64,000 nucleotides of DNA from Craspedostauros australis (Eukaryota > Bacillariophyta > Bacillariophyceae > Mastogloiales > Achnanthaceae). Each line of letters begins with the position of its first letter. Within the stretch, counting starts at the first letter, position 1. Below are positions 1-64,000 of this stretch, one piece after another. The translations under genes and the position numbers were made by a program. The notes below the pieces were generated by a model, which searched no databases, was not told the origin of the DNA, and saw only the letters and a list, made by a program, of their open reading frames with translations. The stretch is taken from assembly GCA_026770025.1 (NCBI GenBank), contig JAMXDE010000015.1, positions 1,240,001 through 1,304,000 on the forward strand. The letters are read 5' to 3'.

Positions 1-1474
1 CGACGAGGGATTGGAAGAAGTTCTGTCACATGGCAAGGGAGGTCGAGAGATCTTGTTCACTTCGTGGTTTGATGAACAGGAAAGACGGAGACGGAATCAA
101 TGGCGATGGTTTGAAATAGAACAGACGGCAACGATGGGCAAGAGCAACAGCGTGAAGTGGAATGATGGACTGAATGGCCGAAGAATGAGAGAAATCGATT
201 GGGAATGGACATCCGCCTACATTTGCATCCCCGAGGAGGAGACAAAGCGGATAATGGAGATGCTTGGCGCGCGCAATTTTGGCTTTTGAAGGACCGATTG
301 AATCAACTGTCGCAGCAGAGCACCACCAAATACATTGCTACATGTACTATGCATACACATCCATACACATGCACATATCATATACTACGATAGAAAGCGA
401 GTGGAACAGAATAGAGTGCTCGGATCGCAACATTCCATCAGCGCCGCCACATGATGAGAAGATGTGCAAGATTTGGTTGTTAGTACCTCTCACATCTCTG
501 TAGTGGGCGAGCGAGTGGACTCGATGGAATGCAAGGGAACGCTCGGAAAGAAAATCCGACCGTTAATTGATGACTCGATCGAATCTGCAATCAAACACGA
601 AGAAGAATCGGAGTTGAAATCGCAACACAACACACGTGGATCAGGAGCAACGGTCATTCACGATGGCGCCGTTACGCGAGAAATTTGGTTTCTCCAGCTT
701 CGCTTTGTGTGTGTTCGTGCTGTTCACCACATGACTACCATACAACATCATGGTGCCCGTCGTGCATTCGTTGAGTTCTCCGCTCCAAGACGCTCCTGTT
801 TCTGTTTTCTTGTCTGGTGTGTTTCGTGGCTGATTCGCGGTTGCGGTTGTGATTACATCACTCGACACGGTGCGAACGCAAAAAAGACCAACCAAGAGAC
901 ACAGAGAGACATCAAAGAGTCAGTCAGTTGACCAGTCAATCAATCAACCAACCAAAAGCAACAATCATAGAATACGATACGAGGAGGCAACGATAAGCAA
1001 TAAAAGGCAAGAGCGGTGCAGAGAGTAGCAGAGTAGACGACAATCTAGCAAGTACACGTGTTATACAATATAATAGATCGTACAAGTACAAATAGGAGGT
1101 AGACACACAAGACACCGCATCAAGTGAGAGGCGAAGGAGAGCAAGAAGCATCAGGCCGTTGAGAGGAGCGTCGGAGGGAGGTGTTCCTTCGCCTCTCTCG
1201 CCGGACATCATCCGTGCCTTCCTTGGCTTCTGTGTCTTGCAGAGAGCAGCAGCATCGACAGCAAGAAAGGCAGTCCGTCCGATTTGATCGCAACCAAGCG
1301 CAGAACTTCGCCATCTCCACAACTGCGAACACAGAAACGCAAACTCGGAAGCGGGAATCCCTTCGGAGAACGCAATCGCAGAGGTCGACGCAGACACAAC
1401 TGCCTTTACTTCCACCACCAAACACCAATCAGCCAGGAACACCAATCAGCCAACCAACTACTGCGACTGCGGAC
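1..1474. other. Left-edge intergenic and 5' leader region, no supported gene
   Basis: No reading frame here shows a recognisable motif or coding-like composition. The last 500 bases before the first gene are rich in CAA/CAAT/ACC-type simple sequence, as expected of an untranslated leader. The frame of the downstream membrane-protein gene stays open back to about 1181, but there is no ATG in that stretch; the first in-frame ATG is at 1475. Confidence 0.5.
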
Positions 1475-4400
1475 ATGCAACGAGGCGAACATCATAACAT
1501 GAGATCGAACGGCCACACGAACGGCCACACAAACGGAACCTCCCATCGCAAAGGACCCCCCGTCTCGCAGAACAACCACGAACGCCAGGAGCAGTGGGAC
1601 AACATGTCGCAGCTATCGAACGCATCCTCCCATCGCTCCTTCGGCCAGCGCACGGGATTCGTGGGCAAGCTGGCGGAGCGCTTTGGAAATGGCAACACCA
1701 GCGGCCGAGGCAATCGCACGGCGGACTCCGCGCACAACCAAGGCCGCCATTCGCCGACTCCCGACACGATCGACGCGGCCTCCGTGGATCGGCACGACGA
1801 GCGCCACGGCTACGACAGCGCGGATCATCATCATCACGACGACGACGACGATGATGATGATGGCTACCATGGTGGATACGATGATGGCGACAGCACCAGA
1901 AGGTACGGCAAGGGCAGGAAAGGCCGCAAAGGCAAGAAGAACAAATCATCCGGCAGCAGCGTCAGTTCCGAACCTAATCCGCGATCCCCAACCAAGGCCA
2001 AATCCAAAAAGTCAAACAGCCGCAGGCGCTCCTCTCTCACATCTCGCGTCTACTCGCAGACTCTGGCGGCCGTCTCGGACATTGAAAAGCTCGCGCAGAA
2101 GAAGGGCGCCAACCCGCGCGATGAGAAATTCAAGGTCATGCCCGACGACGCCTACCCAAACACCTTATTCAACAGGGAGGAGCTGCGCATGGAGATGAAC
2201 AAGAAATCGGCATACTTCCACGATCTCAGGTTGAACTCCACAAGGGGACAGGAGATCGGACAGATACGCCTAGAAATTTTGCAATGCTTCGGAATCCCCA
2301 CAACCTCCCTCATTCGGGAAACGCAGGCCTACTGCATCGCTGTGTGCGGTTCGCACGCCTTCAAAACAGACGTCATGCCGCCCGTCGCCAACCCCATGTG
2401 GTTATGCAAAATGCGGCGCGCCTGTCTGCTGCCTGTCCACCATGCCTACGCCAGGTTATTCGTCGGCGTCTTTGACAATTCACTCGAAGGCAGCATGAAT
2501 GATTTTGCGGGACGCATCGTCATCGACGTCGCGCGCCTGCGACCTGGCTGCACCTACGACATCACCCTTCCGCTGCGACGATCGGCGCACGTCTTCTCCA
2601 GAGAGCAGCGCGGTTCCATCCGCGTTAGATTTCATCTCATCTGGCAATCCGAGCGCGCGGCCGTCATGTCCTACATCCCAAAGCAGAAGGTCCGGTTCAA
2701 GCCAAACGAGGGTGTCACGGTCAACTGCCTCGATGATCGATCCTTCCGCAACGTCTCGCAGGTGGTGCACGGCACGCACATGCCGGGAAAGTTCAGCATG
2801 ACGCTGCTCAAGGCCACCATCCGAGAGATCAACTTCACGCGCATCCACATCCTGCGCTACATGCGCAAGCGGGAGATGCATTACCTCGTCCACTGGCAGT
2901 ATCCCTTCATCTCAGCCTTCGTCTTCTGCGCCTGGATGCACTGCGTCTACGCCAACACGGTCGCCTACGTGCCGGGACATTTCTGCACCTTCCTCCTCCT
3001 GCATCTATGGAAGAACTACGCATTCTACGCCATGGATTCGCCCATCATGAACGGATTCCAATCACCCACCTTCGAGGAGATGTGGCATGCCGTCATCCAG
3101 GGCACGCGCCGCAGACGATTCCTGCGTCCCCTCACCATGGAGATGGACGAAAGCAACGCCGTCAACCCGCTGGAGCACATGGAGGCGCACGACGACTACA
3201 ACGAGGCCAACGAGGGCACCAAGGTGTCGCTGCATGAAATCGCAGAATCCCTGCGCAAATCACTGCGCCTCCAAAATCACACCTATCGTCTGCGCACCTA
3301 CAAAAATTGCTTCTTGGGGTCCGAGGCCGTCGACTTCCTCATCAACTTTGGATTTGCATATTCCCGTGACGAGGCCGTCGCATTGGGACGCAAGCTGGCC
3401 AACGAGACCAAGCTCTTTGAGCACGTCGCGCGTAAGCATGATTTCGAAGACGCGAGTTTCTTTTACCATTTCCTGGAGTATGACACCAAAAAGTACCTCA
3501 TCCGCGGGCATCAGCCCAAAGATAAGCGCGTTCTGCAGCTGCTCGGCATCGCCCCCAGTACAGACAACTTCCAGGAAGCACGCGAGCACATGGAATTTCC
3601 ATTCAGCACGGGCGTGGATCATCCCCGATTCACCGTCAAGCAATCGCTGGTGATCCGATCGGCGGAGGCTCGGCGCATAATCAAGCAACAGGAATTGGAG
3701 CAGGATATCACGGACTGCGCGCAGTTCGGCGTGGCGCCGACGATGATGAATCATTCCATCGCGGACGACGACCAAGAGATGATCGAGCATCAGCGACAAC
3801 CGGGACAGACCTTCCGGCGCAGCGTCATCGGCAGCATGAACGCGGTGGAACGCATCGGAGAGAAGGCCGCCAACGTCGCCGGCGGTGCAATCTCGCGCGT
3901 CGCGGAGGGCAGCAAGCGGGCCAGCGGCTCCAATTTCTTCACCAAAACGCAAATGGTCGGCGATCCCGACGAAATCCTCGACGTTCTGGCCAAGAACAGC
4001 ACCACGCCGACTTTGGACGAGCTTCTGGAGGAGCAGCGCAACGCGCACGTGCACGATAAGTACGCCAACGATAGTGACGAAGACGTTCACGATATCAAGG
4101 AAACGAAGGGACGCAAGAAAGGTGTCATCATCGAGGAGAAGATCCTCAAAAAGCCACCGCAACAGGATCTGGCCGTCAAAGGCGGTGGTGGTGACAAGCC
4201 CTTCCACAAGTCCCTGCAGGATACGCGTCACAAAATCCACGGCATGTTGCTGCATCTTTTCAATGATCGCGTCTACAAGATCGATGACCGCATCTTCCCA
4301 ACCACATTGCAGGAGGACGAGGCTGACCCCAACAACAAAGCCAAGACCAACAATCGCCGCGGTCGTCTGTTTTCGGGCAACCACAAGAACGAAAAGAAGA

Positions 4401-5452
4401 AAAAGAAGGACCGCAAGAACATGACCCCGTTCGATGCCAAGAAGGATGAATACGACAAGATGCTGCAGATATACAAATACTCCCACCCCAATCCATGGAT
4501 CAATCGCGTGGCCGTCATCGTGCAACCCATCGTGGAGATCGCACAGGAATTCCTGTGTCTCACACGCGCGACATTCAACATCTTCACATGGCAGGACCCC
4601 GTGCTATCTTTCTGGATCGCCTTCCTGGCACCCATCTTTATCCTCATCATGCATTTCGCGCCTTACCGCGCCATCTTTGGCGTCATGGGCGTTTTCATGG
4701 TGGGACCGCAGAATTGGATCTTCCGTCTCATCCGAGAACGCACGCCGGGATACAAACCGCCGGACTTTGACAAGATCGTGAAACGCAAGAAGCCCAAGAA
4801 AGAGCTGAAGCAGGAGGAGATGCCGTACTTTTCCAGCGAAGCGCCCGGCAATCGGTTGCTCTTCTTCAAGCGCATCGATCCCACGCTGGTGAAGCAGGTC
4901 GTGGTGCCGTACTCGCAGCTCAAGTACAATCGATTCTACGACTGGCCGCCGGAACCAGAGTACGCCAGAGTGTACGCATCGCCGCCGCCCCGCAACGACG
5001 CTCGAGACGCGGATTATGATTCCGAATCGCACTACAGTGACAGCTCGACCAATTCGTACTGGTACGATCCCACGACGAACCGACGCGAGAAGAAGAAAAA
5101 GAAGAAGGGAATGAAGAAGATCGCCCAGCACGCGAGGATGGGTGTCAAAGCAGGTGCTGGCGTGGTCGTCGGCGGTGCCGGCGTCGTTGTGGGTGCCAGC
5201 GTGGGTACTGTCAAGGGTGTGACGCGTTTGTCCACCAACACAGTCAAGGGCGCCACAAAGGTCACGACAGGCACGGTGAAGGGCGCGGCGAAGATCACTT
5301 CAAAGACTGTCAAGGGCGCGACGAGAGTCTCTGCCGGTGCTGTGGCAGGCGCCGCGAGAGCAACGAAAGGCGCTGTCAAGGGTACTGTCAAGAAGACTGG
5401 TTTGTTCGGAATGCGACGGCGCAAGAAGAAGGATGAGCACGATTACTATTAG
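1475..5452 (+). CDS. C2 / DEP / MCTP-C-like multidomain membrane protein
   Basis: A 1325-residue protein; the start is the first in-frame ATG. The N-terminal 200 residues are Ser/Asn/Arg-rich and disordered, with a His4-Asp9-type run near residues 118-131. Residues about 258-395 look like a C2 domain. Two hydrophobic segments at about 475-515 are probably membrane spans. A DEP-like domain (ends FFYHFLEYD) lies at about 583-672. Residues about 992-1100 hold a second hydrophobic pair resembling the C-terminal phosphoribosyltransferase-C/MCTP membrane domain (PVLSFWIAFLAPIF). The tail (about 1245-1310) is a run of 11-residue units of type TVKGATKVTTG, like the amphipathic lipid-binding repeats of synucleins and perilipins. 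Known MCTPs sit at the ER or at ER-plasma membrane contacts; a membrane-contact or lipid role is inference. No intron is needed. Confidence 0.85.
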   Translation: MQRGEHHNMRSNGHTNGHTNGTSHRKGPPVSQNNHERQEQWDNMSQLSNASSHRSFGQRTGFVGKLAERFGNGNTSGRGNRTADSAHNQGRHSPTPDTIDAASVDRHDERHGYDSADHHHHDDDDDDDDGYHGGYDDGDSTRRYGKGRKGRKGKKNKSSGSSVSSEPNPRSPTKAKSKKSNSRRRSSLTSRVYSQTLAAVSDIEKLAQKKGANPRDEKFKVMPDDAYPNTLFNREELRMEMNKKSAYFHDLRLNSTRGQEIGQIRLEILQCFGIPTTSLIRETQAYCIAVCGSHAFKTDVMPPVANPMWLCKMRRACLLPVHHAYARLFVGVFDNSLEGSMNDFAGRIVIDVARLRPGCTYDITLPLRRSAHVFSREQRGSIRVRFHLIWQSERAAVMSYIPKQKVRFKPNEGVTVNCLDDRSFRNVSQVVHGTHMPGKFSMTLLKATIREINFTRIHILRYMRKREMHYLVHWQYPFISAFVFCAWMHCVYANTVAYVPGHFCTFLLLHLWKNYAFYAMDSPIMNGFQSPTFEEMWHAVIQGTRRRRFLRPLTMEMDESNAVNPLEHMEAHDDYNEANEGTKVSLHEIAESLRKSLRLQNHTYRLRTYKNCFLGSEAVDFLINFGFAYSRDEAVALGRKLANETKLFEHVARKHDFEDASFFYHFLEYDTKKYLIRGHQPKDKRVLQLLGIAPSTDNFQEAREHMEFPFSTGVDHPRFTVKQSLVIRSAEARRIIKQQELEQDITDCAQFGVAPTMMNHSIADDDQEMIEHQRQPGQTFRRSVIGSMNAVERIGEKAANVAGGAISRVAEGSKRASGSNFFTKTQMVGDPDEILDVLAKNSTTPTLDELLEEQRNAHVHDKYANDSDEDVHDIKETKGRKKGVIIEEKILKKPPQQDLAVKGGGGDKPFHKSLQDTRHKIHGMLLHLFNDRVYKIDDRIFPTTLQEDEADPNNKAKTNNRRGRLFSGNHKNEKKKKKDRKNMTPFDAKKDEYDKMLQIYKYSHPNPWINRVAVIVQPIVEIAQEFLCLTRATFNIFTWQDPVLSFWIAFLAPIFILIMHFAPYRAIFGVMGVFMVGPQNWIFRLIRERTPGYKPPDFDKIVKRKKPKKELKQEEMPYFSSEAPGNRLLFFKRIDPTLVKQVVVPYSQLKYNRFYDWPPEPEYARVYASPPPRNDARDADYDSESHYSDSSTNSYWYDPTTNRREKKKKKKGMKKIAQHARMGVKAGAGVVVGGAGVVVGASVGTVKGVTRLSTNTVKGATKVTTGTVKGAAKITSKTVKGATRVSAGAVAGAARATKGAVKGTVKKTGLFGMRRRKKKDEHDYY
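5207..5401 (+). repeat. Coding array of six 11-residue repeats
   Basis: Six consecutive units of 11 codons (the last slightly degenerate) with consensus T-V-K-G-A-x-K/R-x-x-x-G, in the tail of the C2/DEP membrane protein. The period of 11 with basic residues and small hydrophobics suits an amphipathic 11/3 helix. It is followed by a Lys/Arg-rich and acidic end. Confidence 0.85.
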
Positions 5453-6120
5453 AGTCGAGCATGGTCTCATCTGGTAGAACTTGCATATGGTAGGAATATG
5501 ACAGGCACACCCCATTCAACTGTGTTGCTTTTGAAAAATATTTCATGATTTAATAGAACTTCATCCGCTTTTGTGCCAGGAAGAGGTGAGGCAGAGTCTG
5601 ATGCCTGCGGTTGGTTGAAGCGTTGTTTGGCACAAGTTGTCGGAATTGTTGGGCAATGTGCGTCATGCAGTGGATTCAATGGGCTCGCCGCGTGGCTTGC
5701 GTCTTGGATTGGTCTTCTCCAAGGTGCATCAGCTGATTCGTTCGTGCCCCGCAAAGCCAAGTCTCTCGAAGAGGTAGTGCCAGACCTGCGCCGTGATGTC
5801 CATCAATATCAACGTAGACCATCCGAACTAGGGGACTGCAACAGTATCACCTCAATTGCAATAGACCGCGGAACTAACTAACCAACCAACCAACCGACCG
5901 ACGAGCAAAACGACGTTCGCAGATGCCATCCCATCCTATCCCACGCACCAATCCTCTTCTGCTTCTATTGCCAACCTTATTGCCCCTCTCTTGTCCATGG
6001 AATATAGTCGTCTCATGACATGGGTCAACTTCCATCACTGGATTCTAGGCTGCTCTGAATCCACATTCGCCATCTCTCGAATGATCATGTTGCTCGTACC
6101 CGCACAAGTGCGCAATGCTG
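5453..6120. other. Intergenic region between convergent genes
   Basis: This should hold the 3' untranslated regions of the flanking convergent genes. An (AACC)n-like tract lies at about 5877-5903. No coding signal seen. Confidence 0.5.
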
Positions 6121-6546
6121 CTATATTGACAGGGACCGCAGCATCCGATTCTGTGAATCTGACTCTTCGAACCAATGCAACTTCTTCGACATGACGAACA
6201 GTGCCACTGCTACCACAGCCAGCGCCACAAGTGCGTAACAGCATGCATTGGACGCCTCTTTCGTTCTTGTTCTTCTGCTGTGACGGGACGGTCTGTGAAT
6301 TGCCAAACCTCCCGTGATTTCGTCCAGGAAGGCCTCCTCTTCGGCATCATCGTCCGTCAGAGCAACCCTCCTGTACGATGCCCGGTACATCGACCGCCTT
6401 GCTTTCATCCATTTCGTGAACATGTTGCTCAACACAGTGCCGTGATACACGTAGAAAAGAGGAGAGTGGTCTCGTTCTTCGTCACTTCGCTGCTGCTGGG
6501 TTGCGCCTTTGTCTGCTTTTGAAGGATCGCTTCCGTTGATTGGCAA
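6121..6546 (-). CDS. Small protein with a C-terminal membrane span, start uncertain
   Basis: The frame is open from 6546 to the stop at 6121, but its outermost codon is TTG. The first ATG is at 6423, giving 100 residues. The open frame upstream of that ATG is hydrophilic and looks coding, so an upstream exon joining near 6546 is possible. The visible protein has a basic N-terminal part, an acidic patch (DDDAEEEAF), a basic stretch and then a hydrophobic segment (CCYALVALAVVAVALFVM) followed by about 20 residues. That layout suggests a single-span or tail-anchored membrane protein. I do not recognise a family. It is convergent with the large upstream gene. Confidence 0.5.
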   Translation of the reverse strand: MPINGSDPSKADKGATQQQRSDEERDHSPLFYVYHGTVLSNMFTKWMKARRSMYRASYRRVALTDDDAEEEAFLDEITGGLAIHRPSRHSRRTRTKEASNACCYALVALAVVAVALFVMSKKLHWFEESDSQNRMLRSLSI

Positions 6547-9500
6547 CTCTGTCCAACAAGACGGAGTCGCAGAATGGGGCTCAGAGTACGTGTTCGTAGA
6601 GTATTCTTCTCGAATTCAGCACCCCGACGACTGCCACTTCGGAGCACTTGGATGAGTCTATGGGTTGGTTCCAAACAGCACCAATAGAACGTCGACAATT
6701 TGGGAGTATCTGCACGGCCTCGGGGTCAACCTGATCCTTGGAGGGGGATGAGTTTGGATGTTGTCTGCGAAGTGCCCGCACAATGCAGCAGAGTGATGGA
6801 GACAGGGCAGAGGCACGAGCGACGAGCGACGAGCGAGATCTTCTGCTGTGTTTGTGTTGTTTCGTGTTCGAGTTTGTGTCTCGAGTCTTGGATCACCAAC
6901 GAGTCATGTGTACGACTCAGAGGACCAAAATCAAAGATCAAGGATTCAATCGACCACAACACACTTCGAGAAAATGTCATTGTTGATGTGTGATGTTTCG
7001 GACACACAAGTGACGATCAGCCAACACGCAAGACACCAGACATGCGGACGGAACCACAAACAATCCACCCCTGACGTGAGAACACTGGAGACCTCGGACC
7101 TCCGTTCTCTGCTGCCGCAGACGCCCCAGTCGCCCCAATCGCCACGTGTTACCGTCAGATAACTTGTCGACATTCGCAGCACAATGATCTGGGACGATCA
7201 GAATGTCCGACTTCGCCGGTGCCTGGCTTATTGGGGACCACTGAGATGCTGGGTCCGGCCATCCCGATCAAAAAGGGTGAAGCGTCACCGAAGAGGGTCC
7301 AGAAGTCAGAGATCATGGAGCGAAGTGTGATCCTATTTCCAAGACTAACAGAGTCTGATTGGCGAAAGGGTCGGCGCCGTTACGATCCCGGATGATGAGA
7401 CGGCAAGTGTTGGAGAAGTCTCTGCCATCTTTCTGGACTGCGACGTGACCAGGTTACGCCACCAAAGAAGAACGGAGACTGCGCGCCTGCGCCAGAGAAG
7501 CCTCTTGCCACGCCACGCTTCGATGCGTCGCGGTCGCTCTGTCGCTGATACCGACTTCTCATGCGGAGCGCCAAGCCCTTTGCGGCCTGTTCTACGGTTC
7601 CAGTCCTTCGACGCTTCCGCCCCGCGAGTACCGCTGTCGGCGAATATACTCCCTGAGTGTGGGAATCTTGTTCGACAGATGATGCGGTGGCACCTGAAAG
7701 CACACAGAAGGAGAATCGTCATCTCCAGTTACAACTTTACCCTTGCTCTATTACGAACACTTCAAGGCCAGCGCGTAGACTTGTGGACCAGCGTGAGCTT
7801 TGTGGGGGCGGATCGATCATCCCCATCCTTGCACAGAGTCATGGTTAGCATGAGCGAAACACGCATTTCGCACAGGTGATGCGTCGCTGGCGCCTTAGGA
7901 GCAATTACACCATATATACGCTGCTGCGATATGTACTAATACTCCGCAGGGTACTCGTGATATGGAGACAACCTTGACGGCACTGGACTGCCCCGTCGTT
8001 CCTCTGCTTCTGGGGCCCGCTCCGCCTCTTGGCTCGTGCTCTTTATTCGCATTTTGCACATATACGCGCACGTGTAATGGAGCATGTATATTGCATGAGG
8101 ATATGCTCAAAGGGTACGTTCACGATCGCAACAATTACGCTGGTGAAAGGGCGTCGAAGCTCCGCAGTGCGTGCACAGGCAGCCGCCACTCGGATACCTA
8201 CAGACTCGCGTAACCGCGGCCTAGATATAAAGTACGACCATTCTGCGGGTATTCCAATGGAAGTATTGTACTATCAGCACAATGATGCCGACGTATGCCG
8301 TGCATCTTTACTCCTTTTTCCACCCTGATGAATCACATGACATTCCACGTGATGCGTGGCGCAGTGGTACCCACAAGGAATGAAAAGACGCATCCTCCTG
8401 CCTCTATGGCCGCTCTCCAAATCATGGACCTGCTCGCGCGGAGCAGGACGTACACATTCCCGACCAAGAGTCGAGTGGAGGAGCTACGGATCAGCATGGA
8501 TACAGGCAGAGGACTTGCGTCAGTGGCAGCTGCGAAGGGCCCATGTGGGACAACGCGCGAATTGTTGTTCCGGTTTGTGGAGGCGAACTCTGTTTGCTTC
8601 TGCCCCTTGTCACCTTGCTCGTAAGCATCATGCGCACAGGTACTCGTGCAAGCCACCACACGCGGGAAGCATGGAAATTGCAGAGGCGTGTGGGACCGGT
8701 CCTGTGCCAATACCTGCGCGCCACGGGACCTTAATGGTGATCATCGCTTGCACTGTCTGTCTCTCTCTCTTTCTAGAGAGAGAGAAAGCTACATGACTAT
8801 CAACCAAATCAAGCTTTCGGCACTGCGGAAACAAGAAAGTGCCAAGACGCCTCTGGGCGCAGACTGTCTCCGCTCGATCTCTCACTTGCAAATATAATTT
8901 CATACTTCAAACAGCTTCATATCTTCGGTGACTTGATGAAGGTCTGCGCCGTCCAAGTATCGCTCTTGTCAACGAGCACTCAACGCACGACGCGTAGATC
9001 GTATTGTATCGCGCTGGTGTATACGAGTGCGTGTGTGCACGCAGCCGCCACCGGGGGACAGCGGAATGTCCACTTCAGGACCCGAATGGACCTTTCCAAC
9101 ATCCTGTCTCCTCATGGTCTCTGCACGCTATGGACTTCCTATCTCTACGACCTACGTAGAGACCTGTAGAGTACTTCTACTTCTAATCGTATCGAATTGC
9201 AGGTCCTCTGTAAAACAGCACCATGTCCACGTCAAATCCAACACGACACCTTTTCGCCATGGATTTGTCTTGTTTTGGAATGCGATGGACTTGGGATATC
9301 CACACAAGAGGGACATCGCGAGAAGAATACCGTCTCGTAGTCCACAGTTCGCTGTGCAAGTGCATGGCACCGAAAGACGGTGCTCACCGAGGCAGAGCAG
9401 TTCATTTCGCGAATAGTCGTACCTTGTAGTTTCGGGACGAGGTGCCAAGTTGAAGCTGGGCGCTCACCAATGACCGATGGAAGACGAACGCGAAACTCGT

Positions 9501-10464
9501 CCAACCAGCAGCGATGACTAAATCCTGTCCACCGCGTGGGAGATGCCGCTAGCAGAAGACCTTCCCTAAGGCGGGCCGGCACTTGCATTTCTAGCAATGT
9601 GAAGCATGGTAAGAGCGCCATACTTCACGGCTGGAGTATCAAGGAGCCCCGACTGTCCCACATTTCTCATTCTGTGGAGCCTTCTGCCTCGACGCACCAA
9701 GCAAAGAGAAAGAAGAACAGCAAAAACAAGTCTTAACTTAAATGTTGTCACATCATCATTCAGATTCATGTATCCCTGGCAATTGCGCTTTGTGTTAACG
9801 AAACAAGAGATGTTGATGGCTTGTGGGTTTCGCCTCACGCCAAGAAGAGAAAAAGGAACTGTACAAGCCACAGACCGCAGATATCTAGCTGGTACATGGC
9901 AGACTCGTCACAGCGTCAGCCGGATCATTTGTGGCACGATGTCCGCTTGTTGCAAGTGGTTGTTCTCGACATGTTGTTGCCCCCACCAACTTCGGGCAAA
10001 ACGGGAATACAGATGAACATGTTGCACGCAACGAAGCGTCCAGATGCATTGTGAACGAAGGGGGATAACACATGCGTAGATCGCAACAAGAAATACTCCA
10101 CCAGTCTGCTCGTAATCTCTCTCTCTCTTGGGGGACCAGTAGCGAGGACAGCCCCGGAGTCTGCGGACAAATACCTACCGCGTTGGTTGGTTGGTGTGAG
10201 TTATATATGGTCGCACGGTGGTGCCGGTATGATACTTTCTGTATTGGTAGAGCTCGTAGATGCTCGTACTCTACTACTATTAGTACAGAGAGCAGTATAG
10301 CGCTAGAGTTGAAAAATGCGTTTTTAGCGACAATGACGTCACGCACAATCTGTTAGCGCGACCGCACCAAGCGACACCAGGCCGATTCTCCGATGACCAG
10401 AGAACGTGGAGCGTTTGAGACAAGACGCATGTTGTTTTGTCTTTCTTGACGGAACATCGCCGCG
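6547..10464. other. About 3.9 kb without a convincing gene
   Basis: Several frames of 100-145 codons occur on both strands, but none shows a domain, a membrane topology or a plausible composition, and they overlap one another. A small CT/GA palindrome sits at about 8758-8790 (centred on TCTAGA). I saw no tRNA, transposase or terminal repeat. It could hold non-coding RNA, regulatory DNA or a decayed element. Confidence 0.4.
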
Positions 10465-12777
10465 ATGAGAACGGGCGAGCTGATTTCTCTTTGGTTGGTT
10501 GCCTGGGACATTCGCGGCTGGGCGTGGCAAAGTCATCGGCCGTCACCCAAAACGGGCAGCTACCTGTGCTCTTTCAGCCGGCCCGCGCTCATCCCGATCA
10601 AGCACTATGTGGCTCGTACACAGGATGCTCGTACATACTTGCATGTACATGCTGGTACCAACATCGAACATTTACAGCTGCTGGAGCCCCGCCGACATGC
10701 ATTTCAGCCCAGACTTCGGCAGGAATCCGGCGCTGCCTGGATGGCAAAGCCCATCACTCGAAGGAAACAACAGAACTTGTGCGTGTGCGGAGCTAGTCAT
10801 TTGGTTTGCTTTGCACAAGTTTGCGCCAGTGCTGGAATGGCCATAAACCACAAACCGAACAATCCTGATTCGTTGTCACAAATCATCTGCCGCTGCACGA
10901 ACATGACGTCGACACCTTCACCTTTCTCGTTTCCAACCTCGTCGGCGCCAGCTCCTCATGCCACCCCGCACCCTACCATCGTCACCACTGCCAACGTTAT
11001 CACCAACTGGGGCAACGCCGCACCCACATTGCCAACCCTGAGCAAGGACGGCAGCAACATCAAACCGCATCTCGATTCACCGGCAAGCGCCCTGACATCT
11101 CTCACCGACATCAACTTCTTGCTCAGCACTCTTGAAGCCTCGGCGGTTGCAGATCGTGTCAGTGGTGGCATTCATACCCCGCGAGCATTAGCACACATCG
11201 TTCCAACACAGATGAGCACCCCAGGCCTCAGCAGCAACAGCAACAGCACCTGCAGCAGCAATCACAACAACCAAGCCAGGAGCGAAACCACCACCAGCGC
11301 TCGCGAGACCAACACCGGCAATCGTCCTCTCAACCAGGGAGGAAGTCAAGATGCAATTGAGTTGTTCTCTGGTTGGACACCGGGAGAAAAGACCAAGAGT
11401 CCCGTCTCATCAGCCGTCATCAGCGCTATTACCGAAAATATCCTATCCCAGATAGACCATGACATCTTCGGAGATGGCATCGAAATTGGTCAGGCCAGCA
11501 TCGGCAGCAGAACCAACGGCAACCCTCTCACACCGACTATGCCATCCTCACCCTTTGAAGCATTCGCATCTTCTGTCGCACCTTCTGCTACGGAACCTTC
11601 GCACCATTCTCGTTCTTGTCATTCTGACAAAGTGGGAACTGATCGCCGACCAAGACAGATCACGCCCGTCAAGGCGGCCGCAACATCCAACGAGCAGTCA
11701 CAACGATCGATGACCGATCCGTTGTGCGACCTTTTCGAGCCCAGACCCATCGAGTTCATGATGCTGGTGGCGAATAACGGGGCCGACGAAGGCGATGGCA
11801 TGCACAATTTCCCCCTTTGGATGTCGGCCGATCAACCACCACGTTCGACCACTTCTCCAAATGGACCCGTCATCCATACCGACATGGTCAACAACGATGG
11901 AGCGAAGAGGTCATCAGCACACATCAGCACTGCTGCAACCTTGTCTGCGTCGCAGCAGCACACCATCGCAAACGACGAGTTCGTCCCCAGTCCACCCAAG
12001 CGGGCACGTCACGACCCACAACTTGCGACACCCAAGCGCCAGCCAGATGCGATGGATGCCAAGTTGCAGGCTTCTTGCCACGGCAAGCAGGTGATGAATC
12101 CACCGGTCTTGGAGCTCAACGCTGCAGCCAGCAAGTACGGCAGCAACAAGCCAAACAACGCGGCCGGGGCATCCCTGGCACAGGCAGCCGACAACTTCAA
12201 TTTGCAGCAACCCAAACAGGGGCCACCATCTCCATGTTCTCCAGCTGCAGCATCTGCCGCTGCGGGAACCATGGAACCTCGCTTTCGAGGATACCAAGAA
12301 GACCAGTGGAACGAGCGGTACAGGCAACTGGTCGCATTCCTGAAGGTGCACGGTCATTGCCAGATCCCGCATCGCAAGAATGAGAAGGAGTCGCTGTCGC
12401 GTTGGTGCAAGCGCCAGCGGTACCAGTTCAAGCTGATGCAGGAGGGCAGGCCATCCACGATGACCCTGGAGCGCGTCGAAGCTTTGAACAGGATCATGTT
12501 CGTCTGGGACTCGCACGGTGCCATTTGGGAGGAGCGCATCCAGGAGCTGCGAGAGTTCCGCCAGCAGAAGGGACATTGCAGCGTCCCCAGCCACTACCCG
12601 CCCAACCAGAAGCTGGCGACGTGGGTGAAATGCCAACGTCGGCAGTATAAGCTGTTCCGTTCTGGGATGAAGTCGAACATGACCATGGAACGTGCCGTGC
12701 GGTTGAATCAACTCGGATTCGTCTGGGAGCTCCGCTGTCATCCCACCAACCCCGCGTACATTGGCTCATCCTCATGA
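10465..12777 (+). CDS. Helicase-associated (HA) domain protein, no helicase
   Basis: A frame of 770 codons from the ATG at 10465. In-frame ATGs at 10837 and 10903 are alternative starts (646 and 624 residues), and the composition after 10903 is more typical. The body is Ser/Thr/Asn/Pro-rich and probably disordered. The C-terminus carries two HA repeats of about 70 residues (about 606-680 and 683-755), with the WNERYRQLVAFLKVHGHC and W..RQR/CQRRQYK signatures and the terminal F-V-W motif of each repeat. HA domains are three-helix, putative nucleic-acid-binding modules, expanded in diatoms and seen in some actinobacterial helicases. No DEAD/DEAH or other helicase motif is present, so a DNA-binding or transcription-related role is likelier than unwinding. 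No intron is needed. Confidence 0.8.
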   Translation: MRTGELISLWLVAWDIRGWAWQSHRPSPKTGSYLCSFSRPALIPIKHYVARTQDARTYLHVHAGTNIEHLQLLEPRRHAFQPRLRQESGAAWMAKPITRRKQQNLCVCGASHLVCFAQVCASAGMAINHKPNNPDSLSQIICRCTNMTSTPSPFSFPTSSAPAPHATPHPTIVTTANVITNWGNAAPTLPTLSKDGSNIKPHLDSPASALTSLTDINFLLSTLEASAVADRVSGGIHTPRALAHIVPTQMSTPGLSSNSNSTCSSNHNNQARSETTTSARETNTGNRPLNQGGSQDAIELFSGWTPGEKTKSPVSSAVISAITENILSQIDHDIFGDGIEIGQASIGSRTNGNPLTPTMPSSPFEAFASSVAPSATEPSHHSRSCHSDKVGTDRRPRQITPVKAAATSNEQSQRSMTDPLCDLFEPRPIEFMMLVANNGADEGDGMHNFPLWMSADQPPRSTTSPNGPVIHTDMVNNDGAKRSSAHISTAATLSASQQHTIANDEFVPSPPKRARHDPQLATPKRQPDAMDAKLQASCHGKQVMNPPVLELNAAASKYGSNKPNNAAGASLAQAADNFNLQQPKQGPPSPCSPAAASAAAGTMEPRFRGYQEDQWNERYRQLVAFLKVHGHCQIPHRKNEKESLSRWCKRQRYQFKLMQEGRPSTMTLERVEALNRIMFVWDSHGAIWEERIQELREFRQQKGHCSVPSHYPPNQKLATWVKCQRRQYKLFRSGMKSNMTMERAVRLNQLGFVWELRCHPTNPAYIGSSS

Positions 12778-14076
12778 TCAAGGGGGTGCTGTGACAAGAG
12801 CGGATCGTACGAGCCACTCGTTGGAGTAGTGGAGTATTGTAGGTAGTAGTACATAATATAACAATATATTATACAGACAAATATGCAAATATGTCACAAG
12901 GAAGTTTCATTTCTCGATTGTGCACCGTGCGCCATGTTCGTGTTGTATTCTAGAATAGTATAATATGCAATTCGAGCATAATTGTGTGCGCTCCTGGTTG
13001 GTTAGCTCGACCCAGCAATACCCGAGAGCATGTCAATGAGAAGCAGACACGAAAAGCGTAGGTGGAGCAGAGTATTTGTGGTCGTGTTCATGGCGCGAAG
13101 CATGGATACAATGGTGGACGCGCAGGGGACTGCCACGCAAACAAACCGGACATCGGCGTGGTGGGCTTTTCTTTTTCTGTGGAACTCGCTTCTTTGAATC
13201 CGAGCTGCGCATACGAGATGCGCGAGAAGATCGATTCGGGCTACAGAGTGATGGTATCGTCGTTTGTTTGGTGGGGATCTTCAAACACAAATCTTGTGAA
13301 GGAGCGACTTGAGCGCAACTGCGCCATGGTCGAGGATATTGATGGGGATGGAAGTTGACGAAGAATGATTGGCTTGCTTGCGACCTCTAGATTCCTGGCA
13401 ACAGTTTCCCTCCTCGAAGTAATCGCAGCAGTCGATCACATGGACGACCCATTGGAATGCATTATTGCTTCGAAACAACACAGCGAATTGCTGCACAGCC
13501 AATGGGAGAGTCGCGTTGTGCGTTGGGTCGCGTGGAGATCTTGCGCAGTTGTGGTCGATTCTGGGAGTGGGTGTGGAGGGAGAAGATCAGCACAGGAACA
13601 TGCAGACAGAGAGAGGCGACCGACACGAGATCGACTGTGTCCGAGGCCCAACGGTTGTGGTGGTTGGAATCATTCTGGGCATCCACAAGAGGAAGGAGAA
13701 CAGAAGTACTACACGATCTGTTGTACAAAACGGCAGCAGCAGCAAAGGCAGACGGCAGCACACAAGAGTCTCTTCAGAGATAGCGGAGTTACCAACCTGT
13801 GCCGTTGCGGAGAGAGAGAGAGAGAGACAGTGGATCCATCACATCGATCTCGGAACTGGCCGCAAAGCTACGGTCATCTGTCATTGGCGTGGCCGAGACA
13901 TTCATCCCAACAACTCGCGCGCAACCACCTACACAGTATTCTCGACGATTATTGTGGAGTACTCCACCACACTCCACCACACTCTGCTATATTCTACTCA
14001 ACGCTTACTTCACCGCACACACGCACACACGCACGCATAACTGTGGAAGCCATAGCAGAGAAAGAGCAACGCAATC
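12778..14076. other. Intergenic region upstream of the golgin gene
   Basis: The first 200 bases are AT-rich (3' region of the HA-domain gene). The rest holds overlapping frames on both strands with no recognisable product. A (GA)n tract lies at about 13811-13829 and a CA/CG-rich tract at about 14018-14037, just before the golgin start. Confidence 0.45.
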
Positions 14077-17000
14077 ATGTGGAACAGCTTTGCCGAAAAG
14101 GCCAAGTCGCTCGCGGCGAACATCGACAAGCAGATCAATGACTCGGTCGGCATGGATGATAATGGCAAACCAGCAACTGCCGAAGCTGCTGCGACGACGC
14201 CCTTCCATGCCAACCCAGCATACAACCACAGCGTCAGCAGCACCAGCTCCAATGCTGCGCCATCGTCCGTGAACAGCGCAGCGGCGCCTGCGCAGAAGAT
14301 CGTCTCGCCGAACAATGCATGGGATGATTTCAACGACGATTTCGGAGATGATTTCGGAGCAGAAAAGAAAGCACCAGCGAAGGCTGTGGCGACACCGCCG
14401 ACGTCGCAAGGTTCCAAGTTAGCTCTGCCAGCAGCAACCAAAACGGCAGCGGCTCCGGTGGCAACCCCAACGATGAAGCAGCAGCAGCAGCCAGGTCCGT
14501 TGAAAATGGCAGATGTCCCTGTGAAACCATCGTCGAATGATGTTGGCGGAGTCGCGTCAGTTACAAAGGCGAAGCTTGCCACGCTTGAGAAGGATGATGC
14601 CGATGCCGCTCCCACTGAAAATGGTTGGTCTGCGGAAGACGATGATATTGACGTCGATGTTGAAGTGGATGTGGATGTTGACGTGGATGCGAATGAAATA
14701 GATGATGCTGGCGCAGCTGCTGCAGCGAAGTCCGTTGACAATAAGGCTTCAGAAGAGGCCGCGAAAGTGCCGACGGAATCAACCAAAGAACCAGCAGTCG
14801 ATCCAACACCACCCACGCCAACAGAAGATACCGCTCCCGCTGTGCCTGAAACCGAGGCTGCAGCAAAGCCATCCGAAGCACAAGAAGAAGAAGCACCGCC
14901 GTCAGAGGCAAAGGTTGCAGATGACGCAGTTCAAAGCCCGATTGTTGCTCCCACCGAGCAACCACAGACCAAAGAGGCCACTTCCACACCAGCAGTTCAA
15001 ACCGAGGAGTTGCCAGCCGATGACGTTGACAAAGAACCGATCCCAGAAACTCCGGCAAAATCCTCTTCTTCCGCGGCGACTCTGTCTGTGGCCTCGAACT
15101 TGTTCTCCAGCGTGACCAAGGCGGTTGGCACACCCGCATCGGTATCCCAACCGGAACCGAGCGACAGCGTGCGCAACCTACAGCCGACCACGTCATCCAC
15201 GGGAGTCGCGCTCAGCTCTGCTTCCAGCATGTTCTCCTCCTTCTCCAAGGCGGCGCCGTCCTTGGGATCCTCCTTCCTGCAGAAGGCAGATGCGCTCATC
15301 ACGCAGGCGGTGGAGAATGACGATGCGCCCACCGATCAGCTACCGCAGACGGCCGAAGCGAGCGATCATGATTTCGATGTGGGCGATGGAGATGGCGGTT
15401 GGGATGACGATCCTGACATCGATCAAATTGATAGCAAGGATGACGCCACCACCAGCAAGGACGCAGCCACGCCATCCACCCAAGATGCTCCCACGAGCAA
15501 CGGAAAATCGCCGGCAGAAGCAGCGCAACCAGACACGGGATTAGCGATCGACAAGAAATCAAGAGCCGAAGCGCCGGCGGCACTGTCAAAGAGCGCACCA
15601 CCGATGACGCCGGACACGGGATTTTCCAATGGCGGTGCCACAACCACATTCACGGACCCATCCAGCACGGCCATGGCGGACATCAGTGCGACCGCAAACG
15701 CGGAGGGTGATGCAGCTCTGAAGAAGCAGATCGAAGAACTCAAAACGCTGGTCCACTTGCGAGAAAATCAGCTCAGCAACAAGGCGGAGCAGCTCACGGA
15801 ACTTCAGTCCATGTGGGAGACCGACGAGGCCGAACTCAAGAGGCAGATTCAGAACACAAAGGACGAAGCCAAGAAGCGCATCCAGCGAGCCAAGGAACGC
15901 TGCGAGGCTGCCGAGGCGAAGTTGACGGCGAAGGCGCACCAATCCTCCGAGAGCAGCGACAAACAGGCTGAGATTATCGCCGAGCTGCGAGATGAAGGTC
16001 AGAAGCTCGCCATCAAGCAGTCGGAGATGGAGAAAATCGTGCGCCAAACCAAGACGGAGGTGCGAACATTGAGCATCAGCTTGGAAAATGAGACCATCGA
16101 GCGCGAAAATGCGCAAGAGCAGGTGGAGGAACTCACGGCGGAGCTGAAGGCGACGAAGGAGGCGCTCACTTCGGCGCGCAAGGGAGAATCGACTGCGGGA
16201 AAACTGGAGAACGATCTGCTCGAGGCGCGATCCGACGCCGAACTGAAGGCCGCGCAGATCCTGACGTTGGAGCAGGAGATCAAGGAGCTCAAGGCGCAGA
16301 CGAAGGACATGAAGACGACGGCGCAGATGTCGCAGAAATCGGCTGCCATCGAAGCCGCCAAGGAATCCAAAAAGCTGCGTCGCGAGCATAATGACATCAT
16401 CGCCGACTTGGAGCAAAAGCTCCGCGCCAAGGAGAAGGACGCCGCGGCAAGCGAGGATGCCTTGCAGAACGAAGTCAGCGAGATGAGGAAACGATGGGAG
16501 GACGCCGTGCGCCGAAACGATGGTAGGTTCTGTCGCACAAATTCGTCTGCGAATGCGTCATGTGTTTGCGTTCCTGTGTCACACTGCAAGATCATGTTGC
16601 TTACCCTCGCACGGCTCGACGTCATGGCGGCATCATTCCACTCACATGACAATTGTTGTGCTCAATTATACATCTGGTACTCTTCTCCATATTCTGTCCA
16701 TGCTCGCAGCGCTGAGCGTGGATATCGAACAAAGCACAGCACCGTTGCTGCGCCAGCTGGACAGCAAGGAACGTCAGCAACGCGCCAGAGCAAAGCTGTG
16801 GGAAGAAACAGAGATCAGCTTGCGATCTGCGCTTGACGAAGCTGTTATCAAGAGCGAATCGTCCAACAAGGAGTTGGGTGAATTGAAGAGCCAGGTGCAT
16901 CGGTTGGAGGTAGTGGCGGGTGAACGTGACAAGGCCCACAACGCCTTGCGGATCAGGTACGAAGAAAACTTGGAGACGACACACGCGTTGCAAAAGAAGA

Positions 17001-17863
17001 TGAAGGTGATGGAGGAGGAGGCGGAACGACGACAGAAGGACTACCTCGAGATGGAACGCTTGGCCAATGAAGGCGTTGCGCGGGTTCGCAGCGAGATGAC
17101 TCAGACCGTGATGGACAGCGAGGAACGGTACCGCAGCCAGATCGATCGGTTGGAATCGAGCTTGACGACCGAGCGAGAAAAGAAGGGCCAGCTCGAGCAG
17201 CAGATCCAGCAGCTGCTGGACAATGCCGCCAACACCTTGATGGCAGCACCGGTGAAGACTATCCGCGAAGCCAAGCCGAAGAAGCTGCGCAAGGCAGAAG
17301 GTCAGGCAGATATTCTGGCGGGTGCCCTCGTCGGATTGGACGACGGCAACGACGAATACAACGACGATAATGACGATGACGACGACGATGATGAAGACAC
17401 GGCAATGAACACAGTGTCATCGGCAGGCGAGCAAACAGGAATTGCAAGCTTCGCGGCGCACGAGCAGCTCACATCGAAGCTGAAGGTGGCGCAAGTGGAG
17501 TGCAAGGCCCTGCGCGCCAGTCTTCGGGAATCTGAAAAGACCAGAGAGCAGCTGCTGGAAGAGCTCGTTACGGAACGAGGTGCGAAGGAGAAGCTGAGCA
17601 GCATGGATGCCAGGGTGCAGGAGCTGGAGCAGGACAACATGGAGCAGGCGCAGGAAATCCAAGGCCTCCATTCCGACATTGTAGATGTGAAGGAGCTTTA
17701 CAGGAACCAGCTGAACATGCTCCTGGAGGAAAAGGCGGTGGCGGTCATGCAGCCTGAAGCACCAAACTCGCCAGAAGGGGCCGATAACACGCCGGCGCCA
17801 CAAGCACAAGAGGGTGATGATAATCCTGATACTGCTGTTGTTCTTGAAGATGGGGGGCAGTGA
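14077..17863 (+). CDS. TMF1: TMF1/ARA160-like golgin, two exons
   Basis: Exons 14077-16522 and 16710-17863 give 1199 residues. The 187-base intron (GTAGGT...GCAG) removes an out-of-frame insert; the join reads RRNDALSVDIEQSTAPLLRQ, the most conserved segment of TMF golgins. The N-terminus (MWNSFAEKAKSLAANIDK) is an amphipathic helix like that of TMF1. Residues about 75-540 are disordered and acidic, with WDDFNDDFGDDF and Val-Asp repeats. Coiled coil runs from about 548 to 1000. An Asp-rich linker lies at about 1025-1046. The C-terminal coiled coil at about 1066-1156 (DIVDVKELYRNQLNMLL) matches the TMF TATA-binding/Rab6-binding region. Known TMF1 is a Golgi tether that binds Rab6. Note that the first exon alone ends in-frame at 16836, so unspliced RNA would give a truncated protein. 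Confidence 0.9.
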
Positions 17864-18655
17864 GACCAAAGAGCGAAGCGAACAGCCCGAGCCTTTGGCA
17901 CCAAAACCGTGGCCACGCATCGCGCATCCCAGCACATCAGAGAGAAGGCGAAGGTATAAGCAAAAGTAGGAAAGCAAACAGGTCACACTTGTGACACATT
18001 GGTGAACAACTATCGCGGGGTGACGAAGGTCCCTTGATCATTCTCACATCAGTTGTCGAACAAAACGCAACGGGGAAAAACAGAATACGAGTCTCGTGCG
18101 TTTTTTTGCGCTCGTCAGCAGGAGGTTTCCTTCACATCGTGTGTTTTGGCAGTCAGCGTGTTTCGACGATCGCTGTCTGTTTGTTCATTCAACAGAGTAT
18201 GGTCTGTCTGTCTGTATGTATGTCTGTCTTTGTTCCACAAACCAAATCCGGAAACTTCCGAAACAACCAATGTGTTCGCATGGGTCGATAATCCAGGATA
18301 TCCGTGAATCGACTGGGACGAGAACCCTCTTTTCTCGACACGGGATTGGAATCACAACTTCAACTCGCCAACCGACACAACCGCCATCTCCGCATCTCTG
18401 CCACAACATGACATCAACGTAGTTGATGGGTCGGAGATCTTTCCATCACACGACTACTCACAGCAACTTGTCGGCGGATGGCACTGTACGACTACTAATG
18501 CATACGACTATAACAGTATTATACGTCAGAAGTTAACGTGATAGAACAGCAAGGAGGTTGGAGAGCACAATCATCCAGGCAGCCACAGCACCACAACAGG
18601 GACGCACAGAGAGATCGAAGAGCGAAATCGGGCTTTCTGCCGGATCGAATTCACA
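17864..18655. other. Intergenic region
   Basis: 3' region of the golgin gene and leader of the hydrolase gene. A short TGTCTG/TATG-like simple tract is at about 18198-18232. No gene seen. Confidence 0.5.
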
Positions 18656-20477
18656 ATGCGGATACGGATCTTGCTGCCGTTGCTCCGCGTGCTGGTGCTG
18701 GCGGAGGCATGCAAGTCATTCTCCATCAAATCGAAATCATGGTCGTTCCAGGGTCATGACATCGCCTACGAGATCAGCCGCGGTCTGTCGCGGCGGCAGC
18801 TTGGCGGACAGAGTGGGCAAGGACTGCAACAGCCAAGCAATGCGCAAGAGGTGCAGGGCGAGGCTCTGGAAGACTTGGCGCCGATTCTCGTCGATTATTC
18901 GAAGGAACCGATCATCCTCCTCAATGGATTTGGTGTCGGATCGTTCCATCAGCACAGGTTGATTGAGGAATGGTTCACGGACGGCACCGACCAGCGCGAT
19001 CGATTGGTCTACTGCATTGACTACCTGGGACAAGGCAAGAGTTGGCCCATGGATTGCGACGATGGCAATTCTCCCAACGAATGCGGCTTGATCTATTCTG
19101 CAGAAACGTGAGTTGATGCGGCCTGTGCGGGCTGCTGGAAATGAATTGTGCAATATCTTCTTCGGTGCTCTCATTGCATGCTCCACGAAGTACACAGCTC
19201 TGACTGCTGCCATGCGCAACTCCACCCAATTCAACATCACTTCAAATGCTCACCGAAATTGTGTTGACGCACATATGGACAATACATGTCTGCGTTCTAC
19301 CGCACTCTCGATTGCCACACACAATTCATGTTAGCTGGATTGATCAATTGACGACCTTCATTGAGCAGGTCGTGTTGAAGAATGCCAAGGCGCAAGGAGG
19401 AACTGCGACGAAAGTGCACCTGGTGGGCAACTCGGTCGGCGGACACCTTGCGGCGCACTTGGCGGCGCGCAGACCTGACCTGGTCGAAAGCATTTGTCTG
19501 CTGAATCCGACTCCGGTGTGGGGTCTGAACCTTCCAGGGTGGTCCGGTGTTTTGCCACCGCCGTCGATACCGCGACGCATCGGACGGTACCTATTCGATC
19601 GCATTCGTGACTTGGGAACCATCGAACAGTATCTCAAGGCTGCGTACTCAAACACGAAGGCGTTCAATACGGAGCTGGTGAGTTCGATTTCCGCCAAGGT
19701 CGTTGATGCTGCTTCATTTCCTGCTGCGATACGAGTCCGACAAAGATGATGATGCTTCACCGCTTTCTTGTTTTCAGAGAAGCGCAAGCCCCCACAACAT
19801 ACCCCTGTGCGTCATCGGTCTACATTTCTTCCACACAAATTCTGTACGCACGTTGGGTATGCTGCAGTTGAACGATCCGCATCGTATTCACGTATCAATT
19901 GTCACCAGCAATAACAATATACCCTCGTGACTTCGCAACTCACGATTATTCATGCGCCACACTTTTGCTTACCACACACTGTGGGCTGGATCAATAGATG
20001 AACCAAATTCGAGGTTGCACCTTGGGCAATGGAGGACACGCTGCATTCGCCTCCATCCTCTGGTCTCCACCGTTGCAGGTACCTGGAATCCAAAAGCGCA
20101 AGCCGGATTTCAAGGATTGCCTGCGAGCGGTGAACTGCGATGTGATGCTTGTCTTCGGCAAAGATGATCCATGGTGCAAGCCAGCCTTCGCAAAGGCCAT
20201 GATGGAGGCCTTGGACAAGCGTCTGCCTGGAAAGGTGCATCGTTACATCGAGATTGAGAACGCTGGCCATTGCCCGAATCATGAAGCGCCGAAGGCGGTT
20301 GCGAGCATCTTGGACGCCTGGATCGGATCACCGACCGCACGCGACCAATCCAGCCTGACAATCGTGCATGGGCGCCAAGCACATCACGAGGCTTGGGCAA
20401 CAACGCACGTCGAAGAAAAGGAGGCCAGCGATATTCCAGTGAGTTTCATAGATCGTTTGGCGGTCCAATTCCTTTAG
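18656..20477 (+). CDS. Pheophytinase-like alpha/beta hydrolase, three or four exons
   Basis: Exons 18656-19107, 19335-19677 and 19998-20477 splice at GTGAGT...TTAG and GTGAGT...ATAG into 424 residues. The N-terminus is a hydrophobic signal-like segment (MRIRILLPLLRVLVLAEAC), consistent with targeting through the ER, possibly to a complex plastid. The oxyanion-hole segment LNGFGVGSFHQ is near residue 88. The nucleophile elbow GNSVGG (Ser about 183) is followed by LLNPTPVWG, like the pheophytinase LLNATPFWG. The acid is in GKDDPW (about 320) and the catalytic His in AGHCPNHEAP (about 353). Plant pheophytinase removes phytol from pheophytin during chlorophyll breakdown; the same substrate here is inference. 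A further GTGAGT at 20439 could splice to 20559 (ending VENWTFRESR at 20594) or to an acceptor at about 20529, changing only the tail. Confidence 0.8.
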
Positions 20478-20594
20478 GGGCAATGGAGTGTCATGCGATG
20501 GACGATTTTAGCGGGCGCCGACATTGCAGCGACCCTCTGACGATTTCATGCCTTCAAGTTCGTTGAGAACTGGACATTTCGCGAATCGCGATGA

Positions 20595-20899
20595 TGGTAG
20601 ATTTGGCGATGAAACTCCATCATGTTCCGCCAATCCTCATAGAATAGAAGAAGAACAGAGAGCGTGGAACCCAACGAGGAAGCAATGATGTGTACGACTA
20701 TGCCACAGCCTGGAGCACGAGAACATGCGCGAAGGCTACACGGATTGAGCAGTTTCGAGCAGCGCGCGAGATCTTTGCAGGCAAACGAATCTCGAGTACG
20801 TGGATTCATTCATGGGTATAAGCCTCGACAAATCCGATGGTACGGTACAAGTCGAGTCATCGTACTCATATTTGTTGCTTCGTGTATTTACAGTAACTA
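20595..20899. other. Short intergenic region
   Basis: Lies between the hydrolase gene and the 3' end of the convergent ATPase gene. No coding or RNA signal seen. Confidence 0.4.
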
Positions 20900-23800
20900 T
20901 GCAATGCAATCAGGAATCTGGTGTTAATCCCATTCTACCCCTCTCATTGCATCATCGACAGCAGCTGCTCCACCTTCTTGCTTGCGCCCCAGCGGCGGTA
21001 CAGCCGGATCGACTCCTCCAAATACACGTTCGCCGCATCCATGTTGCCGCGACGCCTCTGGAACGCAGCATACTTCTCATTCGCGATCGCTTCGTCCTGG
21101 AGACGCTTCAGATCCTTGGCCACCTTGATGGACTTCTCGTACGATGATGCCGCCTTCGTGCGCTGCTTCCTCAGGTCCTTGTCCTCGGCCTCGAGCAGCA
21201 GGATGTTGTGAGGGAAGTTGGGACATCCCTTCTTGGCCCATGTCTTGAGCAGCTTCACGCAGCTCCTTGCAGTGCTGATGTACTTGCGGTCCTTCGAGGT
21301 GCGTGCCATGGCGAAGCAGCACAGCGCCGCGTGGAACAGGAACTGGGGCAGAGAATACCCGCCAGTGATCTCCTTCACCCAACCCAAACAGGATGTAACA
21401 GCAATCGAAGCGCCGACCTCGTGGTCGCCGAAGATTGATGCAACGTACAGGGTGTACGCGCTCTGTATGGTGTTGGTGAGAGGAGCCAGCTCGTGGTCAT
21501 CCGGATACGCATCTTTGTTGATGTCGTAGGCCTCTCCGATCAGCTTGGTCGTGTGGCGTGACGAGCCGCGGAGGTTGAGGACGCATTGCCAGATGATGCA
21601 TGTGATCTTGTGCTGGAGGCTGAGCTGGAAGTCGAGCATGACGTTGGTGTAAACCATGAATTCGGAATCCAGTTTGGCCAAGGGCTTTCCAGTCTGGAAG
21701 GAGATGCTGAGGAATGAGCCCAATGCCCACATGGCGGCTTCCATGTCGCCGCAGGCCATACCAAGCCGGTAGGCCTCCATCATCGGCTCAATAGCGTTCT
21801 CTAGCGGGTTCTTCCAGTGGTAGGTGTTGGCGTAGAAGTTGAAGATTGTCCGGCTGTCGAAATCTCGGTTGTCCGTGGCGTTGAGCATGCTCATTCCGAT
21901 CTCACCACATCGTTGGCCACCGTCAAAGTCTCCCGTGGCAAAACCGACGATAATGCTGAGGAAGGCGAGCGCAGGGGCCGTGTTGGGCGTGATACCTCCG
22001 CTGATGCTACGCCGGAGGGTTTTGATCACAATCAGCCCGACAATGTCTGGCTCCGTCAACACCGAGGCGGCCCCAAGCTTATCCAAAGTCTTCATCACAG
22101 CCATGCTGTGCTCATCCTCGGAGAGCGGCAGCTTGTCTTTCATATGAGTCTCGAGTGTCTTCACCATTCTGTTGGCTCCCATCAAGCCTCGGATGGTGTA
22201 CCATGTACGTCCAGCCTTGGATTTGGGGAAGTTGCAGCCAAGCTCGGACAGCAGATTGACGTAGATGTCAACAGCAGTCATCCCGTCGTTGAAGTTTGTG
22301 GTGTTGACGAGGCAGATGTCAGCAAGAACGTGGTAGGCCTTCACCTTCTTGATCACCGGGCACTTCTGCTTGATGACGACCTCGCAGTAAGCCTGTGCTT
22401 GCGCGAAGCCGGATGTGACGAAGCAACTCTCAGCCGCGGACGAGTACAGCTCGATGCTCTGATCCAACGAGTTGCTCCAGTGCTCATGTGGCAGCAGATC
22501 GATGGCCGCCCTGAAGTACACAGAGGCCAGATGGAATGCGGAGGACTTGACTGCATTCAATCCGGCACTGTAGTTGAGCATTGCGATCTTCATCCTGCGT
22601 TCCATCTTGTGATGGTTCGGCATGAGATCTGGTCGTGTGTTGAGAAGGTTGACCACGACGTAGATCTTCGTCTCCAGCTCATCGTCGTTGAGTCCGTACA
22701 GCAGCACCTCACCGACTCTGTACTTGAGCTCGGAGAGATCTTCTGGTGTTGGCGCCATCGAAAGCGCCGCCTCCTGTACCTTGTCATGGGTGAAGACGAA
22801 TTTCTGCGATGGACCGTAGGTCTTGGACCCACGCCGGCTCTTACGACGATCCTTGTGAGCGGAGGATGATTCAGACTGCGATGGCTGATTCGTGATCTTT
22901 TGGATCAGGCCCTCCCGGCAGCATTCATCGAGCATGGAGCGGATCTGAGGATCGCTCATGAAGGTCTTGGTTTCGAAGACCCTGCGGAAGAACCTCGAGT
23001 GGTCAGAATGGATGGTTAGTCCCTTCAACACTGTGCAGACATTGCCAAAGGAGAATGTCGCACCCAGACATGCCACGACGCAGAGGAATCGATGTGCGGT
23101 CGTCGCTTCCTGAAACTTGCTCCTCATGAGAGCGAAGATGTCATCAGCGGTGATTGTCGCGGAATCGATGCCGATCTTCTCGAGATCGCATGTCCACAGT
23201 GGTGGTGATGACGAGGAGCTGTTGCGTCCGTACCGAATCAAGTTGCTTTTCACAAGCGACTCGAGGTACTGTTGCATGAAGAATACGTTGCCTCCCGTTC
23301 TGGCATGTACCAACTTGGCAAGCTGGCGGAGCTGATCTTTCGGCATGCTATGGGCTGCAGCGTCATCATCATCCAAGTTGGGAGTGGATGAGGTGGAGAC
23401 AGACGATACTGTGAGCACCCGTGCCAAGTACTCTTCGACCTGGTCTTCATCCAGATCGCGGACGGGAAGGTCGACGATGCGGATGGATCGTTCTCGCTTG
23501 GATTTCTCGAGCAGCTCCAGCGTTGCCTTGAGGGTCGGGTTCTCATCGAGCATGTTGCAGCGATAGGATCCGATGATGGTGAGGGATGTGTTGTCGCTGT
23601 CCAGCAGCCATGATTGGATCATGTTGAGGGATGCTTGATCGGCCCATTGCAGATCTTCGACGGCGATGACGACGGGGCAGTAGCTGCATAGTAGCTGCAG
23701 GAACCTGCGCATGACGTACTTGAGCCGATCTGTGTGTTTCCTGTACTCCATGGCCATCCCGACGCCGAGCGTCGTCGCCGAATCGCCGGAGGTGATACTG

Positions 23801-24755
23801 CCTGAACAAGACTGGCTTGCTTTGGAGCAGGTGCCTGTTACCAGGCAGTCTTCGGTATAGAGAGCAGATGTAAGGGTTGGCATGACGTTTGAGAGCAGCT
23901 GCATCTCGGCCATAGTCAGACCCTTGTGTAGGAGTGATCGAAGGCTCGACAGTGTCCTTGGATCGGTCGTGGAGGAGTGCACGTGCAGCTGCTCCTCCGG
24001 AAGCATGGTGATCTGCTTGCACAGCTGCTGCATGGCCATCTGGAGCCCCGAGTACGGAATGCCGCCGAGCTTGTTGGAGAGCTCGCACTTTCCGATGGCG
24101 AAGAAGCCATGGAACGGTGGGCAATCGTTTGCATCATTGTCTTCGTCTATGTACTCGCATGCGTCTGCCAGGCTACTGCTACTGGTGCTGCCGCTACTTC
24201 TGCTGAAAGTGTCTGCAGGCACGGGCCGACCCCTCCCACATGATGTGACTTTGTGGAGGCGATTGATGAGCGCCGACTTGCCGCTGCCGGACTGTCCAGA
24301 CACCAGCACCAACGTGCGCATCGCGTTCTGGGCAGCTTCGTGCGTGGAGTCTGGGGTGTCATCGGCATCCACAGGGTTCACGTTAACATTCGAGCCCGTA
24401 TCTGCGGTTGCGCCATTGTTCACATGCTCCACCAAACCAGTCATGGATACCCGGCATTGTGATGCAGGCCGTTCTGGCAAGGTAGAGGACGAAGAAGTTG
24501 ATGACGCTGACGACGCTGATGACGATGACGACGCTGATAGATAGGCGGTCTTTGAAGCGACGCTTGGCAGGCACTGTCTCGATGCCCTTGTGCTCTTCCT
24601 TTGCTTGCTTGGTGAATTTTTAATTGCATTCTGCAAGATCCTGAGCTCCGTCTGCCTCCCAACCAGGCCGACCTTGTCAAAGGGAAGCCTCATTGTCGGC
24701 GTGGCATTGGTGGCGGCTTTCGAGGCGCCATGGTCCGCTATTTCCAGATTCATAT
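20900..24755. repeat. Segmental duplication copy A (ATPase gene)
   Basis: Nearly the whole ATPase coding region plus about 45 bases beyond its stop codon recurs at 29718-33563. Similarity starts abruptly near ATGCAATGCAATCAGGAATC at about 20900 and fades in the 5' coding region near 24755. The flanks differ. Confidence 0.85.
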
Positions 24756-24948
24756 GCGGCTTGATGCTGCTGCTACAGTTGTCGATGTTGGTGATGTTGG
24801 TGATGTTGCCTTGACGGTTCACAGTATCCATCTTGACTTTCGTCCAAAAGGAAGGTCGCTGTTGTCTTTTTCGTTTGTTTTGTGAGTGATAATCTCTCTC
24901 AGGACAGTTTGCAAGATTGGCTGCGGTGCCCACAACAACGGAGCGCAT
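20944..24948 (-). CDS. STAND-type ATPase with TPR-like repeats (COG3899-like), copy A
   Basis: A 1334-residue frame from the ATG at 24948; the in-frame ATG at 24831 (MDTVNRQGNIT) is an alternative start. After a low-complexity N-terminus come the entry motif VGLVGRQTELRIL (about 90-103), a Walker A motif GQSGSGKSALI (about 216-226), a Walker B/sensor region VVIAVEDLQWAD (about 425-436) and FVFTHDKVQEAALSM (about 715-730). That order is typical of the predicted ATPases found in large bacterial and eukaryotic signalling proteins, usually fused to a kinase or cyclase. No such domain is present here. The C-terminal 600 residues look alpha-helical, with TPR-like features (EKYAAFQRRRGNMDAANVYL). 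STAND proteins act as nucleotide-driven signalling switches; the ligand is unknown. A paralogue on the same strand starts 8.6 kb downstream in window coordinates. Confidence 0.85.
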   Translation of the reverse strand: MRSVVVGTAANLANCPERDYHSQNKRKRQQRPSFWTKVKMDTVNRQGNITNITNIDNCSSSIKPHMNLEIADHGASKAATNATPTMRLPFDKVGLVGRQTELRILQNAIKNSPSKQRKSTRASRQCLPSVASKTAYLSASSSSSASSASSTSSSSTLPERPASQCRVSMTGLVEHVNNGATADTGSNVNVNPVDADDTPDSTHEAAQNAMRTLVLVSGQSGSGKSALINRLHKVTSCGRGRPVPADTFSRSSGSTSSSSLADACEYIDEDNDANDCPPFHGFFAIGKCELSNKLGGIPYSGLQMAMQQLCKQITMLPEEQLHVHSSTTDPRTLSSLRSLLHKGLTMAEMQLLSNVMPTLTSALYTEDCLVTGTCSKASQSCSGSITSGDSATTLGVGMAMEYRKHTDRLKYVMRRFLQLLCSYCPVVIAVEDLQWADQASLNMIQSWLLDSDNTSLTIIGSYRCNMLDENPTLKATLELLEKSKRERSIRIVDLPVRDLDEDQVEEYLARVLTVSSVSTSSTPNLDDDDAAAHSMPKDQLRQLAKLVHARTGGNVFFMQQYLESLVKSNLIRYGRNSSSSSPPLWTCDLEKIGIDSATITADDIFALMRSKFQEATTAHRFLCVVACLGATFSFGNVCTVLKGLTIHSDHSRFFRRVFETKTFMSDPQIRSMLDECCREGLIQKITNQPSQSESSSAHKDRRKSRRGSKTYGPSQKFVFTHDKVQEAALSMAPTPEDLSELKYRVGEVLLYGLNDDELETKIYVVVNLLNTRPDLMPNHHKMERRMKIAMLNYSAGLNAVKSSAFHLASVYFRAAIDLLPHEHWSNSLDQSIELYSSAAESCFVTSGFAQAQAYCEVVIKQKCPVIKKVKAYHVLADICLVNTTNFNDGMTAVDIYVNLLSELGCNFPKSKAGRTWYTIRGLMGANRMVKTLETHMKDKLPLSEDEHSMAVMKTLDKLGAASVLTEPDIVGLIVIKTLRRSISGGITPNTAPALAFLSIIVGFATGDFDGGQRCGEIGMSMLNATDNRDFDSRTIFNFYANTYHWKNPLENAIEPMMEAYRLGMACGDMEAAMWALGSFLSISFQTGKPLAKLDSEFMVYTNVMLDFQLSLQHKITCIIWQCVLNLRGSSRHTTKLIGEAYDINKDAYPDDHELAPLTNTIQSAYTLYVASIFGDHEVGASIAVTSCLGWVKEITGGYSLPQFLFHAALCCFAMARTSKDRKYISTARSCVKLLKTWAKKGCPNFPHNILLLEAEDKDLRKQRTKAASSYEKSIKVAKDLKRLQDEAIANEKYAAFQRRRGNMDAANVYLEESIRLYRRWGASKKVEQLLSMMQ

Positions 24949-26518
24949 GGGCAGTGGGTTGTCGGATTGCTCCTCCCTTCAAAGCCTTGTCTTCCTTGTT
25001 GAGTGGGCCATGTCATTGGATGTTGTTTGCGCTGCTATCCTTGGGACGTCCGTAATCGTATAGTATGCCCGAATTGTCGTGGCTGGTGAGTGTGTGACCC
25101 TCTTGAAGCCAATTTCGCCTTTTGGCGCGATACTCCTGGATTGGAGAACAAGGGGCTGCTCGAGGGAGCGCGACCACCCGCTCCATCTGCTCCGTCATCT
25201 CCATCCGTGAGGGGATTCGTGTACGCCGCCGCGGCCAAAGATCACGTCTGACAGCATTACTGTCACGGCTTTCCACGAACGATTGCGGTGTCTTCCGCTC
25301 TCTTCGCAGTGTCAATCTGCACGTTTGCAGATCGTTCTATCCTCCGACCAACACAACGCGAAGCTATTGAATGAACAGAAAGTCCATCGACCGGCGATAA
25401 ATCACTCCAAGACGGACATAGTCAACAAATACGAACCAAATCGAACAGGGCTGTGGGGCGCGTTGCCGTGGAATGAGGCAATCCAAAGACTGCATCATTC
25501 GAGAGCGGGTGCTGGTATTGCAGAAGTCATCGGTGTCATCGTGCCAGCTCGTCTGCATGGCGCAGGAAAGCCTCTTGGCAATGAAGGTAAATCCAGCTCC
25601 TCCCTCCCCCGGAGTTGCTCGTACTCTGGAGAATACCTCGAACGTGGTTCGCACGTTACGTCCAGTCATCTCCGCCAAGACCAACCACCCAAGACCACAA
25701 GTTGCGAATAGGCACATGTCGCAATTCGTGCGAACGGAGCACAACTTCACAGTTGGAAGAAGTGGGCCTGCACAGAATCACCATAAGTTGTCGATGAGAT
25801 CCACGAAGAACATGTATGCAAATCCACCATGGGCGAGCGCTGTGCCTTGGCACATGTGAGCGGTTCTTTAGTCGCGCAATGCCAATCAAAATCCTGATTT
25901 GCAGACGGTATCAGTCGCCGATGACAGAAGCAAAGATCCGATCAAGATCTTCCGTTTGTCCACGAACTTGTTGACATCGGACTCGATCATCAAAGCATGG
26001 AGGTGGGCAGACAGTCGCTCCTGCAATACGGCTGACGGCCAGACTAATAATTTGCCTATTAGTAAATGGTATTTGGGGTTGCGGTAATATAAATATTTTA
26101 ACATTGTTTGTGTACAATATGAAACTTCATCCGGGTGACGCAAAGCGAACGATCCAAGCACCTCCAGATCGGAGTCCGACTCGCCGCTTGTGGACTAGCC
26201 CTTACGAGCACTTCGCCTACCTCTGATATACTCCCTGATAGCATCTCTGATGGTATGTTTTTTGCATGAGGTTCAATCTACTTACTGCAATTGGTGAGAA
26301 TACTCTCGCAAGTGACTATGTAGCGTAATTCGTATCCTCTCCTCACCTGTACAATACAATTTGATGTAAAACTTCATGTTCGCAGCAGAAATCGAAACGA
26401 CTTCTTCCAAAACTTATTGCACAATCAGCGTTGCGTATTTCACGCAGGATGTGTCTTCCTCAGAAATATTATAATACAATACCAAGCAAAGAGCAAGACC
26501 AGAGACTTGTGCGCACTC
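24949..26518. other. Intergenic region, no supported gene
   Basis: About 1.6 kb between the start of ATPase copy A and the end of the phosphatase gene, both on the minus strand. Frames are short and overlapping. The part from about 26020 to 26510 is AT-rich and looks like the 3' region of the phosphatase gene. Confidence 0.45.
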
Positions 26519-29167
26519 TCAACGGCCGTCGCGGTAAATCCAAACGTCATCCCGGACTGCACCGGCGGAGTCATCATTCGCAACCTGGACGAATTCGAAG
26601 TGCATGGCGGTTGCGTTCTGGACAGTGACACGGCCGTATCCGTAAACCATTGGCAGTTGCTTCGCTGTCCAGTGATTGGGATATTCGGCCGTGTCAAACA
26701 GTTCAGCACCGGCAGTGCCGACCGTTACGTAGGTAGGTCCGGAGTACCCAGACGGCGAAGATGCCGATGGGCACTGGCTGCGGTACAATCCGTCACACGT
26801 TCGCGTGTAGGAATGAATGTGACCGGAGATCACCAAATCGACTTTATGATCCCTCATCGGCTCTTCCACCTCCATCCTCATGGCGACCCCGACAGCCGTA
26901 TCCCCCCATTGGGTTTGCGAGTCGTACATCGGACGATGGAGTTCGACAATGACCCACGGCGTGATAGTGCGATTGACAGACGAAAGATCCTCCAACAGCC
27001 ATTCGTACTGATCGCTTCCTTCCGACATGTCGTGCTCGCTTGACAAGCCAATGGTATGGACGCTCGCATAGTCGAAAGAGTACCAGAAGACACCGTTGCT
27101 TGGATTGCTGCGTGTGGTGGGGGTTGCTGGCATCGTGAAGCGCTTGGCCACCGGGACGCCGCATTCGCCGTGAGAGTCGTCACCGAAGTTGCCCCAGTCC
27201 GGCATGTAGCCAGAATCGGTGGTGACTCCGCTTGGATCCTTGCCGTTGGCACCCCCGGAGGTGTGATCGTATTCGTGATTGCCAATCGTGATCATGTACG
27301 GAACGACGGAGGCAACTGGTTCTATGAGGTCGAACCATTCGTCCCATATTGGCGCGTTGCCCATGGCGTAGCTGAGGTCTCCGATGTGATGAACCATCGC
27401 GATCGGCGGCCTTGTGTCGCCATCACCACCATCGTCATCGTTGCTGTCATCGCTGTCGTGGTCGCCGCCATCATCCGAAGGAGCAGAACCGCCGTGGCCT
27501 TGGCGGTGGTGACGATGGCGATGACGGTGATGGTGGCTGTGATGATGGCTGTGATGATGATGATACTTCCAAGGCCATTTACCAAGCCTTGGTCGACTGG
27601 CCAAAGTCAAGTCTTGGTTTGCATCGGCATGATGATCGTCTCCCCCCTTCAACTCCAAATTTAGAATTTGATCGATGGTCCACTTGGTTTCGTCGCTGTT
27701 CCACACGGTGGGCGTCCCGTGATCACCGAACACAACGAAGGAGAAGGGCCCAACTGCGTCAGCAAACCCGACCTGCTCTTGCTCGTCGTTGTGCGATTTG
27801 TCATCCGGCGATACTTGTGATACCGGCGAACTCCGAAAGTGATTGATGGTGTCAGACCACACGATGCCTTGCCCTGTGGTCAGTCCGACTTTGTAGTAGT
27901 AAACAGTAGAGGGTTTGAGACCGCGCATCCTCACGGTGTGGAACCAGCCTGCCGAGTCTGATGCGGGGGACAGCGAGGAAAGAGCTGCGTTGGATGGTGA
28001 TCCACACAGGTCGGAGGCCGAGTAGGTGGTCGTCTGCACGTCTTCGTCGGCTGTGACCTTTTGGTCCATGGATTTGGGATCGGAACCGAATGCAGCGATC
28101 GGTTTGCCACCTACCTTGGTCGACGATGATCCCGCAGCAGTGGTGAATGACACCACCATCTGATCTGCAGTATCTCCGAACGAAAGATGGATCTGCGTTG
28201 GTGTTTGCGCAAGCCTGGGATGCATATCCAGTGTCGGCGATCGTCCGATGATCGTGAATGGAGCAGCATGGTTGTTCTTCGCGGAAGTGCGGATGCTGGA
28301 TTCACGTGCATGCGCATGCGCAGGTGCAGTCGTGGACGCAACTTCAGTTTTGGCCGTCGTTGCTGGCCCAGCAGCAACCAAAGACCCCCGCTGGCTCGAC
28401 CCATCATCATCATCATCATCATCATCATCACGACGAAGTTCGTCTGGGTGCTTCTCATTTTCATTGGATCGAAGCAGATGGTAACGGCAGTATTCATGAT
28501 GGCGCATGGGAGTCACCGCCGCTTGCCACACCAACGCACCATCGTCGCCATCCACAAGCTCTGCCTGCGAGAGTGAGATAACTTCGATTGGTTCAATCGT
28601 TGGCTCCGTCGAATCCAACTTCTGTCGAACGGTGAGCTGTTGTTGGCACACCAGAGCGATGTGGTCTCGGGATACATCGAGCACACCATGGAAGGAGAGA
28701 GCGAAAGGCTCATCTGGCAGATCAAACACTGTCTTGCTGGATCTAACATCGACGAGTATCTTTGTGATCTCCTTCGCAGCTTCTGTCGTCGGCCGATCGC
28801 GCCAAACTTGGTCATGTTTGTGTTGCTCATGGAATGGCGCAAAGTGCTTGCGCACCGTCTCTACCGTCAGCGATCCGTGTGTGGTGCCTGATTTCTGAGG
28901 AAACACGCTGGACTGACTAGGAAGCCAGCTGAATTCAATCGTGCCAAGCAGAACCAAGCAGGCCCCAGCAACGGCCCACGATTTGCAAATTGGGCTGTTC
29001 GGATTGGGTCCCTGCGGTCTTGCAGCCGCGCTCGCCTTGTTCGCCGTCATGCTCGCTGTCTTGGTTCCTTGTGATTGGTCTCCTTCGTCTTGGAATGCCT
29101 CGTTGTGTTGCCCTCCGCTTGCAGCAGTCTTTGAACGTCTCCTCGACAAGCCAGCCACAGCTCGCAT
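26519..29167 (-). CDS. Plant-type purple acid phosphatase with a His/Asp-rich insert
   Basis: 882 residues from the ATG at 29167. A hydrophobic segment at about 64-82 (AGACLVLLGTIEFSWL) suggests a type II anchor or an internal signal sequence. A fibronectin-like N-terminal PAP domain lies at about 330-450 (IHLSFGDTADQMVVSFTTA, LKPSTVYYYKVGL). The five metal-ligand motifs are all present: GDHG (about 478), GDLSYA (about 594), GNHEYD (about 629), VELHRP (about 740) and GHIHSYTR (about 782). The C-terminal PAP segment is GPTYVTVGTAGAEL. Between the first two motifs is an unusual insert of about 50 His-rich then Asp-rich residues (about 533-590), and a nine-Asp run lies near 250. The enzyme should hydrolyse phosphomonoesters, probably in the secretory system or outside the cell. 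Regulation by phosphate is not visible in the sequence. Confidence 0.92.
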   Translation of the reverse strand: MRAVAGLSRRRSKTAASGGQHNEAFQDEGDQSQGTKTASMTANKASAAARPQGPNPNSPICKSWAVAGACLVLLGTIEFSWLPSQSSVFPQKSGTTHGSLTVETVRKHFAPFHEQHKHDQVWRDRPTTEAAKEITKILVDVRSSKTVFDLPDEPFALSFHGVLDVSRDHIALVCQQQLTVRQKLDSTEPTIEPIEVISLSQAELVDGDDGALVWQAAVTPMRHHEYCRYHLLRSNENEKHPDELRRDDDDDDDDDGSSQRGSLVAAGPATTAKTEVASTTAPAHAHARESSIRTSAKNNHAAPFTIIGRSPTLDMHPRLAQTPTQIHLSFGDTADQMVVSFTTAAGSSSTKVGGKPIAAFGSDPKSMDQKVTADEDVQTTTYSASDLCGSPSNAALSSLSPASDSAGWFHTVRMRGLKPSTVYYYKVGLTTGQGIVWSDTINHFRSSPVSQVSPDDKSHNDEQEQVGFADAVGPFSFVVFGDHGTPTVWNSDETKWTIDQILNLELKGGDDHHADANQDLTLASRPRLGKWPWKYHHHHSHHHSHHHRHRHRHHRQGHGGSAPSDDGGDHDSDDSNDDDGGDGDTRPPIAMVHHIGDLSYAMGNAPIWDEWFDLIEPVASVVPYMITIGNHEYDHTSGGANGKDPSGVTTDSGYMPDWGNFGDDSHGECGVPVAKRFTMPATPTTRSNPSNGVFWYSFDYASVHTIGLSSEHDMSEGSDQYEWLLEDLSSVNRTITPWVIVELHRPMYDSQTQWGDTAVGVAMRMEVEEPMRDHKVDLVISGHIHSYTRTCDGLYRSQCPSASSPSGYSGPTYVTVGTAGAELFDTAEYPNHWTAKQLPMVYGYGRVTVQNATAMHFEFVQVANDDSAGAVRDDVWIYRDGR

Positions 29168-29717
29168 GAACGGCAGCAGACGTACGTAGCTGCGTCTGAC
29201 AGTCTTCTTGCGCTTTGGCTTTCGTTTTTGCTGGAGTGCCTCGGGAGCCGTGTCTTTGGTCTATCGCAAGTGCTCAGTGACCATGCTTCGATTCACCCAC
29301 TTCGTTTAATACGAGTTTCATACCGTACACCTCTGGGATGCCTCCTTCTCTTCGATGTAGCTTCCTTTGATTGATGGGGGTGACGGATGTTGAAGATGTC
29401 GGAGATGTACGACTATCACATGAAGCAGTACGGGTTGCACACTTCGAGCGAGGTTCCTGCACAGCGTGTCTGCGCGCGTTGGCGCCTTCGATGGTTTTGA
29501 GTCCCACGGAACAATCGTCGTGTTTCCTTCCACGTTTCTCCTTCCAGGCGCTTTTCCCAGACGTACACAAGAACTACTGTTGTGGTATCAGAGCATGCTA
29601 CGATAACGGCATCACCCGGCCTACTCTGCCAAGTTCTCAGAAGACCAGGTTTGAAATAGTGCCTACTCTGTACTTGTGTATTGCCTACTCAATGTGCTTA
29701 TCTGAACAAACACTACA
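29168..29717. other. Intergenic region
   Basis: Contains the promoter side of the phosphatase gene and, at the right, the boundary of the ATPase duplication at about 29718. No gene seen. Confidence 0.45.
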
Positions 29718-32700
29718 ATGCAATGCAATCAGGAATCTGGTGTTAATCCCATTCTACCCTTCTCATTGCACCATCGACAGTAGCTGCTCCACCTTCTTGC
29801 TTGCGCCCCAGCGGCGGTACAGCCGGATCGACTCCTCCAGATACACGTTCGCCACATCCATGTTGCCACGACGCCTCTGGAATGCAGCATACTTCTCATT
29901 CGCGATCGCTTCATCTTGAAGGCGCTTCAGATCCTTGGCCACCTTGATGGACTCCTCGTACGATGATGCCGCCTTCGTGCGCTGCTTCCTCAGGTCCTTG
30001 TCCTCGGCCTCGAGCAGCAGGATGTTGTGAGGGAAGTTGGGACATCCCTTCTTGGCCCATGTCTTGAGCAGCTTCACGCATCTCCTTGCGGTGCTGACGT
30101 ACTTGCGGTCCTTCGAGGTGCGTTCCATGGCGAAGCAGCACAGCGCCGCATGGAACAGGAACTGGGGCAGAGAATACCCGCCAGTGATCTCCTTCACCCA
30201 ACCCAAACAGGATGTAACAGCAATCGAAGCGCCGACCTCGTGGTCGCCGAAGATTGATGCAACGTACAGGGTGTACGCGCTCTGTATGGTGTTGGTGAGA
30301 GGAGCCAGCTCGTGGTCATCCGGATACGCATCTTTGTTGATGTCGTAGGCCTCTCCGATCAGCTTGGTCGTGTGGCGTGACGAGCCGCGGAGGTTGAGGA
30401 CGCATTGCCAGATGATGCATGTGATCTTGTGCTGGAGGCTGAGCTGGAAGTCGAGCATGACGTTGGTGTAAACCATGAATTCGGAATCCAGTTTGGCCAA
30501 GGGCTTTCCAGTCTGGAAGGAGATGCCGAGGAATGAGCCCAATGCCCACATGGCGGCTTCCATGTCGCCGCAGGCCATACCAAGCCGGTAGGCCTCCATC
30601 ATAGGTTCGATAGCGTTCTCCAGCGGGTTCTTCCAGTGGTAGGTGTTGGCGTAGAAGTTCAGTATGGTGCGGCTGTCGAATTCCCGGTTGTCCGTGGCGT
30701 TGAGCATGCTCATTCCGATCTCACCGCATCGTTGGCCACCGTCAAAGTCTCCTGTAACAAAACCGACGATAATGCTGAGGAAGACGAGCGCAGGGGCCGT
30801 GTTGGCCGAGATTCCTTCGCTGATGCTACGCCGGAGGGTTTTGATCACAATCAGCCCGACAAGGTCCGGTTCTGTCATGATAGTGGCAGTTCCGAGTTTG
30901 TTCAGCGTCTTCATCACAGCCATGCTGTGCTCATCCTCGGAGAGCGGCAGATCATTCTGCATGCGGGCCTCCAACGTTCTGGTCATTCTCTTGGCTCCCA
31001 TCAAGCCTCGGAGGGTGTACCATGTACGTCCAGCCTTGGATTTGGGGAAGTTGCAGCCAAGCTCGGACAGCAGATTGACGTAGATGTCAACAGCAGTCCC
31101 TCCTCCCTTGACCTTCGTCGCCTCTGCCAGACAGATGTCAGCAAGAACGTGGTAGGCCTTCACCTTCTTGATCACCGGGCACTTCTGCTTGATGACGACC
31201 TCGCAGTAAGCCTGTGCTTGCGCGAAGCCGGATGTGACGAAGCAACTCTCAGCCGCGGACGAGTACAGCTCGATGCTCTGATCCAACGAGTTGCTCCAGT
31301 GCTCATGTGGCAGCAGATCGATGGCTGCCCTAAAGTACACAGAGGCCAGATGGAATGCGGAAGACTTGACCGCATTCAATCCAGCACTGTAGTTGAGCAT
31401 TGCGATCTTCATCCTGCGTTCCATCTTGTGATGGTTCGGCATGAGATCTGGTCGTGTGTTGAGAAGGTTGACCACGACGTAGATCTTCGTCTCCAGCTCA
31501 TCGTCGTTGAGTCCGTACAGCAGCACCTCACCGACTCGGTACTTGAGCTCGGAGAGATCTTCTGGTGTCGGTGCCATCGAAAGCGCTGCTTCCTGGACCT
31601 TGTCATGGGTGAAGACGAATTTCTGCGATGGACCGTAGGTCTTGGACCCACGCCGGCTCTTACGACGATCCTTGTGAGTGGAGGATGATTCAGACTGCGA
31701 TGGCTGATTCGTGATCTTTTGGATCAGACCCTCCCGGCAGCATTCGTCGAGCATGGAGCGGATCTGAGGATCGCTCATGAAGGTCTTGGTTTCGAAGACC
31801 CTGCGGAAGAACCTCGAGTGGTCAGAATGGATGGTTAGTCCCTTCAACACTGTGCAGACATTGCCAAAGGAGAATGTCGCACCCAGACATGCCACGACGC
31901 AGAGGAATCGATGTGCGGTCGTCGCTTCCTGAAACTTGCTCCTCATGAGAGCGAAGATGTCATCAGCGGTGATTGTCGCGGAATCGACGCCGATCTTCTC
32001 GAGATCGCATGTCCACAGTGGTGGTGAGGACGAGGAGCTGTTGCGTCCGTACCGAATCAAGTTGCTTTTCACGAGCGACTCGAGGTACTGTTGCATGAAG
32101 AATACGTTGCCTCCCGTTCTGGCATGTACCAACTTGGCAAGCTGGCGGAGCTGATCTTTCGGCATGCTATGGGCTGCAGCGTCATCATCATCCAAGTTGG
32201 GAGTGGATGAGGTGGAGACGGACGACACCGTGAGCACCCGTGCCAAGTACTCTTCGACCTGGTCTTCATCCAGATCGCGGACGGGAAGGTCGACGATGCG
32301 GATGGATCGTTCTCGCTTGGATTTCTCGAGCAGCTCCAGCGTTGCCTTGAGGGTCGGGTTCTCATCGAGCATGTTGCAGCGATAGGATCCGATGATGGTG
32401 AGGGATGTGTTGCCGCTGTCCAGAAGCCATGATTGGATCATGTTGAGGGATGCTTGATCGGCCCATTGCAGATCTTCGACGGCGATGACGACGGGGCAGT
32501 AGCTGCATAGTAGCTGCAGGAACCTGCGCATGACGTACTTGAGCCGGTCTGTGTGTTTCCTGTACTCCATGGCCATCCCGACGCCGAGTGTCGACACCGA
32601 GTCTGCAGAGGTAACGCTCGGTGCACAGGAATGGGTGGACTTTGAGGAGACATCCTTTGTTTGGCGCTCCTCAGGCTGGCTTTCCTTGGCGCGCAGGGCA

Positions 32701-33563
32701 GATGCAAGGGTGGGCATGACGTTTGAGAGTAGCTGCATCTCGGCCATAGTCAGACCCTTGTGTAGGAGTGATCGAAGGCTCGACAGTGTCCTTGGATCGG
32801 TCGTGGAGGAGTGCACGTGCAGCTGTTTCTCCGGAAGCATGGCGATCTGCTTGCACAGCCGCTGCATGGCCATCTGGAGGCCGGAGTACGGAATGCCGCC
32901 GAGCTTGTTGGAGAGCTCGCACTTTCCGAGGGCGAAGAAGCCAGGGAACGATGGATCATGGTTTGCGCGGCTGTCAGTGCCAGGGCGGCTGTTCTGGTTC
33001 AGGTGCAAAGCCCGCGGCATTCTTCCTGATACAGCTCGCTTGAGATGATTGATGAGCGCCGACTTGCCACTGCCGGACTGTCCTGACACGAGCACCAACG
33101 TGCGCATCGCGCTCTGGATGACTTCGTACGTGGGGTTCGATGTGCTGTTGCTGCTTTCCACTGCGTTAACGTCAATGCTCGCGATTGCTTTCACATTCTC
33201 CACCGAACCGGTCATGGATACCCGGAATGGTGTTGAAGATTGGTGCTCTGGTGGGACGGAGGAGGAAGACGTTGACGATGATGTCGATGCTGATGATGCC
33301 GATGATGACACCGAAGCGCTCCTCCTCTTCGAGGCGTTGCTGCACATGGGCTGTCGCAAGTTCCTTGCACTTGTCAGTTTCATCGCCGTTGATGGATTCT
33401 CGATGGCATTTCGCAAGATCCTGAGCTCCGTCTGCCTCCCAACCAGGCCTACCTTGTCAAAGGCAAGCTTCATTATCGGATCGGCGTTGATCATCGAGTG
33501 ACCCTTCGAAGGTCCATGAGACTCGATGTCGCCGGCGGCGTTCATCGCAACACCAAGATTCAT
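29718..33563. repeat. Segmental duplication copy B (ATPase gene)
   Basis: Partner of 20900-24755. The central coding part is almost identical by eye, while the N-terminal linker and a few short internal patches differ strongly. Confidence 0.85.
29763..33563 (-). CDS. STAND-type ATPase with TPR-like repeats (COG3899-like), copy B
   Basis: 1266 residues from the ATG at 33563, which lines up with an MNL motif conserved in copy A. The frame is open to 33635, but that first codon is GTG and a TAG lies just upstream, so an ATG start at 33563 or an unseen upstream exon is likely. Motifs match copy A: VGLVGRQTELRIL (about 35-48), Walker A GQSGSGKSALI (about 159-169), Walker B VVIAVEDLQWAD (about 356-367) and FVFTHDKVQEAALSM (about 645). 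The linkers differ from copy A in sequence and length (for example the Ser/Thr-rich segment around 32580-32700), while the ATPase core and TPR-like tail are almost unchanged. Both copies keep every nucleotide-binding motif, so both are probably functional. Confidence 0.83.
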   Translation of the reverse strand: MNLGVAMNAAGDIESHGPSKGHSMINADPIMKLAFDKVGLVGRQTELRILRNAIENPSTAMKLTSARNLRQPMCSNASKRRSASVSSSASSASTSSSTSSSSVPPEHQSSTPFRVSMTGSVENVKAIASIDVNAVESSNSTSNPTYEVIQSAMRTLVLVSGQSGSGKSALINHLKRAVSGRMPRALHLNQNSRPGTDSRANHDPSFPGFFALGKCELSNKLGGIPYSGLQMAMQRLCKQIAMLPEKQLHVHSSTTDPRTLSSLRSLLHKGLTMAEMQLLSNVMPTLASALRAKESQPEERQTKDVSSKSTHSCAPSVTSADSVSTLGVGMAMEYRKHTDRLKYVMRRFLQLLCSYCPVVIAVEDLQWADQASLNMIQSWLLDSGNTSLTIIGSYRCNMLDENPTLKATLELLEKSKRERSIRIVDLPVRDLDEDQVEEYLARVLTVSSVSTSSTPNLDDDDAAAHSMPKDQLRQLAKLVHARTGGNVFFMQQYLESLVKSNLIRYGRNSSSSSPPLWTCDLEKIGVDSATITADDIFALMRSKFQEATTAHRFLCVVACLGATFSFGNVCTVLKGLTIHSDHSRFFRRVFETKTFMSDPQIRSMLDECCREGLIQKITNQPSQSESSSTHKDRRKSRRGSKTYGPSQKFVFTHDKVQEAALSMAPTPEDLSELKYRVGEVLLYGLNDDELETKIYVVVNLLNTRPDLMPNHHKMERRMKIAMLNYSAGLNAVKSSAFHLASVYFRAAIDLLPHEHWSNSLDQSIELYSSAAESCFVTSGFAQAQAYCEVVIKQKCPVIKKVKAYHVLADICLAEATKVKGGGTAVDIYVNLLSELGCNFPKSKAGRTWYTLRGLMGAKRMTRTLEARMQNDLPLSEDEHSMAVMKTLNKLGTATIMTEPDLVGLIVIKTLRRSISEGISANTAPALVFLSIIVGFVTGDFDGGQRCGEIGMSMLNATDNREFDSRTILNFYANTYHWKNPLENAIEPMMEAYRLGMACGDMEAAMWALGSFLGISFQTGKPLAKLDSEFMVYTNVMLDFQLSLQHKITCIIWQCVLNLRGSSRHTTKLIGEAYDINKDAYPDDHELAPLTNTIQSAYTLYVASIFGDHEVGASIAVTSCLGWVKEITGGYSLPQFLFHAALCCFAMERTSKDRKYVSTARRCVKLLKTWAKKGCPNFPHNILLLEAEDKDLRKQRTKAASSYEESIKVAKDLKRLQDEAIANEKYAAFQRRRGNMDVANVYLEESIRLYRRWGASKKVEQLLSMVQ

Positions 33564-35099
33564 GTTGTTGATGATGTGATTGCTGTTGCTGTTGCTGTTG
33601 CTGTTGTTGATGCTGATGCGGCTGGCGATTTCCACCTTGAGCTATTGTGTTTCGCAGTTTCTCTTTGTTTCGCGATAGTGGAGGTTGGAGATGAACTGTG
33701 TTGTTGTGGGATTGCGAGATTATGCGTTTGCCAGTTTGCGAGGGTTTGTGTCGATGATTGTGATGATTGTGATGATGATCTGATGATTGCGGGTATTGTC
33801 CTACCTTGTTTCGTCCATAGATCGTCCTCGTACGATACTTTGCTCGAATACAGCACGCGCTTCCTTGTTGGTTTCTCCTGGCGGCGTGTTTCTTACGTGG
33901 TTGGCTTTTATGGACATTGCAAGTGGAAGGATCCATTGACACAAAACCAATGCGTGAGGAGAACGGTCGCGTCTTGTTTCGACGGTCCATATTTCTGTCA
34001 GTGGGGGCAAAATGTCATACTCCTCCACTAGGGTCACGAGTTGTCAATTATGGATGCTGTTTCACGCGCTAGCTGAACGCACCGCTCGCGCTTCCCTCGT
34101 GTTCTCCTCTTTTTGTCCGTAGTCCCTGATTGGTATGTCTGCGAAACCATCTGGTTTTTCTCCTCCCAAGTCCCTACCACTTTGTACTGGTACTCCGTAC
34201 TCTACACAACGACAAACCCAATGACTGTTCTCAAACGTAACGGATCGCTGATTTGGTCATGGAACCATACGATTAGAATCGTAGTCACAATCTACCATGA
34301 GTATCATGATTCGCAGCATTCGCCACAACAAAACTTCCAGCCGAACCTTCTCGTACCAACTTCCATCATCCGCCGATGTGACGACATCTTCTGTCTCCGC
34401 AACCTCCATGTCCAACTTCCGTGCGCGATTTGGGATGTTGATGATCTCGCAAAGCAATAGTATCGTCCAAATGAATAATGTGTCAGAAAGAAGCATGGCT
34501 TGTATAGTATTATTGTGGCCAAAGTGTGCAATAAATACTCTACGTGTCCACCTTGTGCCGTCGCAGCGTGGATTGACATCTAGATACCCAAGTCTCCTGG
34601 ACCCTTCTGTTCGATCGACCTGTACTCGTAGAACCAGCGACACGACATCGGCGAACTTCGTCACGGGCTGTGTTCCAAGACTCTGTCAGTAGTTCTCTGT
34701 GAGACATAATGGGAAGGAGCCTTTCTCTTCCTCCCTTTCTGTCCTTGGACGTGGCATGACCAAAACCTATCTAGTCGGCGTGCACAAAAACGAACTGTCA
34801 ACAAAGTCCAACGAAAGTGGGAACAAGAGATCCATATCCTGCGGGTGACAGACAGATCTTATTCATGCTGTTTAGTGTGATTGAAACAACAATTTTTTCA
34901 GAAATTTGCCAACAAAACACCAAAATGAAAACAGAAACAACAACGACAACACACTGGTGACGAATCGTAGAAGATCAAGAGAGATCAACGACAAGAACGA
35001 CATCGAGATGGCCGAAGCGGTTGCCATGCCCACGCTCGTTGACACTCCCAATTGGAACATAGGCTATCAGCATCAGACAAAGGCTTCGCTACGAGAGCA
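33564..35099. other. Divergent intergenic region between ATPase B and the ankyrin gene
   Basis: About 1.5 kb between divergently transcribed genes; it should hold both promoters. A (GTTGCT)n tract lies at about 33580-33605. A 131-codon ATG frame at 34297-34692 (+) is Ser/Thr-rich but shows no motif and I do not support it. A short ATG frame at 34906-35109 (+) runs out of frame into the ankyrin start and could be an upstream exon or upstream frame. Confidence 0.45.
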
Positions 35100-36113
35100 A
35101 TGGCCGTGACGGTAGAAGACGCGATGAGAGGTGCCAACGATGGTGATCTTGCGATCTTGCGGAGATGGATGGAGCAAGGCGCTGCTGATCTGAAAGAAGG
35201 AGGGCAGGCCTCCGAAGGCATCATTGATGCAGCGCCAACACAGGCGCACTCGTCACAATACTCGTACACCACATCCAGCGACGACCTCAGGAATCTCCTC
35301 CAGCGCCTCTTGCGATGCGCCAGCCGAGGCGGCCATCTGGAGGTTGTCAAGTTCTTCGTCGAGGACTGCAACGTCCAAGTCAATAACAAGGAGCATACCA
35401 AATCCCCTCTGCACGCGGCATGCCAAGCTGGCCACCTGCACGTCGTGAAGTATCTGGTTCTCGATTGCGACGCGGATGTCGCAGCCCTGGATCGCACCCG
35501 CACGACGCCATTCGAAGAAGCCTGCGCAACAGGCAACCTGGAGATGGTCCAGTGCTTCCTCTCGTGCGGCAGGATCCACAAGCAAGACTTCCGCATTGGA
35601 AAGTCCACACCGTTGCACCATGCCTGTCGCACGGGGCATCTGCACATCGTGCAATGCCTCCTGAAAACCTTCGAACTGGACATCAACATGCCCGAGCGCA
35701 TCAGTAAATGGACCGCGCTGCACTTGGCGTGCATGCACAATCGATTGGACGTCGTGCGGTACCTCGCGTCATGCGACGGCATCGATCTCAATGCCCGTGG
35801 CAACATCAGCGCGACGCCGCTCTACATGGCCTGCAAGCACGAGAACCACGAGATCGTGGACTTCCTGCTGTCTTGCGACAGCATCGATGCCAACCTGGCC
35901 AACAAGCGAAGCGAAACGCCTTTGTTTATTGCGTGCCGGCTCAACTATCCCGGCATTCTGGCGAGTATCCTGGCGTCCGGCAAAGGGGATATTCACATCA
36001 AGGACTGCGATGATCGGTCTGCGATGAAGGTGGCGACATCGTTTCGGCTGACCGAGGTGTACGAACTCCTGGTCACCAGCCTCCCGCAAGGTTCCAGAAA
36101 GGCAATCTGGTAG
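35100..36113 (+). CDS. Ankyrin-repeat protein
   Basis: 337 residues from the ATG at 35100, the first ATG in the frame. From about residue 69 to 330 there are about eight ankyrin repeats of 33-36 residues with the usual TPLHxACxxGHLxVVxxLL pattern, for example SPLHAACQAGHLHVVKYLV, TPLHHACRTGHLHIVQCLL and TPLYMACKHENHEIVDFLL. No other domain, signal peptide or membrane segment is visible. Ankyrin arrays bind proteins; no partner can be named. Cysteine is unusually frequent at the ends of the second helices. The downstream decayed ankyrin fragment suggests local duplication or a once longer gene. An upstream exon is possible. Confidence 0.88.
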   Translation: MAVTVEDAMRGANDGDLAILRRWMEQGAADLKEGGQASEGIIDAAPTQAHSSQYSYTTSSDDLRNLLQRLLRCASRGGHLEVVKFFVEDCNVQVNNKEHTKSPLHAACQAGHLHVVKYLVLDCDADVAALDRTRTTPFEEACATGNLEMVQCFLSCGRIHKQDFRIGKSTPLHHACRTGHLHIVQCLLKTFELDINMPERISKWTALHLACMHNRLDVVRYLASCDGIDLNARGNISATPLYMACKHENHEIVDFLLSCDSIDANLANKRSETPLFIACRLNYPGILASILASGKGDIHIKDCDDRSAMKVATSFRLTEVYELLVTSLPQGSRKAIW

Positions 36114-36280
36114 AGTACTTGTACGTAGACATATCTCATGTCACATCATACACGGCTATGTTCCTGCGCTGAAAGAAAATACAGTCCTAGGGTCGCCACG
36201 AACGATGGAGTGAGCAACAACCAGAATGTTCCCCCCTGCATGTCAGGTCAGATGAGAAGAGGCCACAATCCCATCGCACG

Positions 36281-36690
36281 ATGGGTACGACGGCGCATGC
36301 AATCACCACGGAAGCAGAGCCAGATAGGTCCATCTGCTCTACTGACACCTTCGACAAAACGGCGTCGCACTACGCTTGCAGAAATGGGCATCTGGAGGTC
36401 ATTGCACACCTCATCGAGAACGGTTCCATCAGCAGCTTGGATGTGCACTGCTGCGGCGGATGCGGGGATATGCGTATGGTCAAGTGCAACCACGCGCCAA
36501 CGGTGGAAGGCTGAGCGATCTGTATGCCACATTGAAATCAACGGCGTTGGGTTTTGCCTGCCGTTATGGAGGTGGTGGTCAATCTGATGTCTCACGCATA
36601 CGATGGCAGTGAGGACCTGCGCACGAGCAGGGCCTTGCAATACGCGTTTCACACGACGGGGTGCTATGGAATCTCTGCTGACACATCGAC
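36281..36690 (+). pseudogene. Decayed ankyrin-repeat fragment
   Basis: An ATG frame at 36281-36514 contains one good ankyrin repeat (TASHYACRNGHLEVIAHLI) and then stops. The next repeat-like segments continue in other frames: STALGFACRYG around 36538-36570, then MEVVVNLMSHAYDG around 36563-36605 in a third frame. At least two frame changes would be needed to read it as one protein, so it is best seen as a relic of an ankyrin gene or of the 3' part of the neighbouring gene. A small expressed 77-residue protein cannot be excluded. Confidence 0.55.
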
Positions 36691-37156
36691 GATGGCAGAC
36701 CGTTGCATGGCTCCCGTTTGGGGCTTGCCGATGGCCCGAACATGGCAGACCAATTGGAATGCCAGATTCGGGATTAGCTTTGTGATGATTGAGGGAATCG
36801 TGGTGCAGTTGTCACCAGCACCAGCACAATACACAAAATACGAGCTCGTAATCGGATGATGTTAACCGCAAATGAAAAGGTCATGGGAATACCAATGGAG
36901 TTAGACGCTTGAAATGTATTATGGTAGATTTACTATTGCACTGAAATAGTCCGAAGGGGATCGAGTTCGGCAGAGTTGAATGTCTCAAGCCATGACATCC
37001 ATACTCATTGCGTATGATGCTAGTGACGCGACGCGAGAAGATTGCACTGTGTCATGCACCAACACCGAGATGGACGGAATCCACACCACCAACGGCACGG
37101 TCCCGTTGTTTCGAATTGGCCAAGAGCGTGATGGGCCTCCTCGTCTCGTCTCTTTT
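36691..37156. other. Intergenic region
   Basis: Between the ankyrin relic and the 3' end of the acidic membrane protein gene. No gene seen. Confidence 0.4.
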
Positions 37157-38167
37157 CTATTCTTCACTATCTTCGTCCTCATCATCGTCCTCGTCGTCAT
37201 CTTCGTCCTCTTCGTCGTCCGCACTCTCTTCCGCCGGCGTCGGCGCTGGTGTTGGCTTTGACTTCTTTTGCTTGGTTGGCGAAGGCGTCGCTACCGGTGC
37301 GGCCCCCTTGGCGTTTTTGCCGTCCAGCGGCGCCTTGGTCATTTTCGGTGCCGCCTCCACCTTCTTGAGGGTCTTGATCTTGTCCTTCGACACCGTGACT
37401 TCGTAATCGTCGCCTGTCTTCTCTTTGAGTTGCGCCTCGATGACTTCCTTGAGCACAGCTGCGGCCGTTTCATGTATATCATCTTCCTCTTTGTTGACGA
37501 TGGTCTCCACCTCGTCTCGCAGCTCCACCTCAATCATGTTCTCTTCGGCCTTGATGTCATCGAAGGACATATCGGGCTTCCCCTCCTCGCCGTCTGCGGT
37601 GTCGGATTCGATTTCTGCTTTGAGCTTGTCCATCTCGTCGCTCTTGGCCTTGTCTGCCTTTTGCTTGATGTCGTCCTTGACTCTGGACTCGAGCGTCTCG
37701 ACGCATTTCTCGGCAATCTTCGCAATTTCCCCTTCCTCGAGAATGTCCGGGTGGTGCTTCTTGCCAAAGATCCTGTTGACCTGTTTCGTCATCCAATCGT
37801 TTTCCGTTTTCAATTTTTTCTCAAGGATGGTGTTCATCTCATCCACCTTGGCGCCCTCCACTTCCCCGAGCTTGTCCTCTTCAGACTTGACAATTTCGTT
37901 GACGCTCTTGCCATCGATCTTATCCTCTTCGTCACCTTCGGATTTGGTGTCCTCCACGACGTTGATGGTTTCCACCTTCGTGTGCTGCGTGATCTGTCCC
38001 GAACGCGGCGCCTGCGATGACGAGCTGCCGCCGCTGCTGCTGCTCAGCGCGAGGACGAAGAAGATGGCGATGCCTGCGGCGGCGAAGTAGGCGAATTTGT
38101 TGCGGCCGCCAGCACCATCGGCGGCGTTTTTGCCGGAGCTGTTCGAAGGCGATGTTGAATGTAACAT
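37157..38167 (-). CDS. Acidic single-span membrane protein, unknown family
   Basis: 336 residues from the ATG at 38167 (the frame is open to 38191, but without an ATG). A short Ser/Gly/Asn N-terminus is followed by one hydrophobic segment at about 22-40 (FAYFAAAGIAIFFVLALSS) and about 290 residues of highly charged, Lys/Glu/Asp-rich, probably helical sequence. Next comes a Pro/Thr/Lys linker (KPTPAPTPAEE) and a tail of almost pure Asp/Glu ending DEDSEE. With positive charge (RNK) before the span, a type II topology with a luminal acidic domain is likely. The acidic tail could bind calcium or basic proteins, but that is inference. I recognise no catalytic motif. Confidence 0.75.
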   Translation of the reverse strand: MLHSTSPSNSSGKNAADGAGGRNKFAYFAAAGIAIFFVLALSSSSGGSSSSQAPRSGQITQHTKVETINVVEDTKSEGDEEDKIDGKSVNEIVKSEEDKLGEVEGAKVDEMNTILEKKLKTENDWMTKQVNRIFGKKHHPDILEEGEIAKIAEKCVETLESRVKDDIKQKADKAKSDEMDKLKAEIESDTADGEEGKPDMSFDDIKAEENMIEVELRDEVETIVNKEEDDIHETAAAVLKEVIEAQLKEKTGDDYEVTVSKDKIKTLKKVEAAPKMTKAPLDGKNAKGAAPVATPSPTKQKKSKPTPAPTPAEESADDEEDEDDDEDDDEDEDSEE

Positions 38168-39480
38168 TTTACAATATTGTTGTGTACACAAGACGAGTTA
38201 GAGCAAAGATGGGGGTGAAGGAAGCGACGAAAATGGCAGTTGAAGTCGATGTGAGAGTGTGTTTTAGCAGGGTAGAAAGCAGCAATGGTTGACGCACATG
38301 CAGTAGTTGTAGCTCGTAGAGCAGAGGCTGGTCAGCAGGCAACAACGAATTGCTGCAATAGCCACAGCTCAGTTCATCCACCCACCCATCGCTGGGTCCG
38401 TGTTCGCAGCGACGGAACGAATGCCGCCACGATTCGAATGACCGCCGTCTCCCTTGCTTTTCTCACATACCTTGCTCCTGAGACTGGTCTCATCTTGCTG
38501 CGCTATTCGGAATACGCGTTCCCGTTGCTTGATCTGCTCTGTTTGCTTGATTTCGTTACTTCCAACGACTTCTGTAGTCGCAAGAGTTGGAGTGGAGTGA
38601 TGGTACGGACCGCCGGAGTATAGTATGGACAGGATTGGTATGGATGGGATTTGATCATCGAATCTGGAGGCGCCAGAGATCCTCGCGGCAACGATGTTTG
38701 CATTTGGCGCGTTGTTCCATTGTCGTCGCGTTCTGTCGTGCTTCGCTGAATCCTCAAGGGTGCTGATTCGTGTCGTTGTCGTTATCGGTGACCGTGGATG
38801 ACCGCCGAAACGAGCGCGAAAACGGAGCTCGTGCCAACGATCCGTTGGGTTCGCACCAAGGACAGACGTCGACACAATTGAGTTGGGAAACAGCACGCGA
38901 TGGGCAACACGAACGATGACAATGACAATGACAATGGCGCGAAGATCTGAACGCGTTGGTTGCACACAAACACAGTAGACGCAAAGACCAAACCAACACA
39001 ACTGCGGACAGGAGGGACACAAAAGCAATCAATGCCGCAGGCGCACAATTGCTAGCACAAGTATTATATTCTACGAGCTACAGAGGACTTCCAGAGAGTG
39101 CATACCAAGACACTTTGGAGACACAGCCATCACCAAAGGCACATCAACAAAGCAAACGGCAACAGCGAGGACAACATTCACCATACAAAGCGATTGACGA
39201 GTCACACAGCAGAAAAGGAAAGAACTGTTGCTCCCCACGATTCAGAAAGCGCCATCTGTCTGTCTGACAATCGCTGCAATCTCTCCGTTCCATTGCGCCC
39301 AATCTCGCATTGCATTGCATCACAACGCGATCGCCACTCTAGAGAGGAAGGACGAGACGGCTTGTTCATTCAGCACAGCACCACCACCGCATACAGATTC
39401 GACAAACACACACCGATTCAGCCGCTCCAAACGACGACTCTCCTCCGAACCTCCAGCTTGCCAACGCGAATACGAACAGC
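38168..39480. other. Divergent intergenic region
   Basis: About 1.3 kb between two divergent membrane-protein genes, presumably holding both promoters. Frames present are short and overlap on both strands; none is convincing. Confidence 0.5.
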
Positions 39481-41696
39481 ATGAGTCGTAACCACATCTT
39501 TGGCAAGGTGTCTGCCACCGCATGGTTGGCCCTGCTTGCGTGCCTCTGCCTCAACCCGGCCATCACAGCGCAGGCGCTGGGTGAGGTACATGTGCCGGTT
39601 GCATTGCAAGATCAAGTCTCGCGTCAACAGCCAGAGATGGTCGCGGATGTTGCCATTGATCAAGTGGATGGATCCGTGCCAAACAATGACGAAGATAGGT
39701 TGCCATTCGACAGCATCGCAATAGAAGATGCAGGTGCGCGTGGCAAGGTGAATTCGTTGGGCAGGATTCTGGACTCGGAGGTGCTGCAAGCAGAACGAAG
39801 GCTGGCGGGAGGCAAAAAGCACGAGAATGCCCCCAGCGAGGAGGGCGGCAAGGAAAAAGAACAGGCGCCAACCGACGCACCGGAATCGACCGAACCCCCG
39901 ACAGAGACTGCCGAACCAACAGAACCAGCAGGCGAATCAGAACCTACAGGGCAACCGACGAAGCAAAAGACTGCCAAGGCTCCGAAACCTGCTCCTGCAG
40001 GGGATGCCGAACCAACAGAACCAGCAAACGAATCAGAACCTACAGGGCAACCGACGAAGCAAAAGCCTACCGAGGCTCCGACATCTGCTCCCATCGACGT
40101 GTTCGGAGCCGGAGGTGGTACCCCTTCTGAGACGGAGCGCAAAGAAGAAGGTTCGCAGAGCAACTCTGACTCGGAGCCACCAGCATCAGTGCCGACTGGA
40201 ATCAATGGGGGTGGACACACCCCCGACGACACCACGCCACCGCCGACGCCAGCAGGGAAGGAAGGAGTGGACACACCCTCACCGGCTCCCACAAACGCGA
40301 CCGAAACGACAACGGAGCCACCAACAGTCAATGACACGACTTCAGATAACCAATCAGCCGTCGACAGTGCAGGCGGGGGCGATAGTTCTGGTGACGGAAG
40401 CGGTGGCATGGTCAAATGGATCTTTTTTCTCATGCTTTTCGGCGGTGGTGCAGCGTACTACGTGAAAACACGCATGAATTTTGGCTCTCCGCCTGGTGCG
40501 GGCGGAGTTGGAACCGGCGGAAAGTATCGGAAAGTGTAAGTCAGGCCGTGGCGTGCGTGCGCGCGTCCATGCAATTGCGCATGCGTCTGTGTCTGTGAGA
40601 GTTTGTACATGCTTGTGCGAAGGTGTAAAGCAGATGAGCAACGCATGCGCCAAACATGAATATTCCACTGTTGGTCCATTTGCTATTGCCGCTGCTGTTG
40701 TTTTTGTTGCTGTCGAAAGCGTTCCTTCACGAAAGTGCCGTCCGGCTCAGAGCAGTCCATCCGCACCCATTGTTTCATCGGCATCAACTTGGCAACATCA
40801 AAATCAAGCCAAGGAATTCCAATGCGCTCACACTCACTCTGCACGATCCTTCCTTTTCTGTGATGCGTCGCTCTGTATCGAACTAACCGCCATACAGTGC
40901 AACTCTGGATAAGGACACAAGCAGCGATAACGGCCTCGACGATGAATGGGGTTGGGATGATCCCAACAGCAACAGCCTCGTGGCCGGTGGAGGCAGCGGC
41001 CAGGTGGAGCTACCATCCCGATCCTCGCTCGACTTGAAGCAAAGATCGTTTGGGTCGCAGCATCAGCAGAAGCAAAACAATTTGTGGGACAGCAGTGGCC
41101 CAGCCACAACGACCTCGAACGCGCCGATATCCAAGCTCGCAAGTCCCAAATCCTCGGCAGCACCATCGTCCGCAACAAAGATGGGACTTTCGCTTGGACG
41201 GAGCGCTCCTGGCCACACTCCATCCTCATCTTTGCCCACGGCTGCAACACCTGCAGCACCGCCAATATCGTCCTTCGCATCGACGACGGCGGCCTGGGGC
41301 CGAGGCCAGGCAGTTACAAGCTTCGGTCAGATAAAGAAGGCCCCTCCCAAGGCCAAACCCGAGCCTCAGGATGACATCTTTGCCTCAATGGGACTTGCAG
41401 CCACCCCCACATTCTCGCACCCATCATCCAGCGGGAGCGGCGCCGCGAAACCCGCTGTTTCGAAGCCGATGGGTGGCGGACGATGGGCAGCGGCTGCTGC
41501 CACAGCCACAACAACAACCGCAGCGGCATCGACAATGTCTGGCATGTCACTGAAAGCAGCATCAGGATCGACAACAGCGGCCACATCCTCGCTCGCTGCC
41601 GCTGCCGGAACTGCAGATCTGAGCACCGACAACACCGGCGGCGATGACGATGATTGGGGAGATGACGGAGATCTCGACGACCTTCTCGACCTGTAA
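39481..41696 (+). CDS. Type I membrane protein with Pro/Thr repeats and acidic WxW tail, two exons
   Basis: Exons 39481-40535 and 40898-41696 (intron GTAAGT...ACAG, 362 bases) give 617 residues. A signal peptide covers residues 1-32 (TAWLALLACLCLNPAITAQA). The luminal part is Glu/Pro/Thr-rich, with two copies of a 32-residue repeat (AEPTEPA.ESEPTGQPTKQK) and a long Pro/Thr/Ser region suited to O-glycosylation. A single span at about 309-330 (WIFFLMLFGGGAAYYV) precedes a cytosolic tail. The tail has DDEWGWDDPN at about 366-376 and ends DDDDWGDDGDLDDLLDL. WxW in acidic context is the type of motif known to bind the delta-COP mu-homology domain, and LLDL resembles a clathrin box, so a Golgi/ER trafficking protein is plausible. 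No enzyme domain is seen. Confidence 0.82.
39910..40101 (+). repeat. Two tandem copies of a 96-bp coding repeat
   Basis: The sequence starting GCCGAACCAACAGAACCAGC at 39910 recurs at 40006, an exact 96-base period (32 codons). The two copies differ at a few positions, mostly in the last third. Confidence 0.9.
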
Positions 41697-42223
41697 AGCT
41701 ACACCCCATCGTGCGGGCGAAACGATCAGACACTGGGCAAAAGTATCCGTGGAGCGTAGGATTCTGTTTCGAATAAATTTTAGATCCTGTTACCAGTGTA
41801 GGTGGAACCAAGCAAACTACGAGCAGGAACGATCAGAGCATTTAGTGCATGTTTCAAGTGGATTATTCCGAAGCGATGGATGCAAATGTATCTTCGCCTT
41901 ACGACGCACGCGCTCGATGCGGCGATTTGAGCGATCCGACAGTCCCTCCCCAGTCCACACGATGCGACCGAGAAAGCAGAAGTGTACCCAGCACTTTCAT
42001 CACAACCATTCTATGATAATATATAATATAGTACGTACATCCCAATCACTCTGGCCAACGTCACCGTGTACCAATGGAGCGCGTGCAAACATCTCAGTGT
42101 AGCTCGCACTCCAGTATGCTCGTAAAAGTATGAGTACGAATACGAGGACTCGACGCACGTCATCCCGCTGAATGATCCACCGAAGCATATGTAACAAAAT
42201 TGCCCTCTTCAACGATGGTGAGC
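41697..42223. other. Convergent 3' region
   Basis: 3' sides of the type I membrane protein gene and the DUF6824 gene. An AATAAA at 41772-41777, 76 bases after the stop codon, is a good candidate polyadenylation signal for the plus-strand gene. No gene seen. Confidence 0.5.
41772..41777 (+). promoter_or_regulatory. Candidate polyadenylation signal
   Basis: Canonical AATAAA hexamer 76 bases downstream of the stop at 41696. Confidence 0.45.
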
Positions 42224-43846
42224 TCAATCATCTCGTCCCATCGACACATCCATGAATCCATCCTCCACCCTCTCCATTGACTCCTTCTTGGGCACGTTCA
42301 CCCTCCTCGCGAGGTTGCGGAACGCCATCGCGATCTTTGCGCAAGCGATTTTGTCGGAGACCTCGACCCACAAACCTTTGCCATCCTTCGTGCGTTCTAA
42401 AAATCGAGCGCCGGTATTGTGCAGATCTTGCAAGATTCCGGCGGATATCGCCGTCTTGCCCGTGCGATCCGATTGCGGCACTCTCTGGTATCGTTCAAAG
42501 TGACCCTCGATCATGTCAGCAAAGTGCATGTTGCCGGGGTAGCTCTGTCGCGCGGATCCACGCCCCATCAGGACGTCGTTCTCCATCGGCTGCGTGATGC
42601 CCTCCCCCCGTTCGAGCCGCGCCGTGCGATCCAACCAATCCTCCTGCATCTTCCTGGCCTCGTAGTCCCACAAATCATTGAAGCGACGTTGCAGCAGGTC
42701 TCGTTTGAGATTGCCGTTTTCGTCGAGCGGGAAGGTATCTTTTTGTATGCCGAAGGAATTGAGGATGTACTGGCATTCGAGATGAGATCCGGAATGGATC
42801 TTCGTCCGGCTGCGCACATCCTTCGGAGCCGCTTTGAGGAGGACGGAGAAGACCCGCTTCATGAGCGGGTGGCTGAAGCAGAAGTGCGCCCCCGTGACTC
42901 TGCCGGGCATCGAATCGAATGCGACGTTTCTGGATTCCCTGGCCAGCTCGCGCTGCAGGTTCGACAGCTTCGTATCGAGCGGATAGAGCACGGGAACGGA
43001 GCCGCGGCGTTGCGATTCTGTGCTCGCGCGTTCGAACGCCTGCATGCAGAGGTACCAGAAGGACCTTGCCAAATTGCCATCCTCCTTCATGGTGTCCCCG
43101 CGGTACTTGAAGGCATTGACGATGAGGACGCGGCCCGTGATATCGCAGCAATCGGGAAAGACCTGGAAGCATCCCGTTTGGAGGACCGCCTGGTCCTGCG
43201 GCGTGAGATCCGTCCATCGCAGCGGCCTCGCGAGTTTGCCAAAGCCAAACACCTGCATCTTGTGCCGAAAGTGCTCCACGATGCGATTCGCCGCCTTGCG
43301 CGCATCGAAGAGCTCGCTGCGCAGGAACATGAGGCGGAAGGCCTTGTCGGTGACGTAGGTCTGCGAGATGAGATGGGCGCGATTGTAGGCCTCCTTGGAC
43401 TGTATCCTCTGTATCTGGTCCTCCATCTCTTTCAGCTTGGACTCGACGAACAGCGGCGAGGCTTCTTCGTCCACCAGCCGGCCCACGCCGTGCACGTCCT
43501 CGTAGACGGTGTCGCGCTCCTCGAACGTCATGTTGTTGAGGTCGTCCGACAGGAGCTGTTCTATCTCCGTGATCTCGTGCTGATGGCGCTTGCGCTGACC
43601 GTGCGTCCGCGGCGCCGTGCTGCAGCAGCTGGTGGGGAAGCATCCGCTGGCCGGCGATGATGTTTGCGAGACAGCCGGTACCACCGCGTTGCCAAGGCCC
43701 GTGCTGTCATCGTACATGTGCATGGGAGGGGTCATGCAGCACATCGGGCCGCCGCCACTTCCGCTGCTGCTGCTGAAGCTCGTGCAGGAGGACGCATCGT
43801 CCCTGTTGGTGGAGCGCTCGGGGCCATGGCCATGCTTGCGTTTCAT
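42224..43846 (-). CDS. CRAL-TRIO-like plus DUF6824 protein
   Basis: 540 residues from the ATG at 43846. The frame is open and protein-like 22 codons further, but without an ATG, so a 5' exon is possible. After a Ser/Gly/Pro-rich N-terminus, residues about 150-205 (KAFRLMFLRSELFDARKAA) resemble the helical N-terminal part of Sec14/CRAL-TRIO proteins, and about 205-370 would be the lipid-binding fold. Residues about 424-520 form a DUF6824 domain, opening with NDVLMGRGSARQSYPGN and containing RTGKTAISAGILQDL and GKGLWVEVSDKIACAKIAMA. DUF6824 is common in diatoms and has no established function. The CRAL-TRIO part suggests a lipid or small hydrophobic ligand. Confidence 0.82.
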   Translation of the reverse strand: MKRKHGHGPERSTNRDDASSCTSFSSSSGSGGGPMCCMTPPMHMYDDSTGLGNAVVPAVSQTSSPASGCFPTSCCSTAPRTHGQRKRHQHEITEIEQLLSDDLNNMTFEERDTVYEDVHGVGRLVDEEASPLFVESKLKEMEDQIQRIQSKEAYNRAHLISQTYVTDKAFRLMFLRSELFDARKAANRIVEHFRHKMQVFGFGKLARPLRWTDLTPQDQAVLQTGCFQVFPDCCDITGRVLIVNAFKYRGDTMKEDGNLARSFWYLCMQAFERASTESQRRGSVPVLYPLDTKLSNLQRELARESRNVAFDSMPGRVTGAHFCFSHPLMKRVFSVLLKAAPKDVRSRTKIHSGSHLECQYILNSFGIQKDTFPLDENGNLKRDLLQRRFNDLWDYEARKMQEDWLDRTARLERGEGITQPMENDVLMGRGSARQSYPGNMHFADMIEGHFERYQRVPQSDRTGKTAISAGILQDLHNTGARFLERTKDGKGLWVEVSDKIACAKIAMAFRNLARRVNVPKKESMERVEDGFMDVSMGRDD

Positions 43847-44671
43847 TGTGTTGTTGGGACTAACGATGGCAGGGGGCGGTCGATTGGTGATGTGCGGCTT
43901 GTCTTTGGACACAACGGAGGAAGATGGTCGAGCAGGAGCTGTGATTGGAGCTATGATCAGAGCTGGAGTTGGTGTTCAAATGGAAGTCTGGATGCGAATG
44001 GGATGAAGACAGAATGCCCTCTTCTTGGAAGATGGCGAAGTGCGGCATCGATCATCGACGAATGGAGAGACAAGACGCGCGCCATGGATCAGGGCGCGGC
44101 GCGAACGACGCTGCAGAATCACGACACTGGAAACAGTCACCAACATCCACAGCGGCCGATGTCGTGGCAGATGTCGTGCGCCAAATGAAAGACAATTAAT
44201 CACATCATACGCCCTCGATCAAATGATAAAAGACCGAAAACCATCACGGACAGCGCGTTCCGCAAATGTTGTTAGCACTCTTGGGTTGATACAGGATGGA
44301 ACAACAACCCAAAGTGGCAATGGAGTGATACAAGCCACCGGTGCCACTATTCTGTATCATCGCCTTCACAACTACTCGTGCTCACGTACAAGCAGTGACG
44401 CACAAATCAACCGATAAATGACTCAGAAAGCCCTTTTGTGTTCGAATGATTCGTGGCACGATACGTGTATCATCTCCATGCAACTAAATGTGTATTAAGT
44501 CCATTTCCCTCGTCTCCTAGGAAGATGCCAACAATGACAGAATTCGTGTGTTGGAAGGCAACCCCATGCTCGATGCTGGAGAGCATGGCATTGTACCATA
44601 CGTACGAACACGAACTACAATATTATGCATCCTTGTGCAGATAACACGCACTCGCACGTCGCCTGCATATC
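43847..44671. other. Intergenic region
   Basis: Upstream side of the DUF6824 gene and 3' side of the SDR gene, both on the minus strand. Frames on both strands overlap and show no motif. Confidence 0.45.
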
Positions 44672-45760
44672 CTACTCATCGGCGTCGCGTTTGGGATGGG
44701 TTGGGGCGATGTAGTCAAAAGGAATGTCTGCGGAGATCTTGTCCCTGATGAAGTCTGGCGACCAGCTCAAGAATCGGAAAATAACCCTTGCGTCAAAGCC
44801 GATCCATTCAGCTGATGGCATGTTCTTGATGTCAGTCTCGACAAGCCTCTCGAGAACCTCAACGACCCTGTTGGCAGACTGGCTGTCATCGTCGGCGCCG
44901 AGATCGTAATTTTTGATTTCTTGTTGCGTCACATTTTCAATCCTCTTCAGATCGAACAGCTGTTTCACACTGTCTGGCGCGTTCTCTCGATTTGCGCTGA
45001 CCCTCGCAAAGTAGTCAGGGATCATGTCTGTCCTCGCGCCACCAGGACGAAGCTTGACAACGCGGATATTCAACTTGCTCAGCTCGATGCGGAGAGCGTC
45101 GCTCCATCCTTCCATGGCATGCTTGCTGGCACAGTACGCCGAGTTTCTGGGCCATACCACCTTGCCACACACAGAGCTCAGATTGAGGATCCGACCACCC
45201 TCCGACAGCGACTCGGATGTCTCGATCATGTGCGGTAGCAACGCCTTCGTCACGCGCAGGCAGCCGAAGAAGTTGACGTCCATGACGCGTTGAAACGATG
45301 AGATATCGCGGAACCAGACAAAATCGCCAGGATCGACGATGCCGGCGTTGTTCACGATGGTGTGCAACACGACTTCGGGATTGGAAACCATGCCCGCCAC
45401 GGCCTTCTCCAGGCTGGCGATGTCGGTATCCGAAGTGACATCGCACTTCATGGCAACGAGACGACCAGGAACCAGCTTGCCGAGTGCAATGGCGCTTTCT
45501 TGTTTCAACGTGAGCGCCAGGATGATGTACCTTGGGTTGTCGCTCAGTTGCTCGACAAGCAACCGGCCGAAGCCACGGTCGCAACCCGAAACTACGATCA
45601 ACCGCTTGCGCGTATCATTCGGGTCGATCTTGCCGCTTCTAGATCCTGCCTTCCCAAGGACAAGATGAGCGGCAATGACAGCCATACAAATAAATGCGAT
45701 GGCGTTGGCCGTGCCGGCCTCCGTGAAAACGGGAGGAATCCAGGAAAGCGATGGGACCAT
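44672..45760 (-). CDS. Membrane-anchored short-chain dehydrogenase (retinol/steroid dehydrogenase-like)
   Basis: 362 residues from the ATG at 45760. The frame is open to 45910, with another ATG at 45856, but 45760 puts a hydrophobic anchor (IAFICMAVIAAHLVLG) at the N-terminus, as in RDH/17-beta-HSD type SDRs. The cofactor motif SGCDRGFGR is at about 56-64, the structural NNAG at about 137-140, the catalytic Ser in LNLSSVCGK at about 190 and YCASK at about 208-212. The spacing is that of classical SDRs of the DHRS9/RDH5 group, with a typical ER-bound length. The substrate (retinoid, steroid or other lipid alcohol) cannot be told. The tail KRDADE lacks a retrieval signal. Confidence 0.88.
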   Translation of the reverse strand: MVPSLSWIPPVFTEAGTANAIAFICMAVIAAHLVLGKAGSRSGKIDPNDTRKRLIVVSGCDRGFGRLLVEQLSDNPRYIILALTLKQESAIALGKLVPGRLVAMKCDVTSDTDIASLEKAVAGMVSNPEVVLHTIVNNAGIVDPGDFVWFRDISSFQRVMDVNFFGCLRVTKALLPHMIETSESLSEGGRILNLSSVCGKVVWPRNSAYCASKHAMEGWSDALRIELSKLNIRVVKLRPGGARTDMIPDYFARVSANRENAPDSVKQLFDLKRIENVTQQEIKNYDLGADDDSQSANRVVEVLERLVETDIKNMPSAEWIGFDARVIFRFLSWSPDFIRDKISADIPFDYIAPTHPKRDADE

Positions 45761-46947
45761 CGTGACTGGTATTATGTATTCTTGTTCGTTTGTTGCTTTT
45801 GTTGTCAGAGCATTATGAAGATAGCATGAAGCGTCGCATGTTGTATATGATCGCATCAGTTGAAGCGAGATAAATGGTAGAAGTAGATGAAGTGAGACGA
45901 AATGGGTCACAATGAATGAAGCAGCAAGAGTTCACCACTTTGCTGGAGAAACGTCTGGCGGATAGCAATTGTACCCCGCCACACCAACTCCTTGCCAACT
46001 CCGCAATGATGTACCGTAATGCGCAAAGGACGCCCAACCACGAAGATAATCATGCTGGTACTCTGCTCACCTTTGCGATCGCTCTGTTGCTTCGATTTGT
46101 GAGAGAAAGAAGAGCACGCTCTCAGAGTTGCGCTCTCACTGTCTGTCTTTGGCACGTGGGCGTAGTGAGGTTCTTGCGTTGTGTTGTGTTGCGTTGCATC
46201 GCAAGAGCCGCATCTCGGCACTGCAGTCTCAATGAAGTCCATCGACCATGCTGTGCTTCCGCTGCCTTGCACTGTACGAGCCGTGAAGGCTCCATCCGAA
46301 GTTCGGAAAGTCAACGGCAGGCGTGCATTCTTTCTTCCCTTTCATCCAAGTGAAGATTCTGCTGCCATCGTCAGCGCTCGTTTCATTGGTTCTGGTCTGG
46401 TGGTTTCGCGGAGGTCAGGGAGCTTTGGCCTCCTCGTTCACGAGTGGCCAAGCTTATTTGAGGTGGAAGAATGAGTCTTTGATGGACAGTTTTGGTGGCA
46501 AAAAATGATGCGTTTACCAGAATCATTGTCCGCGCCACCAAGAGAGGAGACTCGTCAAGGCGAGCAGATGCAAGTGTAACTGAACTGAGCTGGACGCCAC
46601 ACTTGTGTCCAACGCTGAAGGTCCGTAACGCGAGTACAGAACTTTGATCGGGAAAGAGTCATACGCTTGTCTTGTTTCGCACCAATCCTTTGGGCCGAAT
46701 TCCTCCGCATTACCATCCTCCATCTTTTTCATCGTCTGATCTTGAGCTCTGTACTGGCCCGCATAGTCGTAGCACATCGGTCGCGACCAATGACGATCTA
46801 ATGCATGGACGCATGGGTATGCTGATCCTGGATGGAAACAGAGGATGTTGTCTTTGCCGCTTTCTTCTGCTGTGTGGTCAGCAATAGTTGCATTGGGGCG
46901 TCTCCGTCCACCCCATCTTTGTTGTTGTTGATGTGTGTTTGGTGAAA
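45761..46947. other. Intergenic region up to the tandem array
   Basis: About 1.2 kb between the SDR start and the left edge of the LRR array. It should contain the SDR promoter. No gene supported. Confidence 0.45.
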
Positions 46948-47581
46948 TGAGTCCTGGATACGTTTGTTGTCGATTGAAACACGAGTGGTGTCATCATCGT
47001 CATCATCGTCTCCACAAAACACGAGAACTGCCTCCGACATCCACCGACGAAGTCATCGTGGAGGATTCGTCACATTGTGGATCCGCCCATTGTGGTCGTT
47101 CGATGACATCCAACTGCCGAAGAACTGTATCGATCGGAGTAGTATCACGGTTGACTCCCCCAAGACCATCACAGAGGGATGTGCCTACTCAGATTACACA
47201 AACAATGGTATCACATGAAGAGGCACAACTGCACAGCGTGGCCAAGTTGGGCATCATCGAAAGTCGTATCGTGCGAGCGAGCGAGCGAGCTGGCCGGCTT
47301 CGGATCGTGATGTGGCTGTCCACGATCGTACCATGCCATGGTGGAACTGCGCAAGTCCATGAAGGCGTGTTGACTGACGACACGTTGCTTCATGATCAAT
47401 GCACAGGATCATGGAACGGAGGACAGCAAACTTCAGCAGATGAGCTCACAATCGACATCCAAGCTCAACTGATTTGGGACGACACACGCTACCAGCTCCA
47501 CTCGTACGATTGGACCACCACCAACAACAATCAGCAACAGGGACGACCACCAACAGCAACAACAGCGACAACAAGAAAAGG
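46948..47581 (+). repeat. Leader module 1
   Basis: Conserved sequence immediately upstream of LRR-like gene 1, shared with four other leaders. It contains GACTCCCCCAAGACCATCAC and a GAGCGAGCGAGC tract. The sequence before 46948 is not shared, so this is the left edge of the array. It probably carries the promoter and 5' untranslated region. A reading frame stays open across most of it but is not open in the other copies. Confidence 0.75.
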
Positions 47582-48865
47582 ATGACCCCCAACATGGATG
47601 CTGTCGCCAACACCAATACCAACAGCGATTCTGGTTCAGATTTCAAGACTTTCTGGAAACAGCTCCATGGAAAAGAGCTGTCACCGAAGATCGTGTTCAA
47701 TGTGCAGCGCCTACTAGCGAAGCGGATCGACTGCTACAGTGTCACACCCAAGCGGATGGAATACTGGGACATGGCCATCGAAGCGGGATTCACTTTTGAT
47801 GACTTGGAGTCGATGAAGCGGCAGCACAAGCACGTTGCATTATCACCTCATGTTCTACTGAGCAATTGGCTTCGCAGGGGCTGCGGGCGGATGAGCATTG
47901 GATCCCTGTATCTGGAATTCGGCACCATTGACCAATTCGGAGAAGAAGATAAGCGAGCGATTCGCTTCGTACTTCGATTGGCTGTCCAACACCCACCCGA
48001 GTCCACATCCGGCCGGGGTATCCGCTTGACTCAATGCTTCATGAAGATGAAACAGCTCCACGATATCCCTCTTGTGATGCATCATGTGCATTTGCATTCA
48101 TGTGATCTTGTTGGTTGCGACACGCTCATGTTCAACATCTCCCAAAACTCGAAATACGTTGAGTTTCGAAACTGTAAGCTTGCCGATGGGGGCGCTGATT
48201 TGTGCAGATGGCTGTCTCCAAACAATAGTCGCGTCACCGAAATATCATTTTTACGCAACTGTATCAGTTGCGATAGCTTGGCAAAGCTATTCCAGTCAAA
48301 CAAGCGCATCAACAAGCTCGACATCATGTTCTGTCGGGTCTACGACGGACAACACATCGACCAGATCATCAAGGTCCTTTCAGATGCATCACACCTGAGG
48401 GAGCTCAGGGTTTACGACAATTGGGACAGGTCATCGCGACAAGGGCAGACGGCAAGGTTCGACACTTTGGTATCGCTTCTGGGAAACAATGGCTTGTCAT
48501 CTCTCACATACTGTGACTTCTTGGATCCCGGCATGTTTGAGGTTCCGCCTGAGACCCTCTCGGCACAAATGGAAGCACTTCAGCAAGCCTTGGAGGAGAC
48601 TACCCAACTCACCTATCTCGACATTTATCCACTCCCGCCTGATGAACATGTCCATTTGTACAATGCGCTTGTTGAACGTATCTTGAAGCGAAATCATTGC
48701 AACAAGGTGAGAGCGGTGCTGCATTCCCTTCAGACATGGTCGCGGCCACTGGCCCTGTTTGGGAAGATGCTGACGACAAGAAGCCGGCGTTGGGGTCCAA
48801 TGGGTTCCACGAACGAGACTTTCCATCTTCTGTTGCAGTGCGGTGAGCTGTTGGAGCGGACATGA
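47582..48865 (+). CDS. LRR-like family protein, copy 1
   Basis: 427 residues from the ATG at 47582, chosen because it aligns with the ATG of the other three copies (MxxNM...NTNTN). Residues about 15-110 form the conserved N-terminal module (DFKTFWKQLHGKELSPK, CYSVTPKRMEYWDMAIEAGF, LSPHVLL). From about 165 to 390 the sequence has irregular leucine-rich repeats of the RNI type, such as ADLCRWLSPNN, EISFLRNCISCDSLAKLFQ, INKLDIMFCRV and LTYLDIYP. No signal peptide, membrane segment or nucleotide-binding motif is visible, so a soluble recognition or scaffold protein is likely. The family is not one I recognise. It differs from the others by a shorter central loop (DGQHIDQII). Confidence 0.83.
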   Translation: MTPNMDAVANTNTNSDSGSDFKTFWKQLHGKELSPKIVFNVQRLLAKRIDCYSVTPKRMEYWDMAIEAGFTFDDLESMKRQHKHVALSPHVLLSNWLRRGCGRMSIGSLYLEFGTIDQFGEEDKRAIRFVLRLAVQHPPESTSGRGIRLTQCFMKMKQLHDIPLVMHHVHLHSCDLVGCDTLMFNISQNSKYVEFRNCKLADGGADLCRWLSPNNSRVTEISFLRNCISCDSLAKLFQSNKRINKLDIMFCRVYDGQHIDQIIKVLSDASHLRELRVYDNWDRSSRQGQTARFDTLVSLLGNNGLSSLTYCDFLDPGMFEVPPETLSAQMEALQQALEETTQLTYLDIYPLPPDEHVHLYNALVERILKRNHCNKVRAVLHSLQTWSRPLALFGKMLTTRSRRWGPMGSTNETFHLLLQCGELLERT

Positions 48866-49124
48866 GATGACAAGAGAGCGGATCGGCTCGTCCGAGCTGA
48901 TGGTGCTTCTGCTTGCGGTGTGGAAAAGAAAGGCACATCGATGGTTGATGCGATCCTGCATTGCCTTGGAGTACTCTGGTCGTAGAGTAATTAGAACGGC
49001 TTATGAAGACAGGATTGATACTCTGGTGCATGTGAGTGTATTGTTGTACGAGTGGGATGGAACAAGGGAGATGGTGGGTGATTGTGATTGCGTGTTGTGG
49101 TTGGTGAGAAGTATGGAATGTCTA

Positions 49125-50033
49125 TTAACAGCAAACGAAAGCGTCCACGGAACCTATCTGCGCCACATCACGATGAAGAAGGACACATCCCGGAACTTGG
49201 CCAACGGCCCCAAGGAGGTCTCCAGATATCTCAGCAGACCAATCAGCCTTGGCTGTGGTGGTCGTGATGTCCATGATGCTCGTGATGGTGGACCATCGCT
49301 TGTCCTTGTATTCTGTCTGCAGAATATCTTCGAGGCTGTTCTCGCCATTGCCTTGTTCATCGCACTGCATATAGTATTGCCGAATGACGTTGACCATACA
49401 GTTGGCATCTTGGATGGCCTGATTGGCGCCCTGTCCCAGGAATGGTGGCATGGCGTGCGCCGCATCACCGCAGACAGTCAGGATGGCGACCTTGTCTGCG
49501 CCGGTGCTTCCATTGCGGTTGCAGTTGCGATTTCCGTTGATGGCCCTCATCGCCTTGGTCCATCGCGCAAAGGGATTGTGGAAGTAGATCCCCAACTCGA
49601 AGAAAGAATCGGCATTGTCCATGAGTCGATCGATGATGAGCCTTGTGGTGTGTGTGGGGATCTTGGCATCGTCGATCTGCTGTCACATCTGTTGCTGGAT
49701 GCGTTTGGCCTCGGATGATGCCTTCCAAGCGACGGTCTCGTCGTTGGTGTCGATGGCGTCAGTTTTGCTGACGGTCTCGAAATTTGCGCCAAGGAGAGAC
49801 CGGCGATGCCACCACCGATAACTGCGACCTTCCGTACTGGTTGGTGATTCTCATTCCCATTCCCATTGCTGCTTCGCTTCTGCTGCTTCACTTCTGCGTT
49901 GGAGTGAAGATGACGGGGATGGTGATGACAGTGTCTTCGTTGTCACCACCATGCACGCAATGTAGATGGCACCGATCATCCTCTTTTGATGCATCAACCA
50001 CGTCATTGGTGTCATTGATGCCAATGCCGCCAT
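49125..50033 (-). pseudogene. FAD-dependent monooxygenase pseudogene, unit 1
   Basis: Reading on the minus strand: an N-terminal hydrophobic segment (MIGAIYIACMVV), the FAD-binding motif KVAVIGGGIAGLSLA around 49790-49835, and the second FAD motif GDAAHAMPPFLGQGANQAIQDA around 49410-49475, with a C-terminal tail ending at 49125. In a normal group A flavoprotein monooxygenase about 250 or more residues separate the two motifs; here only about 110 codons do, so the substrate-binding middle is deleted. There are frame changes near 49780 and near 49860, and an in-frame TGA at 49683-49685. Transcribed away from LRR-like gene 2. Confidence 0.75.
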
Positions 50034-50314
50034 TGCTGTGATTCCTCTGGTTGCGGCTGTCTCTGTGGTTGCGCAATCATTGAGTGAGGAATCAAGTCAA
50101 CCAGCCGGCATTGTTCGAAGCCTCTCTCTCGAAGCAGAGAGGGAGAGACGGAGCATTGGCATGCTCTGTGAATAGATACTTGATGGCAACGGTGATCATC
50201 ATGTGAGCATTGCGGTTGTGACGATCTGCATCAGTATTCTACAGCGATGTCTGCAGCAGCACCACCACGGTCATCGTCATCGCCACAGATTTCGCAATGA
50301 TTGAGTGAGGCGAG
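50034..50314. repeat. Shared FAD/LRR divergent spacer, unit 2
   Basis: The stretch including ACGATCTGCATCAGTATTCT and CGCAATGATTGAGTGAGGCG also lies before leaders 3, 4 and 5. It separates the start of the FAD gene (or its remnant) from the leader and is a candidate bidirectional promoter. Confidence 0.6.
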
Positions 50315-50989
50315 ATGAGTCCTGGATACGTTTGTTGTGAATTGAAACACGAGTGGTGTCGCCATCGTCGCCATCATCGACCTCGCAACAAAACGTGAGA
50401 AACGCCTCTGATGTCCACTGAAGAAGTCATTGTGGTGGGTTCTTCACATCATGGAACTACCCATTACAGTCGTTCGATCACATCCAACTGCCGAAGTATG
50501 TATAGTATGTATTCATATGGCACAATGGTTGACTCCCCCAAGACCATCACAGAGGGATGTGCCTACTCAGATAACACAAACAATGGTATTGCATGAAGAG
50601 GCACAACTGCACAGCGTGGCCAAGTTGGGTATCATCAAAGGTCGTATCGTGCGAGCGGGCGAGCTAGGCAGCTTCGGATCATGATGTGAATATCCACGGT
50701 CGTATCATACCATACCACACCATACCACAACGCACCACAACGCACCACACCACACCATACACAGTGGTGGAACTGCGCAAGTCCATGAAGGCGTGTTGAC
50801 TGACGACACGTTGCTTCGTGATGAATGTACAGGATCATGGAATGGAGGACAGCAAACTTGAGCAGATGAGCTCACAATCGCCATCCAAGCGCAACTGATT
50901 TGGGACCACATACTCTGCCTGCTCTGCTGCTGTGCAACCAACACTATCGACAGCCCCCACCATAAACAGCATCGACAACACATAGCAGG
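50315..50989 (+). repeat. Leader module 2
   Basis: As leader 1, ending at the ATG of LRR-like gene 2. It has an expanded CCATA/CCACA-type tract at 50703-50765 that is almost absent in leader 1. Confidence 0.75.
50703..50765 (+). repeat. Pyrimidine-rich CCATA/CCACA microsatellite
   Basis: About 60 bases of imperfect 5-base units (CATAC, CACAC, CCACAACG). Equivalent but different-length tracts occur at about 55620-55650, 60412-60467 and 63914-63936; leader 1 has only a trace near 47330. Confidence 0.85.
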
Positions 50990-52360
50990 ATGGCTTTCAA
51001 CATGCATGGTGACGCCAACACCAATACCAACAGCGATCATGATCCAGACTTCAAGACTTTCTGGAAACAACTCCATGGAAAAGAGCTGTCACCGAAGACC
51101 CCATTCAACACGCAGTGCCCACACGTAGAGCAGGTCGACTGCTACAGTGTCACACCCAAGCGGATGGAATACTGGGACATGGCCATCGAAGCGGGATTCA
51201 CCTTTGCTGACTTGGAATCGACGATGAAGCGGCACAAGTACGTCGCTTTCTCACCTCATGTTCTACTGAGCGATTCGTTTCGCCAGGGCTACAAGCGGAT
51301 GCGTATTGGACCCTTGACTCTGGACTTCAGCAGCCAAGACCAATTCGGAGAAGAAGACAAGCAAGCGATTCGCTTCTTACTTCGATTGGCTGTCGAACAC
51401 CCACCCGAATCTTCATTCGACGAAGGCATCAGCTTGAATCAATGCTTCGTGAAGATGAAGCAGCTCCACGATATCCCTCTTGTGACACATCGTGTGGATT
51501 TGTGTTATTGTGATCTTGTTTATTGCGACAAATTCATGCTCAACATCTCTCAAAACTCGAAATGGGTTGTGTTATATAAGTGTCAGCTTGCCAATGGGGG
51601 CGCTGATTTGTGCAGATGGCTGTCTCCAAACAATTGCAGCGTCACCGAAGTATCCATTTTATTCACCCGTATCACTTGTGATAGCTTGGCAAAGCTATTT
51701 CAGTCAAACAAGCGCATCAACAAGCTCAACATCAGTTGGTTTTGGTTCTCCAACGAAGAATCCTACTTTCGACAAGAAATCGATCAGATCATCCAACTGC
51801 TTTCAGATGCATCACACCTGAAGAAGCTCAAAGTTTCCAATCATTGGTTTGGGTCACCGCCGCAAGAGCAGGATACAAGGCTCGATGCATTGATATCGCT
51901 CCTGGGAAACAAGAGCTTGTCATGTCTCACCTTCTCTGCCAGTGGTGCTCCCACCATGCCTGAGATTCCGCCTGAGATCCTCTCGGCACAAATGGAAGCA
52001 CTTCAGCAAGCCTTGGAGCAGACTACCCAACTCACCTATCTCCACATTTCTCCAAGCCTGCCCAACAAACATGACCATTGGTACGATGCACTTGTTGAAC
52101 GTACCTTGCGTCGAAATTATCGCACCAAGATGAGATCAATGCCGCGTTCCCTTCCAACATGGTCGCGACCACTGGCCCTGTTTGGGGAGGTGCTGATGAG
52201 AATAAGCAAACGTCAGAGTAGACTTGATCCAGTGGGTTCCACGAACGAGACTTTTCACATTCTGCTGCAGTGCAGTGACATGTTGAAACAGACATGGGAC
52301 GATCGTCGTGCCGATCGGCAACGACCAGACACAACAGAAGAAATAGCGCCGCAGCGATAA
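50990..52360 (+). CDS. LRR-like family protein, copy 2
   Basis: 456 residues from the ATG at 50990 (MAFNMHGDANTNTN). It has the same N-terminal module as copy 1, with CYSVTPKRMEYWDMAIEAGF unchanged and the segment just before it replaced. The LRR region keeps ADLCRWLSPNNCSVTE and DSLAKLFQSNKRINKLNIS, but the inserted loop is longer (WFWFSNEESYFRQEIDQ) and the strand facing it is changed (SILFTRITC). The C-terminus is extended by about 15 residues relative to copy 3, ending EEIAPQR. The frame is open with no frameshift. The next minus-strand neighbour is the broken tail-anchored gene, not the FAD pseudogene. Confidence 0.83.
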   Translation: MAFNMHGDANTNTNSDHDPDFKTFWKQLHGKELSPKTPFNTQCPHVEQVDCYSVTPKRMEYWDMAIEAGFTFADLESTMKRHKYVAFSPHVLLSDSFRQGYKRMRIGPLTLDFSSQDQFGEEDKQAIRFLLRLAVEHPPESSFDEGISLNQCFVKMKQLHDIPLVTHRVDLCYCDLVYCDKFMLNISQNSKWVVLYKCQLANGGADLCRWLSPNNCSVTEVSILFTRITCDSLAKLFQSNKRINKLNISWFWFSNEESYFRQEIDQIIQLLSDASHLKKLKVSNHWFGSPPQEQDTRLDALISLLGNKSLSCLTFSASGAPTMPEIPPEILSAQMEALQQALEQTTQLTYLHISPSLPNKHDHWYDALVERTLRRNYRTKMRSMPRSLPTWSRPLALFGEVLMRISKRQSRLDPVGSTNETFHILLQCSDMLKQTWDDRRADRQRPDTTEEIAPQR

Positions 52361-52775
52361 GATCATGGGCCTTCTGCCAGCGCAATGAAATTGGCAGCCA
52401 ACTGGCCACACTCGTGAAAGCGACGGAGCTTCTGATTGGCGCTCGGTGTTCACAAAACAAAGAAAGGTGTGTCGATGATTGATGCGGTACTGTATCACCT
52501 TAAACAACTGTAGGACAACTACTCTCGTCTATCTCCACTGACTGCAAGCGAGTCGAATATGTCCATGCCCGTGCGCGTTCCTGAAAGACTACAAAACTGA
52601 TGCATCTGCAATGACGAGAAACCACGCACCGTCAACACCAAACAAAGCAACGAGAGTCACGATGATACGATACTACTATTTGGGATACTCTATCTCCGGC
52701 GATCGGCATGCTTGACTTGCGGTCAACGAAAGTCAGAGGCGTCGGCAGCGAGAGTCGCAAAACAAAACTGATGTT
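52361..52775. repeat. 3' spacer of unit 2
   Basis: Between the LRR-like gene and the convergent tail-anchored pseudogene. Almost the same sequence follows copy 3 (57229-57641), with small indels. No coding signal. Confidence 0.6.
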
Positions 52776-54436
52776 TCAGCCAGCCAGCACGACGCCTGCT
52801 GCGATGCCACCACCCACGATAAGGACAGCCACGATGACGATGGGGACCATGTTGGTGCTTTTGTTCGATGCTGGTTCCTGCTGCAACGTCGGTGTGGTGG
52901 TGGTGGTGGTGGTGGTGGTCGTCTGTGCCTCAATGTCGACAGAATGCATGCTTGTGGTGTTGCCAGTGTCCTGCTCGACCACGTTGTTCAGATCGAGATG
53001 CTGGCTGGATCCCTTGGAGGGTCCGATGGATTCTTTTCGCGTGAGCTGCTTGACTGGTGGATCTTGATTGATGGTTTGCTCCGGATCAGTTGTGGGCATC
53101 ATGGGAGTGATGGATATTTCGATGGAGTTGGTGCGCGAGACGAGCTGGGTGGGCATGTCCTCGTTGGTGTCGTTGGTCTCGTTGAGGAGGATGGCGGAAT
53201 GAGTGGATTGGCTTTTGTCCAAAACCACTCCGGCTGAAGCGGAACTACCGCTCATGAGGCGGTTGGCGGATGTGGAGATGTACGTTGACGCTGGGTCTTT
53301 GGCGGAAGCTGGATCCTCACCATCCATGTCCATGTCCATGTCCATGTCCATGTCCACATTGCTGTGGTTGGATTCCTTGGAAAGGGAGTTGGTGGAGTCC
53401 TGGTTGCCATGATTGCTGGTCGATGAATTGGAGGTGGCGGCCGTGCGCTGGGTGCCGTCATTTTTTGGCGGAGACCATGGAGGAGAAGATCCCGGAATCC
53501 CCATTGGAATGGGCACCGAATTCGCCTGGCTTGCGTTTGTTGCCAGTTCTGGTGGACGGTCGCTCCGTCTCGTCGCCCTCCTCGCCTTCGACGACAGACT
53601 CCAGTCCACCTTCCTGGCGGATGGAGGACATCCTCTTGGCGGCGGAGAAGCCGAAGGACGAGATCCCCGTTGGAGGAGGCGTTGGGGCTGCCTCTGGCCA
53701 GCTGGGGCGTCCTGGCTGTCCTGGACGGCGCGGTGGTGGTGGTGTTGGGAGATGTTCCGATCGCACGTGGAGGCTGGTAGGATGTGGAACGGAATTCGTC
53801 ACGAAAGGAGTCGTCTCGCATGGAGTCGTCCTCGTCTGTGAACTCGTCGAAGCCTCCATCGGTCGTCTTGTCGGTCATCTTGTCGCCCGCCTCCTCATCG
53901 GAACACTGGCTCTCGATGTCGTCATCGTCATCATCGTCGATGATGTGGATGTCGTCATCTATCTGCTGCGTGTTGGCGCCGGCACCCGCGCTGACGTTGT
54001 GACTCTGGCTGTGACTCTGGCTGCGACTGCGGCTGTTGGCGTCGGCACCCTCATCGTCGTCGCTGTTGTCGCTGTCAATGTCGTCGTCCAGGCCTTCGTC
54101 CAAGCCTTCGTCGAAGGGCTCCTCGTCGCTGTCCACCACCCTCGCACTGATGGAGTCAATCATGTCGGCGTCGAAGTCCTGCTGCGAGTGCATGGAGAAC
54201 TCTGCCTCATTTTCATCGCTGTACACGGTCTGCTGCTTGCTGCCCAGGTCGTTCATGTACTTGGAGGTGTAGGCGGAGCTGTAGCCGGTGGGCGATGATG
54301 CTGCCGATGACGACATGGAGCTTGGTGATGGCGCAGAGTTGCGGCCGTACTGGTGGCCGGTCTTGCGTTCAATGCCGGACGTGGAGGAGGACGACCGTGA
54401 AGCCTTGCTGGTGAATGGGAATCTGTTGTCTTCCAT
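52776..54436 (-). pseudogene. Broken copy of the tail-anchored Ser/Asp-rich gene
   Basis: Starts at the ATG at 54436 (MEDNRFPFTSKASRSSSSTS) and matches the intact gene at 57642-59267 throughout. Two single-base insertions relative to the intact copy disrupt it: one near 53663 (AGATCCCC against AGCCCCC) and one in a T run near 53461-53466 (six T against five). The 5' frame therefore leaves the parental frame at the first, and the C-terminal half, including the tail anchor MVPIVIVAVLIVGGG, is out of frame with the start. The C-terminal (ACC)n run is longer than in the intact copy. Little else has changed, so the loss looks recent. A sequencing error in either homopolymer should be excluded. Confidence 0.75.
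53322..53356. repeat. (CCATGT)n hexanucleotide tract
   Basis: About six units, encoding an Asp-Met alternation on the minus strand. The paralogous tract at about 58181-58218 has a variant unit (CTGTGT) and a different length. Confidence 0.85.
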
Positions 54437-54499
54437 CGATTTGTGTTGCCTTCTGTTGCCTTGTATTGTGTTGTTTTGGGAATGATCTGCTCTCTTGCT

Positions 54500-54660
54500 T
54501 CGTTCAATCGTTCAATCGTTCAATCGCACAATGATCGATGGTCAATGTTGAATGTTGAATGTTGAATGGACGGCCTATTGCGACTAACGTAATTGCTGAT
54601 GGCGCAGTATCCAGTATCCGATGTCCAATGTCCAATGTCGAGTGGTTCTACTCTCCCTCT
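54500..54660. repeat. Short tandem minisatellites upstream of the broken gene
   Basis: CGTTCAAT units at about 54506-54528, TGTTGAA units at about 54545-54566 and CCAATGT units at about 54625-54640. The same motifs with other copy numbers precede the intact gene at about 59345-59475. Confidence 0.7.
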
Positions 54661-54769
54661 CTGTGCAGGGATCATATTGAGGCAATGGGCTGATGCGATG
54701 CGATACAACACTGTGGTTGATGTTGATGATGGTCTCGTTGCTGCGATTGTTGCGCCTGCCAGAGGAAAT

Positions 54770-54911
54770 GGCCGTCGGTGGTTCTCAATCCACGACGGAA
54801 GAAAAGTGTCGGGGATGATGATGACAGTGAGTCCGTTGCCACCAACATGCACGCGATGCAGATGGCGCCAATCATCCTCTTTTGATGCATCAACGATGTC
54901 ATTGCTGCCAA
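54770..54911 (-). pseudogene. 5' remnant of the FAD monooxygenase gene, unit 2
   Basis: The first about 40 codons of the FAD gene are recognisable (MAAMTSLMHQKRMIGAICIA, then LVATDSLSSSS), and a match continues at nucleotide level to about the ENH segment. After that the sequence is unrelated and neither FAD motif is present. It marks where the tail-anchored gene replaced the rest of the FAD gene. Confidence 0.65.
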
Positions 54912-55207
54912 TGCTGCCGTTGCTGTGATTCTTCTGGTTGTGGCTGTCTCTGTGGTTGGGCGATCAATGAGTTAGGAACCAAGTCAACCAGCCGGCATTG
55001 TTCGAAGTCTATCTCCAGAAACAGAGAGAAACGAGAGAGGGAATGTTGGTATCGTACTCTGAGGATAGACGCTTGATGGTGACAGTGATCATAATGTGAG
55101 TGTTGCGGTTGTGACGATCTGCGTCAGTATTCTGCAGCGATGTCTGCAGAAGCACCACCACGGTCATCGTCATCGCCGCAGGGTTCGCAATGATTGAGTG
55201 AGGCGAG

Positions 55208-55878
55208 ATGAGTCCTGGATACGTTTGTTGACGATTGAAACACGAGTGGTGTCACCATCGTCATCAGCGTCACCATCCTCTCGACAAAACGTGAGAAACG
55301 CCTCCGATGTCCACCGATGAAGTCATCGCTGTGGATCCGTCACATCGTGGTGGATTCTTCGCATTGCGGATCCGCCCATTGCGGTCGTTCGATGACATCC
55401 AACTGCCGAAGTACATAGAATAGTATGCATTCGTATGGCATAATGGTTGACTCCCCCAAGACCATCACAGAGGGATGTGCCTACTCATATTACACAAGCT
55501 ATGGTATCACACGAAGAGGCGCAACCGCACAGCACGGCCAAGTTGGGCACCATCGAAAGTCGTATCGTGTGAGCGAGCGAGCCAGCTAGCTTCGGATCAT
55601 GATGTGAACATCCACAGTCGTACCATACCACGCCACGCAACGCCATACACCTTGGTGGAACTGCGCAAGTCCATGAAGGCGTGTTGACTGATGGTAGATC
55701 CCTTCATGATGAATGCACAGGATCATGAAATGGAGGACAGCAAACTTGAGCAGATGAGCTCATAATCGCCATCCAAGCGCAACTGATTTGGGACCACATA
55801 CTCTGCCTGCTCTATCAGCTGTGCAACCAACACTATCGACAACCCCCACAATAACCAGCATCGACAACACATAGCAAG
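55208..55878 (+). repeat. Leader module 3
   Basis: Ends at the ATG of LRR-like gene 3. It carries a short duplicated CACATCGTGGTGGATTC-like insert near 55340-55370, also seen in leader 5 but not in leaders 1 and 4. Confidence 0.75.
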
Positions 55879-57228
55879 ATGGCTTTCAACATGGATGGTG
55901 TCACCAACACCAATACCAACAGCCATCATGATCCAAACTTCAAGACTTTCTGGAAACAACTCCATGGAAAATGGTGGATCCCGAAGACCGTGTTCACTCC
56001 GTGGTATCCACGAGCAGAGCAGATCGATTGCTACAGTGTCACACCCAAGCGGATGGAATACTGGGGCATGGCCATCGAAGCAGGATTCACCTTTGCTGAC
56101 TTGGAATCGATGATGAAGCGGCACAAGCACATTGCTTTATCACCCCATGTTCTGCTGAGAAATTGGAATCACTGGGACTGCGGACTGATGAGTATTGGAT
56201 CCCTGAAACTGGAATTCGGCAGCCATGACCAATTCGGAGAAGAAGACAAGCAAGTGGTTCGCTTCGTACTTCGATTGGCTGCCAAACACCCACCCAAAGC
56301 TTGGTTCGACCAATTAATCTACTTGCCTCAATGCTTCGTGAAGATGAAGCAGCTCCACGATATCCCTCTTGTGTCACGTCGTGTGGATTTGTATTTTTGT
56401 GATCTTGTTGATTGCGACAAGCTCATGTTCAACATCTCCCACAACTCAAAATACGTTGAGTTTCGTTTATGTAAGCTCGCCAATGGGGGCGCTGATTTGT
56501 GCAGATGGCTGTCTCCAAACAGTTGCAGCATCACCGAAGTATCCTTCCCAAACTCCACTATCACTTGCGATGGCATGGCCAAGCTATTCCAGTCAACCAA
56601 GTGCATCAACAAACTCCACATCGACTTCGGTCTGGTCCACAGCGCCCGACGAATCCACTCAAAACAAGAAATCGACCAGGTCATCCAACTCCTTTCAGAT
56701 GCATCACACCTGAAGAAGCTCACGATTTCCAATGTTTGGAGCGGATCATCGGAACCAGATCAGAATGCAAGGTTCGACACTTTGATATCGCTTCTGGGAA
56801 ACAAGAGCTTGTCATCTCTCACATACTCGGACTTCTTGCATCCCGACAGGTTTGAGGTTCCGCCCGAGATCTCCTCGGCACAAATGGAAGCACTTGAGCA
56901 AGCCTTGGAGGAGACTACCCACCTCATCTATCTCGACATTTATCCACGCCTGCCTGGCGAACATGCCCATTGGTACGATGCGTTTGTCGAACCTATCTTG
57001 CGGCGAAATCATCGCAACAAGATGAGAGCAGTGTTGTGTTCCCTTCCGACATGGTCGCGACCACTGGCCCTGTTTGGGAAGATGCTGATGAGAACAAACA
57101 AACGTGGGGGTACAATGGGTCCAATGGGTTCCATGAACAAGACTTTTAACATCCTGCTACAGTGCAGTGAGATGTTGAAACAGACATGGGACGATCGTCG
57201 TGCCGATGAGCAACGGCAGAAGAAATAG
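55879..57228 (+). CDS. LRR-like family protein, copy 3
   Basis: 449 residues from the ATG at 55879 (MAFNMDGVTNTNTN). The N-terminal module is kept except that KELSPK is replaced by KWWIPK, and the variable stretch reads VFTPWYPRAEQID. The LRR part retains CDLVDCDKLMFNIS and ADLCRWLSPNSCSITE; the variable loop is GLVHSARRIHSKQEIDQ. It ends DEQRQKK. It is most like copy 2 in its start and tail, in agreement with units 2 and 3 being the same type. The frame is intact. Confidence 0.83.
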   Translation: MAFNMDGVTNTNTNSHHDPNFKTFWKQLHGKWWIPKTVFTPWYPRAEQIDCYSVTPKRMEYWGMAIEAGFTFADLESMMKRHKHIALSPHVLLRNWNHWDCGLMSIGSLKLEFGSHDQFGEEDKQVVRFVLRLAAKHPPKAWFDQLIYLPQCFVKMKQLHDIPLVSRRVDLYFCDLVDCDKLMFNISHNSKYVEFRLCKLANGGADLCRWLSPNSCSITEVSFPNSTITCDGMAKLFQSTKCINKLHIDFGLVHSARRIHSKQEIDQVIQLLSDASHLKKLTISNVWSGSSEPDQNARFDTLISLLGNKSLSSLTYSDFLHPDRFEVPPEISSAQMEALEQALEETTHLIYLDIYPRLPGEHAHWYDAFVEPILRRNHRNKMRAVLCSLPTWSRPLALFGKMLMRTNKRGGTMGPMGSMNKTFNILLQCSEMLKQTWDDRRADEQRQKK

Positions 57229-57641
57229 CGCCGCAGTGATAAGATCATGGGTCTTCAATGAAATTGGGAGCCAACTGGCCACACTCGTGAAAGCGACGGA
57301 GCTTCTGATTGGTGTTCACAAAGCAAGGAAAGGTGTATCGATGATTGATGCGATACTGTATCACCTTAAACAACTGTAGGACAACTACTCTCATCCAACT
57401 CCACTGACTGCAAGCAAATCGAGTATGTCCATGCCAGTGCTCGTTCCTGCGAAGACCACAAAACTGCAATGACGAGAAACGACATAGCGTCAACACCAAA
57501 CAAAGCAGAGAGAGTCACGATGATACTATAATACGATACTACTATTTGGGATACTCTATCTCCGACGATCGGCATGCTTGACTTGCGGTCAACGAAAGTC
57601 AGAGGCGTCAGCAGCGAGAGTCGCAAAACAAAACTGATGTT
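57229..57641. repeat. 3' spacer of unit 3
   Basis: Copy of the 52361-52775 spacer, between convergent genes. No coding signal. Confidence 0.6.
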
Positions 57642-59267
57642 TCAGCCCACCAGCACGACGCCTGCTGCGATGCCACCACCCACGATAAGGACAGCCACGA
57701 TGACGATGGGGACCATGTTGGTGTTTTTGTTCGGTGCTGGTTCCTGCAACGTCGGCTTTGTGGTGGTGTTGGTGGTCGTCTGTGCCTCAATGTCGACAGA
57801 ATGTATGCTTGTGGTGTTGCCGGTGTCCTGCTTGACCACGTTCTTCGAATCGAGATGCTTGCTGGATCCCTTGGAGGGTCCGATGGATTCTTTTCGCGTG
57901 AGCTGCTTGACTGGTGGATCTTGATTGATGGTTTGCTCCGGATCAGTTGTGGGAATCATGGGAGTGATGGATATTTCGATGGAGTTGGTGCGCGAGACGA
58001 GCTGGGTGGGCATGTCCTCGTTGGTGTCGTTGGTCTCGTTGAGGAGGATGGCGGAATGAGTGGATTGGCTTTTGTCCAAGACCACTCCGGCTGAAGCGGA
58101 ACTGCCGCTCATGAGACGGTTGGCGGATGTGGAGATGTAGGTTGACGTTGGGTCTTTGGCGGAAGCTGGATCCTCACCATCCATGTCTGTGTCCATGTCC
58201 ATGTCCATGTCCATGTCCACATTGCTGTGGTTGGATTCCTTGGAAAGGGAGTTGGTGGAGTCCTGGTTGCCATGATTGCTGGTCGATGAATTGGAGGTGG
58301 CGGCCGTGCGCTGGGTGCCGTCGTTTTTGGCGGAGACCATGGAGGAGAAGATCTCGGAATCCCTATTGGAATGGGCACCGAATTCGCCTGGCTTGCGTTT
58401 GTTGACAGTTCTGGTGGATGGTCGCTCCGTCTCGTCGCCCTCCTCGCCTTCGACGACTGGCTCCAGTCCACCTTCCTGGCGGATGGAGGACATCCTCTTG
58501 GCGGCGGAGAAGCCGAAGGACGAGCCCCCGTTGGAGGAGGCGTTGGGGCTGCCTCTGGCCAGCTGGGGCGTCCTGGCTGTCCTGGACGGCGCGGTGGTGG
58601 TGGTGGTGGGAGATGTCCCGATCGGGCGTGGGCGCTGGTCGGATGTGGAACGGAATTCGTCACGAAAGGAGTCGTCTCGCATGGAGTCGTCCTCGTCTGT
58701 GAACTCGTCGAAGCCTCCATCGGTCATCTTGTCGCCCGCCTCCTCATCAGAACACTGGCTCTCGATGTCATCATCATCATCGTCGATGATGTGGATGTCG
58801 TCGTCTATCTGCTGCGTGTTGGCGCCGGCATCCGCGCTGACGTTGTGACTCTGGCTGTGGCTGCGACTGCGGCTGTTGGCGTCGGCACCCTCATCGTCGT
58901 CGCTGTTGTCGCTGTCAATGTCGTCGTCCAGGCCTTCGTCGAAGGGCTCCTCGTCGCTGTCCACCACCCTCCTCGCGCTGATGGAGTCCACCATTTCGGC
59001 GTCGAAGTCCTGCTGCGAGTGCATGGAGAACTCTGCCTCATTGTCATCGCCGTACACGGTCTGCTGCTTGCCGCCCAGGTCGTCCATGTACTTGGAGGTG
59101 TAGGCGGAGGCGTAGCCGGTGGGCGATGATGCTGCCGATGACGACATGGAGCTTGGTGATGGCGCAGAGTTGCGGCCGTACTGGTGGCCGGTCTTGCGTC
59201 CAATGCCGGACGTGGAGGAGGACGACCGTGAAGCCTTGCTGGTGAACGGGAATCTGTTGTCTTCCAT
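57642..59267 (-). CDS. Tail-anchored Ser/Asp-rich protein, intact copy
   Basis: 541 residues from the ATG at 59267; the frame is open further upstream but without an ATG. The N-terminus is Ser-rich and basic, followed by a strongly acidic region at about 95-230 (EEPFDEGLDDDIDSD, DIHIIDDDDDDIE). Then come Ser/Thr/Asn-rich sequence with an Asp-Met alternation and a single hydrophobic segment at the very end (MVPIVIVAVLIVGGGIAAGV), leaving almost no residues after it. This is a tail-anchored layout with the disordered part in the cytosol. No enzyme motif or known family is recognised. Arg-Ser/His-Ser pairs (NSRSRSHSQSH) and many Ser-Pro sites suggest phosphorylation. It is convergent with LRR-like gene 3, and only in this unit type. 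Confidence 0.75.
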   Translation of the reverse strand: MEDNRFPFTSKASRSSSSTSGIGRKTGHQYGRNSAPSPSSMSSSAASSPTGYASAYTSKYMDDLGGKQQTVYGDDNEAEFSMHSQQDFDAEMVDSISARRVVDSDEEPFDEGLDDDIDSDNSDDDEGADANSRSRSHSQSHNVSADAGANTQQIDDDIHIIDDDDDDIESQCSDEEAGDKMTDGGFDEFTDEDDSMRDDSFRDEFRSTSDQRPRPIGTSPTTTTTAPSRTARTPQLARGSPNASSNGGSSFGFSAAKRMSSIRQEGGLEPVVEGEEGDETERPSTRTVNKRKPGEFGAHSNRDSEIFSSMVSAKNDGTQRTAATSNSSTSNHGNQDSTNSLSKESNHSNVDMDMDMDMDTDMDGEDPASAKDPTSTYISTSANRLMSGSSASAGVVLDKSQSTHSAILLNETNDTNEDMPTQLVSRTNSIEISITPMIPTTDPEQTINQDPPVKQLTRKESIGPSKGSSKHLDSKNVVKQDTGNTTSIHSVDIEAQTTTNTTTKPTLQEPAPNKNTNMVPIVIVAVLIVGGGIAAGVVLVG

Positions 59268-59619
59268 CGATTTGTGTTGTCTTCTGTTGTCTTGTGTTGG
59301 GTTGGGTTGTGTTGTTTTGGGAATGATCCGCTCTGTTGCTTCGTTCAATCCTCCAATCGTTCAATCGTTCAATCGTTCAATGATCGATGCTCAATGTTGA
59401 ATGGACGGCCTATTGCGACTAACGTAATTGCTGATGGCGCAGTGTCCAGTATCCGATGTCCAATGTCCAATGTCGAGTGGTTCTACTCTCTCCCTCTCTC
59501 CAGTGATTATTGAGGCAATGGGGTGATGCGATGCGATACAACACTGTGGTTGATGTTGATGATGGTCTCGTTGCTGCGATTGTTGAGCCTGTCAAAGGAA
59601 ATGGCCGTCGGTGGTTCTC

Positions 59620-59745
59620 AATCCACGACAGAAGAAAAGTGTCGGGGATGGTGATGACAGTGAGTCCGTTGCCACCAACATGCACGCGATGCAGATGGCA
59701 CCAATCATCCTCTTTCGATGCATCAACGATGCTATTGCTGCCGTT
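59620..59745 (-). pseudogene. 5' remnant of the FAD monooxygenase gene, unit 3
   Basis: Same remnant as at 54770-54911: the start segment on the minus strand (ATGCATCGAAAGAGGATGAT) followed by the TDSL-like Ser stretch and the ENHRR segment, then loss of similarity. No FAD motif. Confidence 0.6.
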
Positions 59746-60043
59746 GCTGCCACTGTTGTGATTCTTCTGGTTGTGGCTGTCTCTGTGGTTGGGCGATCAA
59801 TGAGTGAGGAACCAAGTCAACCAGCCGGCATCGTTCGAAGTCTCTCTCCAGAAACAGAGAGAAACAAGAGAGAGAGTGTTGGTATCGTACTCTGTGGATA
59901 GACACTTGATGGCAACGGTGATCATCATCTGAGCGTTGCGGTTGTGACGATCTGCATCAGTATTCTGCAGCGATGTCTGCAGCACCACCACCACCATCGT
60001 CATCGTCATCATCACAGAGTTCGCAATGATTGAGTGAGGCGAG

Positions 60044-60686
60044 ATGAGTCCTGGATACGTTGGTTGTCGATTGAAACACGAGTGGTGTCATCATCGCCAT
60101 CATCCTCCCAACAAAACACGAGAATCACCTCTGATGTCCACCGAAGAAATCATCGTGGAGGATTCGTCACATTGCGGATCCGCCCATTGCGGTCGTTCGA
60201 TGACATCCAACTGCCGAAGAACTGTATCGATCGGAGTGGTATCGCGGCTGACTCCCCCAAGATCATCACAGAAGGATGTACTCATATTACAAACTATGGT
60301 ATCACATGAAGAGGGACAACTGCACAGCGTGGCCAAGTTGGGCACCATCGAAGGTCGTATCGTGCGAGCGAGCGAACGATCTTCGGATCGTGATGTGGCT
60401 GTCCACGATCGTACCATGCCATACCACACCGAACCATACCATACCATATCACACCACACCATACGCCATGGTGAAACTGCGCAAGTCCATGAAGGCATGT
60501 TGGCTGACGGCACGTTGCTTCGTGATGAATGCACAGGATCATGAAATGGAAGACAGCAAACTTGAGCAGATGAGCTCATAATCGCCATCCAAGCGCAACT
60601 GATTTGGGACCACATACTCTGCCTGCTCTACTCGTACGATTGTACCACCAACAACAATCAGCAACGACAACGACGACAAGAAAAGG
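60044..60686 (+). repeat. Leader module 4
   Basis: Ends at the ATG of LRR-like gene 4. It lacks the duplicated insert of leader 3 and has a CCATA/CCACA tract at about 60412-60467. Confidence 0.75.
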
Positions 60687-62084
60687 ATGAGCCGCACCAT
60701 GTATGGTGATGCCAACACCAACACCAACAGCTACCATGATCCAGACTTCAAGACTTTCTGGAAACAGCTCCATGGCAAAGAGCTGTCACCGAAGACCATG
60801 TTCAATGTGCAGAGTCATCCAAGACAGCAGATCCACTGCTACAGTGTCACACCCAAGCGGATGGAACACTGGGACATGGCCATGGAAGCAGGATTCACTT
60901 TTGATGACTTGAAATCGATGCAGCGGCGGCACGATCACGTTGCTTTATCACCTCGTGTTCTACTGAGCGGTTCGTTTCGCAGGGGCCGAGGGCGGATGTA
61001 TATTGGATCCCTACATCTGGAATTCGGCACCATTGAACAATTCGGAGAAGAAGACAAGCAAGTGATTCGCTTCGTACTTCGATTGGCTACCGAACACCCA
61101 TCCAAATCTTCATCTGACGAAGGCATCCGCTTGACTCAATCCTTCGTGAAGATGAAGCAACTCCACGATATCCCTCTTGTGACACAATATGTGGAGTTGG
61201 ATTCGTGTGATCTTGTTGATTGCGACAAGCTCATGTTCAACATCTCCCAGAACTCGAAATACGTTGAGTTTCGAAACTGTAAGCTCGCCGATGGGGGCGC
61301 TGATTTGTGCAGATGGCTGTCTCCAAACAATTGCAGAGTCACCGAAGTATCATTTTTATGCACCCGTATCACTTGTGATAGCTTGGCAAAGCTACTCCAG
61401 TCAAACAAGCGCATCAACAAGCTCAACATCAGTTTCTGTCGGGTCCACAGCGACCAACAATTCTCCTCACAACAAGAAATCGATCAGATCATCCAACTTC
61501 TTTCAAATGCATCGCACCCGAAGGAGCTTTGGGTTTTCGGTATTTGGGAAGGGTCATCGCGACAAGAGCAGATGATGATATTCGACCCTTTGATATCGCT
61601 TCTGGGGAACAAGAACTTGTCATCTCTCACATACGAGATCGGTGGGAAGCCCAGCATGTTCGAGATTCCGCCCAAGATCCTCTCGGCACAAATGGAAGCA
61701 CTTCAGCAAGCCTTGGAGGAGACTACCCAACTCACCTATCTCGACATTTATCCACGCCTGCCTGACAAACATGCCCATTGGTACAATGCACTTGTTAAAC
61801 GTATCTTCTGGCGAAATCATCGCAACAAGGTGAGAGCCGTGCTGGGTTCCCTTCCGACATGGTCGCGACCACTGGCCCTGTTTGGGGAGATGCTGACGAG
61901 AACAAGAAAACGTCGGGGTAGAATGAATGCAATGGGTAGAATGAATCGCAGGAGCGAGACTTTCCATCTCCTGTTGCAGGGCAGTGACATGTTGAAACAG
62001 GCGTGGGATGACAAAAGAGCGGGTCAGCTCGTCCAAGTTGATGGTGCTTCTGCCCGCATTGTGAAAAGAACGGTACATACATGA
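60687..62084 (+). CDS. LRR-like family protein, copy 4
   Basis: 465 residues from the ATG at 60687 (MSRTMYGDANTNTN). The N-terminal module and the segments ADLCRWLSPNNCRVTE and DSLAKLLQSNKRINKLNIS are conserved; the variable loop is HSDQQFSSQQEIDQ. The C-terminus is longer (QLVQVDGASARIVKRTVHT) because the stop present in copy 1 after about 48863 is absent here. It resembles copy 1 in the LRR region (YVEFRNCKLADGGADLC) and in its 3' flank, so units 1 and 4 belong together. The downstream neighbour is the FAD pseudogene. Confidence 0.83.
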   Translation: MSRTMYGDANTNTNSYHDPDFKTFWKQLHGKELSPKTMFNVQSHPRQQIHCYSVTPKRMEHWDMAMEAGFTFDDLKSMQRRHDHVALSPRVLLSGSFRRGRGRMYIGSLHLEFGTIEQFGEEDKQVIRFVLRLATEHPSKSSSDEGIRLTQSFVKMKQLHDIPLVTQYVELDSCDLVDCDKLMFNISQNSKYVEFRNCKLADGGADLCRWLSPNNCRVTEVSFLCTRITCDSLAKLLQSNKRINKLNISFCRVHSDQQFSSQQEIDQIIQLLSNASHPKELWVFGIWEGSSRQEQMMIFDPLISLLGNKNLSSLTYEIGGKPSMFEIPPKILSAQMEALQQALEETTQLTYLDIYPRLPDKHAHWYNALVKRIFWRNHRNKVRAVLGSLPTWSRPLALFGEMLTRTRKRRGRMNAMGRMNRRSETFHLLLQGSDMLKQAWDDKRAGQLVQVDGASARIVKRTVHT

Positions 62085-62361
62085 TTGATGCGATCCTGGA
62101 TGGCCTTCGACAACTCTGGTCGTCGAGTAATTAGAACAGCGCATGGAGACGGGATTGATACTCTGGTCCATGTGAGTGTGTTGTTGTACGAGTGAGATGG
62201 AACAAGGGAGATGGTTGGGTGATTGTAATTGCGTGCGGTAATTGGCGAGTAGAAGGGAATGTCTAGATTGTATGAGTATGGCTGGTCCATCAACAGCAAG
62301 CGAAAGCTGTCCACAGAACCTATCTGCATCACATCGCGATTTCACACCGCTCCGCACATTC

Positions 62362-63225
62362 TCATATTCTTAGAACAGCAGCATCCAGAACGGTCTTCTT
62401 CGCAACGCCTGTCTTGTCCATCATGAAGAAGGACACACCCCAGAACTTGGCCAACGGTCCCAACGAGGCCTCCAGGCACCCCAGTAATCCAGCCTTGGCC
62501 GTGACACCTGTGATGTCCATGATGCTCGTGGTGGTAGGCCATCGCTTGTCCTTGTATTCTATCTGCAGGATGTCTTTGAGGCTGTTGCCACCATTGGCTT
62601 GTTCACCATGCTGCATGGTATGCTGCTGAATGGCGTTGGCCAGGCAGTAGGCGTCTTGGATGGCCTGATTGGTGCCCTGTCCAAGGAACAGAGGCATGGC
62701 GTGCGCCTCATCACCGCAGACAGTCAGGACGGCGACCTTTTCTGCGCTGGTGCTTCCATTGCGGTTGCGGTTGCGATTTGTGTTGGTGGCCACCATCGCC
62801 TTGGTCCATCACGCAAAGGGCTTGTGGAAGTAGATCTCCAACTCGAAGAAACGATCGGCACTGTCGATGATAGGCCTTGTGGTGTGCATGGGGATCTTGG
62901 CATCGTCGATCTGCTGTCACATCTGTTGCTGGATACGCTCGGCCTCGGATCATGCCTTCCAAGCGACGTTGTTGTCGTTGGTGTCGTTATTGCTGTTGTT
63001 CTCGAAAGCATGCGCCAAGGAGAGACCGGCGATGCCACCACCGATGACTGCGATCTTCCGCCTTGGTTGGTGATTCTCATTCCCGTTGCGACTGATGCTG
63101 CTGCTGCGTTGGAGTGAGGATGACGGGGATGATGATGACAGTGAGTCCGTTGCCACCACCATGCACGCGATGCAGATGGCACCAATCATCCTCTTTTGAT
63201 GCATCAACGATGCCATTGCTGCCAT
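62362..63225 (-). pseudogene. FAD-dependent monooxygenase pseudogene, unit 4
   Basis: One frame runs from MAAMASLMHQKRMIGA at 63225 through the FAD motif KIAVIGGGIAGLSLAHAFE (about 63020-63070) to GDEAHAMPLFLGQGTNQAIQDA (about 62665-62730) and a tail ending at 62362. Three in-frame TGA codons interrupt it, at 62950-62952, 62917-62919 and 62809-62811; the second is also present in unit 1. The middle region of a normal monooxygenase is missing, as in unit 1, so deletion and at least one stop predate the duplication of the two units. The N-terminal hydrophobic segment suggests the ancestral enzyme was membrane-bound or secreted. Confidence 0.75.
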
Positions 63226-63501
63226 TGCTGTGATTCTTCTGGTTGTGGCTGTCTCTGTGGTTGGGCGATCAATGAATGAGGAATCAAGTCAACCAGCCGG
63301 CATCGTTCGAAGTCTCTCAAGAAGCAGAGAGGGAGAGTATTGGTATGTTCTGTGGATGGACACTTGATGGTGACAGTGATCATCATGTGAGCGTTGCGGT
63401 TGTGACGATCTGTCTCAGTATTCTGCAGAGATGTCTGCAGCACCACCACCACCATCGTCATCGTCATCATCACAGAGTTCGCAATGATTGAGCGAGGCGA
63501 G
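63226..63501. repeat. Shared FAD/LRR divergent spacer, unit 5
   Basis: Same spacer as at 50034-50314, between the FAD pseudogene start and leader 5. Confidence 0.6.
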
Positions 63502-64000
63502 ATGAGTCCTGGATACGTTTGTTGTCGATTGAAACGCGAATGGTGTCACCATCGTCATCGCCATCACCCTCTCGACAAAACGTGAGAAACGCCTCCGATG
63601 TCCACCAAAGAAGTCATCGTTGTGGATCTGTCACATCGTGGTGGATTCTTCGCATCGTGGAGAATTCGTCACATTGCGGATCCACCCATTGCGGTCGTTC
63701 GATGACATCCAACTGCCGAAGAACTGTATCGATCGGAGTAGTATCACGGTTGACTCCCCCAAGACCATCACAGAGGGATGTACTCATATTACAAACTATG
63801 GTATCACATGAAGAGGGACAACTGCACAGCGTGGCCAAGTTGGGCACCATCGAAGGTCGTATCATGTGAGCGAGCGAGCCAGCTTCGGATCGTGATGTGC
63901 CTGTCCACGGTCGTACCATACCATATCATACCATCGCACAGGATGTCATACACTGTGGTGGAACTGCGCAAGTCCATGCAGGCATGTTGACTGACGACAC
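63502..64000 (+). repeat. Leader module 5, cut by the window edge
   Basis: Follows the other leaders base for base with small indels up to TTGACTGACGACAC at the right edge. In the other units this point lies about 140-180 bases before the LRR-like ATG, so a fifth gene is expected just outside. Confidence 0.75.

What the first reader, a model, noticed from the sequence alone, without database searches (positions are those of the whole stretch)
46948..64000. Undescribed tandem array of LRR-like genes with alternating partner genes
Four intact LRR-like paralogues, each behind a conserved leader, alternate in the order FAD pseudogene, tail-anchored gene, tail-anchored gene, FAD pseudogene. The LRR frame is intact in all four while the partner genes decay, so selection appears to act on the LRR proteins. 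Such arrays are typical of recognition or self/non-self families. This is the best candidate for a new system in the window.
Basis: partly seen in the sequence, partly recalled or inferred. Interest (0 to 1): 0.75.

Follow-up and report, generated by a model that had tools for sequence, protein, structure and literature searches.

The report
Diatom LRR gene arrays under diversifying selection
A single-celled alga (a diatom) carries roughly ninety copies of a horseshoe-shaped binding protein whose likely binding face changes its amino acids faster than neutral drift while the scaffold is preserved, as in disease-resistance genes of plants, which suggests that diatoms hold their own large repertoire of recognition proteins.

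Summary
The array is real and one of many. The window lies in a diatom genome (silicon transporters). It holds four intact LRR-like genes behind a shared ~690-bp leader; a fifth follows beyond the window. One search lists 91 single-frame copies on 17 contigs; add seven broken ones. AlphaFold predicts an RI-type LRR fold (pLDDT 67).

Whole-gene dN/dS is near 1 (0.76-1.06 locally). This is not neutrality: on the copies' own tree neutral evolution predicts 7.5 stops per copy and almost no intact copy, yet 72 of 74 have no stop before alignment column 450. The signal follows the fold: at exposed residues of the LRR strands, nonsynonymous diversity is 2.12 times the gene's synonymous diversity (CI 1.72-2.56), at buried residues 0.37. 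This count needs no tree; copies recombine so much that my single-tree site test failed its control.

The partners are passengers: an FAD monooxygenase gene, broken in all 16 copies read in arrays (one intact on C18), and a tail-anchored gene mostly found inside its remnant.

Best reading: a recognition repertoire, probably for non-self, without NB-ARC or membrane anchor. Ligand and immune role are inferred.

The parts
46941..47581 (+). Leader of LRR copy 1 (shared upstream region)
   Evidence: self-alignment; leader alignment of 26 copies; genome search
47582..48865 (+). LRR copy 1, 427 aa
49164..50015 (-). FAD_binding_3 (PF01494) pseudogene, frame breaks, internal deletion from about residue 82 to 347
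50309..50989 (+). Leader of LRR copy 2
50990..52360 (+). LRR copy 2, 456 aa
52779..54481 (-). TA gene copy with two frame breaks
54714..54893 (-). FAD N-terminal remnant (residues 7-54, 45% identity) upstream of the TA gene
55202..55878 (+). Leader of LRR copy 3
55879..57228 (+). LRR copy 3, 449 aa
57642..59348 (-). TA gene, uninterrupted 568-codon frame (first ATG at codon 28), hydrophobic C-terminal segment
59643..59726 (-). FAD N-terminal remnant (residues 7-34)
60038..60686 (+). Leader of LRR copy 4
60687..62084 (+). LRR copy 4, 465 aa; modelled protein. LRR strands at residues 168-172, 192-196, 220-224, 245-251, 280-286, 313-319, 351-355
62365..63225 (-). FAD pseudogene, residues 1-75 joined to 355-547, with stops
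63498..64000 (+). Leader of a fifth LRR copy, whose ORF begins beyond the window at C13:1304204

Best explanation
A diatom gene family of about 90 soluble LRR proteins that works as a diversifying recognition repertoire. Each unit is a shared leader (promoter and 5' UTR, inferred) plus one single-exon LRR ORF. Units multiplied by tandem and segmental duplication and exchange short tracts by gene conversion or recombination (shown by pattern). The protein folds as an RI-type LRR horseshoe (predicted). Selection keeps the scaffold and favours amino-acid change at the exposed residues of the LRR beta strands, the usual ligand face (shown as a pattern). The most likely use is direct binding of many changing protein ligands inside the cell, most plausibly from viruses, bacteria or eukaryotic parasites; the N-terminal region, of unknown fold, would couple binding to an output (inferred). 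The FAD gene is a hitch-hiker that has mostly decayed, and the TA gene later landed or arose inside it and was copied along (order inferred from nesting).
For: 91 single-frame copies, plus broken ones. Neutral simulation expects 7.46 stops per copy and 0.035 of 74 intact (maximum 2 in 200 runs); observed 72 of 74 without a stop before column 450. Divergence at codon positions 1/2/3 is 0.183/0.157/0.153, so third positions are not the most variable. Tree-free piN/piS in 63 distinct copies: exposed strand residues 2.12 (CI 1.72-2.56, 21 codons), buried 0.37 (0.25-0.50, 14 codons), rest 0.78 (390 codons). Offset profile over seven strands: -1 1.28, 0 0.25, +1 2.31, +2 0.46, +3 2.82, +4 2.34; 0 of 20,000 random placements reach the observed value. 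Each of the seven strands agrees singly (exposed 1.61-2.79, buried 0.19-0.47), two further strands alternate alike, and 1947 of 1953 pairs have exposed piN above gene piS. The same counting on the partners gives ratios below 1 (FAD 0.58, 16 copies; TA 0.55, 9 copies). LRR fold. Linkage decays within about 50 bp, and copies on different contigs that are 15-16% divergent share identical tracts of 139-141 bp. No hydrophobic segment in the four window copies (max KD 0.83-1.05).
Against: No expression, ligand, population or phenotype data. The model has modest confidence (pLDDT 66.6, four sequences) and no Pfam LRR model passes its cut-off. Single-tree site tests look strong (85 of 425 sites) but neutral data simulated with recombination gave 51-85 such sites in three runs, so they are not proof. 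The strand anchors, and the two further strands, were chosen after the model and a first site list had been seen. Diversification could serve mating, self-recognition or genetic conflict rather than defence. The N-terminal region has no recognisable fold or signalling domain. favours single-frame copies, so 72 of 74 overstates intactness; seven further loci are broken and one is cut by a contig end.
Confidence: 0.6

Rival explanations
1. Self-recognition or mating: the LRR proteins mark or read mating partners or kin, and their diversity is maintained by sexual or allorecognition selection.
For: The pattern of selection does not tell the ligand. In Pseudo-nitzschia multistriata, two mating-type-biased genes encode LRR proteins, and two LRR receptor-like kinases regulated in the sexual phase have Ka:Ks above 1 (passages of PMC6261938, and PMC5485032).
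Against: The two mating-type-biased LRR proteins have a transmembrane region; here no hydrophobic segment was found. About 90 copies dispersed over 17 contigs fit a repertoire better than a mating-type locus (inference).
Confidence: 0.18
2. Genetic conflict: the units are selfish or antidote-like genes, for example meiotic drive or toxin-antidote families, whose diversification follows an internal arms race.
For: Spread over 17 contigs, a recent exact tandem triplet on C9, frequent decay of neighbours.
Against: The focus of change on exposed strand residues of an otherwise kept scaffold suggests ligand binding; nothing toxin-like was recognised in the unit. No test of segregation was possible.
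Confidence: 0.1
3. Substrate-adaptor family: the LRR proteins are adaptors of a ubiquitin ligase or similar machine (F-box-LRR-like), diversified in many targets, with or without an immune role.
For: SKP2 and FBXL17 LRR domains are among the structural matches.
Against: No F-box or other adaptor domain by Pfam in six copies, and no fold match for the N-terminal part; absence of a match is not exclusion.
Confidence: 0.15
4. Relaxed or neutral family: copies drift, and intact frames reflect recent expansion and homogenisation.
For: Whole-gene dN/dS near 1. Some broken copies exist.
Against: Median divergence about 16% with almost no stops against an expected 7.5 per copy; exposed/buried contrast 2.12 versus 0.37.
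Confidence: 0.03

Closest known systems
Plant NBS-LRR resistance gene clusters (for example coffee SH3-CNL, PMC3113787)
   Same: Tandem clusters, gene conversion between paralogues, and strong evidence for Ka/Ks above 1 only at x residues of xxLxLxx (passages read).
   Different: No NB-ARC, CC or TIR domain found; only two NB-ARC matches in the whole genome, neither in these arrays; LRR of the RI type, alone; a unicellular alga.
Brown algal LRR-ROCO candidate immune receptors (PMC11378527)
   Same: Stramenopile family with LRRs under diversifying selection, reported at LRR positions 14, 16, 18 and 19 (passages read).
   Different: Those diversify by shuffling one-repeat exons within a gene that also has ROC-COR; here whole single-ORF genes diversify by duplication and exchange, and no ROC-COR domain was found.
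Diatom LRR expansions (Seminavis robusta, PMC7335047; Nitzschia putrida, PMC9054022)
   Same: [quoted passage not shown] putrida (passages read).
   Different: Selection on the LRR face was not in the passages read; the N. putrida proteins are secreted. Homology with this family was not tested.
Animal NLR LRR domains and ribonuclease inhibitor (NLRP3, NLRP9, NOD2, RNH1)
   Different: 12-18% identity, no NACHT; fold likeness only, shared with axonemal LRR proteins, SKP2 and others.

Membership tests
LRR proteins, RI type (beta-alpha repeats) | Repeating beta strand plus helix units forming a horseshoe | tested here: met
   [not shown]
LRR proteins, RI type (beta-alpha repeats) | Match to a Pfam LRR model above its cut-off | tested here: not met
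   Six copies scanned; LRR_R13L1-DRL21 in two of them at E 0.59 and 0.076, 10.5 and 13.4 bits, cut-off 27.
R-gene-like recognition families | Excess nonsynonymous change at exposed LRR strand residues, constraint at buried ones | tested here: met
   2.12 versus 0.37, offset profile, each strand singly.
R-gene-like recognition families | Clustered paralogues with sequence exchange | tested here: met
   Arrays; LD decay, 0 of 1000 permutations as extreme; long identical tracts.
R-gene-like recognition families | Role in resistance to a pathogen | not testable with these tools
   No expression, infection or genetic data.
NLR (NB-ARC or NACHT LRR) | Nucleotide-binding domain fused to the LRR | tested here: not met
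   No such domain in the proteins scanned; NB-ARC has 2 matches in the genome, C37:60946 and C5:676926, outside the arrays.
LRR receptor-like kinases and transmembrane LRR proteins | Transmembrane segment | tested here: not met
   Maximum 19-residue Kyte-Doolittle mean 0.83-1.05 in the four window copies.
FAD_binding_3 monooxygenases (partner gene) | PF01494 match above cut-off | tested here: met
   Intact copy L079:979-2622, 547 aa: PF01494 48 bits, cut-off 22; NCBIfam hydroxylase subfamilies match below their cut-offs. Window copies pass on fragments but are broken.
F-box-LRR adaptors | F-box N-terminal to the LRR | tested here: inconclusive
   No Pfam match and no fold match for the N-terminal model of modest confidence.

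The most novel reading that the evidence does not exclude
A unicellular diatom keeps a germline repertoire of some ninety NB-ARC-free cytosolic LRR receptors that is shuffled between chromosomes by short-tract exchange and diversified on its ligand face, that is, an R-gene-like immune system built from bare LRR proteins and aimed at viruses or parasites of phytoplankton.
Probability: 0.4. Interest if true: 0.88.

Novelty: new variant of a known kind. Interest (0 to 1): 0.74.

Why it matters
To my knowledge (recalled, and nothing contrary in the listings) recognition repertoires of diatoms are little known, although viruses, bacteria and parasites act on diatom blooms. A family of about 90 members with the same evolutionary signature as plant resistance genes gives a concrete list of candidate receptors and candidate contact residues, and makes strain-specific resistance or partner recognition in diatoms directly testable. 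It would also be a further independent case of LRR ligand faces recruited for recognition, without the nucleotide-binding engine used by plants and animals.

Tried and rejected
Whole-gene dN/dS as proof: it is near 1 and uninformative. Single-tree site test: 85 positive and 70 negative of 425 sites. Four tree-only simulations (three at omega 1, one at 1.07) gave none at the same threshold, but three neutral simulations with shuffled 20-codon blocks gave 71, 51 and 85 positive and 53, 35 and 22 negative, against 78 and 72 for the real data by the same procedure. I dropped the site counts as evidence and used tree-free diversity. The site list is used only for position: 15 of 21 exposed strand sites against 64 of 404 elsewhere, after dropping six low-rate sites (79 of 85 kept). 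Enrichment of negative sites at buried residues was not significant (4 of 14, p 0.26) and depletion of positive ones borderline (0 of 14, p 0.08). One of 418 rigid shifts exceeded the observed value (0.403 against 0.394); by the offset profile that fits the shift by two, again exposed residues.

Survivor bias: one search misses frame-shifted copies. Of four partner loci without a listed LRR gene, two held frame-broken LRR genes, one a C-terminal piece, one nothing. Searches list these and more: seven further broken loci in all (C43 near 7-8, 11.6 and 16.3 kb, C74:139.7 kb, C35:667 and 671 kb, the piece at C35:472.8 kb) and one cut by the end of C13. In the nine fetched array pieces 26 of 29 LRR copies are full-length and stop-free to column 450 (exceptions: C39 split, C14 cut short, C13_1844640 with a stop), against 0 of 16 FAD copies of 100 codons or more, judged from frames and stops (FAD and TA stretches under 55% identity were left out of the counting). 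One intact FAD gene was found, on C18.

Relatives elsewhere: none by short patterns plus tblastn in viral contigs or prokaryote genomes, none in PDB sequences, no Rfam family in window 44000-64000. N-terminal part alone: best Foldseek E 0.97. Within the genome, diverged relatives at C35:618148 (46%), C25:255316 (39%), C8:1035353 (37%, broken) and C2:77399 (29%) were not read.
Full report
What was checked. The window is C13:1240001-1304000 of a 74.8-Mb genome of 90 contigs. I take it for a diatom: silicon transporters, PF03842, give 88 matches in the genome, and a DUF6824 and an HA-domain protein lie in the window (that these are frequent in diatoms is recalled). The species is unknown to me.

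Scale. The fourth window protein finds 91 single-frame matches on 17 contigs: C4, C5, C9, C13, C14, C17, C18, C35, C38, C39, C40, C43, C45, C50, C51, C68 and C74, mostly in arrays with a spacing of about 3.4-5 kb (128 candidates, 91 scored, so a lower bound). C9 holds three units whose LRR ORFs are identical, exactly 4488 bp apart. I fetched 79 of the 91; the other 12 were left out, several of them with scores equal to a fetched copy. The leader search gave 42 rows from 40 scored of 125 candidates, again a lower bound.

Unit anatomy. Across 26 copies (28 less two identical), homology upstream of the ATG extends about 690 bp and then stops sharply: median distances per 100 columns are 0.07-0.31 inside it and 0.38-0.65 further up. 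Downstream, homology weakens soon after the ORF. On the opposite strand, tail to tail, lies an FAD_binding_3 gene. One copy on C18 is an uninterrupted 547-codon gene; the 16 copies of 100 codons or more in the fetched array pieces are all broken by stops, frame changes or deletions. In one search (116 rows, many of them pieces of one copy) only the C9 triplet and the C18 copy match end to end without a stop, and the C9 triplet changes frame near residue 205 of the whole protein. A TA gene follows the LRR gene in a subset of units. Of the nine TA units in the fetched pieces, seven have a clear FAD N-terminal remnant upstream, one a weak one (29% identity) and one none found; two on C43 have one. 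So the ancestral unit was most likely leader-LRR plus FAD, and TA a later nested replacement that was copied along. From FAD remnant or start to the next leader it is 272-311 bp in the window, so LRR and partner could share a divergent promoter region (inference).

Frames are selected. For 74 copies (79 less three short and two identical ones) and 425 codons, a neutral simulation on the inferred tree expects 7.46 stops per copy and 0.035 of 74 intact copies (200 runs, maximum 2). Observed: two of 74 with a stop before column 450. Nearly all other in-frame stops in the 79 fall at columns 452-471, most at 454, an alternative C-terminal end. favours intact copies, so I looked for broken ones: of four partner loci without a listed LRR gene, two hold frame-broken LRR genes, one a C-terminal piece, one nothing, and bring the broken extra loci to seven, plus one cut by a contig end. 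With C39 split and two copies with body stops, about ten of roughly 99 loci are broken by my reading of those tables. That is far from the neutral expectation and from the FAD neighbours.

Selection pattern. Whole-gene ratios are 0.76-1.06 among the ten pairs of the five local copies, median 0.78 over pairs of 39 copies, 0.89 by one codon model for 36 copies (kappa reported as 1.000; its second model printed no ratio) and 1.07 by my own codon model for 74. The leader diverges about as much as the ORF. Copies exchange sequence: linkage falls from r2 0.088 within 10 bp to about 0.02 beyond 250 bp, with 0 of 1000 permutations as extreme (61 copies, 102 sites); copies on different contigs that are 15-16% divergent share identical tracts of 141 and 139 bp, where 20 column shuffles reached at most 97; and divergence within arrays equals that between them (0.163 and 0.166). 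Single-tree site tests are therefore unsafe, as my own control showed. Counting over pairs needs no tree. In 63 copies differing pairwise at more than 12% of codons, exposed strand residues (-1, +1, +3 around the first buried residue of seven strands) have piN 0.394 against gene piS 0.186, ratio 2.12 (1.72-2.56); buried residues 0.37 (0.25-0.50); all other codons 0.78 (0.67-0.90). The offset profile is the xxLxLxx pattern. It holds in each of the seven strands singly and in 1947 of 1953 pairs, pairs not being independent. Two strands that were not in the definition alternate alike, fully at 147 and less fully at 109, where offset -1 is only 0.62. The four window copies alone give 0.30 exposed, 0.08 buried, 0.17 rest, against piS 0.18. 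Caveat: all anchors, the two extra ones included, were set after seeing the model and a first site list. The partner genes, counted alike, give 0.58 (FAD) and 0.55 (TA), so the method does not inflate ratios by itself.

How it most likely works. Shown: an expanded family, open frames under selection, diversification on strand residues that in LRR proteins face the ligand, exchange between copies. Predicted: the fold. Inferred: that the ligands are many and changing, that they are proteins of viruses, bacteria or parasites, and that binding triggers a response. Confidence that this is a diversifying recognition family is about 0.85; that its main role is defence about 0.5; the combined statement is given 0.6 because the mechanism leaves the ligand open.

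Comparison with print. The listings of searches (20 of 27 shown; 20 of 33 shown) showed no title that describes such a family in diatoms; only passages of six papers were read (PMC5485032, PMC6261938, PMC9054022, PMC7335047, PMC11378527, PMC3113787). By those passages Seminavis has LRR tandem duplicates, N. putrida secreted LRR proteins, Pseudo-nitzschia transmembrane LRR proteins biased to mating types, brown algae LRR-ROCO proteins with four positively selected LRR positions, and coffee an NBS-LRR cluster with gene conversion and positive selection seen only at xxLxLxx residues. The present family evolves like the last two but is not an NLR (NB-ARC not found) nor a transmembrane receptor. 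Hence: new variant of a known kind.

Limits.

Noticed in passing
G000 genome-wide, e.g. C2:977655-1028778, C61, C11, C9: Silicon transporter family PF03842 has 88 rows; 28 cover the model nearly end to end without a stop, 25 of them at almost equal scores of 811-831 bits: an unusually large expansion, cause not examined.
   Followed up: no
window 44672-45910 and C13:1306812-1307443, 1309801-1310417: The short-chain dehydrogenase gene before the array has diverged paralogues (about 75% DNA identity) just after it, as if the array lay within a tandem SDR cluster.
   Followed up: partly
window 20944-24948 and 29763-33635: Two large proteins (1334 and 1290 aa) that look closely similar by eye lie in tandem; the first matches AAA_16, and a purple acid phosphatase-like gene lies between them.
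   Followed up: no
G000 C9:1674135, 1678623, 1683111: Three LRR units with identical LRR ORFs exactly 4488 bp apart: very recent amplification or an assembly artefact.
   Followed up: partly
G000 C13:1832915-1852262 and C35:638994-666427; C4:3358191-3359129 and C74:141250-142189: Matching series of LRR, FAD and TA matches, many with equal scores, near contig ends: segmental duplication or leftover alternative haplotypes.
   Followed up: no
G000 C5:2126873-2131075: A 1400-codon open frame that looks like a Copia-type retrotransposon polyprotein (by eye, not tested) interrupts the C5 array.
   Followed up: no
G000 C25:255316-256488 and C35:617401-618567: Diverged relatives of the LRR family (39% and 46% over the N-terminal part) with open frames of 612 and 502 aa; the C25 gene lies outside the listed arrays and may be close to the ancestral form.
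   Followed up: no
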